Origin: Thiothrix subterranea
GTDB lineage: Bacteria; Pseudomonadota; Gammaproteobacteria; Thiotrichales; Thiotrichaceae
Reading direction: 5' to 3'
Length of the DNA stretch: 64,000 bases
Assembly: GCF_030930995.1 (NCBI RefSeq)
Contig: NZ_CP133217.1
Location: forward strand, 2,346,001 to 2,410,000
Positions 1 to 64,000 of the stretch are shown one piece after another; position 1 is the stretch's first letter, and each line of letters opens with the position of its first letter. The translations under genes and the position numbers were made by a program. The notes beneath the pieces were generated by a model, which saw only the letters and a list, made by a program, of their open reading frames with translations, searched no databases and was not told where the DNA came from.

Positions 1-110
1 TTTTTTGTTGCAGTGCAAAACAAACTGTACCACAGAACGCTCTGTATGCATTAAGTTGTCTGCTAAGCGTCATGAAAGTGTCAAACTAACAGCAAGTAGC
101 GTGCCAAGGA

Positions 111-139
111 GAACCCCTCACCCCTTGAGGGTGAAGGGT
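111..139. repeat. GC-rich inverted repeat after the cyclophilin gene, possible terminator
   Basis: A CCCCTCACCCC arm is followed by TTGA and a GGGTGAAGGG arm. It resembles half of the palindromic element found inside smc at 3001-3156. Lying just past the stop of the leftward cyclophilin gene, it may end its transcript. The rest of the first 149 bases shows no gene. Confidence 0.45.
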
Positions 140-149
140 AACAGTGGAA

Positions 150-758
150 TTATTCGACGATAGAAACTTTATTCATCAGAATGGGTTGTACCGGCACATC
201 ACCGTGCGGGCCGAAATTGCCCGTTTTCACGCCAACAATCGCGTCAACCACGTCCATGCCTTCGACGACTTTACCAAAGACCGCGTAGCCCCAGCCTTGT
301 GCGGTTTCAGAACGGAAGTTCAGGAAATCGTTGTTACTGACGTTGATGAAAAATTGTGAAGAAGCGGAATGCGGGTCGTTAGTACGCGCCATTGCTACCG
401 TGCCACGGTCATTTTTCAAGCCGTTGTTGGCTTCGTTTTTGACGGGGGGGCGCTTGTCCGCTTTTTCTTTCATGGTTTCGTTCATGCCGCCGCCTTGCAC
501 CATGAAGCCGGGGATGACGCGGTGGAAAATAGTCCCTTCGTAAAAACCTTCTTTGACATAAGCCAGAATGTTTTCAACCGTTTTGGGTGCAGCGGCGGCA
601 TCCAATTCGATTTTGATGTTGCCTTTGGTGGTTTCAATCAGAATAGTCGACATTTTATCTCCAGAAGTGGGTGCTACTGCGGCTTTTTCCTCGGCGTGGC
701 TGCTCAAGGTAGCAAAGCTCAGTAACATGGCAAAAAGTGTAATAAAGAAACGTTTCAT
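150..758 (-). CDS. Cyclophilin-type peptidyl-prolyl cis-trans isomerase, exported form
   Basis: This protein catalyses cis-trans isomerisation of Xaa-Pro bonds during protein folding. Residues 1-22 form a signal peptide (basic MKR start, hydrophobic core, SHA-E cleavage region), so the long form should act in the periplasm. The cyclophilin domain fills residues about 37-202 and shows [20 protein letters not shown] and the [16 protein letters not shown] stretch typical of the PpiA/PpiB family. A second ATG at codon 36 (MSTILIET, at 653) is preceded by a clear GGAG ribosome site and matches the usual start of cytoplasmic PpiB, so two forms could be made. The gene is monocistronic as far as can be seen. 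Family assignment is secure; compartment depends on the start used. Confidence 0.93.
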
Positions 759-833
759 GCGGTATGCCCCGTGTTGTTGTTGATAATCAAGCGATGCGCA
801 TAATACCGCGCACCGCCCGATTTTTCCAACGTA

Positions 834-1223
834 TTACGGCAGTTCAACCTTGGGGGCGGGTTGCCAGCCTGCTTGACGGTGTTCGACGATCACGGTGGTG
901 TAAACGCCGCCGCGTACATTCCACACCCCTGTCAAGCGCATAAAGCGCGGGTCAGTGGCAGCGACCAAATCTTCCAGAATTTTGTTGGTCACGGCTTCGT
1001 GGAATGCGCCTTCTTCGCGGTAGCTCCACATGTACAGTTTGAGGGATTTCAGCTCAACGCATTTGGTATCCGCGACGTATTCGATTTTGAATTGCGCGAA
1101 ATCCGGCTGCCCGGTTTTGGGGCAAATGCAGGTGAATTCGGGCAAATCAATGCGAATGGTGTAATCGCGTTGCGGGTTAGGGTTGGGGAAGGTGTCGAGT
1201 TCTTTGCTGGGGTATGTAGACAT
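834..1223 (-). CDS. queF: NADPH-dependent 7-cyano-7-deazaguanine reductase QueF, short type
   Basis: QueF reduces preQ0 nitrile to preQ1 amine with NADPH in queuosine tRNA modification, in the cytoplasm. At 129 residues it is the short unimodular type (Bacillus YkvM class), not the long E. coli type. The catalytic Cys34 lies in CPKTGQPDF, with the proton-donating Asp41, and the family NADPH-binding signature is seen as [11 protein letters not shown] at about residues 57-67. An AGGAGC ribosome site stands just before the ATG. It is divergent from smc and has no other queuosine gene beside it in the window. Confidence 0.96.
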
Positions 1224-1334
1224 GGTTGCTCCTAAAGTGTCCCGATGAACAGTCGGGTGGATGTTGAAAACGCGCTGGTTTTATATCATGCTTGCGCGTT
1301 TGTCCATTACTACGCCCCTAAATTAGGAAAAGAA

Positions 1335-4300
1335 GTGCGCCTTAGCAAAATTCGCATCGCCGGATTCAAAAGTTTCGTGGACCCCGTGACGCTGGATTTA
1401 CGCAGCAATCTCACCGGCATTCTCGGCCCCAACGGGTGTGGCAAGTCCAACACCATCGACGCCGTGCGCTGGGTAATGGGCGAATCGTCTGCCAAGCATT
1501 TGCGTGGTGCGTCGATGGAAGACGTCATTTTCAACGGCTCGTCTTCACGCAAACCGATTGGTTTAGCCTCAGTCGAGCTGGTGTTCGACAACAGTGATGG
1601 CACACTGGGCGGTGAATACGCCAATTACGCGGAAATTTCAATCAAACGCCAAGTCAGCCGCGACGGGGATTCCAAATATTTCCTGAATGGCGCGAAATGC
1701 CGTCGCCGCGATATTACTGACATTTTCCTCGGCACGGGCTTGGGGCCACGCAGTTACGCGATTATTGAACAGGGCATGATTTCGCGCCTGATCGAAGCCA
1801 AACCTGAAGAATTGCGCCATACCCTCGAAGAAGCCGCCGGAATTTCGCGTTACAAAGAACGCCGCCGTGAAACCGAAACCCGCATGGCGCACACCCGCGA
1901 AAACCTCGAACGCCTGAGCGACCTGCGCGATGAACTCGAAAAACAACTGGAACGCCTCGACAAACAAGCCAAAGCCGCGCAACGTTTCCGCGACTTGCGC
2001 GACCAAGAACGCCAACTCGAAGCCAGCGCCCTATTATTGCAATGGCAACACCTGCAAGCGGACGGTGCGCAACGCCTGCGCGAACTGAGTCAGCTTTCCA
2101 ATGCGTACCAAGCACACCTCACCCAGATGCAGCATCTGGAAACCCTGCTCATCGACTTGCGCGAACGTTACACCGACGCCAACGAAACCCTGAACGCGGT
2201 ACAGGGCGAGTATTACCAAGCGGGAGCAGAAATCGCCCGCATTGAACAAAGCATCCAACACCAGCGTGACATTGAGCGCCGCCAACAAGACGCCTTGCGC
2301 ACTGCCGAACAGAGCATTGCCGAAACCTCGCGTCATGCTGCCGAAGACCGCACCAAGCTCAGCGTGAGTGAAGCGGCACTTGCCGATCTCATCCCGCGTG
2401 AAGCCGATCTCAGTGCGCAACTGGCATTCGCCGAAGAACGCCTTGCCGAAGCCGAAGACCAACTCAATGACTGGCAAGAACACTGGCACACGTTGCAACA
2501 ACACATCGCCGACCCCACCCGCCAAGCGCAAGTCGAAAAAGTCCGCATTGAACAACTCGAACGCCAACTGAGCCAAACCAGCCAACGCCTAGAGCGCTTG
2601 CAGCAAGAAGCCAGCAACCTTGCCCCCGCCAACGTTGCCGATGACGTGCAATTGCTGGAAGCGCAACGCGAAGCCGCCGCCGAAGAACTCGCGCTTGCCG
2701 AAGACCAGCTTGCCAATCTTAGCGCCACGCTCAGCCAGCAACAGCAAGCGCAACGCGACCTTAATAGCCAGATCGACGCGCAACGTTCCCGCCGCCAATC
2801 CCTGCAAGGGCGCTTAGCCTCGCTGGAAACGTTGCAACAATCCGGCTTAGAAAAAACCAATAAAGCACGCCAACAATGGCTCAAAGAACACGCTTTGGAT
2901 ACCGCTCCCCGCCTGGCTGAAATTCTCAAAGTCGAAGCGGGTTGGGAAATTGCGTTTGAGGCCGTATTAGCGGCTGATTTGGATGCCTCGTGCCTGAAGA
3001 ACCCCTCACCCCTAACCCCGCACCCAGCCGCTTTCAGCGTCGTCCCTCAAGGGGCGAGGGGAACAGAGGTGTTCCCAAAAGCCGGAATAACGTTACTAAA
3101 CATCGCAGCACCTCTTGCCCCCTCGCCCCTTGAGGGAGAGGGCTGGGGTGAGGGGTCTCTCGCCCACAAACTCCATGCACCTACCGCCGCTCGTAGCCTC
3201 GTGACCGGCATTCATTGCGCTGAAACCTTGCACGAAGCCCTATCTCAGCGTCACACCCTTGCCCCCGGTGACAGCATTATCACCCGTGACGGCGTGTGGT
3301 TAGGCACAAACTGGTTGCGGAGTCGCCGCCAAGACGAAGCCAACGGCGGTATTTTGCAACGTCAGCAAGAGATTGACAGCCTGCGCGAACAACTCGAACG
3401 GCTGGAGATCGAACTCAACGCTGGACAAACACGCGCCGACGCCTTGCGCACCGGCATTAGCACACTCGAACAACAGCGCCAGCAAGCACAAACCGATGTC
3501 AATCGTTGGCATCGCAGCGAATCCGAACAGCGCAACCGTTTGCACACCTTGCAGCAGCGCATTGAGGAGCTCAGCAAGCGCCGCCAGCAAATTGACAGCG
3601 AATGCGCCGAACTTGCCACCCAGCAACAGCAACAAAGCGCCGAACACCAACAAGCGACCACCCAACGTGACACTGCTTTAGCCTTGCTTGTCACCCTGCA
3701 AACCGAACGCGATCAATTGGCGGCAACCCGTGAAGACTGGCAACACGCCGTCAGTGACGCACGTCGTACCCAGCGTGACCTGCAAGCCACCATCCAAGAT
3801 GCCCGCTTACAAATCGAAACCCATCGCACCCAGCGCGACAACAGCCAGCAACAACTCGAACGCATTCATAGCCGCCTAGAATTGCTTGAACAACAACGTG
3901 AAACCTTGCTGGAACAATTGCAATTACAAGACGATCCGCTGGCAGAACTGGAAGAAGAACGTGAGCAAGCGCTCACCCAACGCGCCGACGTCGAGCAACG
4001 CCTTACCCACGCTCGCCAGCAGTTGCAAGCGCTCGAAGCCGAGATTCGCCAGCAAGACAGCGCCCGTATCCAAACCGAACGCCTTGCCGAAACCTCGCGC
4101 ACTGCCTTGGAAAACCGCAAGCTGGAATGGCAAAGCGTGCAAGTGCGTGAACAAACTCTCGCCGAACAATTTGCTAAAACCGAGTTTGACGCGGCGAATT
4201 TGCAAGCTGAATTTCCGGCAAACGCCAGCGCCGAGACGTTTTTGCAAGCCTTGGAAAGCGTGCAGCGCAGTATTCAGCGTTTGGGAGCAATCAACCTCGC

Positions 4301-4895
4301 CGCCATCGACGAATTCCGCGAACAACAAGAGCGCAAACACTATCTGGATCAACAAAATGCCGATTTAGTGACGGCATTAGAGACCTTGGAAACCGCTATC
4401 CGTAAAATTGACCGTGAAACCCGTGCGCGTTTCAAAGAAACTTTCGATAAAGTAAACAGCCGTTTGGGTGAAATGTTTTCGCGCTTGTTCGGTGGCGGGG
4501 AATGTTATCTGGACATGACCGGCGATGACTTGCTGACAACCGGGGTGGCGATCATGGCACGCCCGCCGGGTAAGCGAATGTCGACCATTTACCTGATGTC
4601 GGGTGGCGAAAAAGCTTTAACGGCGGTAGCCTTGGTGTTTGCGATTTTTGAGCTGAATCCTGCACCGTTTTGCTTGTTGGATGAGGTGGATGCGCCCCTC
4701 GATGAGGCGAACGTCGGGCGTTTCTGTGAACTGGTAAGGCACATGTCAGAACAGGTACAATTCATATTCATCACCCACAATAAAACTACGATGGAACTTG
4801 CCGAAAATCTTATCGGTGTTACCATGCGTGAAGCGGGGGTGTCACGGTTAGTCACAGTGGATATGGCGGAAGCTGTCAAACTGACAAATAGCTAA
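1335..4895 (+). CDS. smc: Chromosome segregation SMC protein with an insertion in the hinge
   Basis: SMC is the ATPase of the bacterial condensin that organises and helps separate chromosomes. I chose the GTG at 1335 because the protein then begins VRLSKIRIAGFKSF like other SMCs and an AGGAAAAG ribosome site precedes it; an upstream ATG at 1245 would add 30 unrelated residues. Walker A GPNGCGKSN lies near residue 31, a long Gln/Glu/Arg-rich coiled coil follows, the hinge spans about 515-690, and the signature LMSGGEKAL (about 1087) and Walker B CLLDEVDAPLDE (about 1114) close the head domain. Residues about 556-607 are encoded by a palindromic repeat and are Pro/Gly-rich, foreign to the family. 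zipA follows 33 bases downstream, a common gammaproteobacterial order. Confidence 0.96.
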   Translation: MRLSKIRIAGFKSFVDPVTLDLRSNLTGILGPNGCGKSNTIDAVRWVMGESSAKHLRGASMEDVIFNGSSSRKPIGLASVELVFDNSDGTLGGEYANYAEISIKRQVSRDGDSKYFLNGAKCRRRDITDIFLGTGLGPRSYAIIEQGMISRLIEAKPEELRHTLEEAAGISRYKERRRETETRMAHTRENLERLSDLRDELEKQLERLDKQAKAAQRFRDLRDQERQLEASALLLQWQHLQADGAQRLRELSQLSNAYQAHLTQMQHLETLLIDLRERYTDANETLNAVQGEYYQAGAEIARIEQSIQHQRDIERRQQDALRTAEQSIAETSRHAAEDRTKLSVSEAALADLIPREADLSAQLAFAEERLAEAEDQLNDWQEHWHTLQQHIADPTRQAQVEKVRIEQLERQLSQTSQRLERLQQEASNLAPANVADDVQLLEAQREAAAEELALAEDQLANLSATLSQQQQAQRDLNSQIDAQRSRRQSLQGRLASLETLQQSGLEKTNKARQQWLKEHALDTAPRLAEILKVEAGWEIAFEAVLAADLDASCLKNPSPLTPHPAAFSVVPQGARGTEVFPKAGITLLNIAAPLAPSPLEGEGWGEGSLAHKLHAPTAARSLVTGIHCAETLHEALSQRHTLAPGDSIITRDGVWLGTNWLRSRRQDEANGGILQRQQEIDSLREQLERLEIELNAGQTRADALRTGISTLEQQRQQAQTDVNRWHRSESEQRNRLHTLQQRIEELSKRRQQIDSECAELATQQQQQSAEHQQATTQRDTALALLVTLQTERDQLAATREDWQHAVSDARRTQRDLQATIQDARLQIETHRTQRDNSQQQLERIHSRLELLEQQRETLLEQLQLQDDPLAELEEEREQALTQRADVEQRLTHARQQLQALEAEIRQQDSARIQTERLAETSRTALENRKLEWQSVQVREQTLAEQFAKTEFDAANLQAEFPANASAETFLQALESVQRSIQRLGAINLAAIDEFREQQERKHYLDQQNADLVTALETLETAIRKIDRETRARFKETFDKVNSRLGEMFSRLFGGGECYLDMTGDDLLTTGVAIMARPPGKRMSTIYLMSGGEKALTAVALVFAIFELNPAPFCLLDEVDAPLDEANVGRFCELVRHMSEQVQFIFITHNKTTMELAENLIGVTMREAGVSRLVTVDMAEAVKLTNS
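3001..3156. repeat. Palindromic MITE/REP-like element inserted in frame within smc
   Basis: The outer arms ACCCCTCACCCC (3001) and GGGGTGAGGGGT (3145-3156) are exact reverse complements. Inner arms CCCTCAAGGGGCGAGGGG and CCCCTCGCCCCTTGAGGG also pair, so the whole unit can fold into a long nested hairpin. Its span of 156 bases is 52 codons, so the smc frame is kept. It encodes a peptide ending APSPLEGEGWGEG, the look of short repeats scattered through many proteobacterial genomes. Related fragments lie at 111-139 and near 49467-49515. Confidence 0.8.
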
Positions 4896-4928
4896 CGCTG
4901 AAAATAAACAAGGATTAAAGGATTTTAA

Positions 4929-5618
4929 ATGGAACTGGTAAGTCTGATTATCATGGTGTTGGGTCTGGCGGCCTTGGTGGGTATTTACGTCATTAGCCGT
5001 ATTTCTCGGCGTAACTCCCCCACGAAGCGGGATGAAACCGTTCCCATGCTGCGCGATGCCGATGGCAATGAGCTTTCCAGCGTTGCCGATGATGTACCCG
5101 CCCGTGACGGTAAGCGCCCCGCCGCGAATGCCCGCGATATGTCAGATGTGATGATGTCGAATGTGTCCGGCAAAGCCAAAGACTCCGCCGCTGCGCCAAG
5201 CCCTGCGAGTGCGGCGATGCTGCCCCCGCAACTGATTTTGTTCATTGCTGCTGATATTGACGCTGGGTTTGGCGGCGAAGAAGTGTTGCGGGCGTTGGAT
5301 GATGCGGGTTTGGGCTTTGGTGAAATGGATATTTTTCACCGCTATGTGCTGACCGAACAGGGTGAAGCCAGTTTGTTTAGCGTGGCTAATGGGGTCAAAC
5401 CCTGGACATTGGTACCGGATGAGTTAGTGATGCACGCCACACCGGGGCTTTCCATGATCCTGAATTTACCCAGCCCGATTGATGATAATGACGCGATCAA
5501 TGACTTTTTGCGTACTGCGGAACGTTTGGCGGAATCGCTGAATGGGGTGTTGAAAGACCATAACCAACAACCGATTACGCCGGATGTGCGTTCTGATTTA
5601 TTGGCGTTAGCGGCTTGA
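4929..5618 (+). CDS. zipA: Cell division protein ZipA
   Basis: ZipA tethers FtsZ to the inner membrane and stabilises the early Z ring. The 229-residue protein has one N-terminal membrane segment (about 3-22, VSLIIMVLGLAALVGIYVI), a short charged and Ala/Pro-rich linker to about 95, and a C-terminal FtsZ-binding domain with LFSVANGVKPWTL and TPGLSMILNLPSP. The linker is shorter than in E. coli ZipA (328 residues). An AAGGATT ribosome site precedes the ATG. Position directly after smc supports the call. ligA, which often follows zipA, is absent here. Confidence 0.93.
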   Translation: MELVSLIIMVLGLAALVGIYVISRISRRNSPTKRDETVPMLRDADGNELSSVADDVPARDGKRPAANARDMSDVMMSNVSGKAKDSAAAPSPASAAMLPPQLILFIAADIDAGFGGEEVLRALDDAGLGFGEMDIFHRYVLTEQGEASLFSVANGVKPWTLVPDELVMHATPGLSMILNLPSPIDDNDAINDFLRTAERLAESLNGVLKDHNQQPITPDVRSDLLALAA

Positions 5619-5669
5619 TGACGTGGCGTGGGCATTGAGGTAGAGAGGCAAGATGACGTTGGCATTAAA

Positions 5670-5697
5670 GTAGAGACGCAAAATCTTGCGTCTCTAC
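5670..5697. repeat. 28-bp perfect palindrome, copy 1 of a dispersed repeat
   Basis: GTAGAGACGC and GCGTCTCTAC arms flank AAAATCTT, making a nearly perfect 28-base palindrome between the convergent zipA and HhH genes. A second copy lies at 54765-54790. A degenerate half copy (tagagaggcaagat) precedes it at about 5640. Position between convergent stops suits a bidirectional terminator, but no T-run follows. Confidence 0.75.
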
Positions 5698-5714
5698 GGT
5701 GGTAGTCGGGATGA

Positions 5715-6206
5715 TTAGCTTTTTTGTTTGGCTGCTTTTTTATCGGCTTTTTTGGCTTGTTTAGCCGCTTTCTCGGCAGCTTTTTGCTCAGCTTTTAAGT
5801 GTTTTGCAGCCTTTTTCTCCGCTTTCTTTTCCGCTTTGCGGAGCGCTTTTTTCTCCGCTTTTTGGGCTTTTTTCAGCTTTTTGGCTTGTTTTGCCAGTTT
5901 CTTTTGGACTTTTGCAGAGAGTTCGGGTTCTGAGGATGTTTCTGACATGACTTCTGTAACTTCAGCACTTTCTATGGCAATAGGTTCTGGGGTTTCTTCA
6001 GGTTCAGGCGCGGCGAGGGGGGCAGCGAGAACGTCTTGCGCATTGGCAATAATGAGCGGGGCGGTGTTTTCACCGATGCCGGGCAGGGCAGTGAGGGCTT
6101 CCACTGACATGGCAGCCAATTGCTCGACGGTAGTAATGCCGTGTTCGGCTAAGCGTTTGACGGTGGCAGGGCCTACGTACTTGATGGCAACGACTTCTAG
6201 TTCCAT
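5715..6206 (-). CDS. Helix-hairpin-helix protein with a long lysine/alanine-rich tail
   Basis: Residues 1-60 contain two helix-hairpin-helix-like units (VGPATVKRLAEHGITTVEQLA and ALPGIGENTAPLI), a fold that binds DNA without sequence specificity. Residues 60-100 are an acidic, Pro/Glu-rich linker. Residues about 100-163 are almost only Lys, Ala, Gln and Glu in a repeated KKA/EKKA pattern, resembling histone H1-like tails of bacterial nucleoid proteins. A DNA- or RNA-compacting role is inferred from composition; no specific function is known to me. It is a single gene convergent with zipA and divergent in spacing from the K+ channel gene. Confidence 0.75.
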   Translation of the reverse strand: MELEVVAIKYVGPATVKRLAEHGITTVEQLAAMSVEALTALPGIGENTAPLIIANAQDVLAAPLAAPEPEETPEPIAIESAEVTEVMSETSSEPELSAKVQKKLAKQAKKLKKAQKAEKKALRKAEKKAEKKAAKHLKAEQKAAEKAAKQAKKADKKAAKQKS

Positions 6207-6312
6207 TTTGCTTTTCCTTATGGTTTTGTTACTTGGAGAAATTCCTTGTCATAAAAGCTTAACATTAGCACCGTCTGAAAATGATGACAAAAACGGCTAT
6301 ATTTTACTCAGT

Positions 6313-8001
6313 TTAACGGTTTTGTAATAATCTTCCCCATACGTCGCCACCAGATGTTTCTTGTCCTGTCAGTAAATAATGCAGAACATTTTCATTTTGA
6401 GTCGCCCAGCGCATCTCATCGCTAATCGGCCAAGCCGCACACATCAATAAGCGGTCGCTAACTTCTAGCGGTTTGTCCAGCTCTGGCAATACCATGACTT
6501 GCCCATCCCGTTTCAATAACAAGGGAATAACTGGCAAACTTTTAACCCGCTCGCGTGGGTCACGCAACAAATCGCGTAACTGCACTTGCCCCATCAAACA
6601 CGCTTTATACAAGGCCGGAGTGCGTACCTTGTTGATTTTGATTTCCCACAAATAAGGCACTTCCTCATTGACTACACCTAAAATCCGGCTAACCATTTGG
6701 TTTGCCCAGTCATCATCGTGCTCACGGGCAGCATCCAAAAAATCGCTGATCAGCGGCGTCCGTAACAACGCAAAAATTTTGTGGGCAATGACATCACCGC
6801 GCTTCATCAACAGGTCAATGTCGGCGCGATCAAATACCAGACTGTTATCACGCTGGTTTTGCCGCGCAACCATGAAAAGATCCGGGCGTAGTTCGCGGGC
6901 GGTCATTAAAATTGATAGGTTGCTCACATCATCGTTTGTTCCGGCTATCACGCCTACCGCCTGTTTCACCCCAGCTTGTTGCAAAGTGACTGCCTCTACG
7001 CCAGAGCCGATAATTGCCCCTGTTGGGGCTTGGTTGGCAACGGGGTCGGGGTCAATCACTTGCATGGGGATGCCCGCCGCCTCCAGATGCCGGTGCAAGG
7101 CTTTACCAAACCGCCCAAACCCACAAATTACCCATAAGCCCCTGTCAGGGAATAACGGCTCACGCAACGGCTCGTGCGGAACTCCGGTCATCCAGGTAAA
7201 CAAGGTATACATGCCGGGTGAATGAATTGCCATTGCCAACCGCCCTGCGAACGTCTCAAACGGGTTAATGACTTCATTTTTGCCAAAAGAACGGATGTTT
7301 GCCCCGGCTTCTGCGGATTCGACCCGCGCTAACACCCGAAGATTCGGGTTAAGTAAGTGGGCACTCAAGGCCACCATCACATTGGTTTGGTCGGAATCCG
7401 TCAGCGCAATCACGCCAATGCAGTAATTGTTAGTAATGCCCGCCATTTCCAAAACCGCTGGCTTGGCAGCATCCGCCAATAAGCCCAGCGGACGACGGAT
7501 ACAATCATTCAATTCCAATTCATTGAGACGGTTTTCATCACGGTCAATTACCACCGCCTTAATGCCTTCGTCAGCCAACGCCTTGACTAAAATCCCGCCG
7601 GTATCGCCGTAACCACACACCAGATAAAACGGGGTGCGCAAACGTTTCACACTGCGCTGAAACACGTATTCGGTACGCAACCGCCGGAAAGCCGGGTCTT
7701 GCAACACAGCCAGTAATGAACCAATGCTGTACAACCAGCCAACCACCGTCAGATGGATAACAAACATCATCCACAAGCGTTGCGCCTCGGTAAAAGCGTA
7801 GGGAATTTCCCCAAAGCCAATGGTGGAAGCGGTATAACTGACTATATAAAGCGCGTGGAAAAACGACATGTGCCAAGGCTGGCCTTCGGCATCTTGCCCC
7901 GGAATCAGGGTAAAACCCAACACCGCCACCGAATACATCACAATCAGCACAATCAGCGGGGTACGCATCCGCCGTAACAGCACATAAAAAATGTCAGGCA
8001 T
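6313..8001 (-). CDS. Potassium channel with two RCK/TrkA-N domains
   Basis: This 562-residue inner-membrane protein has two transmembrane helices (about 15-32 and 74-100) around a pore loop with the filter-like TIGFGE (60-65), where canonical channels have T(V/I)G(Y/F)G(D/E). Two cytoplasmic RCK domains follow, with Rossmann motifs VCGYGDTG (about 128) and ICGFGRFG (about 293), and a C-terminal TrkA-C-like region. Nucleotide or ligand binding by the RCK domains would gate K+ flow. An AGGAGA ribosome site precedes the ATG. The small membrane gene 13 bases upstream in the same orientation is probably co-transcribed. Ion selectivity is inferred from the filter. Confidence 0.88.
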   Translation of the reverse strand: MPDIFYVLLRRMRTPLIVLIVMYSVAVLGFTLIPGQDAEGQPWHMSFFHALYIVSYTASTIGFGEIPYAFTEAQRLWMMFVIHLTVVGWLYSIGSLLAVLQDPAFRRLRTEYVFQRSVKRLRTPFYLVCGYGDTGGILVKALADEGIKAVVIDRDENRLNELELNDCIRRPLGLLADAAKPAVLEMAGITNNYCIGVIALTDSDQTNVMVALSAHLLNPNLRVLARVESAEAGANIRSFGKNEVINPFETFAGRLAMAIHSPGMYTLFTWMTGVPHEPLREPLFPDRGLWVICGFGRFGKALHRHLEAAGIPMQVIDPDPVANQAPTGAIIGSGVEAVTLQQAGVKQAVGVIAGTNDDVSNLSILMTARELRPDLFMVARQNQRDNSLVFDRADIDLLMKRGDVIAHKIFALLRTPLISDFLDAAREHDDDWANQMVSRILGVVNEEVPYLWEIKINKVRTPALYKACLMGQVQLRDLLRDPRERVKSLPVIPLLLKRDGQVMVLPELDKPLEVSDRLLMCAAWPISDEMRWATQNENVLHYLLTGQETSGGDVWGRLLQNR

Positions 8002-8014
8002 GGCTTTCTCCTGC

Positions 8015-8398
8015 CTAACGGCGCACGGTCATGGTTTCCGCCAACAGCAAAACAACCGAGACAATATTCGCCAGCAACGCCCCACCGGAGAACGACACCA
8101 CCGCTACCGTTGCTTCTGTGTCCATACCCGCAGCACTGATGTGAGCGGCGTAACCCCAGATCAGGGCAGCCATCAGCAATTGCAAATCTGCCACCAAACT
8201 GGTTGCCAAGAAAATCGCCCCTAGATGGGTTCTGTCGCCAAACTTCAATACGGTGGCAATCAGGCTGACCACCAGTGCAGCAAACAATTCGTAGACATTG
8301 TGATGGGCGATATTGTCAATGTCGCCAATGAAAAAACCGAAGTTCAGCGTCAACGCCAACAGGATAAAAAAACCGAAAACCACTTTTTCTGAATTCAT
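8015..8398 (-). CDS. Small four-helix membrane protein, DUF6394-like
   Basis: The 127-residue protein is nearly all membrane-spanning: about four hydrophobic helices at 6-24, 37-51, 63-85 and 97-122, with short loops such as GDIDNIAHHNVYE and LKFGDRTHLG. It matches what I recall of the DUF6394 family, which has no known function. It lies directly upstream of the K+ channel gene in one transcription unit, so an accessory role in the channel is a reasonable inference but not shown. Confidence 0.65.
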   Translation of the reverse strand: MNSEKVVFGFFILLALTLNFGFFIGDIDNIAHHNVYELFAALVVSLIATVLKFGDRTHLGAIFLATSLVADLQLLMAALIWGYAAHISAAGMDTEATVAVVSFSGGALLANIVSVVLLLAETMTVRR

Positions 8399-8517
8399 GG
8401 GGAATACTCAATACAGGTTGTGAACAGCAAACATAGCATAAATAGTTCAAGGGGCAACGATGCGTATCCATGCCAGATAGGTGCGTTCGTTAGCGGAATG
8501 GTCGGTGTAGCGTTTGA

Positions 8518-8745
8518 TCATGGTGATTGATCGAAATGTTTATCCAGCTTGTCGAGTACTGCCAAGCCTTCTGCGACATTGCCACGCGCTGCGCGTAGGC
8601 GGAAACGGGTTTCGGCATCCGTTTCGGTGAGAATGCGGATGGCGAATTCTTCCATCAGCTTGTTCAGACTCACGCCGCGACGTGTCGCTAAAGTTTTCAA
8701 ACGGTTGTGTTGTTCGTCAGGTAGACGGATTGTCATGGTTGCCAT
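8518..8745 (-). CDS. Ribbon-helix-helix (CopG-like) antitoxin
   Basis: The 75-residue protein starts MATMTIRLPDEQHNRLKTLA, the beta-strand and first helix of a ribbon-helix-helix DNA-binding domain, followed by RRGVSLNKLMEEF. The C-terminal 30 residues would be the toxin-binding part. It overlaps the PIN gene by one base and lies downstream of it, so the order is toxin first. It probably neutralises the PIN protein and represses the pair's promoter. Confidence 0.82.
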   Translation of the reverse strand: MATMTIRLPDEQHNRLKTLATRRGVSLNKLMEEFAIRILTETDAETRFRLRAARGNVAEGLAVLDKLDKHFDQSP

Positions 8746-9179
8746 TAGTTTGCCTCCTGTAGTGTTTGCAGAAATTCCGTCACGGTTGCTATCCGAATGT
8801 CAGGAAATTGCAGTTCATGTTGCCGAAAATCGCGGGTGTTGCCTGTAATCAACCATTGGGCATTGCCTGCTACGGCGAGTTCCATCAGGTGATTATCTGC
8901 CTCATCCTGAAGGTTTGGTCGCCACCGATAATAGATATTGACCCACTGGCATCGAGAAACGAAAGCGTCAAACAGTGTTTCGCGCTCATCCGCTGTTACG
9001 GCACTGGTGGTGAATACATGCTCCCGCGCCATGATGTCTTCGTATTCTGAATACAGGGCGTTGCCGATCAAGGGCTGTACTTGTCCTAACAGGCAGCGAC
9101 GCAACAATGCCCGTGGCGCGGTGTCAGCCTTCATCAGGGCGGAAATGAAAACATTGGTGTCGATAACAGCGGTAATCAT
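8745..9179 (-). CDS. PIN-domain ribonuclease toxin
   Basis: The 144-residue protein shows the PIN fold acidic motifs: VIDTNVFIS at residues 5-13 (Asp7), a middle acidic stretch with DEADNHLMELA (about 92-102) and TGNTRDF (about 113-119). It matches the PIN_3 class of putative toxins that cleave RNA. Partner is the ribbon-helix-helix gene immediately downstream. Toxicity and target are inferred from the family only. Confidence 0.85.
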   Translation of the reverse strand: MITAVIDTNVFISALMKADTAPRALLRRCLLGQVQPLIGNALYSEYEDIMAREHVFTTSAVTADERETLFDAFVSRCQWVNIYYRWRPNLQDEADNHLMELAVAGNAQWLITGNTRDFRQHELQFPDIRIATVTEFLQTLQEAN

Positions 9180-9291
9180 GCCGTTATGATAGCTGATATG
9201 CTGTCAGTTGTCGCTATGGGATTGATGCTGAATTATCATTCCATCCGTGCCAAAATGCTCGCATCTTCCCCAACGAAAAAGCCGGGCTTGT

Positions 9292-11886
9292 ATGGCAGAA
9301 CTCCCTACCGAAGAAGAACTTGAGAAGCTTTATCATGAGAAAGGGCATGATGCGTTAGTGTGGTATGCGTGGCGGAATGCTTTACGTGTGTTGCCACTGT
9401 TCCAGTTGGGAATCGCATGGCGTAGAAATACGGTGGTACGATATGCTTATATGGTGTGCCGTCCCAGTTTGGTGTTGGCACAATGGGCAAATATCCTAAC
9501 AGAGGTAAAATTTTTCGATACCCAAAGCGCAGCCGAAGCCATCGCTTACGCTGAAGCCGATGATTTCCACAACAGCACTGCCGCTTCCGCCGCAGTCAAT
9601 GCTGTTAACACCGCCGTTAATACCGCTGCTAACACATGCGCCGCCTCTGCTGTCGCCGCCGCCGCCAACGCCGCTAACCTTTATTACGATGCTTCCCTTG
9701 CCATCACTGATTATACTTTTCTTTTGCACAACAATAAGTCATCTGTTGCTTTTTGGTATAGCCAGCCACTTTGGACAGGGGATGATGACCGAACCGTAAT
9801 TGCCAAGTGGCGGCAATCATTCGATAGTGATCTGCGGGAACTCGGTTTGGATTTTTTGGCGGATGATTTGAATGATTTGTGGGAAGGAAGACCATTAGGT
9901 ACACATGCCAAAAACTATCTGCAAGACTTATCCGAAACCATTACGAATGACCCTGAGTGGTTGCGTCGCGCTATTTTATTTGGTGAAACGACAGAAAATG
10001 TCCATGCCGTGCGGGCATTGCTGCTGGGACCTGGTGGAGCAGGCAAAAGCTCGTTAGCTGACCGTTTGCAAAGCAAACCGATAAGCCAAACTAAAAAATT
10101 AACGGTAGGTGTAGATTACCTAAACCACCAACCACTGAATCTGTACGAAAATTTCTCATATTTGCGACAGGGTGAAAAGCCATTGGATTTGTATCTGTGG
10201 GATTTCGGTGGGCAGACAATTTTCCATGGCTTGCACAGTGCATTTCTCCATGAAAACTGCGTATATGTATTGGTAGTCGATAGCCGACACGAGCAAGTCC
10301 CGGATGAATGGCTACATCAAATCCGCCATCTAGCGGGTTCACAAGCCAAAGTATTGTTGGTCACAAACTGGTATGAAGCCTGCGAAACCCGCCAAAATGA
10401 AGCACGTTTACTACGCGAGTTTCCCGACCTTTTAGATAACCACAGTTTTTTCTATTTCTCTTGCCATGAGCCGGAATCCCTTGGTTTTCGGACGTTTGTG
10501 GAGGCACTGGAACAAGCCAGCCTTGCCAGTCAGCGCATGGTGTTGAAAGAAACACTCGATGTAAACGAAGCGTTGCAACAACGCTATCAGGATGATGTGT
10601 TTCTGGAATCCGTTGAGCTGGATGAAATTATCGAGCAAGTGACGCAAAGAATAGAAGCCATTGAAACACTGCCCAACAAGCTGGAACAACTCGGTTTTCT
10701 GGTGCGGGTTGATAGTGATGACCAACGTTATTGCCTGAAACCTGCTTGGGCAGTTGACCATGCTTATGCTGTTTTGTATTCGCCCACGTTGCGGGAAGCC
10801 AAAGGCGTATTGCAGTTGAAGACACTACAACGCGATTTCAAAGACAAGATTAATGCGCAGCACACTGCGTACTTAGTCGAATTTCTACAGACACGCTCAC
10901 TGTGCCGTAAGCTGCCGAACGGGGGTGGTTATTTCTTCCCTGATGCCGCGAGTGCGGATGAATTGCCGGAAGCCAGCGAATTATTGTCAAATACTTCGAG
11001 TTTGGTCATCCGCTTTGAACTGCCTTACTTGCCGTTGGGCTTCCATGCTGCACTGGTTTACCGCCTGTTTACTCCCGACGGCATCACGACCCCAGATGAT
11101 ATTTGGCGACAAGGTTTCATTTTGCGTAAAAATACTAGCCGTGCCGTTGTTCACTATCTGTCCCGCAAAAGTATTGTTGAAATGGCATTGGTCGGGGAAT
11201 TACAGGATTTCTCCTCACTACTCAGCATCTTACTGGTGAACATGAAAGCGGTCCTGACAGAAGGCAAAGGCGGTATCCACGAAGAACAGATTCACCCTTC
11301 CGTCGTACTTGATCGGCACGTATTTTCGGTACATTCCGGCGAACGTTTAGTAGACGTGCTGGGACAAATTAACAGTTATGGACAATTAATCCATGAGGTA
11401 AAAGCAATGGCAAGTAAAAATATTATTAATAATTATGCACCCAATCAGGGAAATCAAGCGGGTGAGCAAATTTTTAATGATCAAAGTTCAGCTTTTACTC
11501 AAGAGATAAAGGCAGTAGAAATCGCTGAAAAGTGGTACAAACAGTGGTGGGTTTTTAGTGTAACTCTAGGAATGATCACATCAGGCTTGGCAGGTTTTTG
11601 GTTGAAATCATGGCCTATCGCTATCGGAGCAGGAGTCATCGTTGGCTACTTAATTTACCTATTGAACACCAAACGACGTTTTTGGCGAGGCGCAATGGTG
11701 GCCTTTGGTTGGTTGGCAATGAATGCATCACCATCGTTAGCAGTCAAATTAGGATGGATAGATAAAACATCTGATAATAACAAATGGTTTTTACTAGAGT
11801 CTGGTGAACCATTGAATATTGTTGTGACCCTCGCTGTTATAAGTTTAATTGGCTGGTTTGCATGGCTAGACCATAAACAAGGATGA
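9292..11886 (+). CDS. Roc-COR GTPase with C-terminal membrane segments
   Basis: This 864-residue protein carries a Roc-type small-GTPase domain: P-loop GPGGAGKSS near residue 246, switch II DFGGQTIFHGLH near 304, and a hydrophobic strand VLLVTNW near 346 where NKxD would stand. A COR-like region follows to about 640. Residues after 720 hold NNYAPNQGNQ and three to four membrane segments (about 753-772, 783-797, 808-818, 845-860). The N-terminal 240 residues are helical with an Ala/Asn run (AASAAVNAVNTAVNT) and no leucine-rich repeats, unlike many ROCO proteins. A GTG 45 bases earlier is a possible start. The Fic-like gene overlaps its stop by four bases, implying a shared function, perhaps a conflict or stress-signalling system; the role itself is unknown. 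Confidence 0.75.
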   Translation: MAELPTEEELEKLYHEKGHDALVWYAWRNALRVLPLFQLGIAWRRNTVVRYAYMVCRPSLVLAQWANILTEVKFFDTQSAAEAIAYAEADDFHNSTAASAAVNAVNTAVNTAANTCAASAVAAAANAANLYYDASLAITDYTFLLHNNKSSVAFWYSQPLWTGDDDRTVIAKWRQSFDSDLRELGLDFLADDLNDLWEGRPLGTHAKNYLQDLSETITNDPEWLRRAILFGETTENVHAVRALLLGPGGAGKSSLADRLQSKPISQTKKLTVGVDYLNHQPLNLYENFSYLRQGEKPLDLYLWDFGGQTIFHGLHSAFLHENCVYVLVVDSRHEQVPDEWLHQIRHLAGSQAKVLLVTNWYEACETRQNEARLLREFPDLLDNHSFFYFSCHEPESLGFRTFVEALEQASLASQRMVLKETLDVNEALQQRYQDDVFLESVELDEIIEQVTQRIEAIETLPNKLEQLGFLVRVDSDDQRYCLKPAWAVDHAYAVLYSPTLREAKGVLQLKTLQRDFKDKINAQHTAYLVEFLQTRSLCRKLPNGGGYFFPDAASADELPEASELLSNTSSLVIRFELPYLPLGFHAALVYRLFTPDGITTPDDIWRQGFILRKNTSRAVVHYLSRKSIVEMALVGELQDFSSLLSILLVNMKAVLTEGKGGIHEEQIHPSVVLDRHVFSVHSGERLVDVLGQINSYGQLIHEVKAMASKNIINNYAPNQGNQAGEQIFNDQSSAFTQEIKAVEIAEKWYKQWWVFSVTLGMITSGLAGFWLKSWPIAIGAGVIVGYLIYLLNTKRRFWRGAMVAFGWLAMNASPSLAVKLGWIDKTSDNNKWFLLESGEPLNIVVTLAVISLIGWFAWLDHKQG

Positions 11887-12584
11887 GTAAAATGCAAGAC
11901 CACCACTGGCAAATCCCCCCCAACCCCGCCACTGTGCTAATGCTGGCAAAACGCCAACTCAGTGAATTCGTTTGCGATGCGGTCAATCTGGAAGGCATCA
12001 ACATGACCCTGCCAGAAGTCCAAACCCTGCTGGACGGCATCACCGTGGGCGGACACAAACTTTCCGACCAGCAAATCACCGTCAACCAAGGCAACGCATG
12101 GCGGCTATTGTTTAGCTGGCTCGAATGCGGCGAGTTCGTGGTTTCCGTCGAAAAAGCCTGCGCACTCCACGCCGTTGCGGGAAAAGAGGAGGCATTGGAA
12201 TGGGGACGCTTCCGCTCCGGTGGCGTATTCATCGCGGGAACAGACTACATGCCGCCCCCCGTCGCCGAATTGCCCGCCCGTTTCGAGGCATTGATTGCCG
12301 ACCTCACCCACATCGACGACATTTACGACCAAGCCATCCACCTTTTCCTGACGATGGCGCGTTGCCAGTTTTTCTACGACGTGAACAAGCGCATGGGGCG
12401 TTTCATGATGAACGGGCATTTGCTCCAACACGGCTACCCCGCGATCAATTTACCCGCCAAACGCCAACTGGAATTCAACACCTTGATGCTGGCGTTTTAT
12501 GATTCGGGTGATGAAACCGCGATGAATGCGTTTATGCGTTCGTGCATGGATGAGCGGGTGCTGCGGATTATGCGCGAGGCATAG
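11883..12584 (+). CDS. Fic-fold protein lacking the catalytic histidine
   Basis: Fic enzymes usually transfer AMP to target hydroxyls using an HPFx(D/E)GN(G/K)R motif. In this 233-residue protein the matching stretch is QFFYDVNKRMGR (162-173), with Gln162 in place of the His and Val167 in place of the Gly, while Asp166, Asn168, Lys169 and Arg170 remain. The upstream Fic signature WGRFRSGGVFIAG...YMPPP (107-126) and an N-terminal LEG (36-38) like the inhibitory helix are present. The ATG overlaps the stop of the Roc-COR gene (ATGA), so translation is coupled. It may be a pseudo-enzyme, a binding partner or a Fic with other chemistry. Confidence 0.75.
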   Translation: MSKMQDHHWQIPPNPATVLMLAKRQLSEFVCDAVNLEGINMTLPEVQTLLDGITVGGHKLSDQQITVNQGNAWRLLFSWLECGEFVVSVEKACALHAVAGKEEALEWGRFRSGGVFIAGTDYMPPPVAELPARFEALIADLTHIDDIYDQAIHLFLTMARCQFFYDVNKRMGRFMMNGHLLQHGYPAINLPAKRQLEFNTLMLAFYDSGDETAMNAFMRSCMDERVLRIMREA

Positions 12585-12659
12585 ACAGATGATGCACCAA
12601 TAGTGAGCCACATGTGTTACCCTGAACAGTATTTTGTACAAGTGGGTGACTGATAATTT

Positions 12660-13652
12660 ATGAAGCGTTTCCACTGTATTTGCGGTCAAGAGGTCTTGTT
12701 TGAGGATAAAGAATGCCCGTGTTGCGGCAGGGCATTAGGGTTTAACCCGGATACCTTGGAGATGTTAGTGCTGAACCGTGCGCCGCACTTGCGGGTATGC
12801 TCACTGCGTGAACATTCGGTGGGGTGTAATTGGTTATTGTCGCACGCTGACAAGCACAAGCAGTGCTATTCGTGCCGGTTGACGCGCACCGTTCCGGCAC
12901 AAGATATTCCCATCAATGTGCAACGTTGGACGGTATTGGAACGCGCAAAGCGGCGTTTGGTGTATTCGTTGATCACCTTGGGATTGCCGTTGGTGGGGCG
13001 GGAACAAGACCCGTCTTTTGGCATGGTGTTTGATTTTTTGGAAGATCAACGCACTAACCCGTTGGTGAAAAAAAGAGTGGTTTACACCGGGCATAAAAGC
13101 GGTGTGATTACCCTGCACGCGGTGGAAGCAGACGAGGCGCATCGCGTGACAGCGCGTGAACAATTGAAAGAACGCTACCGCACGGTATTGGGGCATTTGC
13201 GCCATGAAAGCGGGCATTATTATTGGGATAAACTGGTGCGGGATTCGGCATGGTATCCGCGTTTTCGCAATTTGTTTGGCGGCGAGGAAAATTACCGCGA
13301 ATCGTTGGATTGCTATTACGCTTACGGCGCAATTCCGCAATGGGAAAAGCGCCACATCAGCGCTTACGCCAGCGCTCACCCGTGGGAAGATTGGGCAGAA
13401 ACGTGGGCGCATTACTTGCACATTATGGATACGCTGGAAACCGCAACCAGCTTTGGTTTAATTCACCGTGAGACCGTTGACCCCGATGGTTTTCACTTAT
13501 TGATGCAGGAATGGCGGCAACTGTCGCGCACCATGAATGCACTCAATCGCAGCATGGGGCAGCCGGATGCTTACCCCTTCACTTTATCGCGGCAGGTCAT
13601 TGTGAAACTGCGCTTTATTCACCAACTGGTCACGGGTTCAGAAGGTATGTAG
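12660..13652 (+). CDS. Putative zinc-binding metallopeptidase with N-terminal zinc ribbon
   Basis: The 330-residue protein begins with a Cys-rich zinc ribbon (CICG at 6-9, CPCCG at 19-23; further CRLTR-type Cys near 62) and carries a peptidase-like motif HLRHESGHYYWD at about 180-191, an HExxH variant, followed by EDWAETWAHYLHIMDTLE near 245. This matches the COG4307 family of putative zinc-binding metallopeptidases, whose substrate is unknown. The gene runs towards the Anbu gene and the two stop regions overlap by 15 bases. The two families are often close to one another in genomes as I recall, which hints at a joint proteolytic role. Confidence 0.78.
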   Translation: MKRFHCICGQEVLFEDKECPCCGRALGFNPDTLEMLVLNRAPHLRVCSLREHSVGCNWLLSHADKHKQCYSCRLTRTVPAQDIPINVQRWTVLERAKRRLVYSLITLGLPLVGREQDPSFGMVFDFLEDQRTNPLVKKRVVYTGHKSGVITLHAVEADEAHRVTAREQLKERYRTVLGHLRHESGHYYWDKLVRDSAWYPRFRNLFGGEENYRESLDCYYAYGAIPQWEKRHISAYASAHPWEDWAETWAHYLHIMDTLETATSFGLIHRETVDPDGFHLLMQEWRQLSRTMNALNRSMGQPDAYPFTLSRQVIVKLRFIHQLVTGSEGM

Positions 13653-14387
13653 GGTGCTGTTCGGTTTGGCGTGGACTTCCAAGCGCGGCATGGAACGAAA
13701 CGCGCGATTCAACTGATTCGCCCATTCGTGGCGGATTTCAAGTAAATACGGGTCTTCCGCTTCAAACTTGTAGTGTTTGGGGGCGTTGAATTGGTCGCGT
13801 GGGTAAATCATGACTTCAATCGGTGGCCCCACACTGGCATTGCTTTTCATGGTGGAATCCATGGAAATCAGCGAGCAAATGGCGGCATCTTCCAGTGAAG
13901 CATCGCGGGTGATAAAACGATCCAACACGGGTTTGCCGTATTTGCTTTCGCCGATTTGCAAATAAGGGGTGTCCGCCGAGGAGGTAATGTAGTTACCTTG
14001 CGGGTAAATCATGTAGATATTGGGGTTGCGCCCTTGAATCTGCCCACCGAGGATTAGAGTCGCGTCGGGGACAAAGCCGGTTTGTTCGGTGTGCTTGCGA
14101 ATCCGGTTGACTAATACATCACCCAAGTATTCAGCTACATCCGCCAGATAGCTTAAGGTATTGATGTTACGGGGCAAGCCTTCCAATACATCGCGGCGGA
14201 TTTGTTGAATCACGCCTTGAGTGGTGGCGAGATTGCCCGCACTCATAATCACTAAGCAGCGATCCGGGGTAGTGACGCAACGGTGCATCTTGCTGTAAGT
14301 GCTGACATGATCAATGCCCGCGTTAGTACGTGAGTCAGAGGTTAAAACAAGCCCATCGTCGAGAGAAATGCCGATACAATATGTCAT
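13638..14387 (-). CDS. Anbu: proteasome-type peptidase (ancestral beta-subunit)
   Basis: The 249-residue protein has the Ntn-hydrolase N-terminus MTYCIGISLDDGLVLTSDSRTNAG, where removal of Met exposes Thr2 as likely nucleophile, with Asp18-type and Lys34-type positions expected in the fold. Further proteasome-like parts are MSAGNLATTQGV and LILGGQ. It is the COG3484 / Anbu family, related to HslV but without an ATPase partner nearby. In many bacteria Anbu sits with an ATP-grasp, an alpha-E and a transglutaminase-like gene; none is seen here. Substrate and regulation are unknown. Confidence 0.88.
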   Translation of the reverse strand: MTYCIGISLDDGLVLTSDSRTNAGIDHVSTYSKMHRCVTTPDRCLVIMSAGNLATTQGVIQQIRRDVLEGLPRNINTLSYLADVAEYLGDVLVNRIRKHTEQTGFVPDATLILGGQIQGRNPNIYMIYPQGNYITSSADTPYLQIGESKYGKPVLDRFITRDASLEDAAICSLISMDSTMKSNASVGPPIEVMIYPRDQFNAPKHYKFEAEDPYLLEIRHEWANQLNRAFRSMPRLEVHAKPNSTLHTF

Positions 14388-14504
14388 GTCAGTTTGTGGG
14401 GTGGTTAAGGTGAAGATAAGTTATTAGACTCTTTGTGATAGGTCAATGTTCCATTGAAATTGTTTGCAACTTTACGATGATAATAATGGTTTTTGGGATA
14501 AAAG

Positions 14505-15239
14505 ATGCGTATGTCAAGCTGGTTTATTGCAGATTTGCATTTAGATGGTACTCGCCCCGGTGCAATTCGGTTGCTGCTCGATTTATTGGAACAGATTGAG
14601 GGCAGGGCGGATGCGCTCTATATTTTGGGTGATTTGTTTGAATATTGGGTCGGCGATGATGCGCTGGCGACGCCTGATGCGGCAGTGTTTCAACCGGTGG
14701 TGTCGGGTTTGCGGCAGGTGCACGATAGTGGCGTGAAATTGTACTTTCAGCACGGCAACCGTGATTTTTTGGTGGGGGAACGATTTGCTGAAGCGACGGG
14801 GTGTACGTTGCTGCCCGAACAACAGGTGATCGACTTGTACGGCACGCCGACCTTGTTATTGCACGGCGATACGCTGTGTACCGATGATGTCGAATACCAG
14901 CAGGTACGCAAGCTGTTTCGCAACCCGCAATGGCAGCAGCAATTCCTCGCCTTGCCGCTGGCAGAGCGTATTCGTCAAGCCGAAGCGATGCGGGCGCAAA
15001 GCCGGATGAGTATGCAGGGTAAAACCGAGGCGATTTTGGATGTGAATCAGCAAACGGTAGCAGAAACACTTAAACAAGCGGGGGTGACACACATGATTCA
15101 TGGGCACACCCATCGCCCTGCCGTGCATGATTTTGTGTTAGATGGGGAGGCAGTGCAGCGGATAGTGCTGGGTGATTGGCACGAAGATAAAGGCAGTTTT
15201 TTAGCGGTGGATGTGAAAAGTATGCGATTGGAATTTTAA
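14505..15239 (+). CDS. lpxH: UDP-2,3-diacylglucosamine diphosphatase LpxH
   Basis: LpxH hydrolyses UDP-2,3-diacylglucosamine to lipid X and UMP in lipid A synthesis at the inner membrane. The 244-residue protein has all the metallophosphoesterase motifs in LpxH form: DLHLDG near 9, GDLFEYWVGDD near 42, HGNRDF near 85, HGDTLCTDD near 120 and HGHTHRP near 196. It is clearly distinct from the second COG2908-type enzyme at 38236. It implies a lipopolysaccharide-bearing outer membrane. About 85 bases separate it from the DUF47 gene. Confidence 0.93.
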   Translation: MRMSSWFIADLHLDGTRPGAIRLLLDLLEQIEGRADALYILGDLFEYWVGDDALATPDAAVFQPVVSGLRQVHDSGVKLYFQHGNRDFLVGERFAEATGCTLLPEQQVIDLYGTPTLLLHGDTLCTDDVEYQQVRKLFRNPQWQQQFLALPLAERIRQAEAMRAQSRMSMQGKTEAILDVNQQTVAETLKQAGVTHMIHGHTHRPAVHDFVLDGEAVQRIVLGDWHEDKGSFLAVDVKSMRLEF

Positions 15240-15323
15240 CGTAGTCTTAACATTTCGCTTTGATTCAGCCTGCAAGCTATTCATACTACCCGCGTTTTTT
15301 CTAGCTTTGGAAAGGTAAGTGTC

Positions 15324-16001
15324 ATGCCTAAAAACCATATCGCAGGATTGTTCGGCAAATCGCCGATACGCCCACTCCAAGAACACATGTACTGTGTTTA
15401 CAAAGGAATCAAACATTTAAACATGTTGGTCGAGGGAATGAATAGCGACGATGAGCAGCAAATTACCGCTGCGCATCAAGCTATCGTGGAAAGCGAACAC
15501 CTCGCCGACGACATGAAAAAAGATTTACGCCACAACTTGCCTCGCGGCTTTTTCATGCCGGTAGACCGTCGTGATTTGCTGGACGTGCTGTGGATGCAAG
15601 ATCAAATCATCAACCAAGCCAAAGACATTGCAGGCATGGTGGTAGGGCGCAAAATGCGTCTGCCGGAAAACATGCAGGAGCTGTTTTTGCAATACACCCA
15701 GCGTTGTGTTGCTTCGGTCAAACAGGCGTTGGAAGTCATTAATGAGCTGGATGAATTAGTGGAAACCGGCTTTAGAGGCTTGGAAGTCGAACGTGTTGAG
15801 GAAATGCTCAAAGAACTCAGCCGCATTGAGCGCCAAACCGATGAATGCCAAGTGGAACTCCGCAAAATCCTGTTTACCTTGGAAGACAGCTTGCGCCCGA
15901 CCGATGTGATGTTTACCTACCGCTTGATTGAGTGGATGGGGCGTGTCGCTGATGATGCCCAGCGTGTGGGCAGCCGTTTACAACTGATGCTGGCACGTTA
16001 A
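15324..16001 (+). CDS. DUF47 (PhoU-like) regulator of the Pit transporter
   Basis: The 225-residue, all-helical protein belongs to the DUF47/TIGR00153 family, distant relatives of PhoU. Acidic and His-rich helical repeats such as ESEHLADDMKKDLRHNLPRGFFMPVDRRDLLDVLW are typical. Family members are encoded beside pit genes and are thought to control phosphate uptake. A GGAAAGG ribosome site precedes the ATG and pitA starts nine bases after its stop, so the two form an operon. Confidence 0.9.
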   Translation: MPKNHIAGLFGKSPIRPLQEHMYCVYKGIKHLNMLVEGMNSDDEQQITAAHQAIVESEHLADDMKKDLRHNLPRGFFMPVDRRDLLDVLWMQDQIINQAKDIAGMVVGRKMRLPENMQELFLQYTQRCVASVKQALEVINELDELVETGFRGLEVERVEEMLKELSRIERQTDECQVELRKILFTLEDSLRPTDVMFTYRLIEWMGRVADDAQRVGSRLQLMLAR

Positions 16002-16010
16002 GGGGATCTC

Positions 16011-17273
16011 ATGGAATTTTTTAGCGATACGACGACGATTTATATCGCCCTCGCGGCTATTTTTGGTCTGTTTATGGCGTGGGGCATTGGTGCGAATGAC
16101 GTTGCGAATGCGATGGCAACGTCGGTGGGTTCTAAAGCCATCACCATTAAGCAGGCATTGATCCTTGCCGCGATTTTTGAATTTGCGGGGGCATACCTTG
16201 CCGGTGGGCAAGTGACAGATACCATCCGTAAAGGCTTGGTGGATATGGATGCCTTCAGTGCCAACCCGGAGTTGTTGGTGTGGGGAATGTTGGCGTCGTT
16301 GTTGGCGGCGGGAACGTGGTTGCTGATTGCCTCCATGCGCGGTTGGCCGGTTTCGACTACGCACAGTATCGTCGGTGCGGTGGTCGGTTTCGCTGCCGTG
16401 GGTGTAGGTACGGATGCGGTTAACTGGGATACGGTGGGTACAACGGCTACCAGTTGGGTATTTTCGCCAGTGATTGCGGGCGTGGTTGCCTTTTTGATTT
16501 TCATGAGTATCCAGAAATTGGTGATGGATACCAAAACGCCGTTGCAAAATGCGATTAAATACGGTCCGTTTTACCTGTTTATGGTGGGCTTCGTGCTGTC
16601 GTTGCTGACCATTAAGAAGGGTTTGAAGCACGTTGGCTTGCATTTGGATGGTGGCATGGATTTGTTATTGTCGGTGGTGATCGGGGTGATTATTGCGCTG
16701 ATTGGGCGTTTCTTGATTAGTCGGGTGAAATTCGATCAACAAGCGGAAAAGCGCTTTCATTATGCCAATGTGGAAAAAATCTTTGCGGTATTGATGGTGT
16801 TCACCGCGTCAGCAATGGCATTTGCGCACGGCTCAAACGACGTAGCCAACGCGGTAGGGCCAATGGCGGCGGTGATTGATGTGGCACAAAGTGGTGCAAT
16901 GGCAGCCAAAGCGAGTGTGCCGCCGTGGGTATTGCTGATGGGCGCTATCGGTATCGTGGTGGGTTTGGCGACTTATGGTTACAAAGTCATTGCTACCGTA
17001 GGGCATGATATTACGGAATTGACACCCAGCCGGGGATTTTCGGCAGAAATTTCCACGGCAATGACGGTCGTTATGGCGTCTTACACAGGGATTCCGGTGT
17101 CTACCACGCATACTTTGGTGGGGGCAATTCTGGGGGTAGGCTTTGCGCGTGGCATTGCGGCGATTGATTTGCGTGTAGTCGGCGGCATCTTTATGTCATG
17201 GGTAGTCACTTTGCCTGCGGGTGCGTTACTATCGGTGCTGTTCTTCTATTTATTGCGTGGGATATTTGTTTAA
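16011..17273 (+). CDS. pitA: Low-affinity inorganic phosphate transporter Pit
   Basis: A 420-residue inner-membrane permease of the PHO4/Pit family, which imports metal-phosphate complexes with protons. The internal duplication shows the two family signatures, GANDVANAMATSVGS near residue 26 and HGSNDVANAVGPMA near 272, plus the two STTHS/STTHT pairs (near 119 and 363). About ten membrane helices are visible. It shares an operon with the DUF47 gene. No convincing PhoB site stands before that operon, in line with the usual constitutive Pit. Confidence 0.93.
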   Translation: MEFFSDTTTIYIALAAIFGLFMAWGIGANDVANAMATSVGSKAITIKQALILAAIFEFAGAYLAGGQVTDTIRKGLVDMDAFSANPELLVWGMLASLLAAGTWLLIASMRGWPVSTTHSIVGAVVGFAAVGVGTDAVNWDTVGTTATSWVFSPVIAGVVAFLIFMSIQKLVMDTKTPLQNAIKYGPFYLFMVGFVLSLLTIKKGLKHVGLHLDGGMDLLLSVVIGVIIALIGRFLISRVKFDQQAEKRFHYANVEKIFAVLMVFTASAMAFAHGSNDVANAVGPMAAVIDVAQSGAMAAKASVPPWVLLMGAIGIVVGLATYGYKVIATVGHDITELTPSRGFSAEISTAMTVVMASYTGIPVSTTHTLVGAILGVGFARGIAAIDLRVVGGIFMSWVVTLPAGALLSVLFFYLLRGIFV

Positions 17274-17295
17274 GAACATTTCATCGTTCAAGCCA

Positions 17296-19989
17296 GTGAG
17301 CCTAGCGATTTGTCGCTGGGTGTTGCTGGCTTGCTTGTCTTTGTTGCTCTCGCCTGTGGGTGCGTCCGCACCACCGTTAGAACCCGTTACCGTGCAATTG
17401 AAGTGGCAACCGCAATTTCAGTTTGCGGGGTATTATGCTGCACAAGAGTACGGCTTTTTCCATGAAGAAGGGCTGGATGTCACGTTAGTACCCGGTGGGC
17501 CAGACATTGCGCCGCTGACTGAGGTGATGGAGGGGCGGGCGAATTATGCAATTGAGGCGGGGGAATTGGTTTTCTACCGTTTGCAAGGCAAGCCGGTGGT
17601 GGCGTTGGCGAGTATTTTCCAGCATTCGCCCGCGATGTTAATGACTGAGGGTAAGGCGGGTTTGCGCACGCCGCACGATTTAGCCCACAAACGCATTGGG
17701 ATGCAGGTCGGCGGGCAGCCGATTGTGGAAATTGCCGCGATGTTTGTAAACGAAGGCGTGACGCTGGATGCGCTGGCATTGCAACCGAATCGACCGGGCA
17801 TGGACGCATTGCTGTCTGGGCAGGTGGATGCGGACTACGGTTATATGACCAGTGAGCCGTTCTTCAATACACAGGCGGGGCGCGACATCCATTACATTCA
17901 GCCGATCACTTACGGGGTGGATTTTTACGGCGATACCTTGTTTACCAGTGAGCGGCACTTGCAGGAATATCCAGCGCAAGTGGCGGCGTTACGCCGTGCG
18001 GTGGTGCGGGGCTGGCAATACGCGCTGGAAAATCCCAATGACATGATCAGCGTCTTGCTGAAACGTTACCCGCAATTAAACCGTGAGGCGTTACAGTTTG
18101 AAGCGGCGCGTATCCACGAGTTGGTGAAGCCGGATATTGTCAAAATCGGTCACATGAATGTGGAACGCTGGCGGCGCATGGCGGATACCTTCGTCAAGTT
18201 GGGCATGGTCAACGACACTAGCAAGCTGGATGGTTTTGTATACGACCCTGACCAGAAACCGGATTACCGCTGGTTGTGGTGGCTGCTTGGCGGATTTGGC
18301 GTGGTGGCGCTGTTGGGTTTTGTCGGCAGTGGCATGGTGGCGTGGATGAATGGGCGTTTGCAGGAAAAAAACACCTTATTGCAACAATCGGTCAACGCCC
18401 AGCAAGCCAGTGAGCAGTTATTGCAGGAAAGCCAGCGTTCTTTGCAGAGCTTGATCGGCAACTTACCCGGGATGGCTTACCGTTGCCATAACGATGCGGA
18501 TTGGACGATGGAATTTGTCAGTGAAGGCTGCGAAGCCCTGACGGGGTATTCCGCTGAATGGTTGATTGACTCGCAGCGGTTGACTTGGACGCATTTGATT
18601 CACCCTGATGACCGTGCGGGGGTGATGGCGACAGTGGTGACGGCGAGTTCGGCGCGGCATCCGTTCCAGTTGAGTTATCGGATACAGCACCGTTCGGGTG
18701 AATGGCGTTGGGTGTGGGAGCAGGGGCATTGCGTGGCTTACGATGCGGTGGGTGCACCGCTGATGTTGGAAGGCTTGATCATGGACATTACCGCGCAGGT
18801 CGATGTTCAGCAGAAATTGCAGCAAGCCAAAGAACAAGCCGATGCCGCTACCCGCGCTAAATCCATTTTCCTAGCCAATATCAGCCATGAAATCCGCACG
18901 CCGTTGAATGCAGTCACGGGTTTGGCGCAATTGCTGCAACAGGAAAGTTTGCAGGGCAAACAGCGGGATTACGCGGAAAAACTGCATAGTTCCTCACGCT
19001 TATTGCTGGGGATTGTGGAAGATGTGATGGATTTTTCCTGCATCGAAGCGGGGGAGGTGGTGTTGCGCCCTGCGCCGTTTAATGTGCGGGGGATTCTGCA
19101 AAGTGTCAGGCACATTGTGCAAGATGCCGTGACTGCCAAGGGCTTGGCGTTTCGGTTGGAGGTGCAAGACGCTATTCCGGCGGTGCTGGTGGGCGACCCG
19201 TTGCGCTTGAGCCAAGTGCTGAATAATTTGCTGATTAATGCGGTTAAATTTACCAACAAGGGCAGCGTTTCTTTGCATGTGAGTTTGCAAGCGCAGGCGG
19301 CAGATAAGGTTCGGTTGCACTTCAGTGTGCGGGACACGGGGATTGGGATTCCGGCGAATCAGCGTGAGAGTTTGTTTGAGCCATTCGTGCGGATTGATTC
19401 CGGCGAACATGAAGCGGTGAAAGGCGCGGGTTTGGGCTTATCCATCAGCCGCCATTTGGTGGAGTTGATGGGCGGTGCGATTAGCGTGGAAAGCATTCCC
19501 GGCGTGGGCAGTGAATTCGCTTTCAGTGCAGATTTTGGGTGTGAAGCCGCGTCTACGCTGTTGCCCGATGCGCCAACGCCTGCTGCTGATAACGCCCAGG
19601 TGTTGCTGATGGGGGCGCGGATTTTGGTGGTGGATGATGATGCGTTGAATCTGATGATCAGCATTGAGCTGTTGCATACTTTCGGTTGCGTTACTGAGCG
19701 GGCGGAAAATGCTACGCAAGCGCGGGCAGCATTGATGGCGAGTACCTTCGATCTGGTGTTGATGGATATTGAGATGCCGGGGATGACGGGCGATGCCTTG
19801 ACCCGTCAATTGCGGACTAATCCGCGCTGGCAAGCGTTGCCGATTATTGCAATGACGGCTCATGCTTCGACGACGATTCGCGAACATTGCCTCGCCAGTG
19901 GGATGAGCGATTATCTGGCGAAACCGTTTGAGGTGGCGCAATTGCGGGCGATGTTGGTGAGGTGGCTGGCGGAGCGCATCTCTGTTTAA
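17296..19989 (+). CDS. Hybrid sensor kinase with an NMT1/THI5-like binding domain, PAS and receiver
   Basis: Order of parts: signal sequence (about 1-25), periplasmic NMT1/THI5-like substrate-binding domain (about 30-280, starting VTVQLKWQPQFQFAGYYAA), a membrane helix (about 327-350), PAS/PAC (about 385-500), HisKA with ISHEIRTPLN (His about 531), HATPase with NNLLINAVKFTNKG and GLGLSI, and a receiver (VVDDD about 777, phospho-acceptor in LVLMDIEMPG about 823). NMT1-type domains bind pyrimidine, thiamine-precursor or similar small molecules; the ligand is unknown. The start is uncertain: GTG at 17296, TTG at 17266 and GTG at 17221 are all in frame, the last inside pitA. Its stop overlaps the phoR stop by three bases in convergent orientation. 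Confidence 0.85.
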   Translation: MSLAICRWVLLACLSLLLSPVGASAPPLEPVTVQLKWQPQFQFAGYYAAQEYGFFHEEGLDVTLVPGGPDIAPLTEVMEGRANYAIEAGELVFYRLQGKPVVALASIFQHSPAMLMTEGKAGLRTPHDLAHKRIGMQVGGQPIVEIAAMFVNEGVTLDALALQPNRPGMDALLSGQVDADYGYMTSEPFFNTQAGRDIHYIQPITYGVDFYGDTLFTSERHLQEYPAQVAALRRAVVRGWQYALENPNDMISVLLKRYPQLNREALQFEAARIHELVKPDIVKIGHMNVERWRRMADTFVKLGMVNDTSKLDGFVYDPDQKPDYRWLWWLLGGFGVVALLGFVGSGMVAWMNGRLQEKNTLLQQSVNAQQASEQLLQESQRSLQSLIGNLPGMAYRCHNDADWTMEFVSEGCEALTGYSAEWLIDSQRLTWTHLIHPDDRAGVMATVVTASSARHPFQLSYRIQHRSGEWRWVWEQGHCVAYDAVGAPLMLEGLIMDITAQVDVQQKLQQAKEQADAATRAKSIFLANISHEIRTPLNAVTGLAQLLQQESLQGKQRDYAEKLHSSSRLLLGIVEDVMDFSCIEAGEVVLRPAPFNVRGILQSVRHIVQDAVTAKGLAFRLEVQDAIPAVLVGDPLRLSQVLNNLLINAVKFTNKGSVSLHVSLQAQAADKVRLHFSVRDTGIGIPANQRESLFEPFVRIDSGEHEAVKGAGLGLSISRHLVELMGGAISVESIPGVGSEFAFSADFGCEAASTLLPDAPTPAADNAQVLLMGARILVVDDDALNLMISIELLHTFGCVTERAENATQARAALMASTFDLVLMDIEMPGMTGDALTRQLRTNPRWQALPIIAMTAHASTTIREHCLASGMSDYLAKPFEVAQLRAMLVRWLAERISV

Positions 19990-21281
19990 TCCAACACCCG
20001 CTTCGCCGGAAAACACGCTTTAAACTCGGTATGCCCCGGCTTGCTGTCAATCGTCAGCTTGCCGTTATGCCATTGCATCACATGCTTCACAATCGCCAAG
20101 CCCAAACCCGTGCCACCGCTGGCACGCGACCGCCCTTCATCCACGCGGTAAAAGCGTTCGGTCAAATGCGGCAAGTGCTTTTCAGGAATGCCGGGGCCGT
20201 TGTCGATAATGCTCAAACACGCCTGCCCATCGTCAGTGCTTTCCCAATGAATGCGGATGGTTGTACCAACGGGTGTATGTTTCACCGCATTTGCCAGCAA
20301 GTTGGTAATGACGCTGTTAATGTCTTTTTCCGAGCCGCACACGCACAAATCGGGTTCGATTTGGGTTTCCAACAGGTGCGTATCGCTGGCTAGGGTGTCG
20401 CTGATGGCTTTAATACTGCTTTCCAACATCGCAGGAACATCGACACGATTGCCCATCAGCGGCGTGGTTTCCTGACTTTCCAGCCGTGACAAGGCCAGCA
20501 TGTCGCTGATGATTTGCTGCATTCGGGCGGCTTGCTCTTGCGACTGTTGCAACGGTGCTTTGAGGTACTCTGGTAATTCCGGGTCTTGTTCAAACAGCTC
20601 GATATAGCCAGTCAACACGGTTAATGGTGTGCGCAATTCGTGGGAAGCGTTGGCAATGAACGCTTTACGGGTTTTCTGCAATTGCACGCCTTCGCTGATG
20701 TCGCGCACGCTCAATACACGCGAGCCGCCTTGTAACGGCAATAACCGCGCCCGTAAGGTCAAGTTGCTATTGCGTGGCGAGGGAAAAGTGACTTTGCGTT
20801 CGCTGTTTTCTTCCAGCAATTTGTGCAAATCCGGGTTGCGCAACAGCGTGTCAATGCGTTTGCCACGGTCGGCGGCATCTTGTACGCCTAATAATTTAGC
20901 GGCGGATTTGTTCGCCCACTGAATGTGATTGTCGGCATCCAGCAACACGGCGGCATCCGGCAACGCTGACAGCACATTATCAAAGCGGGTAAGCAATTCC
21001 TGTTGTTTGCGTTTACGTTCCGCACTTTTTTGCTGCGACTTGTGGAACAGGTAAGCAATTTGTTCCCACGCGCCATCGCTATCCGGCATTTCTTCGGGCT
21101 TTTGCCCATTGGTAAGCCAACGTTGCAGTTGATACAGTTTCTGCAACATCCAGCCGATATAGCCCAGCAATACCAGCAACATAATGACTAAAGGGTAGGG
21201 GGTAAACCACGCGACTAATGCACCACAGCCAATCACTAGGCCAAAGCGGTAACGCTCGACGCTCCAATAATCCACGACCAT
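19986..21281 (-). CDS. phoR: Phosphate regulon sensor histidine kinase PhoR
   Basis: PhoR is the membrane kinase that phosphorylates PhoB when the Pst/PhoU complex signals low phosphate. The 431-residue protein has two close membrane segments near residues 12-48 with almost no periplasmic loop, a linker, a PAS domain (about 88-190, DAAVLLDADNHIQWANKSA), HisKA with NASHELRTPLT (His about 214) and an HATPase domain with NLLANAVKHTP, DNGPGI and GTGLGLAIVKH. The ATG overlaps the phoB stop (TAATG). It is the last gene of the pstCAB-phoUBR unit; the usual E. coli order has phoBR apart from pst. Confidence 0.95.
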   Translation of the reverse strand: MVVDYWSVERYRFGLVIGCGALVAWFTPYPLVIMLLVLLGYIGWMLQKLYQLQRWLTNGQKPEEMPDSDGAWEQIAYLFHKSQQKSAERKRKQQELLTRFDNVLSALPDAAVLLDADNHIQWANKSAAKLLGVQDAADRGKRIDTLLRNPDLHKLLEENSERKVTFPSPRNSNLTLRARLLPLQGGSRVLSVRDISEGVQLQKTRKAFIANASHELRTPLTVLTGYIELFEQDPELPEYLKAPLQQSQEQAARMQQIISDMLALSRLESQETTPLMGNRVDVPAMLESSIKAISDTLASDTHLLETQIEPDLCVCGSEKDINSVITNLLANAVKHTPVGTTIRIHWESTDDGQACLSIIDNGPGIPEKHLPHLTERFYRVDEGRSRASGGTGLGLAIVKHVMQWHNGKLTIDSKPGHTEFKACFPAKRVLD

Positions 21282-21985
21282 TATTCACCTGTTGTTTCGG
21301 TAGCACTAAACAAATAGCCTGCGCCCCGGATGGTTTGAATCACCTGGTCGGCGGCGTAGGTCTTCAACGTTTTGCGCAAGCGTAGCACATGCACATCAAC
21401 GGTGCGTTCTTCGATATAGGTATTTTGACCCCACACAAAATCCAGCAATTGAGCGCGGGAATAGACTTTTTCGGGGTGCTGCATGAAAAATTCCAGCAGG
21501 CGGTATTCGGTGGTGCCGAGATGCACGGGTGTGCCGTCAATGCGTAATTGGTGCGCATCTTGGTTAAGTTGCAAGCGTCCGGCGTTGATTATTCGTAATT
21601 CATCAAAACCGTCGGTACGGCGCAACAGGGCTTTGATCCGCGCACTCAGGGCTTTCAGTGACACGGGTTTGATCAAGTAATCATCCGCGCCCGCATCTAA
21701 CCCGTGAATCATGTCATCCTCTTCGCTTTTGGCGGTGAGCATAATGATCGGAATATCGCGGGTCAGCGGATCGCTGCGAAACCGCCGGATGAGTTCGGGG
21801 CCGGAAAGATCCGGCAGCATCCAGTCCACCAACATTAAGTCGGGTAACTGGTCTGCGGCCAGATCACGCGCCGCCCGTGCATCGGCGGCTTCCATCACCC
21901 AATAGCCTTCGCGCTCCAGCGAAAAGCGGATCATGCCCCGGATGGCGGCTTCATCCTCAATGCACAAGATACGTTTCTTACTCAC
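21281..21985 (-). CDS. phoB: Phosphate regulon response regulator PhoB (copy 1)
   Basis: A 234-residue OmpR/PhoB-class regulator: receiver domain with IEDE, LMLVDWMLPDLSGPELI (phospho-Asp about 54) and IMLTAKSEEDD, and a winged-helix DNA-binding domain with [41 protein letters not shown] and QTIRGAGYLF. It overlaps phoU by eight bases and phoR by one, so the three are translationally linked. It should bind the CTGTCAT-type repeats described below. A second PhoB-like regulator at 63164 is somewhat closer to E. coli PhoB in its receiver. Confidence 0.93.
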   Translation of the reverse strand: MSKKRILCIEDEAAIRGMIRFSLEREGYWVMEAADARAARDLAADQLPDLMLVDWMLPDLSGPELIRRFRSDPLTRDIPIIMLTAKSEEDDMIHGLDAGADDYLIKPVSLKALSARIKALLRRTDGFDELRIINAGRLQLNQDAHQLRIDGTPVHLGTTEYRLLEFFMQHPEKVYSRAQLLDFVWGQNTYIEERTVDVHVLRLRKTLKTYAADQVIQTIRGAGYLFSATETTGE

Positions 21986-22685
21986 CCAACAACGCTTCGC
22001 GGATGCTTTCTAAATTGGTGTGGCGCACATCCTTGCCTTTCACCAAGTAGATCACGTATTCGCAAATGTTTTTGCAGTGATCGCCGACCCGTTCCAATGA
22101 ACGCGCACACCAAGTGACATTCAGGCTGTCTTTGATATTGCGCGGGTCTTCCAACATGCGGGTGTAGAGCTGGCGGGTAATCGAATCGAATTCCTCGTCC
22201 ACTTGTTGGTCGTTTTTCACTACCTGCATGGCGTGAGCAACGTCCAAACGTGCCAGCGCGTCCAGCGTATCGCTCAACATGGCTTTAACGTGTTCGCCCA
22301 AGTGACGCAGCGAATTGTGCAAATCGCCGTAGGTTGGGGTTTCTGCCATTTCCACCGCGTAACGCCCGACTTTTTCCGCTTCGTCACCAATGCGTTCAAG
22401 GTCGGTAATGACTTTGATAATGGTGATGAGCAAGCGCAAATCACCAGCGGTTGGTTGGCGACGTGCAATGATTTCAGCGCAATGTTCGTCGAGCATGATT
22501 TCCATGGCGTTGATTTCATGGTCGGAATACGCGACTTTTTCACCCAAAGCACTGTCACGATCCAGCAAGGCTTTGATGGCGTTGCTGACTTGCGCTTCGA
22601 CCAAGCCACCCATTGTCATCAGTTTGCTACGGGCTTCTTCCAGCTCGCTATTGTATTTTTGAGACGTATGTTGTGTTGTGTTCAT
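21978..22685 (-). CDS. phoU: Phosphate signalling and metal-binding protein PhoU
   Basis: PhoU links the Pst transporter to PhoR and keeps the regulon off in high phosphate. The 235-residue helical protein has the two PhoU repeats, with [13 protein letters not shown] and [16 protein letters not shown] in the first half and [16 protein letters not shown] in the second. It overlaps pstB by four bases at its start and phoB by eight at its end. Confidence 0.95.
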
Positions 22686-23569
22686 CCGAAACGCCCTGTG
22701 ATGTAGTTTTCAGTCAATTGATGTTGCGGGTTGGTGAACACGGTTTTGGTGTCGTTCAACTCAACCAGATAACCCATGTGGAAGTAAGCGGTACGTTGCG
22801 AAATCCGCGCGGCTTGTTGCATCGAGTGGGTTACGATGCAAATAGTAAAGCTTGCGCGTAATTCGTCAATCAATTCCTCGATAGTCGCGGTCGCAATCGG
22901 GTCAAGCGCGGACGTTGGTTCATCCATCAGAATCACTTCCGGGCTGACCGCGATGGTACGCGCAATGCACAGACGTTGCTGCTGACCACCGGAAAGCCCA
23001 GTGCCGGGTGATAACAGGCGGTCTTTAACTTCCTTGAATAAACCGGCTTTGGTTAAGCTTTGTTCGACAATATCATCCAGTTCCGCACGATTCGCTGCCA
23101 AACCGTGCAGGCGTGGGCCATACGCCACATTGTCGTAGATGGATTTCGGGAATGGGTTCGGCTTTTGGAATACCATGCCAACACGGGCGCGGAGCAATAC
23201 CGGGTCTTGCTCTTTGTCATGAATGTCTTCGCCGTCAAGTTTGATGTCGCCGGTAACTTTACAGCCTGCAATGGTGTCATTCATGCGGTTTAAGCAGCGC
23301 AGGAAGGTGGACTTACCGCAGCCAGAAGGCCCGATCATGGAAATGACTTCGTTTTTCCCGATGTCCATATTCACATCGAAAATCGCTTGCTTGGTGCCGC
23401 CGTAGAATACGTTCACGCCCCGGCAGAAGAATTTCGTGTCTTTGCCATCCAAATACGGCTTACCAATCGTGCCGTTAATAGCATGGGCAAATTCTTCACG
23501 ACCACTACCGGCGGCGTGATTGGCCTTTGGTACTGCGGTCGTTGTCATATCAATTGTTGCTTCAGTCAT
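22682..23569 (-). CDS. pstB: Phosphate ABC transporter ATP-binding protein PstB
   Basis: The ATPase of the high-affinity phosphate importer, on the cytoplasmic side. I use the ATG at 23569 because a GAAGG ribosome site lies just before it; a GTG nine bases earlier is possible. About 40 extra N-terminal residues precede the core that starts near [12 protein letters not shown]. Walker [10 protein letters not shown], the Q-loop, signature [10 protein letters not shown] and Walker [14 protein letters not shown] are intact, and DGEDIHD / [15 protein letters not shown] are PstB-typical. A 70-base gap separates it from pstA. Confidence 0.96.
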
Positions 23570-23639
23570 TAGGTTCACCTTCGCATCTTAAAGGGTAAGG
23601 GAATTTAGATTAATAGTCATACATTGTGGTGATGGCTTA

Positions 23640-24920
23640 TCACCAGCGACGCTCAAAGCGTTTGCGCAGTATGACAGCGATCAGGTTCATCGACACCAAG
23701 AAGGCCAGCAATACCATAATCGCGGCGGAGGTGCGTTCAATAAATGCGCGTTCCGGGCTGTCAGACCAAAGGAATATTTGTACCGGCAATACGGTTGATG
23801 GTGAAGTGACGCTACTGGGAATATCCATAATGAAGGCAACCATACCGATCATCAGCAAGGGGGCGGTTTCACCCAACGCTTGCGCCATGCCGATAATCGT
23901 GCCAGTGAGAATGCCTGGCATTGCCAGCGGTAATACATTCTGGAACACGGTTTGGGTTTTTGATGCACCGATACCCAAAGCACCCTCACGTATGGAGGGT
24001 GGTACGGCACTTAATGCCGCACGGGTGGCAATAATAATGGTTGGTAAGGTCATCAGCGTCAGTACTAACCCGCCCACTAGCGGTGCGGAACGTGGCATTC
24101 CAAATAACTGGATAAACACAGCCAAGCCCAACAAACCGAACACGATAGACGGCACGGCAGCTAGGTTATTGATATTGACCTCAATCAAATCCACCCAGAA
24201 ATTATTCTTGGGTGCAAACTCTTCCAGATAAATTGCCGCAGCCACCCCAATCGGGAATGATAATGCGAGCGTCACCAGCAATGTGTAGAGCGAGCCAATC
24301 AATGCACTCAAAATCCCCGCCTGTTCCGGTTCGCGTGAATCGCCACGAGTGAATAGTATGGTGTTGAACTGGCTTTCGATGCGTCCGTCTGCTTCAAGTT
24401 TATCCAACCAAGTTAGTTGGAAATCCTTGATGCGGCGATCATTTTCTGGAAGCGTGCGGTCAACATTGCCTTTGTAATAGGTGTCAATATCGTCATCGGC
24501 TAATACCCATACCGATTGATTCGTACCAATCAATGCGGGGTCAGCCATTACTTGGCGTTGCAGTTCGTACTGCGCATCGCCACTCACCAAACTTTTCAAA
24601 GCCTTCTTTTCCTTGCGGTCTTCCACATCGGGAATCAGCGTATTCAGGCTGTTTTGTACCACCGCATTGTAATTGGCGGTGCGCAATTGTTCAGGCGTGG
24701 AGTCGGCAGTGACACCAAGGGTTTGCGCATCCAATTGCACATCCAGTTTAATGTAGGTGCTGGTGAAAGCGGGGTAGCCTTTACCAATAATATCCGTCAG
24801 CAAAATCACCAAGAACAAAATGCTCAACGCAATGGCCGCTATGCCATAGAAGCGAAAGCGTTTTTCGCGTGCGTAGCGTTTCCCTAGGGTCGCTTTAACT
24901 TTTTCAGTCGTCGTACTCAT
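23640..24920 (-). CDS. pstA: Phosphate ABC transporter permease PstA, long form
   Basis: One of the two membrane subunits of the Pst importer. At 426 residues it is longer than E. coli PstA (296). The extra part is a periplasmic region of about 150 residues between the first membrane helix (about 26-46) and the permease core, matching the DUF3333-type extension seen in proteobacterial long PstA. The permease loop with EGALGIGASKTQTVFQNVLP sits near residue 320. A GGGAGC ribosome site precedes the ATG. The gene follows pstC by 15 bases. Confidence 0.93.
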   Translation of the reverse strand: MSTTTEKVKATLGKRYAREKRFRFYGIAAIALSILFLVILLTDIIGKGYPAFTSTYIKLDVQLDAQTLGVTADSTPEQLRTANYNAVVQNSLNTLIPDVEDRKEKKALKSLVSGDAQYELQRQVMADPALIGTNQSVWVLADDDIDTYYKGNVDRTLPENDRRIKDFQLTWLDKLEADGRIESQFNTILFTRGDSREPEQAGILSALIGSLYTLLVTLALSFPIGVAAAIYLEEFAPKNNFWVDLIEVNINNLAAVPSIVFGLLGLAVFIQLFGMPRSAPLVGGLVLTLMTLPTIIIATRAALSAVPPSIREGALGIGASKTQTVFQNVLPLAMPGILTGTIIGMAQALGETAPLLMIGMVAFIMDIPSSVTSPSTVLPVQIFLWSDSPERAFIERTSAAIMVLLAFLVSMNLIAVILRKRFERRW

Positions 24921-24935
24921 GATAGTTGCTCCCGG

Positions 24936-26327
24936 TTAATCGTATTGTTCGCGGTATTTACGCACGATATGCAGTGCCACCACGTTCAGAATCAATGTGA
25001 CAACAAACAAGCTTAAGCCAAGGGCGAATGCCGCTAAGGTTTTAGCACTGTCAAATTCTTGGTCACCTGTGAGCAATTTCACGATATATACCGTGACGGT
25101 AGTGACTGATTCCAGAGGGTTAATTGTTAAATTAGCTGCCAGACCTGCTGCCATGACCACGATCATGGTTTCACCGATAGCCCGCGAAGCCGCCAACAGA
25201 AATGCGCCAACAATTCCCGGCAATGCCGCCGGTAAGATAACCTGTTTGATGGTTTCCGACTTGGTAGCACCCATGCCGTAAGAACCGTCGCGCATTGACT
25301 GTGGCACGGCGTTGATAACGTCATCCGATAACGATGACATAAATGGAATAATCATAACCCCCATGACTAAGCCTGCTGCCAGCGCACTCTCAGAAGCTAC
25401 ACTCAAACCCAGTGATTCACCTAGGTTACGAATAAACGGGGCAACCGTGAGTGCTGCAAAGAAGCCATAAACCACGGTAGGGATACCTGCTAACACTTCC
25501 ATTGCAGGTTTCGCGTAAGCACGCAATTGGGGGCCTGCATATTCAGACAGGTAAATTGCCGACATTAGTCCTAAAGGCACGGCAACCAGCAAGGCAATAA
25601 ATGAGATCAGTAGTGTACCGACAAACAAGGGAACTGCACCGAATGCTCCAGAGCTGCCCGCCTGATCCGCCCGCATCGCGGTTTGCGGACTCCAGTGTGT
25701 CCCAAACAGAAAGTCAGTCGCTGGAACATGCCCAAAAAAGCGGTAAGATTCAAGTAAGACCGAGAAAACGATTCCCACCGTGGTCAAAATAGCGATGGAA
25801 GCGCAGCCAATCATCAGGAACTGCACTACTCGTTCCACCTGATTACGGGCGCGGGTTTTGGGTTTGACGTAGCGCAAGCCAATGAATATACCCGCGATTG
25901 CCAACGCCAATACCAAAAGGGTTTTGATGTTTTGGCTCATGGAGCGCATTTGCTGGTATTCCTCCGCCGCTGCTTTGAGGACGGGTTCAGCCGTTGCCAT
26001 TTGTGCCGGGTCGTCTGCCAGATTATGGATGCGGTTGGTGGTAAGACTCAGTTCATCAGCCGATTTGTCCTGATATTCCGCAGGCAAGTGCGACATCATG
26101 CTGGAGGTTAACAGCGGCTTTTCCAAACTTGACCACAATACAAACACCAACAGGGCGGGAATAATCGCCCAGATCACCACCAAATACCCGTAGTAACTGG
26201 GCAAGGAATGCAGGTCGTTACCGCCACGCTTCACCGGGGTGGCGAGTGCGAGAGAGCGTTTGCGGCCGATGTAATAGCTGAATGCGGCTAACACCGTTAG
26301 CGTCAGCAAGATACCCAAGGTACTCAT
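24936..26327 (-). CDS. pstC: Phosphate ABC transporter permease PstC, long form
   Basis: The other membrane subunit of the Pst importer, first gene of the pstCAB-phoUBR operon. The 463-residue protein is longer than E. coli PstC (319), with an extra N-terminal pair of helices (about 2-20 and 46-64) and an added helical region before the core. The permease motif GSYGMGATKSETIKQVILPAALPG lies near residue 350. An AGGAG ribosome site precedes the ATG. Its promoter at 26378-26411 carries a PhoB-type site. No pstS gene is attached; that gene is at 39140. Confidence 0.94.
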   Translation of the reverse strand: MSTLGILLTLTVLAAFSYYIGRKRSLALATPVKRGGNDLHSLPSYYGYLVVIWAIIPALLVFVLWSSLEKPLLTSSMMSHLPAEYQDKSADELSLTTNRIHNLADDPAQMATAEPVLKAAAEEYQQMRSMSQNIKTLLVLALAIAGIFIGLRYVKPKTRARNQVERVVQFLMIGCASIAILTTVGIVFSVLLESYRFFGHVPATDFLFGTHWSPQTAMRADQAGSSGAFGAVPLFVGTLLISFIALLVAVPLGLMSAIYLSEYAGPQLRAYAKPAMEVLAGIPTVVYGFFAALTVAPFIRNLGESLGLSVASESALAAGLVMGVMIIPFMSSLSDDVINAVPQSMRDGSYGMGATKSETIKQVILPAALPGIVGAFLLAASRAIGETMIVVMAAGLAANLTINPLESVTTVTVYIVKLLTGDQEFDSAKTLAAFALGLSLFVVTLILNVVALHIVRKYREQYD

Positions 26328-26377
26328 GAAAACTCCTGATTGGGACTGTTCGGTCAGGTTGAAAGATCGCGGCTCGG

Positions 26378-26411
26378 ATTGTAGGCGCGTAATATGACAC
26401 TATTGTTACAG
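26378..26411 (-). promoter_or_regulatory. Pho box and -10 element of the pstC operon
   Basis: Read on the minus strand, CTGTAAC and GTGTCAT stand four bases apart (26394-26411), followed by a 10-base spacer and TACAAT (26383-26378). This fits the known PhoB layout in which the repeats replace the -35 element. A weaker third repeat precedes them. Confidence 0.85.
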
Positions 26412-26424
26412 ACAGTTAATGGTT

Positions 26425-27204
26425 TTATGCGGCTTGCAATAAACCCACGTCGCTGACCGGACGGCGTTGCAAACTGCCCTGCACAAAATGGCGGTGATAG
26501 CGGGTATTGAGGTTGTTCACGTCCAGCAGGATGAAAATGTCGGCAACGTTGAAATCGGGGTCGAGGCAGGGTTCGCCCGCTACCCATGCGCCGAGTTTCA
26601 GGTAGGCTTTCAGCAGTGGCGGCATGTTGACTTTGGCGGCGGGTTGCGCGGGCAGTAAATGCATTAAAGGTTTGACGCGCAGTTCGGCAGGGGCGAGGTT
26701 GTTGGCGCGGGCTTCCTGCATAATTGCGGAGGCTTGTGCGCCGCCGTCATTCATGCTGATGCTGGCGCAACCGAACATGAAATCGACACGGTGCATTTCC
26801 ATGAATTGCGCCAAACCTAACCACAACATGCCGATGCCTGCGCCATTGCGGAAGTCGGGGTGAATGCAGGTACGCCCGATTTCAATGGCGTTGCCTTTAA
26901 GTTGCGGGAACAGGCCGCGAAGGTCAAATTCGTTTTCGGAGTAAAAACTGCCTGCTTTCCGCGCATTCGGGGTGGTGAGAATGCGGGTGGAACCAACCAC
27001 TGCATTAGTATCCGTGCGACGCACCAGCAGGTGATGGCAGTAGTCGTCGTAATGGTCACGGTCGATACCTTCACTGGCACTTTCTAGCTGTGCGCCTTGT
27101 TCTTTGGCGAAGATTTCATAGCGCAGGCGTTGCGATGCGTAGATGTCTGCTGGGGTGGTGGCGAGTTCTACTCTGAGTTGTGGTAAGTGAATAGCTGCGG
27201 TCAT
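26425..27204 (-). CDS. olsB: OlsB-type ornithine/amino-acid N-acyltransferase
   Basis: OlsB transfers a 3-hydroxyacyl group from acyl carrier protein to the alpha-amino group of ornithine, the first step to ornithine lipids, phosphorus-free membrane lipids made in phosphate starvation. The 259-residue protein is a COG3176-type GNAT with RLRYEIFAKEQGA near 22, EIGRTCIHPDFRNGAGIGMLWLGLAQFM (acetyl/acyl carrier site, about 106-133) and a C-terminal region with KAYLKLGAWVAGEPCLDPDFNVADIFILLD as in OlsB. The ATG at 27204 is chosen for its AAGGAG ribosome site nine bases upstream. A strong Pho box precedes the gene. No olsA (second acyltransferase) is seen in the window. Confidence 0.85.
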   Translation of the reverse strand: MTAAIHLPQLRVELATTPADIYASQRLRYEIFAKEQGAQLESASEGIDRDHYDDYCHHLLVRRTDTNAVVGSTRILTTPNARKAGSFYSENEFDLRGLFPQLKGNAIEIGRTCIHPDFRNGAGIGMLWLGLAQFMEMHRVDFMFGCASISMNDGGAQASAIMQEARANNLAPAELRVKPLMHLLPAQPAAKVNMPPLLKAYLKLGAWVAGEPCLDPDFNVADIFILLDVNNLNTRYHRHFVQGSLQRRPVSDVGLLQAA

Positions 27205-27222
27205 AGGTTGCACTCCTTTCAT

Positions 27223-27278
27223 AATATCGCGCCAGCTTATGAAAGGTGTGTGACAGGGGAATGACGGTTATTTTGCAG
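27223..27278 (-). promoter_or_regulatory. Multi-repeat Pho box and -10 element of olsB
   Basis: On the minus strand four 7-mers at 11-base steps read CTGCAAA, CCGTCAT, CTGTCAC and CTTTCAT (27278 to 27239), then 10 bases, then GATATT (27228-27223). The predicted transcript start near 27216 would leave the AAGGAG ribosome site at the extreme 5' end, a very short leader. Confidence 0.85.
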
Positions 27279-27398
27279 GAAGGTTAAATGTCGTTATAAG
27301 GAATTCATAAACGCCTGTGCCACCCGGCATTGATCTAGCCCAGCAAACCCGGACACCCCAAGAAGTGAGTACACTATACTCGACACTTGAGGTGAAAG

Positions 27399-27695
27399 AT
27401 GAAACCAAGCAAACCGACCACCAAGCCCTACACACGCCGTTCCGAGAGCTACAAAGCGGAAGCCCTGAAACTAGCCGATCGGCTCGGTTACACGGAAGCT
27501 GCGCGTCAATTGGGTTTACATGAATCGCAACTCTACGGCTGGCGAGCCAAACAAACTCACCAACAAACGGTTAGTAGCCGCGAACAAGAGCAATCGGCTG
27601 AAATCGCCAAACTCAAACGGGAATTGCTGGTAGCTCAAGAAGAGGTGGCTATCCTAAAAAAGGCCAGCGCGTACTTTGCGAGACAGCTCAAGTGA
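27399..27695 (+). CDS. IS3-family transposase OrfA
   Basis: A 98-residue DNA-binding subunit with a helix-turn-helix ([28 protein letters not shown], about 24-51) and a C-terminal leucine-zipper helix ([21 protein letters not shown]). It overlaps orfB by four bases (GTGA), so OrfB may be made by coupling or by frameshifting as in other IS3 elements. The start lies just inside the left terminal repeat. Confidence 0.9.
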
Positions 27696-28561
27696 AGTAC
27701 GCCTTTATTCAACAACATAGCCGTGAATTCTGCATACCCCGCCTGTGCCAAGCATTGGGTGTTGCCCGCAGCAGTTACTATGAATGGCTGGAGCGACAAT
27801 CCAACTCTCGGCAACGTGAGCAACGGCAGGCATTACTCGATACTCAGGTTGCCGCCGCCTTCCAGTCCAAGAAAGGCTGCTATGGCGCATGGCGTTTATG
27901 TAAACTATTGGCAAAGGATGGACTGCATTACAACCGCAAAACCATTGCCAACAGCTTGAAACGTCAGGGATTAGTCGCCAAGGCAGCGCGGAAGTTCAAG
28001 GCAACCACCCATAGCCGCCATTCGTTGCCAGTCTCACCCAACCTGCTGGAGCAGAACTTTACGGCGACTGCCCCAAACCAGAAATGGGTCGGTGACATCA
28101 CTTATTTGTGGACAGACGAAGGCTGGCTGTATCTGGCGGTTATCATTGACCTCTTTTCCCGCCAAGTGATTGGTTGGGCAATGGATCAACGCATGACCGC
28201 TGATTTGGTTGGTGATGCTCTGCAAATGGCACTTTGGAAACGTAAACATCCCAAGGGCGTTATTGTCCATTCCGACCGTGGCAGCCAATATTGCTCTCAC
28301 GCTTACCAACAACTGATACAACAGCACCAACTGCGCGGCAGCATGAGTGCTAAAGGGAATTGCTATGACAACGCCTGCGCCGAGAGCTTTTTCCACTCCC
28401 TGAAAGTAGAATGCATCCACGGTGAACGATTTACCACACGGGATGCCATGAAACAAACCGTTTTCGAGTACATCGAAACCGATTACAACCGTCACCGCTT
28501 GCACAGTACCTTGGGATATCTCAGCCCACTGGACTTTGAAGCACTATTCCTCACAAGTTGA
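27692..28561 (+). CDS. IS3-family transposase OrfB, DDE integrase
   Basis: The 289-residue catalytic part has an HTH_21-like N-terminus and an rve integrase core with the DDE triad: Asp in VGDITYL (about 128), Asp in HSDRGSQY (about 193) and Glu in [12 protein letters not shown] (about 229). The frame is intact to [11 protein letters not shown] at the C-terminus, so the element may still be active. Start is a GTG overlapping the orfA stop. Confidence 0.93.
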
Positions 28562-28811
28562 GGTGTCCGGGTTTAATGGGCTAGATCAAATTGTGATCTG
28601 ACCCAGTAAAAGGCAATAGAGAGCCGACAGGCGAACATTTGTTAGACCAGTAGTGTAAAACACACGAAATTGAGCGTAAACTAAACAAGTTGTGACTCGT
28701 AAAAAAGTCAATTGCCAAACTTGAAAAATAGCAAAGCAAAGAACTCAACGTTATTTGTTACACATGATTTATATTCAAGTGATACCCGATAACTAACAAG
28801 CAAAAGAAGTA

Positions 28812-30983
28812 TTGAATTTGAAAAAATATACAGTTGAAGAACTAAAGAAGTTTAGTGACGATGAAATAATTTCGTACTTAGAGGAATCATGGGGATATTC
28901 ACCCGATGAGCCAATAACTGTTATAGGTTTGTTATCTAGGTTTATTTTTGATGTGGACAAGCACATTTATCGTCTTCAGAATATTGAGTCGAAAAATGGC
29001 AATATAATAGAGTATCCAATTATTGACTTGGATTATAATTTTTTTATATTAAAAAGAGGTGTATTTGTACCACCGAGTTTTTATCGTTCAATGAGGGGTG
29101 ATATTAGTTATGAGGATGGATTAACAGTAACTTGCACATTGATATTAAACGATAAGAAGGAAAGAGAAAAACATAATAATCCTTGCGAACTTAAAGTTGA
29201 TCCTAGATCAATCGTGCCACTCAGTGAAATAGAAGATGAATATATTATTCGATCAGATGATCAGCGTATCTTGATCAAGGATACTATTGTTCAACATCAT
29301 CTCAGAAAAAACAAAGAGTTAATCGAAAAAGAAATAAAAGAAATTCATAGTGAGCGTGATTCGATAATTAATGATACACGAAAAAAGAAGGAGGATGGGC
29401 AAAAACAAATAAAAACTTTAGATCAACAGCATGGTCTACTTACAGAAAATATTAACTTACTAGAGATTTCTATAAATGAAAAGGAAGAATACAGGAAATT
29501 AATATTGGATGAAATAGAAGAGTTAAAAGTTTTACTAAAAAAGGAAGAGGCAGTCATGGGTGAAAAATTGGAAAAATTTAGGAGTTTTATCAAAGATAAA
29601 GCAGATAATCTTCTGAAGCTCGAATTTATTGAGCAAGATGAATATGATGATATTTTAATGCTAAAGAAGAAAGAAATTGAGAATGAGATTTTTATTGATT
29701 TTCATGAGGTGTTGAATGGTGATTTTGCTGATGCCATTTCACACATACAAGCTTATCTATTTAAAAATGATATTGTTTATCCGAGATATATAATCGAGGA
29801 TTTTTTTGCTTTGATTAAAACTAATGATTTGATCATATTGGCTGGGGAATCAGGCTCTGGGAAAACAAATCTGATTAAGTCATTTGCTAAAGCAGTTGGA
29901 GGAAGGTCTATAATAATTCCAGTTAAGCCAAACTGGACAAGTGCAGAGGATTTGCTGGGATATTATAATCCGTTAGAGAAAAAATACTTATCGACTCCTT
30001 TCTTGGAGGCACTTTTTGAAGCAAGCAAAAATCCTGATATTCCTTATTTTATCTGCTTGGATGAAATGAATTTAGCCAGAGTAGAATATTACTTTGCAGA
30101 TTTTTTATCTCTTCTTGAAGAGCGCAATGAAGCACCAGAAATAAAGCTGTACTCAGAAGATGAATCTTCACATGTTTTATCTGAATTCAAAAATGTACTT
30201 CATTTGATAGAGCAAACCAAGGAAAAGTACCAGAAAGGTAACATTGTTGATTTCGTGAGTATTTTACAAGATGAGGAGGTAAGTAACGAATTAAAAAGGG
30301 TTTTTGGATTTGGTGATAAAGATTCGCTTATCAAGTATCACTCGGATCTAAGAAGAATGATAAGTGGAATATTAAACACACCATCATCCATCATTTTACC
30401 CAAGAATGTCAGAATTATTGGTGCTATTAATATTGATGAAACCACGCATTATCTCTCTCCAAAAATACTAGATAGAGCACATATCATAAAATTTGATAGT
30501 CCTTTGCTAAGTAACTGGGATGCAATAGAACAAGAAGTTAATTTAAATGAAAGCTCAAATTTTAAATTGAAGTTCAAAATTGAAGATTTTGGAGTAAGAA
30601 CGCCTTACCCAGCGTTTGATATGAAAGATAATTTCGTCAAAGTTTTAGTTGAGTTTAGTAGAAAATATTTTAATCCTCTTGGTATTGAGTTTGGGATGAG
30701 AACAATCAGGCAAGGACTAGGTTATAGAGAAATTTTTTTAAAAATGAATAATAACGAAGACTTGGTTTTCAATAATTTTATTATTCATAAGATACTTCCA
30801 AAAATGACTTTTTATGCAAATAAATCTGACAAAAAAGATATTTTAGCTAAATTTAAAAGTAAAATTGATGATTTATTAAAAGATAAAATTGATCCTACTC
30901 AAGGAAAAATTGCAGTAGAAGAGTTGGAGTCTCTCGTTAAAAATTCCGAGTCTAATGAGAATATTGTAAATTATTGGGCATGA
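28812..30983 (+). CDS. McrB-like AAA+ protein with N-terminal coiled coil
   Basis: This 723-residue protein opens a three-gene, very AT-rich operon. Residues about 165-250 form a charged coiled coil (EKEIKEIHSERDSI onward). The AAA+ domain has Walker A GESGSGKTN (345-353), Walker B FICLDEMNLARVEYYFADFLSLLE (about 414-437), and sensor-like VRIIGAINIDETTHYLSPKILDRA (about 533-556), the layout of the McrB branch of AAA+ GTPases. The DEMNLARVE box is McrB-typical. The N-terminal 160 residues match no domain I know and may recognise the target. The next gene, six bases downstream, encodes an McrC-like nuclease. The combination resembles McrBC-derived coiled-coil conflict systems; target and trigger are unknown. 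Confidence 0.82.
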   Translation: MNLKKYTVEELKKFSDDEIISYLEESWGYSPDEPITVIGLLSRFIFDVDKHIYRLQNIESKNGNIIEYPIIDLDYNFFILKRGVFVPPSFYRSMRGDISYEDGLTVTCTLILNDKKEREKHNNPCELKVDPRSIVPLSEIEDEYIIRSDDQRILIKDTIVQHHLRKNKELIEKEIKEIHSERDSIINDTRKKKEDGQKQIKTLDQQHGLLTENINLLEISINEKEEYRKLILDEIEELKVLLKKEEAVMGEKLEKFRSFIKDKADNLLKLEFIEQDEYDDILMLKKKEIENEIFIDFHEVLNGDFADAISHIQAYLFKNDIVYPRYIIEDFFALIKTNDLIILAGESGSGKTNLIKSFAKAVGGRSIIIPVKPNWTSAEDLLGYYNPLEKKYLSTPFLEALFEASKNPDIPYFICLDEMNLARVEYYFADFLSLLEERNEAPEIKLYSEDESSHVLSEFKNVLHLIEQTKEKYQKGNIVDFVSILQDEEVSNELKRVFGFGDKDSLIKYHSDLRRMISGILNTPSSIILPKNVRIIGAINIDETTHYLSPKILDRAHIIKFDSPLLSNWDAIEQEVNLNESSNFKLKFKIEDFGVRTPYPAFDMKDNFVKVLVEFSRKYFNPLGIEFGMRTIRQGLGYREIFLKMNNNEDLVFNNFIIHKILPKMTFYANKSDKKDILAKFKSKIDDLLKDKIDPTQGKIAVEELESLVKNSESNENIVNYWA

Positions 30984-30989
30984 TAAGTT

Positions 30990-33900
30990 ATGAAATCTGT
31001 TTTTGAAGTAAAATATATTTCTATTAAGTGGGATGATTTGAATTCTATAAGAAATATAAGGGAGTCTACTTTCCCAATAAAAATTGATATTGTAGATGAA
31101 GATAACTATTTTTTAGAACTACAGACATACACAAGAATTGAAAATGAAGAAGATGGGCAAGTAGCATTTCATATTCATGATGATTCTTCCGATGTCGTTC
31201 CAGTATTAATTGATGCTTCAAACAATCAAATTCCATTGTTAAAAATTCAAAATCCACAAACTAAAAAAAATTGGTGGATTGAAAATGGCTCATGGAATAA
31301 AAAACGTAAGTATAGAGAATCAAACTTATGGAATCATGTCGGTAGAACTCAAGTCAAATTTGGATCAATTCGATGTGATATTCATGTCCGAGCCATCAGC
31401 TTCTCTGTGGAAGAGTTAAGTGAATACTTGAACGATTTTAAAAATGATTTTTGGGCATTAATCTATAAACCAAACAGTTTCGTGAGTGGTGATGCTAAAC
31501 AAAAAGAGATCAAATTTCTTAATGAAAAAACATTGAACTTAATCTCAAAATTTATTGATTATACGACCAAAATATTGGCAAATCCAAAAAAAGAATTAAA
31601 AGAAGTCCAAACATTAAAAGATAGAAAAGAAGTTAGACCTGTTGCTAAAACATACATGGAGATAGCCACAAAAGGTATAAGTAAAAAATTAACAAGTAGA
31701 GACTACGCTGAGTCCTATGATGTGGCAGAAAATAGATACATTTGCTACATAACGAATAAAGTTTATAGCATGAGTTTACAGATTTTAAATGCACTTGATC
31801 ATGAATATAAGTTTATAGCAAACAACCAATTGTATCAAAAAAAGAGACTCGATTTATTCTCAAAAACTAAAAAAATTAACAAAAGAGTTTTTGAAAATGA
31901 TTTGAAACAACTAGAGGAAATGATAAAGAAAGATAAAGACAATTTACTTCAGTCTCTTAAAGGACAAGATCAAGATGATGATTTGTTAACGATAAAAAAT
32001 AAAATTGATGAAATTAAGCAGTTTCCAATCAAAATAAAAGAAGCATTAACAAGTCAGCCAAAAATAAATAATGATATGGTGAAAATTCAAACATTAACAA
32101 TAAGGCTCGAAAGAAAACAAAATGATTATTTGGGCAAGGTACAGTTTAAAGCTTCTGTAAGTTATATGAATGATGAGATTTTTACTTCAGAATCGAATAG
32201 TATAATAATCATTTCTTTTGCTAAAATTTTATTTGATGGAGTTTTTGAAGAAGGCGATAGTTACACTATATCAGGCGTTGTTAATGAATCAAAATATCCA
32301 ACAAGGTATAAAAATATCATACATAATATCGAATTTGTAAATATTTTAGATATAAAAAAATCGAATATTGTTGAATATGAATATCGTGTAATTACAGTGA
32401 GATTAAAGAAAAATAAATTTGAATCATATGGGAAGCATATTGTTTTTAATGGCAATGTAATGACAGACGATGGACTTTGGTTTCAACATAAAGAAAATGA
32501 CTTTTATAGTTTTAAGTTCCATAAAGATATTTTCCCCAATGCTTTTAGGGAAAACATCACGTATCAGATAACATGCTATATATCAAGAAATATAAGAAAA
32601 TGGTCGAAAAATAACAGGGAAGGATATATACATGAAATAATATTTGAATATATAGAAGATATAAAAATTATAGAATCTGTTCTTGAAAAAAAACTGATAA
32701 AAGAAAAAGAAACATTCTTGAGGTTAGAAAGCTTGGGCTGGCAAATGGATATGAGTCCACAAGAGTTAGTTAAGCAAAATCATGAAAAGGACACAATCGA
32801 TAAATCATTAGATGATTTAACAAAACAAAATACTGAAATCACTAAACATAAAAAAGAGCTGCTGAAAAAAATAACGTTAATAAAAAAACTAATAGATAGA
32901 TTCAAGGCATTAAAGATTAAAGAAGATTGTTCTTTTCCTAATTCCATGACATTTATTCAAAATCCAAATTACCAAGGTAGCAAAAAAGTATTTACCAGCT
33001 TCCTTGAAACAATTGGTATTGAAGAGGATATGTTTAAAAGTCTACTCTTGGTTGATCAGATTGGGCTTATTGATTTGCCAGCCTTATATGAAAAATGGTG
33101 TTTGCTTCAGATTATAAAGGTTTTAATAGAAGAATATCATTTTATACCTGACCAAAATTGGAAAAAAACTTTAGTGAGTCAAGTTTTAACAATCAAATAT
33201 AATGTGAAAATGAATTTCTTTAATGATGTTATCGCTAGAGACGTAATATTAGGATATGAGGAAGAATTGAAAAGTAAAAAAAGACCTGACTTTGTTTTGA
33301 TGGTTAAGTCAAAAAGAACAGAAACCACAAAAAAATTTATTATGGATGCAAAATTCAGAGAAAATGTAGATATTAGAGGTTTGATGCAAGAGCTTTATCA
33401 CGATAAAAACTATAGTGAAGATCGAAAAAACAAGGTATTTATATTGCATCCAGATGTTAATAATAAAATTGATAATTTTAGCAATCCCCAAAGCTGGGCG
33501 GATCAATCGTATTATGGTGAAACCCAATTAATGAATTATGACTGGGATAAAGATGATCCAGAATGTGAGTACGTTGAGGTGCTACCAAATCATAGGTATG
33601 GTGCGATACTCTTGTCTCCTTTTGATCGAAGCGCTATAAGTGAGGGCGGATACCTAGATAATTTAAAACGACTTATTGCTATGTTTTTGCAATATGGAAT
33701 GGAAGACAATAAAAAATTGGCATCAAATGATGGAAAAATCGATTCAATGACAAAAGAAAATCCATTTTGTACGTTATGTGGAAGTAGTAATCTATATATC
33801 AAAAGATTTACTCCTCGATCTGGAGTGGGATACGGGTATGAAGTAACTTGTAAGGATTGCACACATCACATGGAGTATAATTATTGCAGTGGATGTAAAA

Positions 33901-34013
33901 ATCGAATAATTAAAAATGGGAGATATTGGTCGTATCATGCAACAAAGCCAATAGATCAATTTAACATTAAGTGTCCTCATTGTGGTGATTTTTTATTAGA
34001 GGAAAGTAGATGA
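30990..34013 (+). CDS. McrC-like DUF2357 nuclease with C-terminal zinc ribbons
   Basis: A 1,007-residue protein. The middle region has helical and coiled parts and a beta-rich insertion (about 365-560). Near residues 765-790 is a PD-(D/E)xK nuclease core: RPDFVLMV (Asp about 767) and FIMDAKFR (Asp about 786, Lys about 788), followed by DIRGLMQELYHDK, as in DUF2357/McrC-type nucleases. The last 90 residues have Cys pairs CTLC, CKDC, CSGC and CPHC, that is two zinc ribbons. It would be the effector driven by the McrB-like ATPase. Its stop overlaps the next start by four bases. Confidence 0.78.
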   Translation: MKSVFEVKYISIKWDDLNSIRNIRESTFPIKIDIVDEDNYFLELQTYTRIENEEDGQVAFHIHDDSSDVVPVLIDASNNQIPLLKIQNPQTKKNWWIENGSWNKKRKYRESNLWNHVGRTQVKFGSIRCDIHVRAISFSVEELSEYLNDFKNDFWALIYKPNSFVSGDAKQKEIKFLNEKTLNLISKFIDYTTKILANPKKELKEVQTLKDRKEVRPVAKTYMEIATKGISKKLTSRDYAESYDVAENRYICYITNKVYSMSLQILNALDHEYKFIANNQLYQKKRLDLFSKTKKINKRVFENDLKQLEEMIKKDKDNLLQSLKGQDQDDDLLTIKNKIDEIKQFPIKIKEALTSQPKINNDMVKIQTLTIRLERKQNDYLGKVQFKASVSYMNDEIFTSESNSIIIISFAKILFDGVFEEGDSYTISGVVNESKYPTRYKNIIHNIEFVNILDIKKSNIVEYEYRVITVRLKKNKFESYGKHIVFNGNVMTDDGLWFQHKENDFYSFKFHKDIFPNAFRENITYQITCYISRNIRKWSKNNREGYIHEIIFEYIEDIKIIESVLEKKLIKEKETFLRLESLGWQMDMSPQELVKQNHEKDTIDKSLDDLTKQNTEITKHKKELLKKITLIKKLIDRFKALKIKEDCSFPNSMTFIQNPNYQGSKKVFTSFLETIGIEEDMFKSLLLVDQIGLIDLPALYEKWCLLQIIKVLIEEYHFIPDQNWKKTLVSQVLTIKYNVKMNFFNDVIARDVILGYEEELKSKKRPDFVLMVKSKRTETTKKFIMDAKFRENVDIRGLMQELYHDKNYSEDRKNKVFILHPDVNNKIDNFSNPQSWADQSYYGETQLMNYDWDKDDPECEYVEVLPNHRYGAILLSPFDRSAISEGGYLDNLKRLIAMFLQYGMEDNKKLASNDGKIDSMTKENPFCTLCGSSNLYIKRFTPRSGVGYGYEVTCKDCTHHMEYNYCSGCKNRIIKNGRYWSYHATKPIDQFNIKCPHCGDFLLEESR

Positions 34014-35992
34014 ATTATACTTTATATATAGATGAATCAGGAGATTTTGAATCTCAAAAAGGACAGTGGGTATTATCTGGTATATTGTTTTCAGATAGTT
34101 ATGAAAATTGTGAGAAACACCTTCTAAATAAACTGGATGGAATGCCTAGGGAGCTAAACCTTACATCAATTCGAGATTTCCATCTTACTGAATTTAGAAG
34201 GGATTTTGATCATGATAAAGCTGTGGATATGGCAAAAAGAGTTCTTGATAGATTAGAATTACTGCCATTTGATTTTCATGGTTTGGTCACTATTAATTAT
34301 TCAAAAATATCACTATCTCATAGAGAAAAAACATACAGATTGATGCTGGCAGATTTACTAGCCCTTTGTGAAACAGTAATACCCGATTATCAAATAATAG
34401 AAAATTTAGATTTGGTTGTTGCAACAAGAACTATTGATGGAGAGCTTCAAACTAATATTAGTAATATCAAAGAGGACATCATCAATACACTACCAATGGC
34501 ATTAGAAGTTGATTTGGCTACTAAAGGTATAGTAGATTTAATTGGCAAGCACATTAAAGTTAAGATGGATTATGCTAATAGATCATGGGGTCTGGTTTGC
34601 GCGGATTTTTTAGCTAATTTAAGCTACCACAACAGAAAAGAAAAAGAAAAGTTATATTTGCAAGAATTGGAAAAGAATGGGCGATATACGGTTTTTGAAT
34701 CTTTTGGAGATTTTGAAAGCAGAAGAGCTAGTGTGGCAGAAAGAGATAATGATCATGTTTTATCATTATATAGATGGTTGATGATATTAACAAAAAATGA
34801 TGCTAATGAAAAAGCAAAAAATACAATTCAAAGATTGCTGGCTAAAATTTTTTATAAAAGAGGAACTTCTGGAAGTAAAATATCATTTGAGGCATTAATT
34901 GAACGATTATGGAGGAGTGGCAACGCAATTAATAATTATGGTGCATTGAAAATAACTCTTTCGTTATTTGAACATGAGCTGAAGGAGTTTTTTCGGATAA
35001 ATAAGATTTCGAGTTATCAACAGTATTTATTTAGATTGAGAAACTTAATGTTGATTGTTGATAATCATTTGGGCAATGTTGATGGAGCATTAGAATTAGC
35101 GGTTAAACAACATGAGTATGTTAGTCAACTAGCATCTAATCCTGAGCATTTTCAGATGATACTTGATTTTAAAGCCATTGAAATTGAAATCTATATCAAT
35201 GGATTGGAATTTACAAAGGCACTAAATTTGGCATTTGAATATTCGCGTATGATTTCAAATTATAAAGAAGTGTGGCAGTTATTGGTTGATGAGGAGTCTG
35301 ATAATTTTGAGTCTTCAAGAGCACATATAAAATCCACAATGATTTTATTCAGAGCAAATATTCTCAATATGGCTGTAAACAATTATTCTATATCCGATCA
35401 AGTTATGAAAGATATTAATAATCTTGAAGCAGTCTTGTCTAATAAACTCGACATTAGTAGGTATTCAAATTATAAAATAATGTTGTTGCTAAAACAAAAA
35501 AAATCAAATGTTGCTGTTGGCTTCTTTGAAAAAATCGTGGATGAAAATCCTAATGTGATATTGAATTATTTTGATTTTTTTTGGTTTTTGAAAGCGATAA
35601 ACGATACATTGTTAACAAGAGAGCAAATCAATTTTCCAAAAATAACTAAAATTATAAATTCTCAGCTATCGTATATAGATCTAAATACTTCTGGACATCC
35701 TATGGATCTCATTTTAAGAGAGTTGGCGTTATTTGAATTCCAGTCCAATAATAAAAGCAAAGCTTTAAAATACATTAGAAAAAGCAAAAATCTATTTACC
35801 CTTGAAAGTTCTAATGTTTCTAAATGGTTAAATGCTCTAATTGATATACATGAAGACTATTTTAAGGGCAGTGTGGGGTGTTTTCATAAGTATTTTAAAG
35901 AAATTGATGCGGAATGTGATTTTATTGAAAGTGTTTCGATTAACTCAATTGATTCACTTTTGCAGAAAGTTCGATTTTATACTCCATATTGA
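34010..35992 (+). CDS. DUF3800 protein with a long helical-repeat C-terminus
   Basis: The 660-residue protein starts MNYTLYIDESGDFE, the hallmark of DUF3800 (a predicted RNase H-like fold often found in phage-defence contexts), with conserved Asp8, Glu9 and Asp12 and a later DYANRSWGLVCADFLAN segment (about 184-200) that supplies another acidic residue. From about 260 the protein is all-helical with TPR-like pairs (LELAVKQHEYVSQLA, KALNLAFEYSRM, KALKYIRKSKNLF). It is translationally coupled to the nuclease gene (ATGA overlap), so it is an integral third component. A role as second nuclease or as sensor is inference. Confidence 0.75.
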   Translation: MNYTLYIDESGDFESQKGQWVLSGILFSDSYENCEKHLLNKLDGMPRELNLTSIRDFHLTEFRRDFDHDKAVDMAKRVLDRLELLPFDFHGLVTINYSKISLSHREKTYRLMLADLLALCETVIPDYQIIENLDLVVATRTIDGELQTNISNIKEDIINTLPMALEVDLATKGIVDLIGKHIKVKMDYANRSWGLVCADFLANLSYHNRKEKEKLYLQELEKNGRYTVFESFGDFESRRASVAERDNDHVLSLYRWLMILTKNDANEKAKNTIQRLLAKIFYKRGTSGSKISFEALIERLWRSGNAINNYGALKITLSLFEHELKEFFRINKISSYQQYLFRLRNLMLIVDNHLGNVDGALELAVKQHEYVSQLASNPEHFQMILDFKAIEIEIYINGLEFTKALNLAFEYSRMISNYKEVWQLLVDEESDNFESSRAHIKSTMILFRANILNMAVNNYSISDQVMKDINNLEAVLSNKLDISRYSNYKIMLLLKQKKSNVAVGFFEKIVDENPNVILNYFDFFWFLKAINDTLLTREQINFPKITKIINSQLSYIDLNTSGHPMDLILRELALFEFQSNNKSKALKYIRKSKNLFTLESSNVSKWLNALIDIHEDYFKGSVGCFHKYFKEIDAECDFIESVSINSIDSLLQKVRFYTPY

Positions 35993-36020
35993 CATTAAAT
36001 ACTTATTTGTCCCGCTATTT

Positions 36021-36215
36021 CTATCGTAACGTGTCAAGAGAACTTTTCAGCACGTAACGGATTTGTTCAAAAGAAACGGTAGGAAAGTCTTCCAAGAAAT
36101 CTTTCACGCTGTCGCCTGCCAGCAGGTAATCAAACAGGTTGCGCACGGGGACGCGGGTTGCTTTGAATACTAATGCCCCACCTAAAATCGCAGGGTCACT
36201 GACTACCATTGACAT
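36021..36215 (-). CDS. DUF433 antitoxin-like protein, apparently without its toxin
   Basis: The 64-residue protein shows the DUF433 winged-helix pattern: DPAILGGALVFKATRVPVRNLFDYLLAG, then DFLEDFPTVSFEQIRYVL. The ATG at 36215 has a GGAGG ribosome site; the open frame upstream to 36293 is not needed. DUF433 proteins usually precede a DUF5615 PIN-like toxin gene. Here the next bases downstream (leftward) are the DUF3800 gene on the other strand, so the partner is missing. Confidence 0.8.
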   Translation of the reverse strand: MSMVVSDPAILGGALVFKATRVPVRNLFDYLLAGDSVKDFLEDFPTVSFEQIRYVLKSSLDTLR

Positions 36216-36286
36216 AAAAACCTCCGAATACCAAAAGTCTGTCATGATGTTAGCACATCCCCAGTGATGCGAAACCCATAACACAA

Positions 36287-36331
36287 CGGTCATATAACCG
36301 TCATTTTGCCGTCATTCCCAAGCCTTAGCCT
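36287..36331 (+). promoter_or_regulatory. Pho box and -10 element of btaA
   Basis: Three repeats CGGTCAT, CCGTCAT and CCGTCAT at 11-base steps (36287-36315), then 10 bases and the hexamer TAGCCT (36326-36331), a poor but correctly placed -10. A further CTGTCAT lies at 36239, out of phase. Confidence 0.8.
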
Positions 36332-36366
36332 CAAGCCCACGATTAGATTTTGTTAGCGAGATTTTC

Positions 36367-37581
36367 ATGGCAGGTATTTCCGACGCAATGCGCGATGCTG
36401 TGCATCAACATGCCCCCACGTCTTTGATGGGGATGCAGCAACGTTTGTTCAGCTTTTGGTTCAATAGCTTCATCTACAACCAGATTTGGGAAGATCCCAC
36501 AGTTGACATGCAAGCCTTGCAATTGACCTCAGAAAGCCGCGTACTGACAATTGCTTCGGGCGGCTGTAACGTGTTGAATTACCTGACCGCAAGCCCTGCG
36601 CATATCACCGCGATTGACCTGAACCCCTACCATTTGTCGTTGACGCGCTTGAAGTTAAAGGCATTGAAATACCTGCCGGATCACGCCACCTTCTACGATT
36701 TCTTTGGTTACGCTGACCGCGACACCAATCCGGCGCATTACGAGCAATACATCCGCCCGCATTTGGATGATGCGCTGGATGGATTCTGGCAAGGCCGCAG
36801 CATTCTGGGGCAAAAGCGCATTCATATGTTCCGTGACGGGCTGTATCGGCAAACGCGCTTCGGCTATTTCATGCGCTTCTTGCACTGGATTGCCCGCCGC
36901 ACCAATTACCACCCCGAAAAGCTCCTCACCGCCACCAGTTTGTACGAACAGAAAGCGATTTTCCAGCAACACATTGCGCCGTTCTTCGACAATAAACTGG
37001 TGAAGTTTTTGGGCAAATTGCCGATGTCGGTGTTCAGCCTTGGCATTCCGCCACAGCAATACAAGGCGATGAAGGAACAGGGCAATCTGATTGAGCAATA
37101 CCGCGAGCGTGTCGAACGCTTGGCGTGTGATACCCCGATTCAGACTAACTATTTTGCATGGCAAGGTTTTAGCCACAGCTATGACCACGAAAAGCGTCAA
37201 GCGATTCCTGATTACCTGAAAGCTGAAAACTACGACGCTATCCACAGCCAGTTGGGCAAGGTCGATACGCACCTCGGTTCCATGATCGACTTCCTTGAGC
37301 AGCAAGCTCCGCACAGTTACGACCGTTTCGTGTTCCTCGATGCGCAAGACTGGATGACGGATGAAGTCCTCACCCAGTTGTGGACGCAAGTTGCCCGCGT
37401 GGGCAAGCCGGGAACGCGGATTATCTTCCGTACCGCCGCCGCCGAATCACCGTTGGAAACTGCGTTGCCCGCCGAATTACGTAGCCAGTTTGTGTACGAG
37501 GCTGAGCTTTCCGCGCAATTATTCCTGCAAGACCGTTCGGCGATTTACGGTGGTTTCCACCTCTACCGCAAGGCCGATTGA
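36367..37581 (+). CDS. btaA: BtaA: S-adenosylmethionine:diacylglycerol 3-amino-3-carboxypropyltransferase
   Basis: BtaA moves the homoserine moiety of S-adenosylmethionine onto diacylglycerol, the first step of betaine lipid (DGTS) synthesis at the membrane. The 404-residue protein is a DUF3419 member with QIWEDPTVDMQAL near 36, the SAM-binding TIASGGCNVLNYL (about 61-73) and AIDLNPYHLSL (about 81-91). BtaB and a PlcP-type phospholipase follow in one operon with overlapping ends. A three-repeat Pho box precedes it. Length and neighbours make the call strong. Confidence 0.93.
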   Translation: MAGISDAMRDAVHQHAPTSLMGMQQRLFSFWFNSFIYNQIWEDPTVDMQALQLTSESRVLTIASGGCNVLNYLTASPAHITAIDLNPYHLSLTRLKLKALKYLPDHATFYDFFGYADRDTNPAHYEQYIRPHLDDALDGFWQGRSILGQKRIHMFRDGLYRQTRFGYFMRFLHWIARRTNYHPEKLLTATSLYEQKAIFQQHIAPFFDNKLVKFLGKLPMSVFSLGIPPQQYKAMKEQGNLIEQYRERVERLACDTPIQTNYFAWQGFSHSYDHEKRQAIPDYLKAENYDAIHSQLGKVDTHLGSMIDFLEQQAPHSYDRFVFLDAQDWMTDEVLTQLWTQVARVGKPGTRIIFRTAAAESPLETALPAELRSQFVYEAELSAQLFLQDRSAIYGGFHLYRKAD

Positions 37582-37583
37582 CA

Positions 37584-38285
37584 ATGGATGCCGCACAAAA
37601 AATGGATCAGCAGTACCGTTACCAGCGGTACGTTTACGACTGGTCGCGCAAGTATTATTTACTGGGGCGAGATGCCTTGCTGGCGGAAATTCCGTTGCAG
37701 CCGGGCGAAACTGTGCTGGAAATCGGCTGCGGCACGGGGCGTAATTTAACCAAGCTGGCTTACCGGCAACCGCAAGCCAAACTCTACGGCATGGATGCGT
37801 CCGCAATGATGCTGGATACTGCCCGTGACAATTTGCGTAACACCTTGTATGCGCAACAAATTACCTTGCAGCAAGGCTTGGCGGGGCAGGTCGATCACAC
37901 CACCTTCGGGCTGGAGAAACCGTTTGATCACCTTGTGTTTTCGTATGTGCTGTCGATGATCCCCGGTTGGCAGGATGCGCTCGAACATGCCTTAAGCATC
38001 CTCAAACCCGGTGGTTGTTTGCATGTGGTGGATTTTTCCGACCAGCAAACCATGCCCGCCTGGTGCCGCAAACTGCTGTTGCAGTGGTTGGATTGGTTCA
38101 ACGTCCACCCTGATCCGGCAGTCCCGGCGTATTTGGAGCAAATGGCAGCCCGTCAGCAATATGACCAGTTGCGTATCCGCCACCTGAGTGGGCGTTACGC
38201 AGTGCTTGCGCATTACCAGAAAGGGGGGATTCCCAATGACCATCAACCAGAACTTCCGCAAATATCGCAGTATCTGGATTTCTGA
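37584..38285 (+). CDS. btaB: BtaB: diacylglycerylhomoserine N-methyltransferase
   Basis: BtaB trimethylates the amino group of diacylglycerylhomoserine to give the betaine lipid DGTS. The 233-residue class I methyltransferase has motif I VLEIGCGTGRNL (about 44-55), then YGMDASAMML and FSYVLSMIPGW. Its ATG lies two bases past the btaA stop; a TTG at 37578 is in frame. Its 3' end overlaps the plcP start by 50 bases. Confidence 0.92.
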   Translation: MDAAQKMDQQYRYQRYVYDWSRKYYLLGRDALLAEIPLQPGETVLEIGCGTGRNLTKLAYRQPQAKLYGMDASAMMLDTARDNLRNTLYAQQITLQQGLAGQVDHTTFGLEKPFDHLVFSYVLSMIPGWQDALEHALSILKPGGCLHVVDFSDQQTMPAWCRKLLLQWLDWFNVHPDPAVPAYLEQMAARQQYDQLRIRHLSGRYAVLAHYQKGGIPNDHQPELPQISQYLDF

Positions 38286-39042
38286 TACGCACCTCGGTTC
38301 ACGCGGGTGCAAAGCCGAGTTTCTGCTCGATTTCCTGCAACACAATCAAGCCGATCATTTGTATTTGGTCGGCGATATTATCGACGGTTGGGCATTACGC
38401 AAACGTTGGTATTGGGATACGTTCCATGACCAGATTTTGCACTTGCTGTTTGAACGGGCGCAACGCGGCACGCAAGTGACCTACGTGAGTGGTAATCACG
38501 ATGAATTTTTGCGTCCGTTTATCCATCACCGCGTTACGGCGATCAGTTTGGAAGACGAAGTGGTGCATACCACGGCAGATGGGCGCAAGTTTTTGGTGCT
38601 GCATGGCGACCAGTTCGATGGCGTAATGCAGTTTACGCGGTGGCTGGCGATCCTCGGCGACTGGATTTACGAGCGTTTGCTGGTGGTGAACAATGTGTAC
38701 AACCGTTTGCGGCGGCGCATGGGGTATCCGTATTGGTCACTCTCGGCGTATCTCAAGCACAAAACCAAGTCGGCGGTGAATTTTATCTCGGCATTTGAGG
38801 AAACGCTGGCGAAAGAGGCGAAGAAGCGTCAGTTGGATGGGATTATTTGCGGGCATATCCACCATGCTGAAATCCGCGATATTGACGGGGTATTGTATTG
38901 CAACGACGGCGATTGGGTGGAAAGTTGCACCGCGCTGGTGGAAGAGTGGGATGGGAGTTTGCAGGTGGTGCGTTGGGTAGAAGCCCGAAGTCGGTCTGCT
39001 GACTTCGACTACGCTCAGCCAGCACCACAGTTCGCGCCCTGA
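38236..39042 (+). CDS. PlcP-type metallophosphoesterase (phospholipase C of lipid remodelling)
   Basis: PlcP-type enzymes cut phospholipids to diacylglycerol in phosphate stress. The 268-residue protein has the calcineurin-like motifs SDTHLGS (about 16), GDIIDGW (about 46), SGNHDE (about 84), LHGDQFD (about 122) and CGHIHHAEI (about 206), and is of the COG2908 type often named UDP-2,3-diacylglucosamine diphosphatase. Because a true lpxH is at 14505 and this gene is fused into the btaAB operon, the PlcP role fits better. The last 20 residues (from about EARSRSADFD) come from an inverted repeat and look added. A ribosome site AAGGGGGGA precedes the ATG. Confidence 0.82.
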   Translation: MTINQNFRKYRSIWISDTHLGSRGCKAEFLLDFLQHNQADHLYLVGDIIDGWALRKRWYWDTFHDQILHLLFERAQRGTQVTYVSGNHDEFLRPFIHHRVTAISLEDEVVHTTADGRKFLVLHGDQFDGVMQFTRWLAILGDWIYERLLVVNNVYNRLRRRMGYPYWSLSAYLKHKTKSAVNFISAFEETLAKEAKKRQLDGIICGHIHHAEIRDIDGVLYCNDGDWVESCTALVEEWDGSLQVVRWVEARSRSADFDYAQPAPQFAP

Positions 39043-39054
39043 GCGTAGTCGAAG
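39003..39054. repeat. 16-bp perfect inverted repeat at the end of plcP
   Basis: The arms CTTCGACTACGCTCAG (39003-39018) and CTGAGCGTAGTCGAAG (39039-39054) are exact reverse complements around a 20-base loop. This motif type recurs as an intergenic repeat in many genomes. It overlaps the plcP stop at 39040-39042. Confidence 0.85.
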
Positions 39055-39080
39055 GGCAAATCGGCGGGAAGCAGACAAAT

Positions 39081-39105
39081 AAAAAAAGGGAGCATCCGTG
39101 CTCCC
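39081..39105 (-). terminator. Rho-independent terminator of pstS
   Basis: On the minus strand a GGGAGCA/TGCTCCC stem with a four-base loop is followed by seven T residues, 35 bases after the pstS stop. Confidence 0.9.
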
Positions 39106-39139
39106 TTAAGGGTTTAGCCAATCTTTGTTATGAATGGCT

Positions 39140-40183
39140 TTATTTCAGTTCGCTTACTGACACTGGTTTCAGTGCGTTAGCAGAAGCAACGGTTTCAGCT
39201 TTTTGGTTGTCAGGAAGTGCTACCAGACCTTTGTCCGCTAAATAACCGTCTCTACCCAGCGCCTCTTCGCTAGTGAATTCAGCAATGAATTCTTTAATGC
39301 CAGCGACTTGACCAACGTGGCTGTTTTTCACGTAGAAGAACAATAAGCGTGAAAGCGGGTAGCTACCATTAGAAATGGCTTCATAGCTGATTTCTTTGCC
39401 GTCGATGGTAGCGGCTTTCAAGGTATCCATGTTTTGTTCAAGAAAGCTGTAACCGAAAATACCGACAGCTTGTGGGTCAGCTTGCAGCTTTTGCACGATC
39501 AGGTTGTCGTTTTCGCCCATTTCAATGTAATGACCGTCTTCACGCACAGTGGTACACGCTTTTTCATAGGCTTTTTTGTCAGCCTTTTTCATTTCTGGCA
39601 TACCTTTGAACAGTGCGCAACCTTTGCTTAAACCCAATTCAGCCAGTGCGTCACGAGTACCAGAAGTGGGTGGCGGACCCATGACAACGATTTTAGTATC
39701 AGGCAAGCTAGGGTTAACCTGTTTCCACGTTGTGTAAGTGTTAGGTTGCAATTCACCGTTAGGGCCGGTTGGAACGTCTTTAGCCAAAGCCAAGTACAGT
39801 TCACGGCGTGACAATGGGATAGCCGGTGCAGATTTTGCGTTTGCTACCGCGATGCCATCGAATCCGACTTTTACTTCAGTCACTTCAGTAACGCCATTTT
39901 TGATGCAAGCATCCATCTCGCTCTTTTTCATGCGGCGTGAAGCGTTGGTGATGTCTGGAGTTTCAACGCCCGCGCCAGCACAGAACAACTTCATGCCGCC
40001 GCCAGTACCAGTGGATTCAACCTTAGGAGCAGCCATGCCAGTTTTCTTGGCAAATTGTTCAGCGACTGCGGTAGAGAAAGGGTATACCGTGGAAGAACCG
40101 ACGATTTCAATGTTGTCGCGTGCTTGTGCAACGCCAGCAGCAGCCGCTAGACCCAATACGACTGCCAAAGTGAGTTGTTTCAT
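39140..40183 (-). CDS. pstS: Periplasmic phosphate-binding protein PstS
   Basis: PstS captures phosphate in the periplasm for the Pst importer. The 347-residue protein has a signal peptide (1-21, cleavage after AQA), then NIEIVGSSTVYPFSTAVAEQF, and the phosphate-contact loops STGTGGGMKLFC and PPPTSGTRDAL. It lies about 13 kb from pstCAB, with its own strong Pho box and terminator, and is transcribed towards the btaAB-plcP operon. The high-expression look (strong promoter and terminator, single gene) is normal for pstS. Confidence 0.95.
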   Translation of the reverse strand: MKQLTLAVVLGLAAAAGVAQARDNIEIVGSSTVYPFSTAVAEQFAKKTGMAAPKVESTGTGGGMKLFCAGAGVETPDITNASRRMKKSEMDACIKNGVTEVTEVKVGFDGIAVANAKSAPAIPLSRRELYLALAKDVPTGPNGELQPNTYTTWKQVNPSLPDTKIVVMGPPPTSGTRDALAELGLSKGCALFKGMPEMKKADKKAYEKACTTVREDGHYIEMGENDNLIVQKLQADPQAVGIFGYSFLEQNMDTLKAATIDGKEISYEAISNGSYPLSRLLFFYVKNSHVGQVAGIKEFIAEFTSEEALGRDGYLADKGLVALPDNQKAETVASANALKPVSVSELK

Positions 40184-40223
40184 TCAAAAGCTCCTTAAAA
40201 GAATCCGGGATGGATTTGCGCGA

Positions 40224-40279
40224 ATCGTAGAGCGTTTTAATGAAAGTTTTATGGCGGTTATATTAAGAAATGATGACGG
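40224..40279 (-). promoter_or_regulatory. Four-repeat Pho box and -10 element of pstS
   Basis: On the minus strand the 7-mers CCGTCAT, TCTTAAT, CCGCCAT and CTTTCAT follow at 11-base steps (40279 to 40240), then 10 bases, then TACGAT (40229-40224). Predicted transcription starts about 35 bases before the ATG. Confidence 0.87.
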
Positions 40280-40291
40280 TTCAGGGTGATG

Positions 40292-40325
40292 CTGTCATCA
40301 AGCTGCAATACCCGCCGCGTAGCAT
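40292..40325 (+). promoter_or_regulatory. Divergent Pho box and -10 before the gene at 40367
   Basis: CTGTCAT and CTGCAAT four bases apart (40292-40309), then 10 bases and TAGCAT (40320-40325). It is back to back with the pstS promoter, so PhoB could activate both directions from this 180-base gap. Confidence 0.72.
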
Positions 40326-40366
40326 GACGTAAACCCAAGGATTCTAATTAACGGAGGATATGAACA

Positions 40367-41122
40367 ATGGCGGGAGCCGCAGATGCAAATGCCTGTTATC
40401 GGCGCTTAGAAGTTGATCGTATCAAGCAAACGACTGAGCATTTATGCCGCCGGATACACGAACGTTTTCCGCACGCTAATTTGCTCAAAGTATGTCATGA
40501 GCTGAATCATCAGGTGGATGCCCTGAAAGCCAAAGCGTGTTGGATTGCTTGCCCCAATTGGTGGTTGCGCAGCGTGATGCTGCTTTCGGCGCTGCTGGTG
40601 CTGGGTACGGTGTTGTGGTTCACGTTTGCACCACTGAAAGAATTGCTGTTGAACCGTGTCGACGCGCCGGGTGATTTCTTGCAGGCGGTGGAAGCGGTGC
40701 TGAGTGGCGTGTTTCTGCTGGGGCTGTGGATACTGTTTTTGTTTACCTTGGAGCAACGGTTTAAGCGCAGTCGAGCGTTGACCGCTATTCACGAATTACG
40801 TGCGTTGGCGCATGTTGTGGATATGCACCAGTTGACCAAAGATCCCAGTTACATCCTCAACAAGGCTGCCCGTACTGCATCCTCACCGCCGCGCAATCTG
40901 GGGGCGTTTGAGTTGATTCGTTACTTGGACTATTGCAGTGAAATGCTTTCAATTATCGGCAAGCTGGCGGCGTACTACGCCCAGAATTTCAATGATTCGG
41001 TATTGTACGATGCGGTCAACGACGTGGAATCGTTGACCAATGATTTGTCGCGCAAGATTTGGCAAAAAATTGCGGTATTGCACGAATACCAGCAAGAGCA
41101 AGACGAGAACGCTGCGGATTAA
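40367..41122 (+). CDS. Membrane protein of unknown function with a Pho-type promoter
   Basis: I do not recognise this 251-residue protein. Residues 1-58 are helical and Cys-rich (CYRRL, CRRI, CHEL, CWIACP), two membrane segments follow (about 66-88 and 108-131), and the rest is a cytoplasmic helical domain ending in an acidic tail. A GGAGG ribosome site sits nine bases before the ATG. It is divergent from pstS and has its own Pho box, so a part in phosphate physiology is likely though undefined. Its end overlaps the SMR gene on the other strand by four bases. Confidence 0.65.
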   Translation: MAGAADANACYRRLEVDRIKQTTEHLCRRIHERFPHANLLKVCHELNHQVDALKAKACWIACPNWWLRSVMLLSALLVLGTVLWFTFAPLKELLLNRVDAPGDFLQAVEAVLSGVFLLGLWILFLFTLEQRFKRSRALTAIHELRALAHVVDMHQLTKDPSYILNKAARTASSPPRNLGAFELIRYLDYCSEMLSIIGKLAAYYAQNFNDSVLYDAVNDVESLTNDLSRKIWQKIAVLHEYQQEQDENAAD

Positions 41123-41448
41123 TGTTTCACGATTTTTGAAAACATCTGGATAATAACCACGCCCGCAATGATCATGCCCATGCCGATAACGGCGGGTAAA
41201 TCCAGCCGTTCATCGTACATAACAATGCCAATGACGCTGATCAGCACAATCCCCAGCCCTGACCATACTGCATAGGTAAACCCCAATGGCAGGGTGCGCA
41301 GCGCGAGCGTCATAAAATAAAACGCAAACCCGTAACCCACGACCATGATCAGGGTAGGGATGGGCTTGGTAAATTCTTCTGTCGCCCGCAATGAACTGGT
41401 GGCAATGACTTCAGCGATGATGGCAAGCGCAAGGTAAAAATAAGACAT
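41119..41448 (-). CDS. SMR-family (EmrE-like) multidrug/quaternary ammonium exporter
   Basis: A 109-residue, four-helix inner-membrane protein of the small multidrug resistance family, which exchanges protons for lipophilic cations or guanidinium-type substrates. The membrane-embedded Glu13 in IIAEVIATSSL is present, as are the FTYAVWSGLGIV loop of helix 3 and the MGMIIAGVVII helix 4. Whether it is EmrE-like or Gdx-like cannot be settled from this read. It is a single gene. Confidence 0.92.
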   Translation of the reverse strand: MSYFYLALAIIAEVIATSSLRATEEFTKPIPTLIMVVGYGFAFYFMTLALRTLPLGFTYAVWSGLGIVLISVIGIVMYDERLDLPAVIGMGMIIAGVVIIQMFSKIVKH

Positions 41449-41526
41449 AAGTTAGGGTTTTGGTTTTACACAACAAAGGACTGTTATCATAAACGGAATG
41501 CGCGTGTTATGGCATTGGATTCTTAC

Positions 41527-41571
41527 CTATTATCGCCTTGTCATCAGTGTGTATTAGAGTTTTGTTATATT
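41527..41571 (+). promoter_or_regulatory. Possible Pho box before the gene at 41606
   Basis: CTATTAT, TTGTCAT and GTGTATT at 11-base steps, then 10 bases and TATATT (41566-41571). Spacing fits the other sites, but two repeats are poor. Confidence 0.45.
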
Positions 41572-41605
41572 CAAGCATGACAAGACCCCACAGAGTGATC
41601 GTAAA

Positions 41606-42049
41606 ATGAATGATAAAAAACATTGTGCCATGGATACCCGTGATTTAGTCACGCTATTGGCCGATTTAGCCGAGCAAATTGAAACCTTGATTGGCAAAAA
41701 AGGTGCGGTTAGCGTGTTCCGCTATGCAGGCAAGCAAATGGGCAAACGTTTAGGCGCTGGACAGTCTGGCGATGCGGAGCAGGCACGCGGGATTGTAGCA
41801 AAGTTCTTCAAAGACAAAGAGTTTATGGATGACGTGACGCTTGAAGGCAATGGTGCAGAACTCAGCGGTTGCCGTATCGGTCTGGTATTGCGTGACCGGG
41901 GCGTGCAAGCCGGTTCACATGCACTGTGCCATTTCGGGTTTGGCTTGATTGATGGCGTGACGGAAGCCGTGACAGGGCGCAAGATTATTACCCTGCATGT
42001 GGCTTCGGAATACCATGATGACGGCATTACGTGCCATGAAACTTGGTAA
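41606..42049 (+). CDS. Small V4R-like soluble protein, function unknown
   Basis: The 147-residue protein has a helical first half (LVTLLADLAEQIETLIGKKGAVSVFRYAGKQMGKR) and a C-terminal half with CRIGLVLRDRG, CHFGFGLIDGVTEAVTGRKI and a final CHETW. The order, Cys-rich loop then helix then strands, recalls V4R (4-vinyl reductase-like) small-molecule-binding domains, but this is a weak match made by eye. It has its own promoter with a possible Pho box. Confidence 0.5.
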   Translation: MNDKKHCAMDTRDLVTLLADLAEQIETLIGKKGAVSVFRYAGKQMGKRLGAGQSGDAEQARGIVAKFFKDKEFMDDVTLEGNGAELSGCRIGLVLRDRGVQAGSHALCHFGFGLIDGVTEAVTGRKIITLHVASEYHDDGITCHETW

Positions 42050-42134
42050 CAGCACCAATTAAGCGGCGTGGCATCAAATTTGCTTAACATTACCGTGTGA
42101 CAATACCGCCACCTCACGTTTAGGAACACGGATC

Positions 42135-42422
42135 ATGAGCCTCAAAAAACAATACCTGAAAACTCGCCCAGTCTGCAAAGTCACCTTTCGCATCGGAAAA
42201 CCTGCTGCACAAGCGGTCAATACTGTTCATTTGGTTGGTGATTTTAACGCTTGGGATAGGCAAGCAACCCCGATGACTGCGCTAAAAAATGGCGAATTCA
42301 CCGCCATGCCGGAATACCAGTTTCGCTATTTGTATGACGGGTGTCGCTGGGAAAATGACTGGGAAGCCGATGGTTATGTGACCAACGGTGTGGACGGCGA
42401 GAATTCCATCGTTCGCGTGTGA
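42135..42422 (+). CDS. Stand-alone isoamylase-N / CBM48-like E-set domain protein
   Basis: The 95-residue protein is a single immunoglobulin-like early-set domain as found in glycogen-branching and AMPK-type proteins: VHLVGDFNAWDRQATPM, then FRYLYDGCRWENDWEADGY and ENSIVRV. Such small proteins probably bind alpha-glucans or act as regulators. It is followed by an esterase gene 50 bases downstream. Confidence 0.82.
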   Translation: MSLKKQYLKTRPVCKVTFRIGKPAAQAVNTVHLVGDFNAWDRQATPMTALKNGEFTAMPEYQFRYLYDGCRWENDWEADGYVTNGVDGENSIVRV

Positions 42423-42473
42423 ACCAAAATAGGGTATAAACACCGGTTTCCATAGCGTGATAATGGAGCGCGG

Positions 42474-43433
42474 ATGCCTGCTAGTTTTACCCACGGTTTT
42501 GCTTTTGACCCCAGTTACGGGTATTCGCTGGATGATTTTCTGGCGGTTGCTGTGCCGCCTGCACCGGCTGATTTTGCGGATTTTTGGCAAGCGCGTTATG
42601 CCCGTGCTTTGCAAGTACATCCCCGCCCGCGTATCACCCACACAGGAACGGCGCAGCATGGCTATGAAGTGTACGATTTGCGCTATTGTTCCACCGACCA
42701 TTGCATGATTCGCGGGTGGGTACTGATTCCGCAACACCAGCCGGTGACGCGGGCGCTGGTATTTGGACACGGTTACGGCGGTTGTGACGGCGCGGATTTT
42801 CGATTGCGACCGGCAGGCACGGCTTTGGTGTTTCCGTGTTTGCGGGGCTTATCGCGCAGCCAACATCCGCCGATTTCGGCGAATCCGGCGTTTCATGTGT
42901 TGCATGACATTGACAAGCCAGACCGCTATGTGATTGGCGGTTGTGTGGATGATGTGTGGCTGGCGGTGTCGGCGGCGCAAATGCTTTTTCCGGCGGCGAC
43001 GGGGCATATTGGCTATTCCGGCATCAGTTTTGGGGGCGGGATTGGGGCATTGGCGTTGCCGTGGGATGCGCGGATTCAGCGGGCGCATGTGAATGTACCG
43101 ACGTTTGGCAATCAGCCCTTGCGCTTGCAATTGCCGACGATTGGCAGCGGCGCGGCGGTGCAGCGTTACCAGCAGCAACACGGGAATGTGTTGAATACCT
43201 TGCAATATTATGATGCCGCGAATGCCGCGCAGTGGATTCAGCAGCCCATGCACGTTGCAGCAGCCTTGTTTGACCCCGCCGTTGCACCACCGGGGCAGTT
43301 TGCGGTGTACAACGCTTTGCCGGGGGAGAAAACGCTGTTTGTGCTGGAAGCTGGGCATTTTGATTACCCTAAGCGGGTGGTGCAGGAGCAGACGCTATTG
43401 CAAGAGTTGGAAGAGTTTTTCGCGCTATTGTAA
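42474..43433 (+). CDS. Acetylxylan esterase / cephalosporin-deacetylase family hydrolase
   Basis: A 319-residue alpha/beta hydrolase of the AXE1 family. The nucleophile elbow GISFGGG lies near residue 184, the acidic residue in ALFDPAVAPPG near 265 and the His in EAGHFDYP near 300. The family's Arg/Gly loop FGHGYGG at about 97-103 forms the oxyanion hole. There is no signal peptide, so it acts in the cytoplasm, where it could deacetylate small sugars. Natural substrate unknown. Confidence 0.85.
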   Translation: MPASFTHGFAFDPSYGYSLDDFLAVAVPPAPADFADFWQARYARALQVHPRPRITHTGTAQHGYEVYDLRYCSTDHCMIRGWVLIPQHQPVTRALVFGHGYGGCDGADFRLRPAGTALVFPCLRGLSRSQHPPISANPAFHVLHDIDKPDRYVIGGCVDDVWLAVSAAQMLFPAATGHIGYSGISFGGGIGALALPWDARIQRAHVNVPTFGNQPLRLQLPTIGSGAAVQRYQQQHGNVLNTLQYYDAANAAQWIQQPMHVAAALFDPAVAPPGQFAVYNALPGEKTLFVLEAGHFDYPKRVVQEQTLLQELEEFFALL

Positions 43434-43502
43434 AACGCTTGCAATATCGTCCGCTTATGATGCGCCTATCGAAATCTCGCAAACAGTAAGCAGGTCAGGT
43501 CA

Positions 43503-44231
43503 ATGCAACGCGAATATCACCGCTGGCACAGCCCTCGCATGGGACGCACGATGGAATTGTTAGTCTTCGGGCACGCAGGCGCAAAGGTGTTGGTGTTCCC
43601 TACCCGCGACGGGCGTTTTGACGAATACGAAAAGTTGCGCATTGTGCAGCAACTTGCGCACAAGATTAACGCGGGGCAGTTGCAACTGTTTTGTGTGGAT
43701 AGCGTGGATCACGATGCGCTGTATTGTTTTTGGAAACAGCCTGCCGAGCGCATCCGTCGTCACATGCAGTTCGAGGATTACATCCTGCATAAGGTGTTGC
43801 CGTTTATGCAGCACAAGAATCAGCACCCTTGCACCATTGCGCACGGCTGTAGTTTGGGAGCGTTTCATGCGGCGAATATCGCATTTCGGCATCCGCATTT
43901 GTTTCAGAAACTGAGTGCGTTTTCGGGGCGTTATGATTTGACGATGCAGACGGAAAGTTTCTCCGACCTGTTCAACGGGTATTATGACGACAATATCTAT
44001 TTTCATACCCCGACGCATTTTTTGCCGAATTTGCAGTGTGAGGGGCGATTACAGCATTTGCGGCAAATGGATATTGTGCTGGTGATCGGTAAGGAAGATC
44101 CGTTTCTGGGTAATAATCATTATTTGAGCCAGATATTGCACGGCAAGGGTATTCGGCATCAGTTGCATGAGTGGCATGAGCGAGCGCACCGGGGCTATTA
44201 CTGGCGGCGCATGGCGCCGTTGTACGTGTGA
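43503..44231 (+). CDS. Esterase-like alpha/beta hydrolase (COG4947 type)
   Basis: The 242-residue protein has a nucleophile elbow GCSLGAFHA near residue 119, with VIGKEDPFLGNN near 197 and a His in HEWHERAHRGYYW near 228, so a Ser-Asp-His triad is complete. It belongs to the small esterase family related to EstA/PHB-depolymerase folds. It has no signal sequence. It follows the other hydrolase by 69 bases in the same direction; ppk2 follows but has its own promoter. Confidence 0.8.
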   Translation: MQREYHRWHSPRMGRTMELLVFGHAGAKVLVFPTRDGRFDEYEKLRIVQQLAHKINAGQLQLFCVDSVDHDALYCFWKQPAERIRRHMQFEDYILHKVLPFMQHKNQHPCTIAHGCSLGAFHAANIAFRHPHLFQKLSAFSGRYDLTMQTESFSDLFNGYYDDNIYFHTPTHFLPNLQCEGRLQHLRQMDIVLVIGKEDPFLGNNHYLSQILHGKGIRHQLHEWHERAHRGYYWRRMAPLYV

Positions 44232-44238
44232 TTTCGTC

Positions 44239-44272
44239 CGACACAATATTGTCACATAGAAACGTTAGTATC
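44239..44272 (+). promoter_or_regulatory. Pho box and -10 element of ppk2
   Basis: CCGACAC and TTGTCAC four bases apart (44239-44256), then 10 bases and TAGTAT (44267-44272). Confidence 0.68.
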
Positions 44273-44327
44273 CCGCTTGAAGCAAAGATTATGTTAATTC
44301 CCACCGTTGAGAATGCGAGGAATAGGA

Positions 44328-45251
44328 ATGGATTACGACAATACGACGGAAGACTTTAGCCGTGACTGGCTACAAGCGGAACTGGACGATACCTTGGACG
44401 ACCTGTTCGAGATGGAATTCAGCGAACCCATGCTCAGCGAGGAAATCCGCAAAATCTACAAGCGCCAGCACCCGGATATGTTGGATAACCGCACTTATTA
44501 CACCAACCTGCTGCGCCTCCAATCTGAGCTGATCAAGCTGCAATACTGGGTTGAGAAGACCAATGCTAAAGTGCTGATTATTTGCGAAGGGCGCGATTCC
44601 GCAGGTAAGGGCGGTGTCATCAAGCGCATTACCCAGCGTCTGAATCCGCGTGTTGCCCGTGTGGTGGCCTTGCAAAAGCCGAGCGACCGTGAAATGACCC
44701 AGTGGTATTTCCAGCGTTATGTGCCGCATCTGCCTGCTGGTGGTGAGATCGTGCTGTTTGACCGTTCTTGGTACAACCGTGTTGGGGTCGAGCGGGTAAT
44801 GGGATTTGCGTCCGACAATCAGGTGGAACAATTTCTGCAAGACGTGCCGGAATTCGAGCGCATGTTGGTGCGTTCCGGCATTATTGTACTGAAATACTGG
44901 TTCTCGATTACGGATGAGGAGCAGCAATTGCGCTTTTTGACCCGCATTCATGATCCGATGAAACAGTGGAAACTCAGCCCGATGGATTTGCAATCGCGCG
45001 TGCGTTGGGAGGATTACACCAAGGCGAAGGAAGAAATGTTCGAGCGCACCAATATCCCGGAAGCGCCGTGGTACATCGTTGAGGGCAATGACAAGAAGCG
45101 CGAACGCCTTAACTGCATCGAGCATATTTTGTCGAAAATTCCGTATGAAGACGTTGCTACAGAGAAAGTGACGCTGCCGGAGCGGGTATTCAACCCGGAT
45201 TATGAGCGTCGCACGTTGCCGGATGAGCTTTACGTGCCGCAGATTTATTGA
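44328..45251 (+). CDS. ppk2: Polyphosphate kinase 2 (PPK2)
   Basis: PPK2 transfers phosphate between polyphosphate and nucleotides, often favouring GDP or ADP phosphorylation. The 307-residue single-domain protein has Walker A CEGRDSAGKGGVIKR near 93, lid-like RVVALQKPSDREMTQWYFQRY near 119-139 and Walker B VLFDRSWYNRVGVERVMGF near 147. One-domain length fits class I or III; substrate class cannot be fixed by eye. The ATG at 44328 is chosen for the GAGGAATAGGA upstream. It carries a Pho-type promoter and a strong terminator. Confidence 0.92.
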   Translation: MDYDNTTEDFSRDWLQAELDDTLDDLFEMEFSEPMLSEEIRKIYKRQHPDMLDNRTYYTNLLRLQSELIKLQYWVEKTNAKVLIICEGRDSAGKGGVIKRITQRLNPRVARVVALQKPSDREMTQWYFQRYVPHLPAGGEIVLFDRSWYNRVGVERVMGFASDNQVEQFLQDVPEFERMLVRSGIIVLKYWFSITDEEQQLRFLTRIHDPMKQWKLSPMDLQSRVRWEDYTKAKEEMFERTNIPEAPWYIVEGNDKKRERLNCIEHILSKIPYEDVATEKVTLPERVFNPDYERRTLPDELYVPQIY

Positions 45252-45273
45252 TTGTTGAAGAAACCCCTCCAAA

Positions 45274-45302
45274 CCTCCCCTTGTCAGGGGAGGCTTTTTT
45301 TT
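45274..45302 (+). terminator. Rho-independent terminator of ppk2
   Basis: A CCTCCCCT/AGGGGAGG stem with a four-base loop is followed by a run of eight T residues, 20 bases after the stop. Confidence 0.92.
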
Positions 45303-45309
45303 CTACCAC

Positions 45310-47676
45310 TTACTTGATGATATTGCCCAAGTTGATCAACTGGGTTTCACCGTTATTGTCTTTCACGCCATCGTTATCGTTAATGATCAGCACATTGCCG
45401 TTAGCGAGTACGGCTGAACCTTCGATCTTTTCCATGACCGGGCTGCCAGTGGCTTTCAGGTCTGGCAGGATGTCGCGTACCAAGGTCTTGGCAACGGTTG
45501 CACCAGCCGCTACGCCGTTGGTGTCGATGCGGTACAGGCGTTTAATGGCAGCATCCGGCCCGCCTTGGTTATCACGCTCGACCACCAAGAATTGACCGTT
45601 ACCGAGTGAAGTCAGGTCAGACAAGCCCACCCAGCCGCCGTTTTTGGACGCGACCGCATCCAGTGGGTAAAACACAAAGCTCCAAGTTTTGGTCGCGGTG
45701 TCGTAGATGCCGATGCGTGGGTTGGCTTCCTTGTTCCAAGCACGTTGCACCGCGACATAGACACGCCCGTTGTATTCCGCCACGCCTTCAAAGCCGAAAC
45801 GGATTTGCTTGCTACTAATGTCGGCTGGCAGCGGAATGGCTTGCTGGATAATGCCGTTAGCATCGGTCTTGAACAGCAAGTTAGCACTATTGACGGGGCG
45901 AGCTGCTTCACCAACCGTGCCTGCACCTTCGGAGGCAATCCAGAAACCGCCATCGCTGGCAACCGCAATGCCTTCGGGATCAAGGTTGACGGTTTTGTCG
46001 GCGTTGATCATCGCTTTCAGATCGGCACTGTCAAACACGTCTTTGCGGGTATCGCTGTCAGCTTTGGCAGCCGCATCAACTGTGGCAACGGGCAAACTTC
46101 CCAGCACATTGTTCAAGTCGCTGATTTTGGCAGCAACGCTTAACTTGGCAGGTTTGCTAGAAATATCCAGTTTGAAAATGCGGTTTTGCTGGTAAACGCT
46201 GTCTTCGATCGCGTACACCGCGTTGGCATCATTCGGCGTCGCGGCAAGACCCGACATTGCACCCCACGCTACCGGCTGACCGCTGGCATCACTGCCGGAC
46301 ATGACGGTTGGGTAAGCAGCGGCTTTGTCTTCGTAACGGTAAATGTTCAGCGTTGAGCGAATCACGTCAGCACGCGCATCGACTTCGCTGGCAGCAATCA
46401 ACAAATTGCGTGATGGAATCGCCAGCACACCTTCCGGCCCTGAACCCGCTGGCAACACTTGTTTCAGCACAGGTTTGCTGTTGTCATTGGCGTTGTAGAC
46501 GAAGACTGAGTTGGAACGCTCGGACGCGACAAACAGGAATTTATTGGATTCAAAAGTGCCAGAATCGGCATTTTCCGGTTCGTTACCTTTGTTTTTGGAG
46601 CGGTCATCCGGGTAGTGACCCATGCGGATGGTTTGATGTTCCATGCTATTGCCCGCTGCCAATACCACTTCGCCTTTGGTGTTGAAAATGGTGAAACCAC
46701 GGCTGCCACCTAACCAGTCGCCTTCGTCAGCGGTGACGAACAAATCGGTCGATAACCAAGTTACGCCATCCGGTTCACGCGCTACCGCACTCAATGCGCC
46801 ATCGGTGGTAATCAGGGCATGCGCTTCTTCTTTGGTGTCGATTTTGTCGAGGTCTACCGCACCGGCACTGAAGTGCTTGGTGATTTTGCCATCGACCAAG
46901 TTCACCAACGCAATGTGGTTGTTTTCTTGTAAGGTCACGACCGCGACGTTATTGCTGTTGATGTCCACGTATTCCGGCTCTGGGTCGCCGGGCGCAACGT
47001 CAGCTAAGCCGCTCATGTCCACTTTGCGGCTTGTCCATGCGCTGGGTTCGCCTTTGAGGTCGATGATCATCAGATAACCGGCGGGTGATTGGGGAATTGC
47101 GCCACTGTTTACGCTTTCATCGCGCTCATTTTCGATGGCAATCGCGGCGTAATTACCGTCGGGGCTAACCGCTACGGAATCGGGTTGACCGCCAAGGTCG
47201 AGGGAGGCAATGACGGTTTTGCTGCTTAAGCTGACCACATCCAGTTTGCCGCTGGCATTGATGAAGTCAGTGGAGGTATTGACGCCGACAAGCGCGTAAT
47301 TGCCTTTGACGGCAACGGAGGTTGGTTCGCCGCTCATTTTCAGCTTGCCTGCGGCTTTGGGCTTGGTCGGGTCGGTGATGTCGACGAAACCGATGGATTT
47401 GCTGGGGCTGTCGCTGTAAATCAGTGTCATGCCATCGGTGCTGGCGGTGACGATTTCAGCGGCGGTTGTGTCCGCAACATTGCAATCAGCATCCAGTTGC
47501 AGGCACACCGGAAACGAGGCAACGCGATTGAAATTTTTGGTGGTGCTGGTTGCCGGGGTGGTGTTATCCGTGCCAGTGCTGATTTCGCTGTTGTTATTGT
47601 TATCGTTGCAGGCACTTAAGCCGAGTGTGACCGCGAGCGCGAGGGCACACAGTTTTAGGGGGATAGGTAGGCGCAT
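45310..47676 (-). CDS. Phytase-like esterase / alkaline phosphatase lipoprotein
   Basis: A 788-residue exported lipoprotein: signal with lipobox LGLSAC (Cys23), then CNDNNNN and a Thr-rich linker. The body is beta-propeller-like, with repeats such as PDSVAVSPDGNYAAIAI and a C-terminal part with LDPEGIAVASDGGFWIASEG, FEGVAEYNGRVYVA and KIEGSAVLANGNVLIINDNDG, as in the esterase-like phytase family (PF13449). It likely releases phosphate from organic esters at the cell surface. The ATG at 47676 has a GGAG ribosome site; the open frame reaching 47826 upstream has no signal peptide. A four-repeat Pho box precedes it. Confidence 0.83.
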   Translation of the reverse strand: MRLPIPLKLCALALAVTLGLSACNDNNNNSEISTGTDNTTPATSTTKNFNRVASFPVCLQLDADCNVADTTAAEIVTASTDGMTLIYSDSPSKSIGFVDITDPTKPKAAGKLKMSGEPTSVAVKGNYALVGVNTSTDFINASGKLDVVSLSSKTVIASLDLGGQPDSVAVSPDGNYAAIAIENERDESVNSGAIPQSPAGYLMIIDLKGEPSAWTSRKVDMSGLADVAPGDPEPEYVDINSNNVAVVTLQENNHIALVNLVDGKITKHFSAGAVDLDKIDTKEEAHALITTDGALSAVAREPDGVTWLSTDLFVTADEGDWLGGSRGFTIFNTKGEVVLAAGNSMEHQTIRMGHYPDDRSKNKGNEPENADSGTFESNKFLFVASERSNSVFVYNANDNSKPVLKQVLPAGSGPEGVLAIPSRNLLIAASEVDARADVIRSTLNIYRYEDKAAAYPTVMSGSDASGQPVAWGAMSGLAATPNDANAVYAIEDSVYQQNRIFKLDISSKPAKLSVAAKISDLNNVLGSLPVATVDAAAKADSDTRKDVFDSADLKAMINADKTVNLDPEGIAVASDGGFWIASEGAGTVGEAARPVNSANLLFKTDANGIIQQAIPLPADISSKQIRFGFEGVAEYNGRVYVAVQRAWNKEANPRIGIYDTATKTWSFVFYPLDAVASKNGGWVGLSDLTSLGNGQFLVVERDNQGGPDAAIKRLYRIDTNGVAAGATVAKTLVRDILPDLKATGSPVMEKIEGSAVLANGNVLIINDNDGVKDNNGETQLINLGNIIK

Positions 47677-47713
47677 ATAAAGACTCCGTAGCGGGGGGTT
47701 ATAGGGATTAATG

Positions 47714-47769
47714 ATTGTTGGTGGTTTGGGTGAAGATTGTTTGACGAAAATGTGACGTTTTGGTGAAGC
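47714..47769 (-). promoter_or_regulatory. Four-repeat Pho box and -10 of the phytase-like gene
   Basis: On the minus strand GCTTCAC, ACGTCAC, TCGTCAA and TCTTCAC follow at 11-base steps (47769 to 47730), then 10 bases, then AACAAT (47719-47714). Confidence 0.75.
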
Positions 47770-47847
47770 GGGAGGTGGTGGGAAATGGAACGCACATTGG
47801 GTAGTCCTGTGCCATAATTCAGCCATTCATGGGCTTGGAGAATCGGG

Positions 47848-50694
47848 ATGGCAGACTCCCCGCAAATAGCACAGATTTTTCTCAGTTACAGCCGCACTGA
47901 CAAAGAGGCGGCGAAAACCTTACGTGAACGGCTAGAACAAGCGGGTTTTAGCGTGTTCCGCGACGAAGAATCTATCCGTATCGGTGACAACTGGCTAAAA
48001 AGTTTACAGGATGCAGTGCAAGGCTGTGCTGCTTTTGTGCTGTTGGTCGGGCGTGATGGCGTACAGCAGCAACGCTGGGTGGGGGCGGAAGTCGAAGTGG
48101 CTTTGAGTCGCAAACTGTCGCCGCACGATGACCACGAACGCTTGCCGATTTTTCCGGTGTTGCTGCCGGAAGGCGTGTTTGAGGATTTGCCGGTATTTCT
48201 GCGGCAAATCCAAGCCAGTGTCTGGCATCCCGATAGCTGCGATTTGCCGTCGGGATTGCGCGAGGCGTTGCAAGCGCGGCAAGGTTTGCAGCCAACCCCA
48301 ACGTTGCTCAAGGGCGATCCCTATCGTGGCTTGAGCTATTTTCGCCGCGAAGATGCCGACCGCTTTTTCGGGCGGCATGAGGAAGTGCTGCACGCCTTGC
48401 AAAAACTCGGTTATGCCGATGTACCTAAGCCGGAAACCAGTGCCATTCCCTCCACATCCGTTTATTACTACTGGCTGCAAATCCACGCTGCGAGCGGGGC
48501 GGGCAAGTCGTCGCTGGTGCGTGCCGGGATGCTGCCGAAGATTGAGCAGGGGCTGTTGTGGCGGCGGACTGGCTATGCCGACTGGAAAATCTTGGAGCCG
48601 CTGATTCCGGGGGAAAAACCGGTGGAGATGTTGGCGGAAAAGCTGGCGAAGGCGTTTCCGCAGAAAGACATGGATGACTGGTTGGGTAAGCTCAGTCAGG
48701 CGGATAAACCAGCGGCTTTGGCACATGCGCTGCGTCCGTTGTTGCCTGCTGGCAGTGCGGTGTTGCTGGTGGTTGACCAGTTTGAGGAACTGTTCACGCT
48801 TGCCGAAGAGTCAGAACGCCGCCAGTTTGACCGCCTGCTGGCAACGGCGCTGGCTGACCCGGATTGCCCGCTGTTTTTGATTAGCACCATCCGTTCGGAT
48901 TTCCTTGACCGCTTTGAATACCTGCCGGAGCTGCTCAAGCTGTACAACACCCTCAAGGGCGATTACCTGTTGCCGACCATGACCGAGGCCGGTTTGCGCG
49001 AGCTGATTGTGTATCCGGCACGGCTGGCGGGTTTGCAGGTGGATGACGGGCTGGTGGAGGCGATGGTGCGCGATGCGCGGGGTGAGCCGGGGGCGTTGCC
49101 GCTGGTGGAAAGTGCGCTTGCCGAGTTGTGGAACGAGGCGCAAACCTACGGTAGCCAACGCTTGAGCCGGGCGTATTACGAGCAGAATAACGGTGTGGTG
49201 GGGATGCTGGCGCAACGGGCGGATGCGCTGATTGGCAGTTTGGGTGAGCGGGGGCGCAAGCAGGCGCTGGATTTGTTGCTGGCATTGACGCGCATCAATG
49301 AGGGCGGGCGGCATACACGGCGGCGCTTGTTGCGGGCGGATGCGGTGCATGAGGCTGGCGGCGGGAAGCAGGGCGAAAAGGTGGTGCAGGTACTGGCGGG
49401 CGAACGGGTGCGGCAGGGCTGCGGGCAGGTGGGGCCGTTGCGTTTGATTGTGACGGATGGGGAAACCCTCACCCCCAGCCCCTCTCCCGGAGGTAGAGGG
49501 GAGCAAGAGGGTGGCTTCGTTGAGTTGGTGCACGAAATGCTGGTGCGCCCCAGTGACCGTAAGGATGCGCAAGGTCGTGCCATCGGTTACTGGCCTACGC
49601 TGTTCAACTACGTGTTTGATAACCGTGACCGCGATTACCAGCGCCAGCAGTTGCAGGTGGATGCGCAACGCTGGCAGGAACGCAAGCGGCTAGGGCGATG
49701 GTTCGGGCTTGCGAGGGGGCGGTATTTGCGGGTGTTTAGGCATCAGCGTCCACGGCCTGAGAGTGTGGAGGGGCGGTATTTGCGGCGTAGTCGGTGGGTG
49801 GCGTGGGGGCAAACTGCGGTGCTGGCGTTGTCGGCGTTGCTGGTGGGGCTGTTGGGTGAATCGCTGTGGTGGGCACATAAAAACCACCTGCCGTTCGCTT
49901 ATGCCCTGATCAAACCACTATGGACGTTCGGCTATGTTCCGCAGTTACCTGCAATGTCCGAAGTTATCCCGCCGGGTAAGTTTACGATGGGCTGTCTGGA
50001 TGGTCGTGACAATGTGGAAGGTTTGGACAAGTGCGAGAACGATTCTGGCGCAACACCTGCACACGAAGTCACTCTTACCCAGCCTTTCCAGCTTGGCAAA
50101 TACGAAGTCACCTTCATGGAATATGACTACTATGTGTGGGATCAGCAGCGCAAGGGCAAGGCTGTGGATTATCTGCCAGACCAAGGTTGGGGGCGTTACC
50201 AACAACCCGTGGTGAATGTGAGTTGGGATGATGCAACCGCTTATATTGGGTGGTTGAAAGAGAGGACGGGCAAACTTTATCGTTTACCCACGGAAGCCGA
50301 ATGGGAATATGCCGCTCGTGGTGGTAAGGATGATACGGCTTACCCGTGGGGTAAAACGCTTGGCGAGAGGAGGGCTAACTGTGGCAATTATTTTTGTAAG
50401 GATGCTTATCCCAATACCGCGCCAGTGGGGAGTTTTCCTGCTACTGCGTTCGGTTTGTACGACATGAGTGGAAATGTGCATGAGTGGTGCCAGGATGTGT
50501 ATGCGAAGTACCCGAAGGAATTAACAATAGATCCTCAAGGAGATAGTCGAAATATTCAGTCTATAGATGTTAAATATGTCGTTCGTGGATGTTCTTGGCT
50601 TAGTTTTGCTTGGGAATGCCGCTCTGTCTACCGCTATATGTATAATGCAAGTGATAGAGGATTCAGCATCGGTTTTCGTGTTGCCCAAGGCTAG
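47848..50694 (+). CDS. TIR - nSTAND NTPase - membrane segment - FGE-sulfatase domain protein
   Basis: A 948-residue multidomain protein. TIR domain (about 8-130) starts IFLSYSRTDKEAA and keeps WVGAEVEVA with candidate catalytic Glu81. The STAND-type NTPase (about 150-480) has Walker A ASGAGKSSLVRAG near 215 and Walker B LLVVDQFEELF near 307. A membrane helix lies at about 657-676. The C-terminal FGE-sulfatase (C-type-lectin-fold) domain from about 700 has FTMGC, EVTFMEYD, RLPTEAEWEYAARGG and ends in GFRV. A foreign Pro/Gly-rich peptide at about 541-555 comes from a repeat. TIR-STAND proteins often act in abortive defence by NAD cleavage; here the FGE domain could be the sensor. Function is inferred. 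Confidence 0.85.
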   Translation: MADSPQIAQIFLSYSRTDKEAAKTLRERLEQAGFSVFRDEESIRIGDNWLKSLQDAVQGCAAFVLLVGRDGVQQQRWVGAEVEVALSRKLSPHDDHERLPIFPVLLPEGVFEDLPVFLRQIQASVWHPDSCDLPSGLREALQARQGLQPTPTLLKGDPYRGLSYFRREDADRFFGRHEEVLHALQKLGYADVPKPETSAIPSTSVYYYWLQIHAASGAGKSSLVRAGMLPKIEQGLLWRRTGYADWKILEPLIPGEKPVEMLAEKLAKAFPQKDMDDWLGKLSQADKPAALAHALRPLLPAGSAVLLVVDQFEELFTLAEESERRQFDRLLATALADPDCPLFLISTIRSDFLDRFEYLPELLKLYNTLKGDYLLPTMTEAGLRELIVYPARLAGLQVDDGLVEAMVRDARGEPGALPLVESALAELWNEAQTYGSQRLSRAYYEQNNGVVGMLAQRADALIGSLGERGRKQALDLLLALTRINEGGRHTRRRLLRADAVHEAGGGKQGEKVVQVLAGERVRQGCGQVGPLRLIVTDGETLTPSPSPGGRGEQEGGFVELVHEMLVRPSDRKDAQGRAIGYWPTLFNYVFDNRDRDYQRQQLQVDAQRWQERKRLGRWFGLARGRYLRVFRHQRPRPESVEGRYLRRSRWVAWGQTAVLALSALLVGLLGESLWWAHKNHLPFAYALIKPLWTFGYVPQLPAMSEVIPPGKFTMGCLDGRDNVEGLDKCENDSGATPAHEVTLTQPFQLGKYEVTFMEYDYYVWDQQRKGKAVDYLPDQGWGRYQQPVVNVSWDDATAYIGWLKERTGKLYRLPTEAEWEYAARGGKDDTAYPWGKTLGERRANCGNYFCKDAYPNTAPVGSFPATAFGLYDMSGNVHEWCQDVYAKYPKELTIDPQGDSRNIQSIDVKYVVRGCSWLSFAWECRSVYRYMYNASDRGFSIGFRVAQG
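49467..49515. repeat. GC-rich intragenic repeat in the TIR-NTPase gene
   Basis: CCCTCACCCCCAGCCCCTCTCC is followed by GGAGGTAGAGGGGAGCAAGAGGG, which can pair in part. It is in frame and encodes TLTPSPSPGGRGEQEGG. It resembles one half of the element in smc. Confidence 0.6.
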
Positions 50695-50751
50695 TAGGCT
50701 TCCTATCAAGGCAGCGTGACTCGCAATCTGCTTGAATCGGCTCTTCTGGGT

Positions 50752-50782
50752 GCGGGGGCGCAGCGACCCCGCCGCTGTTTTT
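50752..50782 (+). terminator. GC-rich hairpin after the TIR-NTPase gene
   Basis: A GCGGGG/CCCCGC stem with a nine-base loop is followed by CGCTG and five T residues, 57 bases after the stop. It can serve as a terminator. Confidence 0.7.
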
Positions 50783-50786
50783 GGCA

Positions 50787-51026
50787 TTAAGCGGCACGCT
50801 TAAGATGCAGCTTGATGTCCAAATCATCCCAAGGTACAAAAACGCTGCCTTCGTCACTGAGTTCAATCAAACCATTTTCCCGTAAACGCTGCACATCACT
50901 TTGGACATTGCTGTAGTCACGCTTGAGCAATTCAGCCAGTTTTTTGATGGAAAGCATCCCTTCTTTTGCCAGCCGGTTAACCAGTTCCCAGCGTTTGGGG
51001 GTCAGGTTGGCAAGCAGTTGCTCCAT
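50787..51026 (-). CDS. Winged-helix DNA-binding protein (HVO_A0114-like)
   Basis: The 79-residue protein is one MarR-like winged helix: LTPKRWELVNRLAKEGMLSIKKLAELLKRDYSNVQSDVQRLRENGLIELSDEG. Small proteins of this kind often act as antitoxins or local repressors. It is divergent from the pRiA4b-like gene, 21 bases apart, and may control both. Confidence 0.78.
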   Translation of the reverse strand: MEQLLANLTPKRWELVNRLAKEGMLSIKKLAELLKRDYSNVQSDVQRLRENGLIELSDEGSVFVPWDDLDIKLHLKRAA

Positions 51027-51047
51027 AACATATATGATTAAGCTACC

Positions 51048-51662
51048 ATGATGGTTTACGATGAACGGATTGAATCACAAATATTGTATGGGAAGATTAT
51101 CCGCATGAATGAAATTTATACGTTACTGATTGAGCTTGAAGATGGCGTATTCCGTAGTGATGCCTCTTTTCCCATTGTCTGGAAGCGCACTGTTGAGTTT
51201 AACGCCGACACAACATTGAATATGTTGCACAACTTCATCCAGCAGGAAGTCGATTTTGACGATGACCATCTGTACGAATTCTACGCTGCCAAAAAAGCCC
51301 GCTCAAAAAAGGCACGCCAGTTCACTTGCGAAGGCACAACGGAAGAGGACAACCGGGCATTCTGGCAGGAGCATTTTCCCGACAAGGAATACGGTACAGC
51401 ACCCTGGATCAAGGAGCCCTGGATACGCGAAGAGCCGCTGGATACACCGCTGAGCCAGATTTTTCCTCTACCCACAGGCAACTTCCTGTTTTACCTGTTC
51501 GATTACGGTGATAGCTGGCGTTTCAAAATCAGGAAAACCAACCGTAAGCAGCAGTTTGCAGCGGAGGGGGTGGAGTATCCGCGAGTGGTTGGAGCAGAAG
51601 GGGAAAACCCGAAGCAGTACCCGATGTGGGATGATGACGAGGATTTGGATGTAGAGGAATAA
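51048..51662 (+). CDS. Plasmid pRiA4b ORF-3-like family protein
   Basis: The 204-residue protein matches the PRiA4_ORF3 family: IYTLLIELEDG...FPIVWKRTVEFNADTTLNMLHNFIQQ near 20-70 and the hallmark FYLFDYGDSWRFKI near 152-165, with an acidic C-terminus. The function of this family is unknown; it occurs on plasmids and genomic islands. An internal ATG at 51105 is a possible start. The very short spacing to the divergent winged-helix gene suggests a shared control region. Confidence 0.8.
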   Translation: MMVYDERIESQILYGKIIRMNEIYTLLIELEDGVFRSDASFPIVWKRTVEFNADTTLNMLHNFIQQEVDFDDDHLYEFYAAKKARSKKARQFTCEGTTEEDNRAFWQEHFPDKEYGTAPWIKEPWIREEPLDTPLSQIFPLPTGNFLFYLFDYGDSWRFKIRKTNRKQQFAAEGVEYPRVVGAEGENPKQYPMWDDDEDLDVEE

Positions 51663-51668
51663 CCCGCT

Positions 51669-51764
51669 ATGCAACGCCAACGCATCCCTATGACCATCGA
51701 CGAATACCACCTGCTGGTTTCAAATGACAACCATCATAGAGTTGGGAATGTGTCAGTGCAGTGA
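51669..51764 (+). pseudogene. Possible 5' remnant of a Uma2-type nuclease gene
   Basis: A 31-residue open frame begins MQRQRIPMTIDEYHLLVS, similar to the N-terminus of Uma2 (DUF820) endonuclease-like proteins, and then ends in unrelated residues at a stop. The rest of such a gene is not seen. The match is short and could be chance. Confidence 0.35.
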
Positions 51765-51783
51765 AAAGGGGATGATTTTTTAG

Positions 51784-52698
51784 TTATTCACCCAGCGCAT
51801 CAGGAGTATCTGCCGCTATCTGTAACCGAAGTTGTTGAATCGTATCAATTGCCAGCCCCGTCATGCTGGCAATCTCTGCCTCAGAAATTATACCCAGCCG
51901 CAGCAGGTGACAGGCCACTTCCTTTGCCTTTTCAGCCATACCTTCTGCCTTGCCTTCCGCTTTGCCCTCCTGCCAACCTTCGTCGCGAGCCGTATCCGTC
52001 ACATTTTTTAAATCACGGTAATATTTAAGACTGTCTTCGTACACTTGGCGTTCAATGGGGCTGAATTGAGCAATGTTGGCAACCGCGAACAGTTTCAGGA
52101 AAATGGCTTCTTGCAATTCCGGTGGGATTTCCTGCAACTCATGCAAATGCCTGAAAATGTAAAACCATTTGTCTTGCAGGGTGCGCAGTTCCCCGCGTGT
52201 CTTTTGGAAATGCGGCAGTGTCAGGTAGATGAACGTCAGTTTGTCGTAAAATACGTGTCCGCTCTGGTTTTTCAGTTGGATGAAATGGACGACTTCGTGA
52301 TCATCTTCGCGCCGGTCTTCGTCAAACACAAAGTCGAGGATACCGACTGTGTAAACCGCCGTGAGCTTATAATCCCAATCACCGCGTTGCGCCTGTTCCT
52401 GAATCGGGAAGGTGGCATAATAAAGGCTACGGTCTTTGAAATAATTCTGCTTGGCTTTTTGCAGCTCCACAATAAAGCGTTCGCCCGTGCTGCTGGTACA
52501 GCTCAGGTCGAAAATTGCCTTGCGGTCGAGTGCGTTAGCGCCTTGGTATTCATTTTTGGTGAATTGCAAATCCTGAATACGGTGCTTTTCAGGCAACAGC
52601 GTGTTTAAGAAGCTGATCAGCAGGTCTTTGTTCGGCTCTTCACCAAACAGCTTTTTAAAACCGAAGTCAGTGAAAAGGTTGATGAATTTATCTTGCAT
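51784..52698 (-). CDS. Rpn/PDDEXK_2-family nuclease (transposase-like)
   Basis: The 304-residue protein starts FINLFTDFGFKKLFGEEPNKDLLISFLNTLL, typical of the TIGR01784/PDDEXK_2 group related to Rpn recombination-promoting nucleases. The nuclease core shows FDLSCTSSTGERFIVELQKAKQ (Asp and ELQ-K, about 63-84). A Gly/Glu/Ala-Lys repeat EGKAEGKAEGMAEKAKE near 246-262 is common in this family before a short C-terminal helix domain. It is likely a mobile or defence-linked endonuclease. No terminal repeats are seen. Confidence 0.87.
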   Translation of the reverse strand: MQDKFINLFTDFGFKKLFGEEPNKDLLISFLNTLLPEKHRIQDLQFTKNEYQGANALDRKAIFDLSCTSSTGERFIVELQKAKQNYFKDRSLYYATFPIQEQAQRGDWDYKLTAVYTVGILDFVFDEDRREDDHEVVHFIQLKNQSGHVFYDKLTFIYLTLPHFQKTRGELRTLQDKWFYIFRHLHELQEIPPELQEAIFLKLFAVANIAQFSPIERQVYEDSLKYYRDLKNVTDTARDEGWQEGKAEGKAEGMAEKAKEVACHLLRLGIISEAEIASMTGLAIDTIQQLRLQIAADTPDALGE

Positions 52699-52815
52699 GG
52701 CGCTCGCCTGTCAGGTGGCTGGATGGTGTGAGTTTAGCATAAATGAATCCCCCAACAGTGATGCTCCCTAACACATATCCTTATATCTTACATGTGCCAG
52801 CGCACAGTAAAGCCC

Positions 52816-52849
52816 AATTAATTAAGTTGTCATCAAACTGCTGTATATC
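52816..52849 (+). promoter_or_regulatory. Possible Pho box before the 5'-nucleotidase gene
   Basis: AATTAAT and TTGTCAT (52827-52833) four bases apart, then 10 bases and TATATC (52844-52849). Only one repeat is good. Confidence 0.45.
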
Positions 52850-52876
52850 AGAAGCATCCAAACAACCCGGAGTCTT

Positions 52877-54739
52877 ATGATGAAATTTCAGCATTCCCTA
52901 TTAGTCGGCTTGTGCGTTTCCACGTTAGTACTAATCAGCGGCTGTAACGATAATGACACCCCAGCAGCAAGCGACACCGCCACTACCCCTGCGACCAGCC
53001 TGCGCATTTTGCACATCAACGACCACCATTCACACTTGCAACCGAACAGCGCCACGTTGACGCTGGCGGGCAAAGCGACTGCCGTTAAAACCGGCGGCTT
53101 CCCGCGTGTGGTGACTAAAATTAACGAATTGGCAGCCAGCGGCGGTAATGTATTGAAACTGCACGCGGGTGATGCGACGACCGGCGATCTGTATTTCACC
53201 CTGTTCAAAGGCAAAGCCGACGCGGAGCAGATGAATCAAGTCTGTTTTGATGCCTTCACACTGGGGAATCACGAATTCGACTCTGGCGATGCCGGTTTGA
53301 AAAACTTCCTCGATTTCCTCAATAGCAGCGCAGCCTGTAAAACCGACGTATTGTCTGCCAACGTGCAGCCTAAAGTTGGTACGTCACCACTGGCGCTGAA
53401 TTCTGCCACCGATTACATCAAGCCTTACACCATCAAAGAAATTAACGGGCAGAAATTCGGCATTATCGGTCTCACCATTGCAGGCAAAACCAAAAATTCT
53501 TCCAGCCCGGATGAAACCACCCTGTTTGCCAATGAAGCCACTACCGCACAAAAATACATCGACGAACTGGCGGGCAAAGGCGTTAACAAAATCATTTTGC
53601 TTACGCATCAAGGTTACGACAATGACCAAACCATCGCCAAGCAGCTCAAAGGCGTTGACGTGATTGTAGGTGGCGATTCGCATACCTTATTAGGCGAGGG
53701 TTTCAAAGCTTTTGGCTTGACTCCCGCAGGCGCTTACCCAACCAAAACCACCGACGCGAATGGCAAGCAAGTGTGCATTGCCCAAGCGTCACAATACAGC
53801 GACATCGTGGGTGAATTGAATATTGAGTTCAATGCCAGCGGTGAGGTGAGCGCGTGTTTCGGTACACCGCACTTGTTGCTGAGCGACACCTTTAAAGTGA
53901 GCAATGTGGAACTGACGGGTGCGGAGCGTGATGCGGTGCTGAAAGTGGTAGCCGATGCGCCGGAACTGTCCCTTGTAACTTCGGATGCCGCCGCGCAAGC
54001 CAACCTCGATAGCTATTCGCAGCAAGTCGACGTGTTGAAGCAAACCAAAATTGGCGTAGCCGCTGAAACGCTGTGCCATGAGCGCGTCCCTAATCAAGGT
54101 TTGAGCAAGACCGCAGGCTGCACCGTTGCTACCCAGTCAAATGGCAGTGACATTGCTAATATCGTCTCCAAAGCGTTTTTGGAAATGAGCCTAACGTCTG
54201 ACATTTGCTTGCAGAATGCTGGCGGTGTGCGCGTTGATGTACCCGCAGGCGATATTACTTTAGGTACAGCTTACACCTTGCTGCCCTTTGCTAATACGCT
54301 GACTGAAATGGATATGACCGGGAAAGAAATCATCGACTCCTTGGAAGATGGCATTGATTTCGCGCTGAATCCACAAGGTTCAACAGGTTCATACCCGTAT
54401 GCAGCCGGTTTGCGTTGGGAAGCGGATTTGTCCCAAGCCAAAGGTGCGCGTGTCACCAATGTGCAAGTTAACCCGCGTGTTACGGGGGCGTGGGTAGCCA
54501 TTGATCCGGCGAAAACTTACAAGGTTGTGACCAACAGTTTCCTCGCGACCGGTGGCGATGGTTACACCACGTTCAAGAATTTGGCGGCGGCTAAGAAGCT
54601 GAACACTTACTTGGATTACGCGCAATCTTTCGCTGATTACGTGACCCGCGAAACAGGCGCAGGCCGTAGTGTGATGAAACTGCCGATCGAGGAATACAGC
54701 ACCCAGCAGTTCATCGACAAAGATGGCGTGTTGCGTTAA
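52877..54739 (+). CDS. UshA-family 5'-nucleotidase lipoprotein
   Basis: The enzyme family removes phosphate from nucleotides outside the cytoplasm. The 620-residue protein has a lipobox LISGC (Cys23) followed by NDND. The metallophosphoesterase domain shows HINDHHSHL near 46, GNHEFD near 131 and GGDSHTLL near 267; the C-terminal substrate domain has NAGGVRVD near 449, LLPFANTL near 467 and FLATGGDGY near 555. A CGGAG ribosome site precedes the tandem ATG start. Neighbouring phoX and a possible Pho box place it among the organic-phosphate genes. Confidence 0.9.
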   Translation: MMKFQHSLLVGLCVSTLVLISGCNDNDTPAASDTATTPATSLRILHINDHHSHLQPNSATLTLAGKATAVKTGGFPRVVTKINELAASGGNVLKLHAGDATTGDLYFTLFKGKADAEQMNQVCFDAFTLGNHEFDSGDAGLKNFLDFLNSSAACKTDVLSANVQPKVGTSPLALNSATDYIKPYTIKEINGQKFGIIGLTIAGKTKNSSSPDETTLFANEATTAQKYIDELAGKGVNKIILLTHQGYDNDQTIAKQLKGVDVIVGGDSHTLLGEGFKAFGLTPAGAYPTKTTDANGKQVCIAQASQYSDIVGELNIEFNASGEVSACFGTPHLLLSDTFKVSNVELTGAERDAVLKVVADAPELSLVTSDAAAQANLDSYSQQVDVLKQTKIGVAAETLCHERVPNQGLSKTAGCTVATQSNGSDIANIVSKAFLEMSLTSDICLQNAGGVRVDVPAGDITLGTAYTLLPFANTLTEMDMTGKEIIDSLEDGIDFALNPQGSTGSYPYAAGLRWEADLSQAKGARVTNVQVNPRVTGAWVAIDPAKTYKVVTNSFLATGGDGYTTFKNLAAAKKLNTYLDYAQSFADYVTRETGAGRSVMKLPIEEYSTQQFIDKDGVLR

Positions 54740-54764
54740 TCAATCCGCCCCGCAATGTTACACC

Positions 54765-54790
54765 GTAGAGACGCAAGATTTTGCGTCTCT
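54765..54790. repeat. Palindromic repeat, copy 2 of the GTAGAGACGC family
   Basis: GTAGAGACGCAAGATTTTGC followed by GTCTCT, a near-palindrome closely matching the unit at 5670-5697. It lies just after the 5'-nucleotidase stop, where it could form a transcript hairpin. Confidence 0.75.
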
Positions 54791-54832
54791 GCCCAATTTG
54801 CACCCATTTTCATTTATTTGAATAATCGCGAC

Positions 54833-54888
54833 ATTTAACAAAACCGCAACATAAGCTTAACGCTAACGTCAAGATATAAGGCTACATT
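54833..54888 (+). promoter_or_regulatory. Pho box array and -10 element of phoX
   Basis: ATTTAAC, CCGCAAC, GCTTAAC and ACGTCAA follow at 11-base steps (54833-54872), with AT-rich four-base spacers, then 10 bases and TACATT (54883-54888). Repeats are more divergent than at pstS, but spacing and -10 fit. Confidence 0.68.
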
Positions 54889-54928
54889 GCAGCGCGTACA
54901 CGCCCAAATTATCAATGGAGATAACCCA

Positions 54929-56809
54929 ATGAAATATCTGAAAATCAGCTTGATGGCATTAGCAGTCGCTTCTGCGCTGGCTGGCTGTAACGATAATAAT
55001 GATGCAAGTCCTGCTACTACCACGACTACCACTGGCACGACTTCTAGCTTCAAATCTATTGAATTTAGCAATATGCCAGCGCCTGCTGTGGCGGCTGATC
55101 TGGCTAAAACCTACTCCACTTCCGTTGCTAAAGTGACTTACGCTGACGGTACTAGCAAAGATTTCCCCTTAACTTACAATAAGCTGTTTGGCGTAAAAGA
55201 CAAAGTGGGCGGCAATGCTAACCCAGCGGGTCAGTTGTACGACGCTAAAATGAAGCCAATCATGGACCCAATGGGCAAGCCTGTGATTGCTGAAACCCCG
55301 GATTCCAACAGCCTGTTGAAAGTGGGCAGCAACCTGTTCATGGTTTCACATCTGGAATACGACTGGATTTTGTCTGACGGTGCTGAAGCTTACAAAGCGG
55401 CTGATTGGTATACCCGTATGCCAATGTCCATGATTCTGACTGGCATTACCCAGGGTACTGATGGCAAGCTGACGGTTAAATCCCAGCGTCCTATCGACTT
55501 TTCCAGCGTTGATGGTTTGTGGATTCCTTGCGCAGGTTCACAAACGCCTTGGAACACGCATTTGGGTTCTGAAGAAGATTACGACCTGCAATACAACCCA
55601 CTGACAACCAGCACCACCACTACCACGGCTGGCGTAAAAGCGTTGACTGAAAAGTATTTCAACAACGAAAAAACCGCTAACCCTTACCACTACGGTTTCA
55701 TTCCTGAAGTCACCGTGAAAGAAGACGGCACCACTAGCGTAGTCAAGCATTACGCCATGGGTCGCGGTACGTGGGAAATGGCTAAAGTCATGGCTGATGG
55801 CAAAACCGCTTACTTCGGTGACGACGGCACGAACGTTTTCGTGAACATGTTCGTGGCTGATAAAGCAGGTGACTTGTCTGCGGGTACATTGTATGCCGCT
55901 AAGTGGACGCAAACCTCAGCCGATGCAGGCGGCAAAGCCAACCTGACGTGGATCAAACTGGGCAGCGCTAACAGCAAAGAAGTCAAAGCGCTGGCTGATA
56001 CCGCAACGTTTGCAAGCATTTTTGATGCGGTTGCACCAACGGCGGGCGCTTGCCCGGCAGGTTACACCCGTGTCCGTGCTGGTTCTGCTGCGGATGAATG
56101 CTTGACTGTTAAAGCCGGTCAGGAAAAAGCTGCCGCTTTCTTGGAAACACGCCGTTACGCTGCAATCAAGGGCGCAACTACCGAGTTCAACAAGATGGAA
56201 GGTATCGCGGTCAACGACAAAGACAAAAAGCTTTACATGGCAATGTCTTATGTTGACAAAGGCATGTTGGAAGATGCGAAAGGCCCAGCGGACGACATTA
56301 AGCTGAAAAAGCTGAATGCTGGCGCAACTTACACACTGGACATGAAATCGGCTCAGAAAGACACAGCGGGTGCAGCGATCAACTCCGATTACGTTGCCAC
56401 CAATATGTATGTTGAAACCGCATTGTTGGGTGAAGACATTGCAGTAGACGCCATGGGCAACACCGCTAACCCTAATAAAATCGCTAACACTGACAACATT
56501 TTCTTCTCTGAGAAAATGCGCACGCTGTTTGTGGGCGAAGACTCCGGTACACACGTCAACAACTTCGTCTGGGCATACAACGTCGATACCAAGAAGTTGA
56601 GCCGCATCCTGACGGCGCCAGTCGGCGCTGAGAACACAGGTTTGCAAGTTGTGGATGATATGAATGGCAACGCTTACATCATGAGCAACAGCCAGCACCA
56701 CGGTGACTGGGCAACAGGTAAGAACGCTGAAGTCGACAAAGCTATCGCTGCTATCGACAAGTTCGACGCTAATTTCGGTTACATTGGCGGTCTGCCAGCT
56801 ATCAAATAA
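54929..56809 (+). CDS. phoX: PhoX-family alkaline phosphatase, lipoprotein form
   Basis: PhoX enzymes are calcium/iron phosphatases that release phosphate from esters outside the cell. The 626-residue protein matches DUF839/PhoX: SHLEYDW near 135, GRGTWEMAKVMADGKTAYFGDDG near 270-292, KMEGIAVNDKDKKLYMAMSY near 420 and IFFSEKMRTLFVGEDSGTHVNNFVWAY near 524-550. Most PhoX proteins carry a twin-arginine signal; here the N-terminus is a Sec-type lipoprotein signal with lipobox LAGC (Cys20) and no RR. GGAGA precedes the ATG. A Pho-type promoter and two downstream hairpins frame the gene as a single unit. Confidence 0.88.
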   Translation: MKYLKISLMALAVASALAGCNDNNDASPATTTTTTGTTSSFKSIEFSNMPAPAVAADLAKTYSTSVAKVTYADGTSKDFPLTYNKLFGVKDKVGGNANPAGQLYDAKMKPIMDPMGKPVIAETPDSNSLLKVGSNLFMVSHLEYDWILSDGAEAYKAADWYTRMPMSMILTGITQGTDGKLTVKSQRPIDFSSVDGLWIPCAGSQTPWNTHLGSEEDYDLQYNPLTTSTTTTTAGVKALTEKYFNNEKTANPYHYGFIPEVTVKEDGTTSVVKHYAMGRGTWEMAKVMADGKTAYFGDDGTNVFVNMFVADKAGDLSAGTLYAAKWTQTSADAGGKANLTWIKLGSANSKEVKALADTATFASIFDAVAPTAGACPAGYTRVRAGSAADECLTVKAGQEKAAAFLETRRYAAIKGATTEFNKMEGIAVNDKDKKLYMAMSYVDKGMLEDAKGPADDIKLKKLNAGATYTLDMKSAQKDTAGAAINSDYVATNMYVETALLGEDIAVDAMGNTANPNKIANTDNIFFSEKMRTLFVGEDSGTHVNNFVWAYNVDTKKLSRILTAPVGAENTGLQVVDDMNGNAYIMSNSQHHGDWATGKNAEVDKAIAAIDKFDANFGYIGGLPAIK

Positions 56810-56810
56810 G

Positions 56811-56831
56811 CTTTACGCAACGTAAAGTTTT
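56811..56831 (+). terminator. Rho-independent terminator of phoX
   Basis: CTTTACG and CGTAAAG arms with a CAA loop are followed by TTTTA, directly after the phoX stop. Confidence 0.8.
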
Positions 56832-56836
56832 AGTCT

Positions 56837-56867
56837 GAAGGCCGGTAAGTGCTGCTTATCGGCCTTC
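56837..56867. terminator. Second, longer hairpin between phoX and the diheme gene
   Basis: GAAGGCCGGTAAG and CTTATCGGCCTTC arms (13 pairs with one G-U) around TGCTG. A short T-poor tail follows, so it may be a backup terminator or an mRNA-stabilising hairpin. Confidence 0.65.
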
Positions 56868-56888
56868 ATTTGTGTGGAGCGAGGTATT

Positions 56889-59579
56889 ATGAACAAATAT
56901 TGGTTATCCGTTTGGGCATTATTGCTGGCATTGACAGGTTGTGGCGATGAGGTGGCGAATACCACCGCAAGCCCTCTTGAGCCTGCGATTGCCGCCGCAC
57001 CCGGCGTAGGTTTGCGGGGTGATCGTGCCAACCCGGTGCTGTTTGAAAATCCTTACGCACACACGCCAGCGCAGTGTTACATCGAAACCTCCGGCGGCAC
57101 CCAGAACGCCTGCCAATATTGCCACACCAATGCCGCCTATCAAGAAGGTTTGGGTAATAACAACCCACAAGCCGGTTTGGAAGACCGTATTGGCAATCTA
57201 CAGCTTGAATACGCCTTTGCTGCGTATGACACCGTTGCGCCGCTCGCCACGGTGAACCGTTGGGAAAATACCCTAAAGCCTGAAAACTTACGCGCCGTGG
57301 TTGCCGCGATGGGCATTGATACCGCCGCGTGGGACATGCGCACGTATTTGCGCACTGACAATTGGCAGGCGGCTTATCAGCAACGCCCCGGTGATCCGAA
57401 ACAATGGGATGCGGGAATGCAAGCGCCGTTTCGGTTATTCCCCGGTCTTGATCCGGCGGATTTGCCTGCCAGTAGCGATGGTTTTGTGCGCAGTCAGCAG
57501 GAAAAAAATGGTTTCTTTCGTGATGCGCAAGGTTGGATCACCGGCTGGCGGGCGCTGAATTTCATGCCGTATGGCATTTTTACCCCAATGACGGGTTCGG
57601 TTTCGGGCATCTACGTGCGCCTGCCGGAAAGCTTTATGCAGCGTGAGGATGGCAGTTTTGACCTTGCCACTTACGCGCAAAATTTGGATTTATTGGAACG
57701 CGCCATTCAGGGGCGTTTGTTGCCCACGGATAGCACCAGGTATTTGGGCAAAGCGAACACGGTCACGGTAGAGCGCGGTTTGTACCCCTTGGGAACTGAA
57801 TTTGCGCACCCGCTGCATTACGTGGATATACGTGCTGATGGCACGGATGCCAGCATTAGCCCGTTCCCCGGCACGCGCAGTCGGCGGGTGAAAGAAGTGC
57901 GTTATATGTACAAAGCCCGGCATTGGCAGCCCGACCAATTTCGCCCAGCCGACAAAGCAGAAGGCACCAGCGTGTACGGCAATGATGAGCAAGGTTGGGT
58001 CGACAATGGCGCAGGCTGGTTATTGTCGGGTTACATTGAAGATAAAAATGGTGCATTGCGCCCGCAAACTCGCGAAGAAATGACGCAATGCATCGGTTGT
58101 CATAGCGGCATTACCCGCACGGAATTCCCGACGTTTACCTCCGGTTCTGGCAATACGGTGGATAGCACTTGGGCTATGCCGCGCAAATTTGCCGGTGATT
58201 TGGGCTGGCAAGAAATGAATTACTTGCTGTATCAAGCCGATCAAAACAGTGCCGACACCGCCGTACCGGGCAAGGCGCGGCAAGGCGACCCGCTCAACCG
58301 CGATCTGGGTAAAGGTGAATTGCGCTATTTCTTGGAAACCGTGGTGGGGGCGAGTTTGTACGGCGATATGCCTGCCGCGATTGAGGCGGTATTGGCGAGC
58401 ACGATTCGTAAAGCCGATGGCTACAGCGCGGATTGGCCTGCGTTGGATACCTCTAGCGCTGAACGTTTCCAGCAAGTACAAGCCTTGCGCCAAACCTTGA
58501 TGCGCGAATTCACTGCAAAAGGCGGGCATTTGGCAGCGGATGGCACGATTAAAGGCGGTTTATTGTACCCGCCAGAGCGCGATGCCTTGGCGACGGCAGC
58601 CCGTTACCGCCAAGTGGTGGTCAGCCAACGCTACACCAAGGGCAAAGACGTGTTTGCGGAAACGCCGGTCACGTTCCGCCATTTCCGCGACCCGGCTGAA
58701 GCATTGACACGGGTGGATGGCACGCCCTACCAAACCGGCGAAATTATTACCGAACGCGCGGTGGAATTGGATAACCCGGCAAGCTTCACCTACCGCGCCG
58801 GTAACATCGCCACGCAAATTGATGACAGCAAACCTTACCCGGAAGGCAATTACAACCCGGCTTATTTGCCACTGCTGAAATTCCCGCTGCAATTTGAAAC
58901 TGCACCTGCGCCAGCAGCGCGTGCAATGCAACAGCGCTCGGATTGGAATGCGATTCCGCTCACGGATTTGCCGTTGTGCTTGTCGGGGATGTTACGCTTA
59001 CCCACCGGGCAAGGTTTCGCGGTGATTGAACACCAAGACGGGCAATTTCTGGTGCAAAGCGGGCGCGAATTGCACACCCATCAAGGCGTGAAATTGGTGG
59101 AAGTCGGCGAACGTTACGCGCTGTTGCAACACGTTGACGACGGGCATTTGGAAAAATTGGAACTGGGTGTGCGTTCTCAGGCAACGGCGCCAGTGGCTGC
59201 ACCGTTAACCATTGCCGCTGATGAATTGGCTTTTGTGGATTTGAAAGCATTTCGTGACAATGCCGCGCTTGACCCGTACCGCTTGTTTGATGCGGTACAG
59301 CCCGAAGCGGTGGTGGTTAGCGGTAAATTGTCCGGCTACCGTTTAAGCCCCGGCACTGACCCGGCATTATTCGTCAAAGCCGGGTTGAAAACCGGCGATG
59401 TGTTGCTGGCGGTCAATGGCGTGCGTTTGGAAAGCGAGGAACAAGCCGTGAAGTTGTTGGAGCAGTATTCTGGCACGATTCAATTAAGCTTGACCTTGCA
59501 GCGCGGCAAGGAAGAAGTCAATGTGCCAGTGAATTTCCAAGAATTAGAACTGGCATTTAATACGGTGGTTTCAGGTTAA
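56889..59579 (+). CDS. Diheme cytochrome c-like lipoprotein with C-terminal PDZ domain
   Basis: I do not know a named family for this 896-residue protein. It has a lipobox LTGC (Cys17) and two haem-binding motifs, CQYCH (about 75) and CIGCH (about 401), so it should be a periplasmic or surface c-type cytochrome. The C-terminal 95 residues (about 800-890) form a GspC-like PDZ domain: SGYRLSPGTDPALFVKAGLKTGDVLLAVNGVRL. The ATG at 56889 has a GCGAGG ribosome site. A glycosyltransferase gene starts six bases after its stop, so both are one operon. Electron-transfer partner is unknown. Confidence 0.78.
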   Translation: MNKYWLSVWALLLALTGCGDEVANTTASPLEPAIAAAPGVGLRGDRANPVLFENPYAHTPAQCYIETSGGTQNACQYCHTNAAYQEGLGNNNPQAGLEDRIGNLQLEYAFAAYDTVAPLATVNRWENTLKPENLRAVVAAMGIDTAAWDMRTYLRTDNWQAAYQQRPGDPKQWDAGMQAPFRLFPGLDPADLPASSDGFVRSQQEKNGFFRDAQGWITGWRALNFMPYGIFTPMTGSVSGIYVRLPESFMQREDGSFDLATYAQNLDLLERAIQGRLLPTDSTRYLGKANTVTVERGLYPLGTEFAHPLHYVDIRADGTDASISPFPGTRSRRVKEVRYMYKARHWQPDQFRPADKAEGTSVYGNDEQGWVDNGAGWLLSGYIEDKNGALRPQTREEMTQCIGCHSGITRTEFPTFTSGSGNTVDSTWAMPRKFAGDLGWQEMNYLLYQADQNSADTAVPGKARQGDPLNRDLGKGELRYFLETVVGASLYGDMPAAIEAVLASTIRKADGYSADWPALDTSSAERFQQVQALRQTLMREFTAKGGHLAADGTIKGGLLYPPERDALATAARYRQVVVSQRYTKGKDVFAETPVTFRHFRDPAEALTRVDGTPYQTGEIITERAVELDNPASFTYRAGNIATQIDDSKPYPEGNYNPAYLPLLKFPLQFETAPAPAARAMQQRSDWNAIPLTDLPLCLSGMLRLPTGQGFAVIEHQDGQFLVQSGRELHTHQGVKLVEVGERYALLQHVDDGHLEKLELGVRSQATAPVAAPLTIAADELAFVDLKAFRDNAALDPYRLFDAVQPEAVVVSGKLSGYRLSPGTDPALFVKAGLKTGDVLLAVNGVRLESEEQAVKLLEQYSGTIQLSLTLQRGKEEVNVPVNFQELELAFNTVVSG

Positions 59580-59585
59580 ATAATA

Positions 59586-60746
59586 ATGCACATACTAATG
59601 GTTTCCGACGTGTATTTTCCGCGTGTGAATGGTGTTTCTACGTCTATTCAGGCATTCCGGCAGGCATTGCAAGCGGCGGGGCATCGGGTAACATTGATTG
59701 CCCCGGCTTACGCTGAAACGACGGCGGATGAAACCGACATTATCCGTATCAGCTCACGCCATGTGATCGTTGACCCGGAAGATCGCATGATGCGCATCCG
59801 CCATATTCACCGCTTGACTGATACGTTGCGGGCGGGGGATTACGACATTGTGCACATTCACACCCCGTTTGTGGCGCATTACGCCGGGTTGAAACTGGCA
59901 CGCAAGCTGAAGTTGCCGGTGGTGGTGACTTACCACACGTTTTTTGAAGAATATCTCTATAACTACATCAAGTGGTTGCCGAAAGAGTGGTTGCGCTACG
60001 CGGCGCGGCGCTTTTCTCGTACCCAATGTGCCGAGCTGGATGCGTTGGTCGTGCCTTCCACCGCGATGCAGCAAGTGTTGGTCGATTACGGGGTAACAAC
60101 GCCGTTGACGGTGTTGCCGACGGGTTTGGATATGAATGTGTTTGCCAGCGGTGATGCTGTGGCGTTTCGTCAGCAACACGGGATTGCACCGGAGCGCCCC
60201 ATGATTCTATTCGTTGGGCGGGTGGCGTTTGAGAAAAATATCGGTTTTTTGCTGGATGTGACCGCGAAATTGCGTGAACGCATCCCCGATATTTTGTTGG
60301 TGATTGCCGGTGAAGGCCCTGCTGAAAAAGGCTTGCAAGCGCAAGTGACCCGCCAAGGCTTGCAACAGCAGGTGATGTTTGTCGGCTATTTGCCGCGTGA
60401 TGGCGGTTTGCAGGCGTGTTACAAAGCGGCGGATGTGTTTGTGTTTGCTTCGCGCACCGAAACGCAAGGCTTGGTGTTGATTGAGGCAATGGCGTGCGGC
60501 ACGCCCGTGGTTTCGACTGCTGTGTTGGGAACGAAGGATATTATGCAAGGCGAACACGGCGGTTTGATTGCCGAGGAAGAACCCGCTGCTTTTGCCGCAC
60601 AGGTGGAACGTTTGCTGGGTGATCAGGCACTACATGCGGCGAAGGAGGAAGAGGCGGTGGCTTATGCGGCTACTTGGTCGCATACGGCACAGGCGGAAAA
60701 GTTGCTGGGGTTTTATCAGCAGGTTTCTGCGCGGCAGAACGGTTAG
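59586..60746 (+). CDS. GT4-family glycosyltransferase (possible glycolipid synthase)
   Basis: The 386-residue GT-B enzyme starts ILMVSDVYFPRVNGVSTSIQAFRQAL, as in diacylglycerol glucosyltransferases and mannosyltransferases of family GT4, and has IVHIHTPFVAHYAGLKLARKL, LFVGRVAFEKNIGFLLD (about 210) and the ETQGLVLIEAMACGTPVV nucleotide-sugar site (about 293-310). Acceptor and sugar cannot be read from sequence. Its 3' end overlaps the GNAT gene on the other strand by 77 bases. No Pho box of its own is seen. Confidence 0.83.
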   Translation: MHILMVSDVYFPRVNGVSTSIQAFRQALQAAGHRVTLIAPAYAETTADETDIIRISSRHVIVDPEDRMMRIRHIHRLTDTLRAGDYDIVHIHTPFVAHYAGLKLARKLKLPVVVTYHTFFEEYLYNYIKWLPKEWLRYAARRFSRTQCAELDALVVPSTAMQQVLVDYGVTTPLTVLPTGLDMNVFASGDAVAFRQQHGIAPERPMILFVGRVAFEKNIGFLLDVTAKLRERIPDILLVIAGEGPAEKGLQAQVTRQGLQQQVMFVGYLPRDGGLQACYKAADVFVFASRTETQGLVLIEAMACGTPVVSTAVLGTKDIMQGEHGGLIAEEEPAAFAAQVERLLGDQALHAAKEEEAVAYAATWSHTAQAEKLLGFYQQVSARQNG

Positions 60747-61335
60747 CATAGCGCCACATCCGCATTTCCAACCCTTGTTTGACCATGCCCCATTCGGTAT
60801 CGAGGATGCTGTACACCGCCGTATCGCGCACCAGACCGTCGGGCATAATGGCGCTGCGGCGCAACACACCTTCTTGCACCGCACCGAGCTTTTCCAGTGA
60901 CTGGCGCGAACGGACGTTGCGGATGTCGGTCTTGAATTGTACCCGCAACGTGCCAAAGGTCTCGAAGGCATGACGCATCAGCAGGTATTTGCACTCCAGA
61001 TTCACGCCGCTGCGCTGGTATTCGCTGGCGTACCAAGTGCCGCCGATTTCCAGTTTCATGTGTTTCAGGCAGATGTCGCGGAAACGGGTGCTGCCAATCG
61101 CTTTGTCCGTGGCGTTGTGGATGACCGCAAACGGCAAGTCAGTGCCTAGATCACGCAGGCGGATGGCATTGTTGATGAAGGCTTCCATCGGTTCACGTTC
61201 TGCTAAATTGCCGTAGAACATGTAATGCCAGATGCGTTCATCGCGGGCAGCGTACAATAAATCGGGGATGTGGTTGGCGGTTAGGGGTTCAAGGCGTATC
61301 AAACGGCCTTCCAATATGACAGGTTGCAATGTCAT
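60670..61335 (-). CDS. GNAT acetyltransferase, RimJ/RimL-like
   Basis: The 221-residue protein has the RimJ/RimL-type pattern: LEGRLIRLEPLTANHIPDLLYAARDERIW at the start, IGSTRFRDI, EIGGTWYASEYQRSGVNLECKYLLMRHAFE (acetyl-CoA loop, about 96-125) and VQFKTDIRNVRSRQSLEKLGAVQEGVLR. The last 25 residues (from about AAQKPAD) extend beyond the fold. It probably acetylates a protein N-terminus or small molecule. It is convergent with the GT4 gene and follows the PAP2 gene with a 15-base gap. Confidence 0.88.
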   Translation of the reverse strand: MTLQPVILEGRLIRLEPLTANHIPDLLYAARDERIWHYMFYGNLAEREPMEAFINNAIRLRDLGTDLPFAVIHNATDKAIGSTRFRDICLKHMKLEIGGTWYASEYQRSGVNLECKYLLMRHAFETFGTLRVQFKTDIRNVRSRQSLEKLGAVQEGVLRRSAIMPDGLVRDTAVYSILDTEWGMVKQGLEMRMWRYANRSAAQKPADKTPATFPPVPYATK

Positions 61336-61350
61336 GGTGGTTACTCCTCA

Positions 61351-61890
61351 TCACAATAGGCAAGACAATACGCAGAAACTGCCTTGTGCCAAACCCGCGC
61401 CCAAAAACGCGCCGATCAGCACATCACTGGGGTAATGCAGCCCCAGAATCACCCGCGATAACGCCACCAATACCGTGAATGGCACGACCAGCACATACCA
61501 TTCCGGGTAATAGTGCAGCAAGACCCAGCTAAATCCGACTGCGTGCAAGGTATGCCCGGAGGGGAAACTGAACTGGTCAAGTGCCGCCACATTCTGGAAA
61601 ATAGTGTCGCTGTGGCTGTAAGGGCGTACCCGTTCGGTGGAGGTTTTCAGCCACTTGTAAATCAGCAAGGCTGCCAAACCGACCAAGGCCATGTGCGCCG
61701 ATACGCGCAAGGCTTCCAGGCCGTAAATCAGTGGCAACATTAGCATCAGTACGTACCAGAACACCCCGTTACCCAGGCGGCTGATGGCAGCGAAAAACAG
61801 GCTGATGGGTTTGAGGTGATTGATCCGATTGAACAATAAGCACAATGGAATTTCACGGTCATTAAGTTGATGCAAGCGCTTCATGTTCAT
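61351..61890 (-). CDS. PAP2-family lipid phosphatase
   Basis: A 179-residue inner-membrane phosphatase with the three family motifs in order: KTSTERVRP (about 83-91), PSGH (about 112-115) and SRVILGLHYPSD (about 147-158), with four to five membrane helices. It could turn phosphatidic acid or an isoprenyl or sugar-lipid phosphate into the free alcohol. The start lies 29 bases inside the GT4 gene, so the two are translationally coupled, which suggests that it supplies diacylglycerol for glycosylation. Confidence 0.88.
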   Translation of the reverse strand: MNMKRLHQLNDREIPLCLLFNRINHLKPISLFFAAISRLGNGVFWYVLMLMLPLIYGLEALRVSAHMALVGLAALLIYKWLKTSTERVRPYSHSDTIFQNVAALDQFSFPSGHTLHAVGFSWVLLHYYPEWYVLVVPFTVLVALSRVILGLHYPSDVLIGAFLGAGLAQGSFCVLSCLL

Positions 61891-63064
61891 GGTGTACCTC
61901 GCGGAGCACGGTTTGAATGGTGTGATGCAGGCGTTCCACCACCTTTTCCCAGCTCAGGCCGAGCGCAGTCTGGTAGGCAGCCTGGCCTTGAGTGCGGCGT
62001 AAGTTGGGGTCGAGCGCCAATGCGATACTGGCTTCGATAAAGGCAGCAGTGTCGTCCAGCGGTATGCCCATACCGTTGATGCCGCTGCGCAAGTGTTCAT
62101 GGGCGGCGGCGTAATCGAAGGTCACGACCGGCAGGCCACTGGCCATTGCTTCCAGCACCACATTGCCGAAAGTTTCGCTGGTGCTGGGGTAGAGGAACAA
62201 GTCGCCGCTGGCATAGTGTTCTGCCAAGGCTGTGCCGGTTTGCATCCCGACGAACAGGCAATCGGGATGCATGTCTTGCAGGCGTTTGCGTTCCGGGCCA
62301 TCGCCGACCAGCAGGAAACGCGCATCGGGGAGGTGTTGCTGGATGGCCCGAAAGGCGCTGAAGGCCAGATCAAGGTTTTTTTCCGGCGACATGCGTGATA
62401 CCAGTGTGACCAGCAATTGTTCCGGGCGAATGCCGAGTTGGGTGCGCAAGGTGTCGCTGCGGCGTTGCGGGTTGAAGCGTTCCACGTCAATGCCGCGATC
62501 CAGAATGCCGAGTTTGGTGTAACCGTTGGCGCTCAGTTGTTGCTGCAATTCGCGGGTCGGCACGAGTGTGACCAGCGTCTGGTTATGGACGTGGCGCAAA
62601 TAACGTTTCGCCAGATTGAAAAACCCACTCAGGCGGTAATAGCGGCTGTACTGGTCAAAATTGGTGTGAAAGTCGCTGATGACGGGGATGCCCAGTTTTT
62701 TTGCGGCCTTCATCGCGGAATAACCCAACGGGCCTTCGGTAACGATTTGCACGATGTCGGGGCGCTGCTTTTTCCACAGGCGTTTGAGGGCGTGGTATTG
62801 CGGGAAGCCCAAGCGAACTTCCTTGTAAAATGGGAGTGTCAGTCCATTGACGAGGTGTTCCTGAAAGAGTGCTTCGCGTTGCGGTTTTTCGTGTGCCGTT
62901 TGGCGGGGGCGCACCAACTGGATGTGGTAGCCACCGCGTGTGCGCAAACCTGCCACCATGCGACTGATGGAATGCGCCACCCCGTTGATTTCTGGCGGCC
63001 ACGTTTCCGTGACGACGCTCAGGTGAGTGTGGTTGCTGACAAGTTGAAGGCGGGCGTTTGACAC
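61862..63064 (-). CDS. GT4-family glycosyltransferase with Pho-type promoter
   Basis: The 400-residue GT-B enzyme starts (GTG) with a short tail and then LSVVTETWPPEINGVAHSISRMVAGL, as in GDP-mannose- or UDP-glucose-dependent GT4 enzymes. It has VQIVTEGPLGYSAMKAAKKL, SRMSPEKNLDLAFSAF (about 214) and the SETFGNVVLEAMASGLPVV site (about 294). With the coupled PAP2 gene it looks like a two-step route to glycolipids used to replace phospholipids; sqdX- or Agt-like roles are possible. A Pho box stands in the gap to the second phoB. Sugar donor and acceptor are inferred. Confidence 0.85.
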   Translation of the reverse strand: MSNARLQLVSNHTHLSVVTETWPPEINGVAHSISRMVAGLRTRGGYHIQLVRPRQTAHEKPQREALFQEHLVNGLTLPFYKEVRLGFPQYHALKRLWKKQRPDIVQIVTEGPLGYSAMKAAKKLGIPVISDFHTNFDQYSRYYRLSGFFNLAKRYLRHVHNQTLVTLVPTRELQQQLSANGYTKLGILDRGIDVERFNPQRRSDTLRTQLGIRPEQLLVTLVSRMSPEKNLDLAFSAFRAIQQHLPDARFLLVGDGPERKRLQDMHPDCLFVGMQTGTALAEHYASGDLFLYPSTSETFGNVVLEAMASGLPVVTFDYAAAHEHLRSGINGMGIPLDDTAAFIEASIALALDPNLRRTQGQAAYQTALGLSWEKVVERLHHTIQTVLREVHHEHEALAST

Positions 63065-63108
63065 AAAAATACACGTCTCATAGTGAATACCCTGATGATT
63101 TTGCAGGT

Positions 63109-63153
63109 TTAATGCTGCAAGACAGTGACGTTTTTGTGACGGTTAGATGTCAT
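63109..63153 (-). promoter_or_regulatory. Pho box before the GT4-PAP2 pair
   Basis: On the minus strand ATGACAT, CCGTCAC and ACGTCAC follow at 11-base steps (63153 to 63125), then 10 bases and CATTAA (63114-63109), a weak -10. Confidence 0.68.
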
Positions 63154-63163
63154 CTGACAAGGC

Positions 63164-63850
63164 TTATACCGTGGGTGAAAACCGATAGCCTGCCCCGCGC
63201 ACGGTCTGGATGTAATGCTCAAAACCGTGCGTTGCCAGTGTTTTGCGCAAGCGCAGAATGTGTACGTCTACGGTGCGTTCTTCCACGTATACATTGCGTC
63301 CCCAAGCGTTGTCCAGCAATTGTTCGCGGCTGTATACGCGGTCAGGGTGTTGCATGAAAAATTTCAGCAAGCGGAATTCGGTGGGGCCAAACTCGAGTTC
63401 TTGACCATCAGCGGTGACGCGGTGGCTGAGCGGGTCGAGGGTTAACCCGGCAAATTCGAGCATTTCCGCTGGTTGGGAATGGCGGGTACGGCGCAATACG
63501 GCCTGAATTCGCACCACTAATTCGGCTGGAGAAAACGGTTTGCTGATATAATCGTCGATGCCCGCCTGAAAGCCGGAAATGCGGTCGGTTTCTTCGTTAC
63601 GGGCGGTCAGCATAATGACCGGAATGTCTTGGGTATTGCCGTCGCGTTGTAGGCGTTTGACCAGTTCTATGCCACTCATGCCGGGCAGCATCCAGTCCAT
63701 CAGAATCAGTTCCGGGCGCTGGCGGTGAATGGCGGTGTAGGCTTGTTCGGCGGATTCGGCTTCGTGCAGGGTGAAACCGGCACGCCCCAAAGCAAAGCCG
63801 ACCATTTTGCGGATCGGCTGCTCGTCTTCAACGATCAATATGTTGCTCAT
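63164..63850 (-). CDS. PhoB-family response regulator (copy 2)
   Basis: A 228-residue receiver plus winged-helix regulator. It keeps the PhoB-type [20 protein letters not shown] (phospho-Asp about 53), [31 protein letters not shown], and the DNA-binding helix region [31 protein letters not shown] with [10 protein letters not shown]. The receiver is closer to E. coli PhoB than copy 1 is. The ATG at 63850 is used; the open frame upstream to 63979 lacks family similarity. A Pho box lies upstream, so it may be autoregulated. No kinase gene is seen next to it in the window. Confidence 0.88.
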
Positions 63851-63883
63851 GTGAAACCTGTATGAATTTCCTTTTACAGGCAC

Positions 63884-63928
63884 ATTTAACCGTAGGCGTG
63901 TGTCAGTTCTGTGACAGGTTACTGACTT
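63884..63928 (-). promoter_or_regulatory. Pho box and -10 element of the second phoB
   Basis: On the minus strand AAGTCAG, CTGTCAC and CTGACAC follow at 11-base steps (63928 to 63900), then 10 bases and TTAAAT (63889-63884). Confidence 0.78.
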
Positions 63929-64000
63929 TATTGGGTGTTTGAGACTCTTCGCGGGTGATTTCCAGCGGATGGGACGCATCGGCGTAATCGTGATAACCGC
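63903..64000 (-). CDS. Possible 3' end of a gene cut by the window edge
   Basis: One minus-strand frame stays open from the window edge to a TGA, reading [20 protein letters not shown] and a polar tail. The composition is protein-like, but 31 residues are too few to name a family, and the Pho box overlaps its end. Confidence 0.3.

What the first reader, a model, noticed from the sequence alone, without database searches (positions are those of the whole stretch)
28589..35992. AT-rich three-gene operon: McrB-like AAA+, DUF2357 zinc-ribbon nuclease, DUF3800-helical-repeat protein
Three genes in one direction with a 6-base gap and an ATGA overlap form a single unit. Seen: McrB-type Walker A/B with DEMNLARVE, a PD-(D/E)xK core RPDF...DAKF with two zinc ribbons, and a YIDESGD DUF3800 start fused to helical repeats. 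The base composition is much richer in A and T than the flanks and an IS3 element abuts it. McrBC-type modules restrict modified DNA, and coiled-coil McrBC relatives (CoCoNuT-type) have been proposed to act on RNA or ribonucleoprotein. The N-terminal 160 residues of the first gene and the coupling to a DUF3800-repeat protein are not something I can match to a described system.
Basis: partly seen in the sequence, partly recalled or inferred. Interest (0 to 1): 0.85.

Follow-up and report, generated by a model that had tools for sequence, protein, structure and literature searches.

The report
McrBC-like defence operon with extra nuclease
A mobile three-gene bacterial operon, probably an anti-phage system, that pairs a known two-gene McrBC relative with an extra putative nuclease; the same trio turned up in two other bacterial groups.

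Summary
Genes 1 and 2 (28812-30983, 30990-34013) are the PADLOC candidate system PDC-M26 (E 5e-265 and 3e-212). Their anatomy (NxD motif, probable coiled coil, long insert between Walker B and NxD, PD-(D/E)xK core, four CxxC pairs) matches the published Type I-A CoCoNuT, so this half is known. Gene 3 (34010-35992) is a remote DUF3800 protein followed by helical repeats, probably TPR-like. Published Type I-A systems are described as two genes only, and the main text of the CoCoNuT paper never mentions DUF3800. I found the same three-gene order in a Sulfurimonas MAG and a Spirochaetes MAG, where gene 3 is the DUF3800 domain alone. All 3 gene-3 loci found sit right behind cnuBC; 6 of 6 other cnuBC loci read in full lack gene 3. 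Its DUF3800 domain is better conserved across phyla (82% and 71%) than its partner CnuC (about 40%). The AT-rich unit is inserted: a congener has the site empty. Best reading: a CoCoNuT variant carrying a second, probably RNA-directed nuclease, like the TPR-DUF3800 protein reported beside Cas12a2. That activity is inferred; my structure models were too poor to confirm an RNase H fold.

The parts
27330..28589 (+). IS3-family element next to the operon (two transposase ORFs 27399-27695 and 27692-28561)
28590..28811 (+). non-coding leader, 35.6% G+C; no Rfam family over its cut-off, no DUF3800-associated RNA motif listed
28812..30983 (+). gene 1: CnuB/McrB-like NxD-motif AAA+ GTPase (PDC-M26A)
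28812..29276 (+). gene 1 residues 1-155: N-terminal domain with five main strands, probably the cold-shock-like OB fold
   Evidence: strands at 35-129 plus two short ones at 145-155 in a model with block pLDDT 45-78 there; no Pfam match; identification by analogy with PMC11090510
29277..29612 (+). gene 1 residues 156-267: predicted long helix, probable coiled coil
   Evidence: block pLDDT 34-61; 0 Pro and 3 Gly in residues 156-300
29844..29867 (+). Walker A GESGSGKT
30060..30086 (+). Walker B DEMNLARVE
30156..30377 (+). insert between Walker B and NxD, predicted helical (Type I-A hallmark)
   Evidence: helices in low-confidence model; gap-free, constant length in 9 of 9 CnuB aligned
30429..30437 (+). 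NxD motif (Asn-Ile-Asp)
30990..34013 (+). gene 2: CnuC/McrC-like nuclease subunit (PDC-M26B)
   Evidence: PADLOC PDLC04548 E 2.6e-212
32088..32357 (+). gene 2 module copy 1 (residues 367-456) in the variable insert region
   Evidence: match to copy 2 at E 3e-5, 28% identity over 94 columns
32385..32666 (+). gene 2 module copy 2 (residues 466-559); two copies also in L005, one in L006, L003 and L004
   Evidence: alignments
33084..33407 (+). PD-(D/E)xK nuclease core, RPDF...DAKF
   Evidence: Pfam PDDEXK_7 E 1.1e-7, 32.5 bits over a cut-off of 22.1; PDF and DAK motifs in 9 of 9 CnuC aligned
33768..33983 (+). four CxxC pairs, zinc-ribbon-like C-terminus
   Evidence: four pairs in 9 of 9 CnuC
34010..35992 (+). 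gene 3: DUF3800 domain plus helical repeats
34010..34783 (+). gene 3 residues 1-258: DUF3800 domain with conserved D8-E9 (YIDESGD) and D199 (ADFLA)
   Evidence: PF12686 matched in 3 of 3 members, best E 0.0028; 82% and 71% identical to L005 and L006
34796..35989 (+). gene 3 residues 263-660: helical repeats, absent from the Spirochaetes copy
   Evidence: all-helical model, block pLDDT 56-83 at 311-420 and 491-590, under 50 elsewhere; absent in L006
27292..36278 (.). stretch absent from the congener G1219 (empty site, flanks 26 bases apart)

Best explanation
It is a horizontally moved, probably anti-phage operon: a Type I-A CoCoNuT core (NxD-motif McrB-like GTPase CnuB plus McrC-like nuclease CnuC) that has gained a third gene coding for a DUF3800, RNase-H-like nuclease on a helical-repeat arm. 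Proposed working: the OB/coiled-coil front of CnuB and the modules inserted in CnuC recognise an infection-linked nucleic acid, more likely RNA or RNA-protein than modified DNA; this lets the CnuB ring with CnuC docked on it hydrolyse GTP and move along the target; CnuC's PD-(D/E)xK domain cuts; and the gene 3 protein, docked through its helical repeats, makes the second cut, most likely on RNA or an RNA:DNA hybrid. Shown here: gene content, order, homology, motifs, insertion and recurrence in three lineages. Inferred from PMC11090510: GTPase mechanics and RNA preference. Inferred by me: the role of gene 3. My split: about 0.9 that genes 1-2 are a Type I-A CoCoNuT core, about 0.8 that gene 3 is a working part of the system, about 0.35 that gene 3 cleaves RNA.
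For: PDC-M26A/B over nearly full length. NxD motif with constant spacing from Walker B in 9 of 9 CnuB aligned, as printed for Type I-A (PMC11090510 sections 7 and 8). PD-(D/E)xK motifs in 9 of 9 CnuC. Same three-gene order in L005 and L006; 3 of 3 gene-3 loci found lie directly behind cnuC, with an overlap (window) or gaps of 21 and 2 nt. DUF3800 domain 82%/71% identical to L005/L006 while CnuC is 42%/40% and CnuB residues 1-175 are 39%/35%: constraint on gene 3, fast change in the presumed sensor parts. In L005 a 300-nt, 94% direct repeat flanks the block that holds the trio plus a PDC-S02 gene. Empty site in a congener. A TPR-DUF3800 protein is reported beside Cas12a2 with a predicted RNase H fold (PMC10910872, passages), and a DUF3800-family RNase H-fold nuclease in some VI-F and V-A2 loci (PMC12669027, passages).
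Against: No defence or nuclease activity was measured for this operon or, in the texts I saw, for any Type I-A CoCoNuT. The DUF3800 match is below the gathering score; profile-profile comparison with 5 DUF3800 proteins aligned only 42 columns around ADFLA (63% probability); a profile of those 5 ranked the L006 copy first but at E 0.15, with the L005 copy (0.56) mixed among chance frames. The gene 3 model is unusable in that domain (mean pLDDT 44.7). The N-terminal domain of CnuB had no Pfam match. 0 of 172 plasmid records with a CnuC match carry gene 3, so the core exists without it. The repeats of gene 3 are less conserved than its DUF3800 domain (37-72% per 50-residue block from 251 on against 76-86%). 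L005 and L006 are MAG contigs, and both were fetched by gene 3 itself.
Confidence: 0.55

Rival explanations
1. A plain two-gene Type I-A CoCoNuT (PDC-M26) with an unrelated passenger gene behind it that happens to be co-transcribed.
For: 6 of 6 other cnuBC loci read in full have no gene 3; 0 of 172 plasmid records with a CnuC match have it.
Against: The same pairing in three distant lineages, ATGA overlap in the window, the three gene-3 carriers on one side of a split in both the CnuB and CnuC trees (local support 0.965 and 0.973, 9 sequences), and a DUF3800 domain conserved more strongly than CnuC. No gene 3 relative away from cnuBC turned up, apart from one 19-bit repeat-only match.
Confidence: 0.15
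2. A DNA-directed Type IV restriction system: CnuBC cuts modified phage DNA like McrBC and the DUF3800 protein is a DNA or R-loop nuclease that finishes the job.
For: CnuC keeps an active-type PD-(D/E)xK core; RNase-H-like folds include DNA resolvases and transposases (general knowledge); McrBC cuts DNA (general knowledge).
Against: No methylcytosine-binding domain was listed for gene 1 by Pfam; the group it belongs to is predicted to act on RNA, though many members might also act on DNA (PMC11090510 abstract); the DUF3800 partners reported elsewhere are RNA-guided effectors.
Confidence: 0.2
3. Gene 3 is a control part: it trims or removes the trigger or restrains CnuBC until infection, rather than attacking the phage.
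For: A well conserved third component next to a potentially self-harmful nuclease fits a safety device (inference); DUF3800 genes have been linked to putative non-coding RNAs (PMC10910872 passage, citing Weinberg 2017).
Against: Two-gene relatives exist without it; no such RNA family was listed at window 27000-37000, L005 or L006.
Confidence: 0.1

Closest known systems
Type I-A CoCoNuT (CnuB-CnuC), Bell et al. 2024, PMC11090510
   Same: NxD GTPase, probable coiled coil, long insert between Walker B and NxD, CnuC with variable insert, PD-(D/E)xK and zinc-binding-type pairs
   Different: That type is described as CnuB and CnuC only; here a third DUF3800-repeat gene overlaps cnuC. CnuC of the window and L005 has a tandem duplication of the inserted module; in the passages I saw, a second CSD is mentioned for some Type III-A CnuC
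PADLOC candidate PDC-M26 (M26A + M26B)
   Same: Both genes match over nearly their whole length
   Different: No PDC-M26 model matches gene 3; 'PDC-M26' occurs in no paper of the library searched
TPR-DUF3800 protein beside Cas12a2 (PMC10910872) and DUF3800 nuclease of some VI-F and V-A2 loci (PMC12669027)
   Same: DUF3800, in the first case with TPR repeats, next to a nucleic-acid-triggered immune effector
   Different: The partner here is a GTPase-nuclease pair and not a CRISPR effector; none of their sequences was available to compare, so kinship beyond the domain names is untested
Classical McrBC of E. coli K-12
   Same: AAA+ GTPase plus McrC-type nuclease; McrB is among the fold matches
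   Different: NxD instead of NxxD, probable coiled coil in place of a methylcytosine-binding domain, extra domains in CnuC, third gene

Membership tests
Type I-A CoCoNuT | McrB-like GTPase with NxD in place of NxxD | tested here: met
   Asn540-Ile-Asp542 in the window; NxD in 9 of 9 aligned CnuB
Type I-A CoCoNuT | helical insert between Walker B and NxD of CnuB | tested here: met
   123-residue spacing, no gaps in 9 of 9; helices at 449-522 in a low-confidence model
Type I-A CoCoNuT | long coiled coil fused before the GTPase | tested here: met
   predicted helix 156-267 (block pLDDT 34-61) and 0 Pro in residues 156-300; no dedicated coiled-coil predictor was run
Type I-A CoCoNuT | cold-shock-like OB fold at the CnuB N-terminus | tested here: inconclusive
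   five main strands in residues 35-129; no Pfam match; fold matches covered residues 302-564
Type I-A CoCoNuT | CnuC with DUF2357 region carrying inserts | tested here: inconclusive
   PF09823 matched in 3 of 5 CnuC scanned, best E 8.1e-5, not in the window copy itself; variable insert region visible
Type I-A CoCoNuT | active-type PD-(D/E)xK nuclease and zinc-binding CxxC pairs in CnuC | tested here: met
   PDDEXK_7 over its cut-off; PDF and DAK motifs in 9 of 9, four CxxC in 9 of 9
Type I-A CoCoNuT | Ig-like beta-sandwich at the CnuC N-terminus | not tested
Type I-A CoCoNuT | system made of CnuB and CnuC only | tested here: not met
   third gene present here and in L005, L006; hence filed as a variant, not as a plain member
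Type I-A CoCoNuT | place in the published GTPase tree | not testable with these tools
   the reference sequences of PMC11090510 were not available
DUF3800 (PF12686) | score over the Pfam gathering cut-off | tested here: not met
   window copy 15.1 against 21 bits, span 2-147 of 149; 3 of 3 members match the family, best E 0.0028, bits of the other two not shown
DUF3800 (PF12686) | N-terminal D-E and C-terminal D motif | tested here: met
   D8-E9-S10 and A198-D199 invariant in the trio; D-E near the start and a D near the end invariant in 5 DUF3800 relatives aligned
DUF3800 (PF12686) | RNase H-type fold | tested here: inconclusive
   model of that domain unusable, block pLDDT 19-50
CRISPR-linked DUF3800 proteins | CRISPR array or Cas effector nearby | tested here: not met
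   no cas-like neighbour seen by eye among the ORFs at 26000-39000; no CRISPR repeat over the Rfam cut-off at 27000-37000 (one match far below it, 23 against 48 bits)

The most novel reading that the evidence does not exclude
DUF3800-plus-repeat proteins are a portable second-strike RNA nuclease that has been joined independently to RNA-guided CRISPR effectors (Cas12a2, VI-F) and to an RNA-sensing GTPase system (Type I-A CoCoNuT), so this operon gives a CRISPR-free handle on what DUF3800 does and a direct test of the untested claim that CoCoNuTs target RNA.
Probability: 0.25. Interest if true: 0.8.

Novelty: new variant of a known kind. Interest (0 to 1): 0.5.

Why it matters
CoCoNuTs have been predicted, not shown, to act on RNA. 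A natural Type I-A version that carries its own conserved, nuclease-like third gene offers a compact three-gene set in which that prediction can be tested by removing one part at a time. It also extends DUF3800 proteins, which in the papers I could search are reported as immune accessories only beside class 2 CRISPR effectors, to an unrelated immune system, which narrows down what they might do.

Tried and rejected
Rejected: that the first gene is unlike anything described (settles it). Not supported: that the operon is phage-borne. Viral-contig scans with gene 3, the CnuC alignment and the DUF3800 alignment gave no relatives (pattern-based scans), nor did phage records with gene 2. Not supported: a DUF3800-linked structured RNA at the loci (window 27000-37000: three weak matches, none of that kind; L005 and L006: none at E 1 or better). 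Rejected: gene 3 hidden in the two-gene relatives; profile searches of six-frame translations of the 6 loci gave nothing better than E 0.94 with the full gene 3 profile.

Led nowhere: the gene 3 structure model (mean pLDDT 44.7); its PDB matches, mostly proteins I know as TPR or similar repeat proteins, start at E 0.0098, so only 'helical repeats' can be said. The gene 1 model (mean pLDDT 54.5) served only for the AAA+ part: the rows cover residues 302-564, so the N-terminal domain was barely tested. A five-sequence DUF3800 profile did not clearly separate the known gene 3 copies from background (best E 0.15). Gene-3-like proteins in 200 and 198 genomes of the phyla of L005 and L006: the two known copies and one 19-bit repeat-only match. 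A weak PtuB1 match of the stretch after the DUF3800 domain in both full-length gene 3 copies (E about 0.002) is unexplained and not used. Promoter-like sites were no more common than in shuffles (36 against a mean of 41.5; terminator-like 5 against 2.3), so I name no promoter or terminator.

Sampling limits: the collection scan for gene 3 uses exact peptide patterns and finds close relatives only; L005 and L006 came in through gene 3, so 3 of 9 loci is not a frequency. Gene 3 was not sought by protein in the E. coli genomes. Dropped before counts: partial M26A matches G068, G189, G303 and the contig-edge fragment in G1086 were not read as loci; of the 172 plasmid records and 327 I read four with flanks. 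L045 (partial), L047 (same score as L046) and L042 (near-identical to L041) were left out of the DUF3800 alignment.


Full report
What is in the sequence. The window holds three + strand genes at 28812-30983, 30990-34013 and 34010-35992, with a 6-base gap and an ATGA overlap. Their G+C is 29-31% against 52% for the window outside 27330-36293; none of 209 overlapping 7.4-kb stretches clear of the operon is under 48.9%. An IS3-family element with 40-nt inverted repeats ends at 28589, directly before them (the family name is recalled).

It is an insertion. In one congener (G1219, locus L035) the sequences that match window positions up to 27291 and from 36279 on lie 26 bases apart: the IS3 element, the operon and a small DUF433 gene are absent there. 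In a second congener (L036) the matches to 27183 and from 36355 on lie 223 bases apart. In the other three loci fetched (L033, L034, L037) only the right flank matches; L034 holds just 1.6 kb beyond it.

Bell et al. 2024 (PMC11090510; outline with abstract, sections 7 and 8, and found passages seen) describe a branch of McrBC systems with NxD GTPases fused to coiled coils. Type I-A is set apart by a helical insert between Walker B and NxD; Type I CnuB usually has a cold-shock-like OB fold at the N-terminus, and Type I-A CnuC an Ig-like domain, coiled-coil and OB inserts in DUF2357, PD-(D/E)xK and zinc ribbon. The NxD motif, the insert length, the nuclease motifs and the CxxC pairs fit; the coiled coil fits by a weak test; the OB fold, the DUF2357 match of the window copy and the Ig-like domain remain open. 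So residues 1-155 of gene 1 are most likely the OB domain usual for Type I CnuB.

Gene 3 is the addition. Bell et al. state that Type I-A consists of CnuB and CnuC only, and their main text holds DUF3800 0 times and 'RNase H' 0 times (their supplements were not open to me). Gene 3 of the window matches DUF3800 weakly (15.1 bits, cut-off 21) but over nearly the whole profile (positions 2-147 of 149); all 3 members of the gene 3 alignment match this family, best E 0.0028. Profile-profile comparison with 5 ordinary DUF3800 proteins aligned 42 columns around the second motif (63% probability, E 6.8e-5 for one comparison; a control pair gave 0.1%). Against it, a sequence profile of those 5 put the L006 copy first but only at E 0.15. 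The rest of gene 3 is all-helical in a partly low-confidence model, and its best fold matches, none under E 0.009, are mostly repeat proteins of the TPR kind (the kind partly recalled).

The trio recurs. A scan of a collection with one genome for each of 84,980 species found 2 relatives of gene 3 among 26 pattern matches. L005 (Sulfurimonas MAG) has the full three-gene order with a 656-aa gene 3; L006 (Spirochaetes MAG) has the order with a 262-aa gene 3 that stops after the DUF3800 domain; its contig ends 123 bases later and, by eye, none of three frames there resembles the repeats. So 3 of 3 gene-3 loci known to me sit directly behind cnuBC. In plasmids 172 records match gene 2 and none matches gene 3 at E 1e-3. 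In the CnuB and CnuC trees of these 9 loci the three gene-3 carriers fall on one side of a split with local support 0.965 and 0.973, which fits a single gain, though 9 sequences and no outgroup cannot prove it.

The core itself is uncommon in the genomes sampled. Full-length M26A was found in 2 of 369 genomes of the class, the own genome included (5 of 369 at E 1e-30 or better, three of them partial), and, at E 1e-60, only in the seed genome itself in 200 and 247 genomes of the phyla of L005 and L006. The M26B model matched 4 of 398 genomes of the own phylum at E 1e-20 or better, the own genome included and one of them a fragment at a contig edge. In E. coli 25 of 5426 genomes carry a close relative of the Klebsiella form, 23 of 26 places on plasmids.

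Where the change is. Between the window and L005, residues 1-175 of CnuB are 39% identical and its GTPase part (301-723) 71%; the middle of CnuC (301-640) is 28% and its ends 48-50%; the DUF3800 domain of gene 3 is 82% (71% to L006), its repeats mostly 50-72% per block and about 40% at the end. Fast change in the presumed sensor parts and slow change in the motor and in the DUF3800 domain is what one would expect if gene 3 is a working enzyme and not a passenger (inference). CnuC of the window and L005 also carries two tandem copies (E 3e-5 between the window copies) of a module present once in L006, L003 and L004.

How it most likely works. Established in print: McrB-type rings hydrolyse GTP with McrC docked (from passages of PMC11090510, and general knowledge). 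Predicted in print: CoCoNuTs act on RNA or translation-linked RNA-protein (abstract); a TPR-DUF3800 protein with a predicted RNase H fold occurs beside a sub-branch of Cas12a2 (PMC10910872, passages), and a DUF3800-family RNase H-fold nuclease in some VI-F and V-A2 loci (PMC12669027, passages). My inference: in this variant the CnuBC motor senses the trigger and moves along the target, CnuC cuts, and the gene 3 protein docks by its repeats and cuts RNA or hybrids. The single-domain gene 3 of L006 suggests that the repeats are not essential in every version, if that contig is right.

What is new and what is not. Known: the two-gene core, as PDC-M26 and as Type I-A CoCoNuT. Not found in print: the coupling to DUF3800. 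Searches run for this: PDC-M26 (0 papers), CoCoNuTs (1,088 papers hold the word, mostly the fruit, 20 listed), DUF3800 (11 papers, 10 listed), DUF2357 (5 papers), DUF3800 with defence (2 papers, both CRISPR), CoCoNuT with restriction and phage (29 papers, 15 listed), McrBC with CoCoNuT from 2024 on (4 papers) and two of DUF3800, McrB, McrC and RNase H from 2020 on (104 papers, 12 listed, none of these with DUF3800). Of papers other than those named above I saw listings, short passages (PMC8989522, PMC11701678, PMC12707154) or an outline with abstract (PMC10602043). Subscription papers and database annotations outside these were not searched. I therefore call it a new variant of a known kind.

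Noticed in passing
L005:3225-3524 and 12168-12467: A 300-nt direct repeat (94%) from the end of an acetyltransferase-like gene flanks the block with the trio and a PDC-S02 gene (DUF1016 type, recalled), as if the whole island moved in as a unit.
   Followed up: partly
window:32088-32666: Tandem duplication of an about 95-residue module inside the CnuC insert of the window and L005; one copy in L006, L003 and L004.
   Followed up: partly
L042:1492-2331 (own genome, contig C1): A second DUF3800 protein in the same genome lacks the first conserved acidic residue of the DES motif that a near-identical congener copy (L041) keeps.
   Followed up: no
window:36021-36293: Small DUF433 gene on the minus strand (Pfam E 8e-15) at the right edge of the inserted stretch, with G+C nearer the host's (46%).
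   Followed up: no
L003:1-10187: In Pseudoalteromonas the cnuBC pair starts 2 bases behind a Type I restriction-modification operon, with a viperin-family gene annotated upstream.
   Followed up: no
AP018322.1 (Nostoc sp. HK-01), 8062-9036: A stretch 28% identical to the GTPase of gene 1 lies under a feature annotated as RNA-dependent DNA polymerase.
   Followed up: no
window:34784-34939: Gene 3 residues 259-310 (259-328 in L005) weakly match the PtuB1 (Septu) model, E about 0.002 in both full-length copies; unexplained.
   Followed up: no
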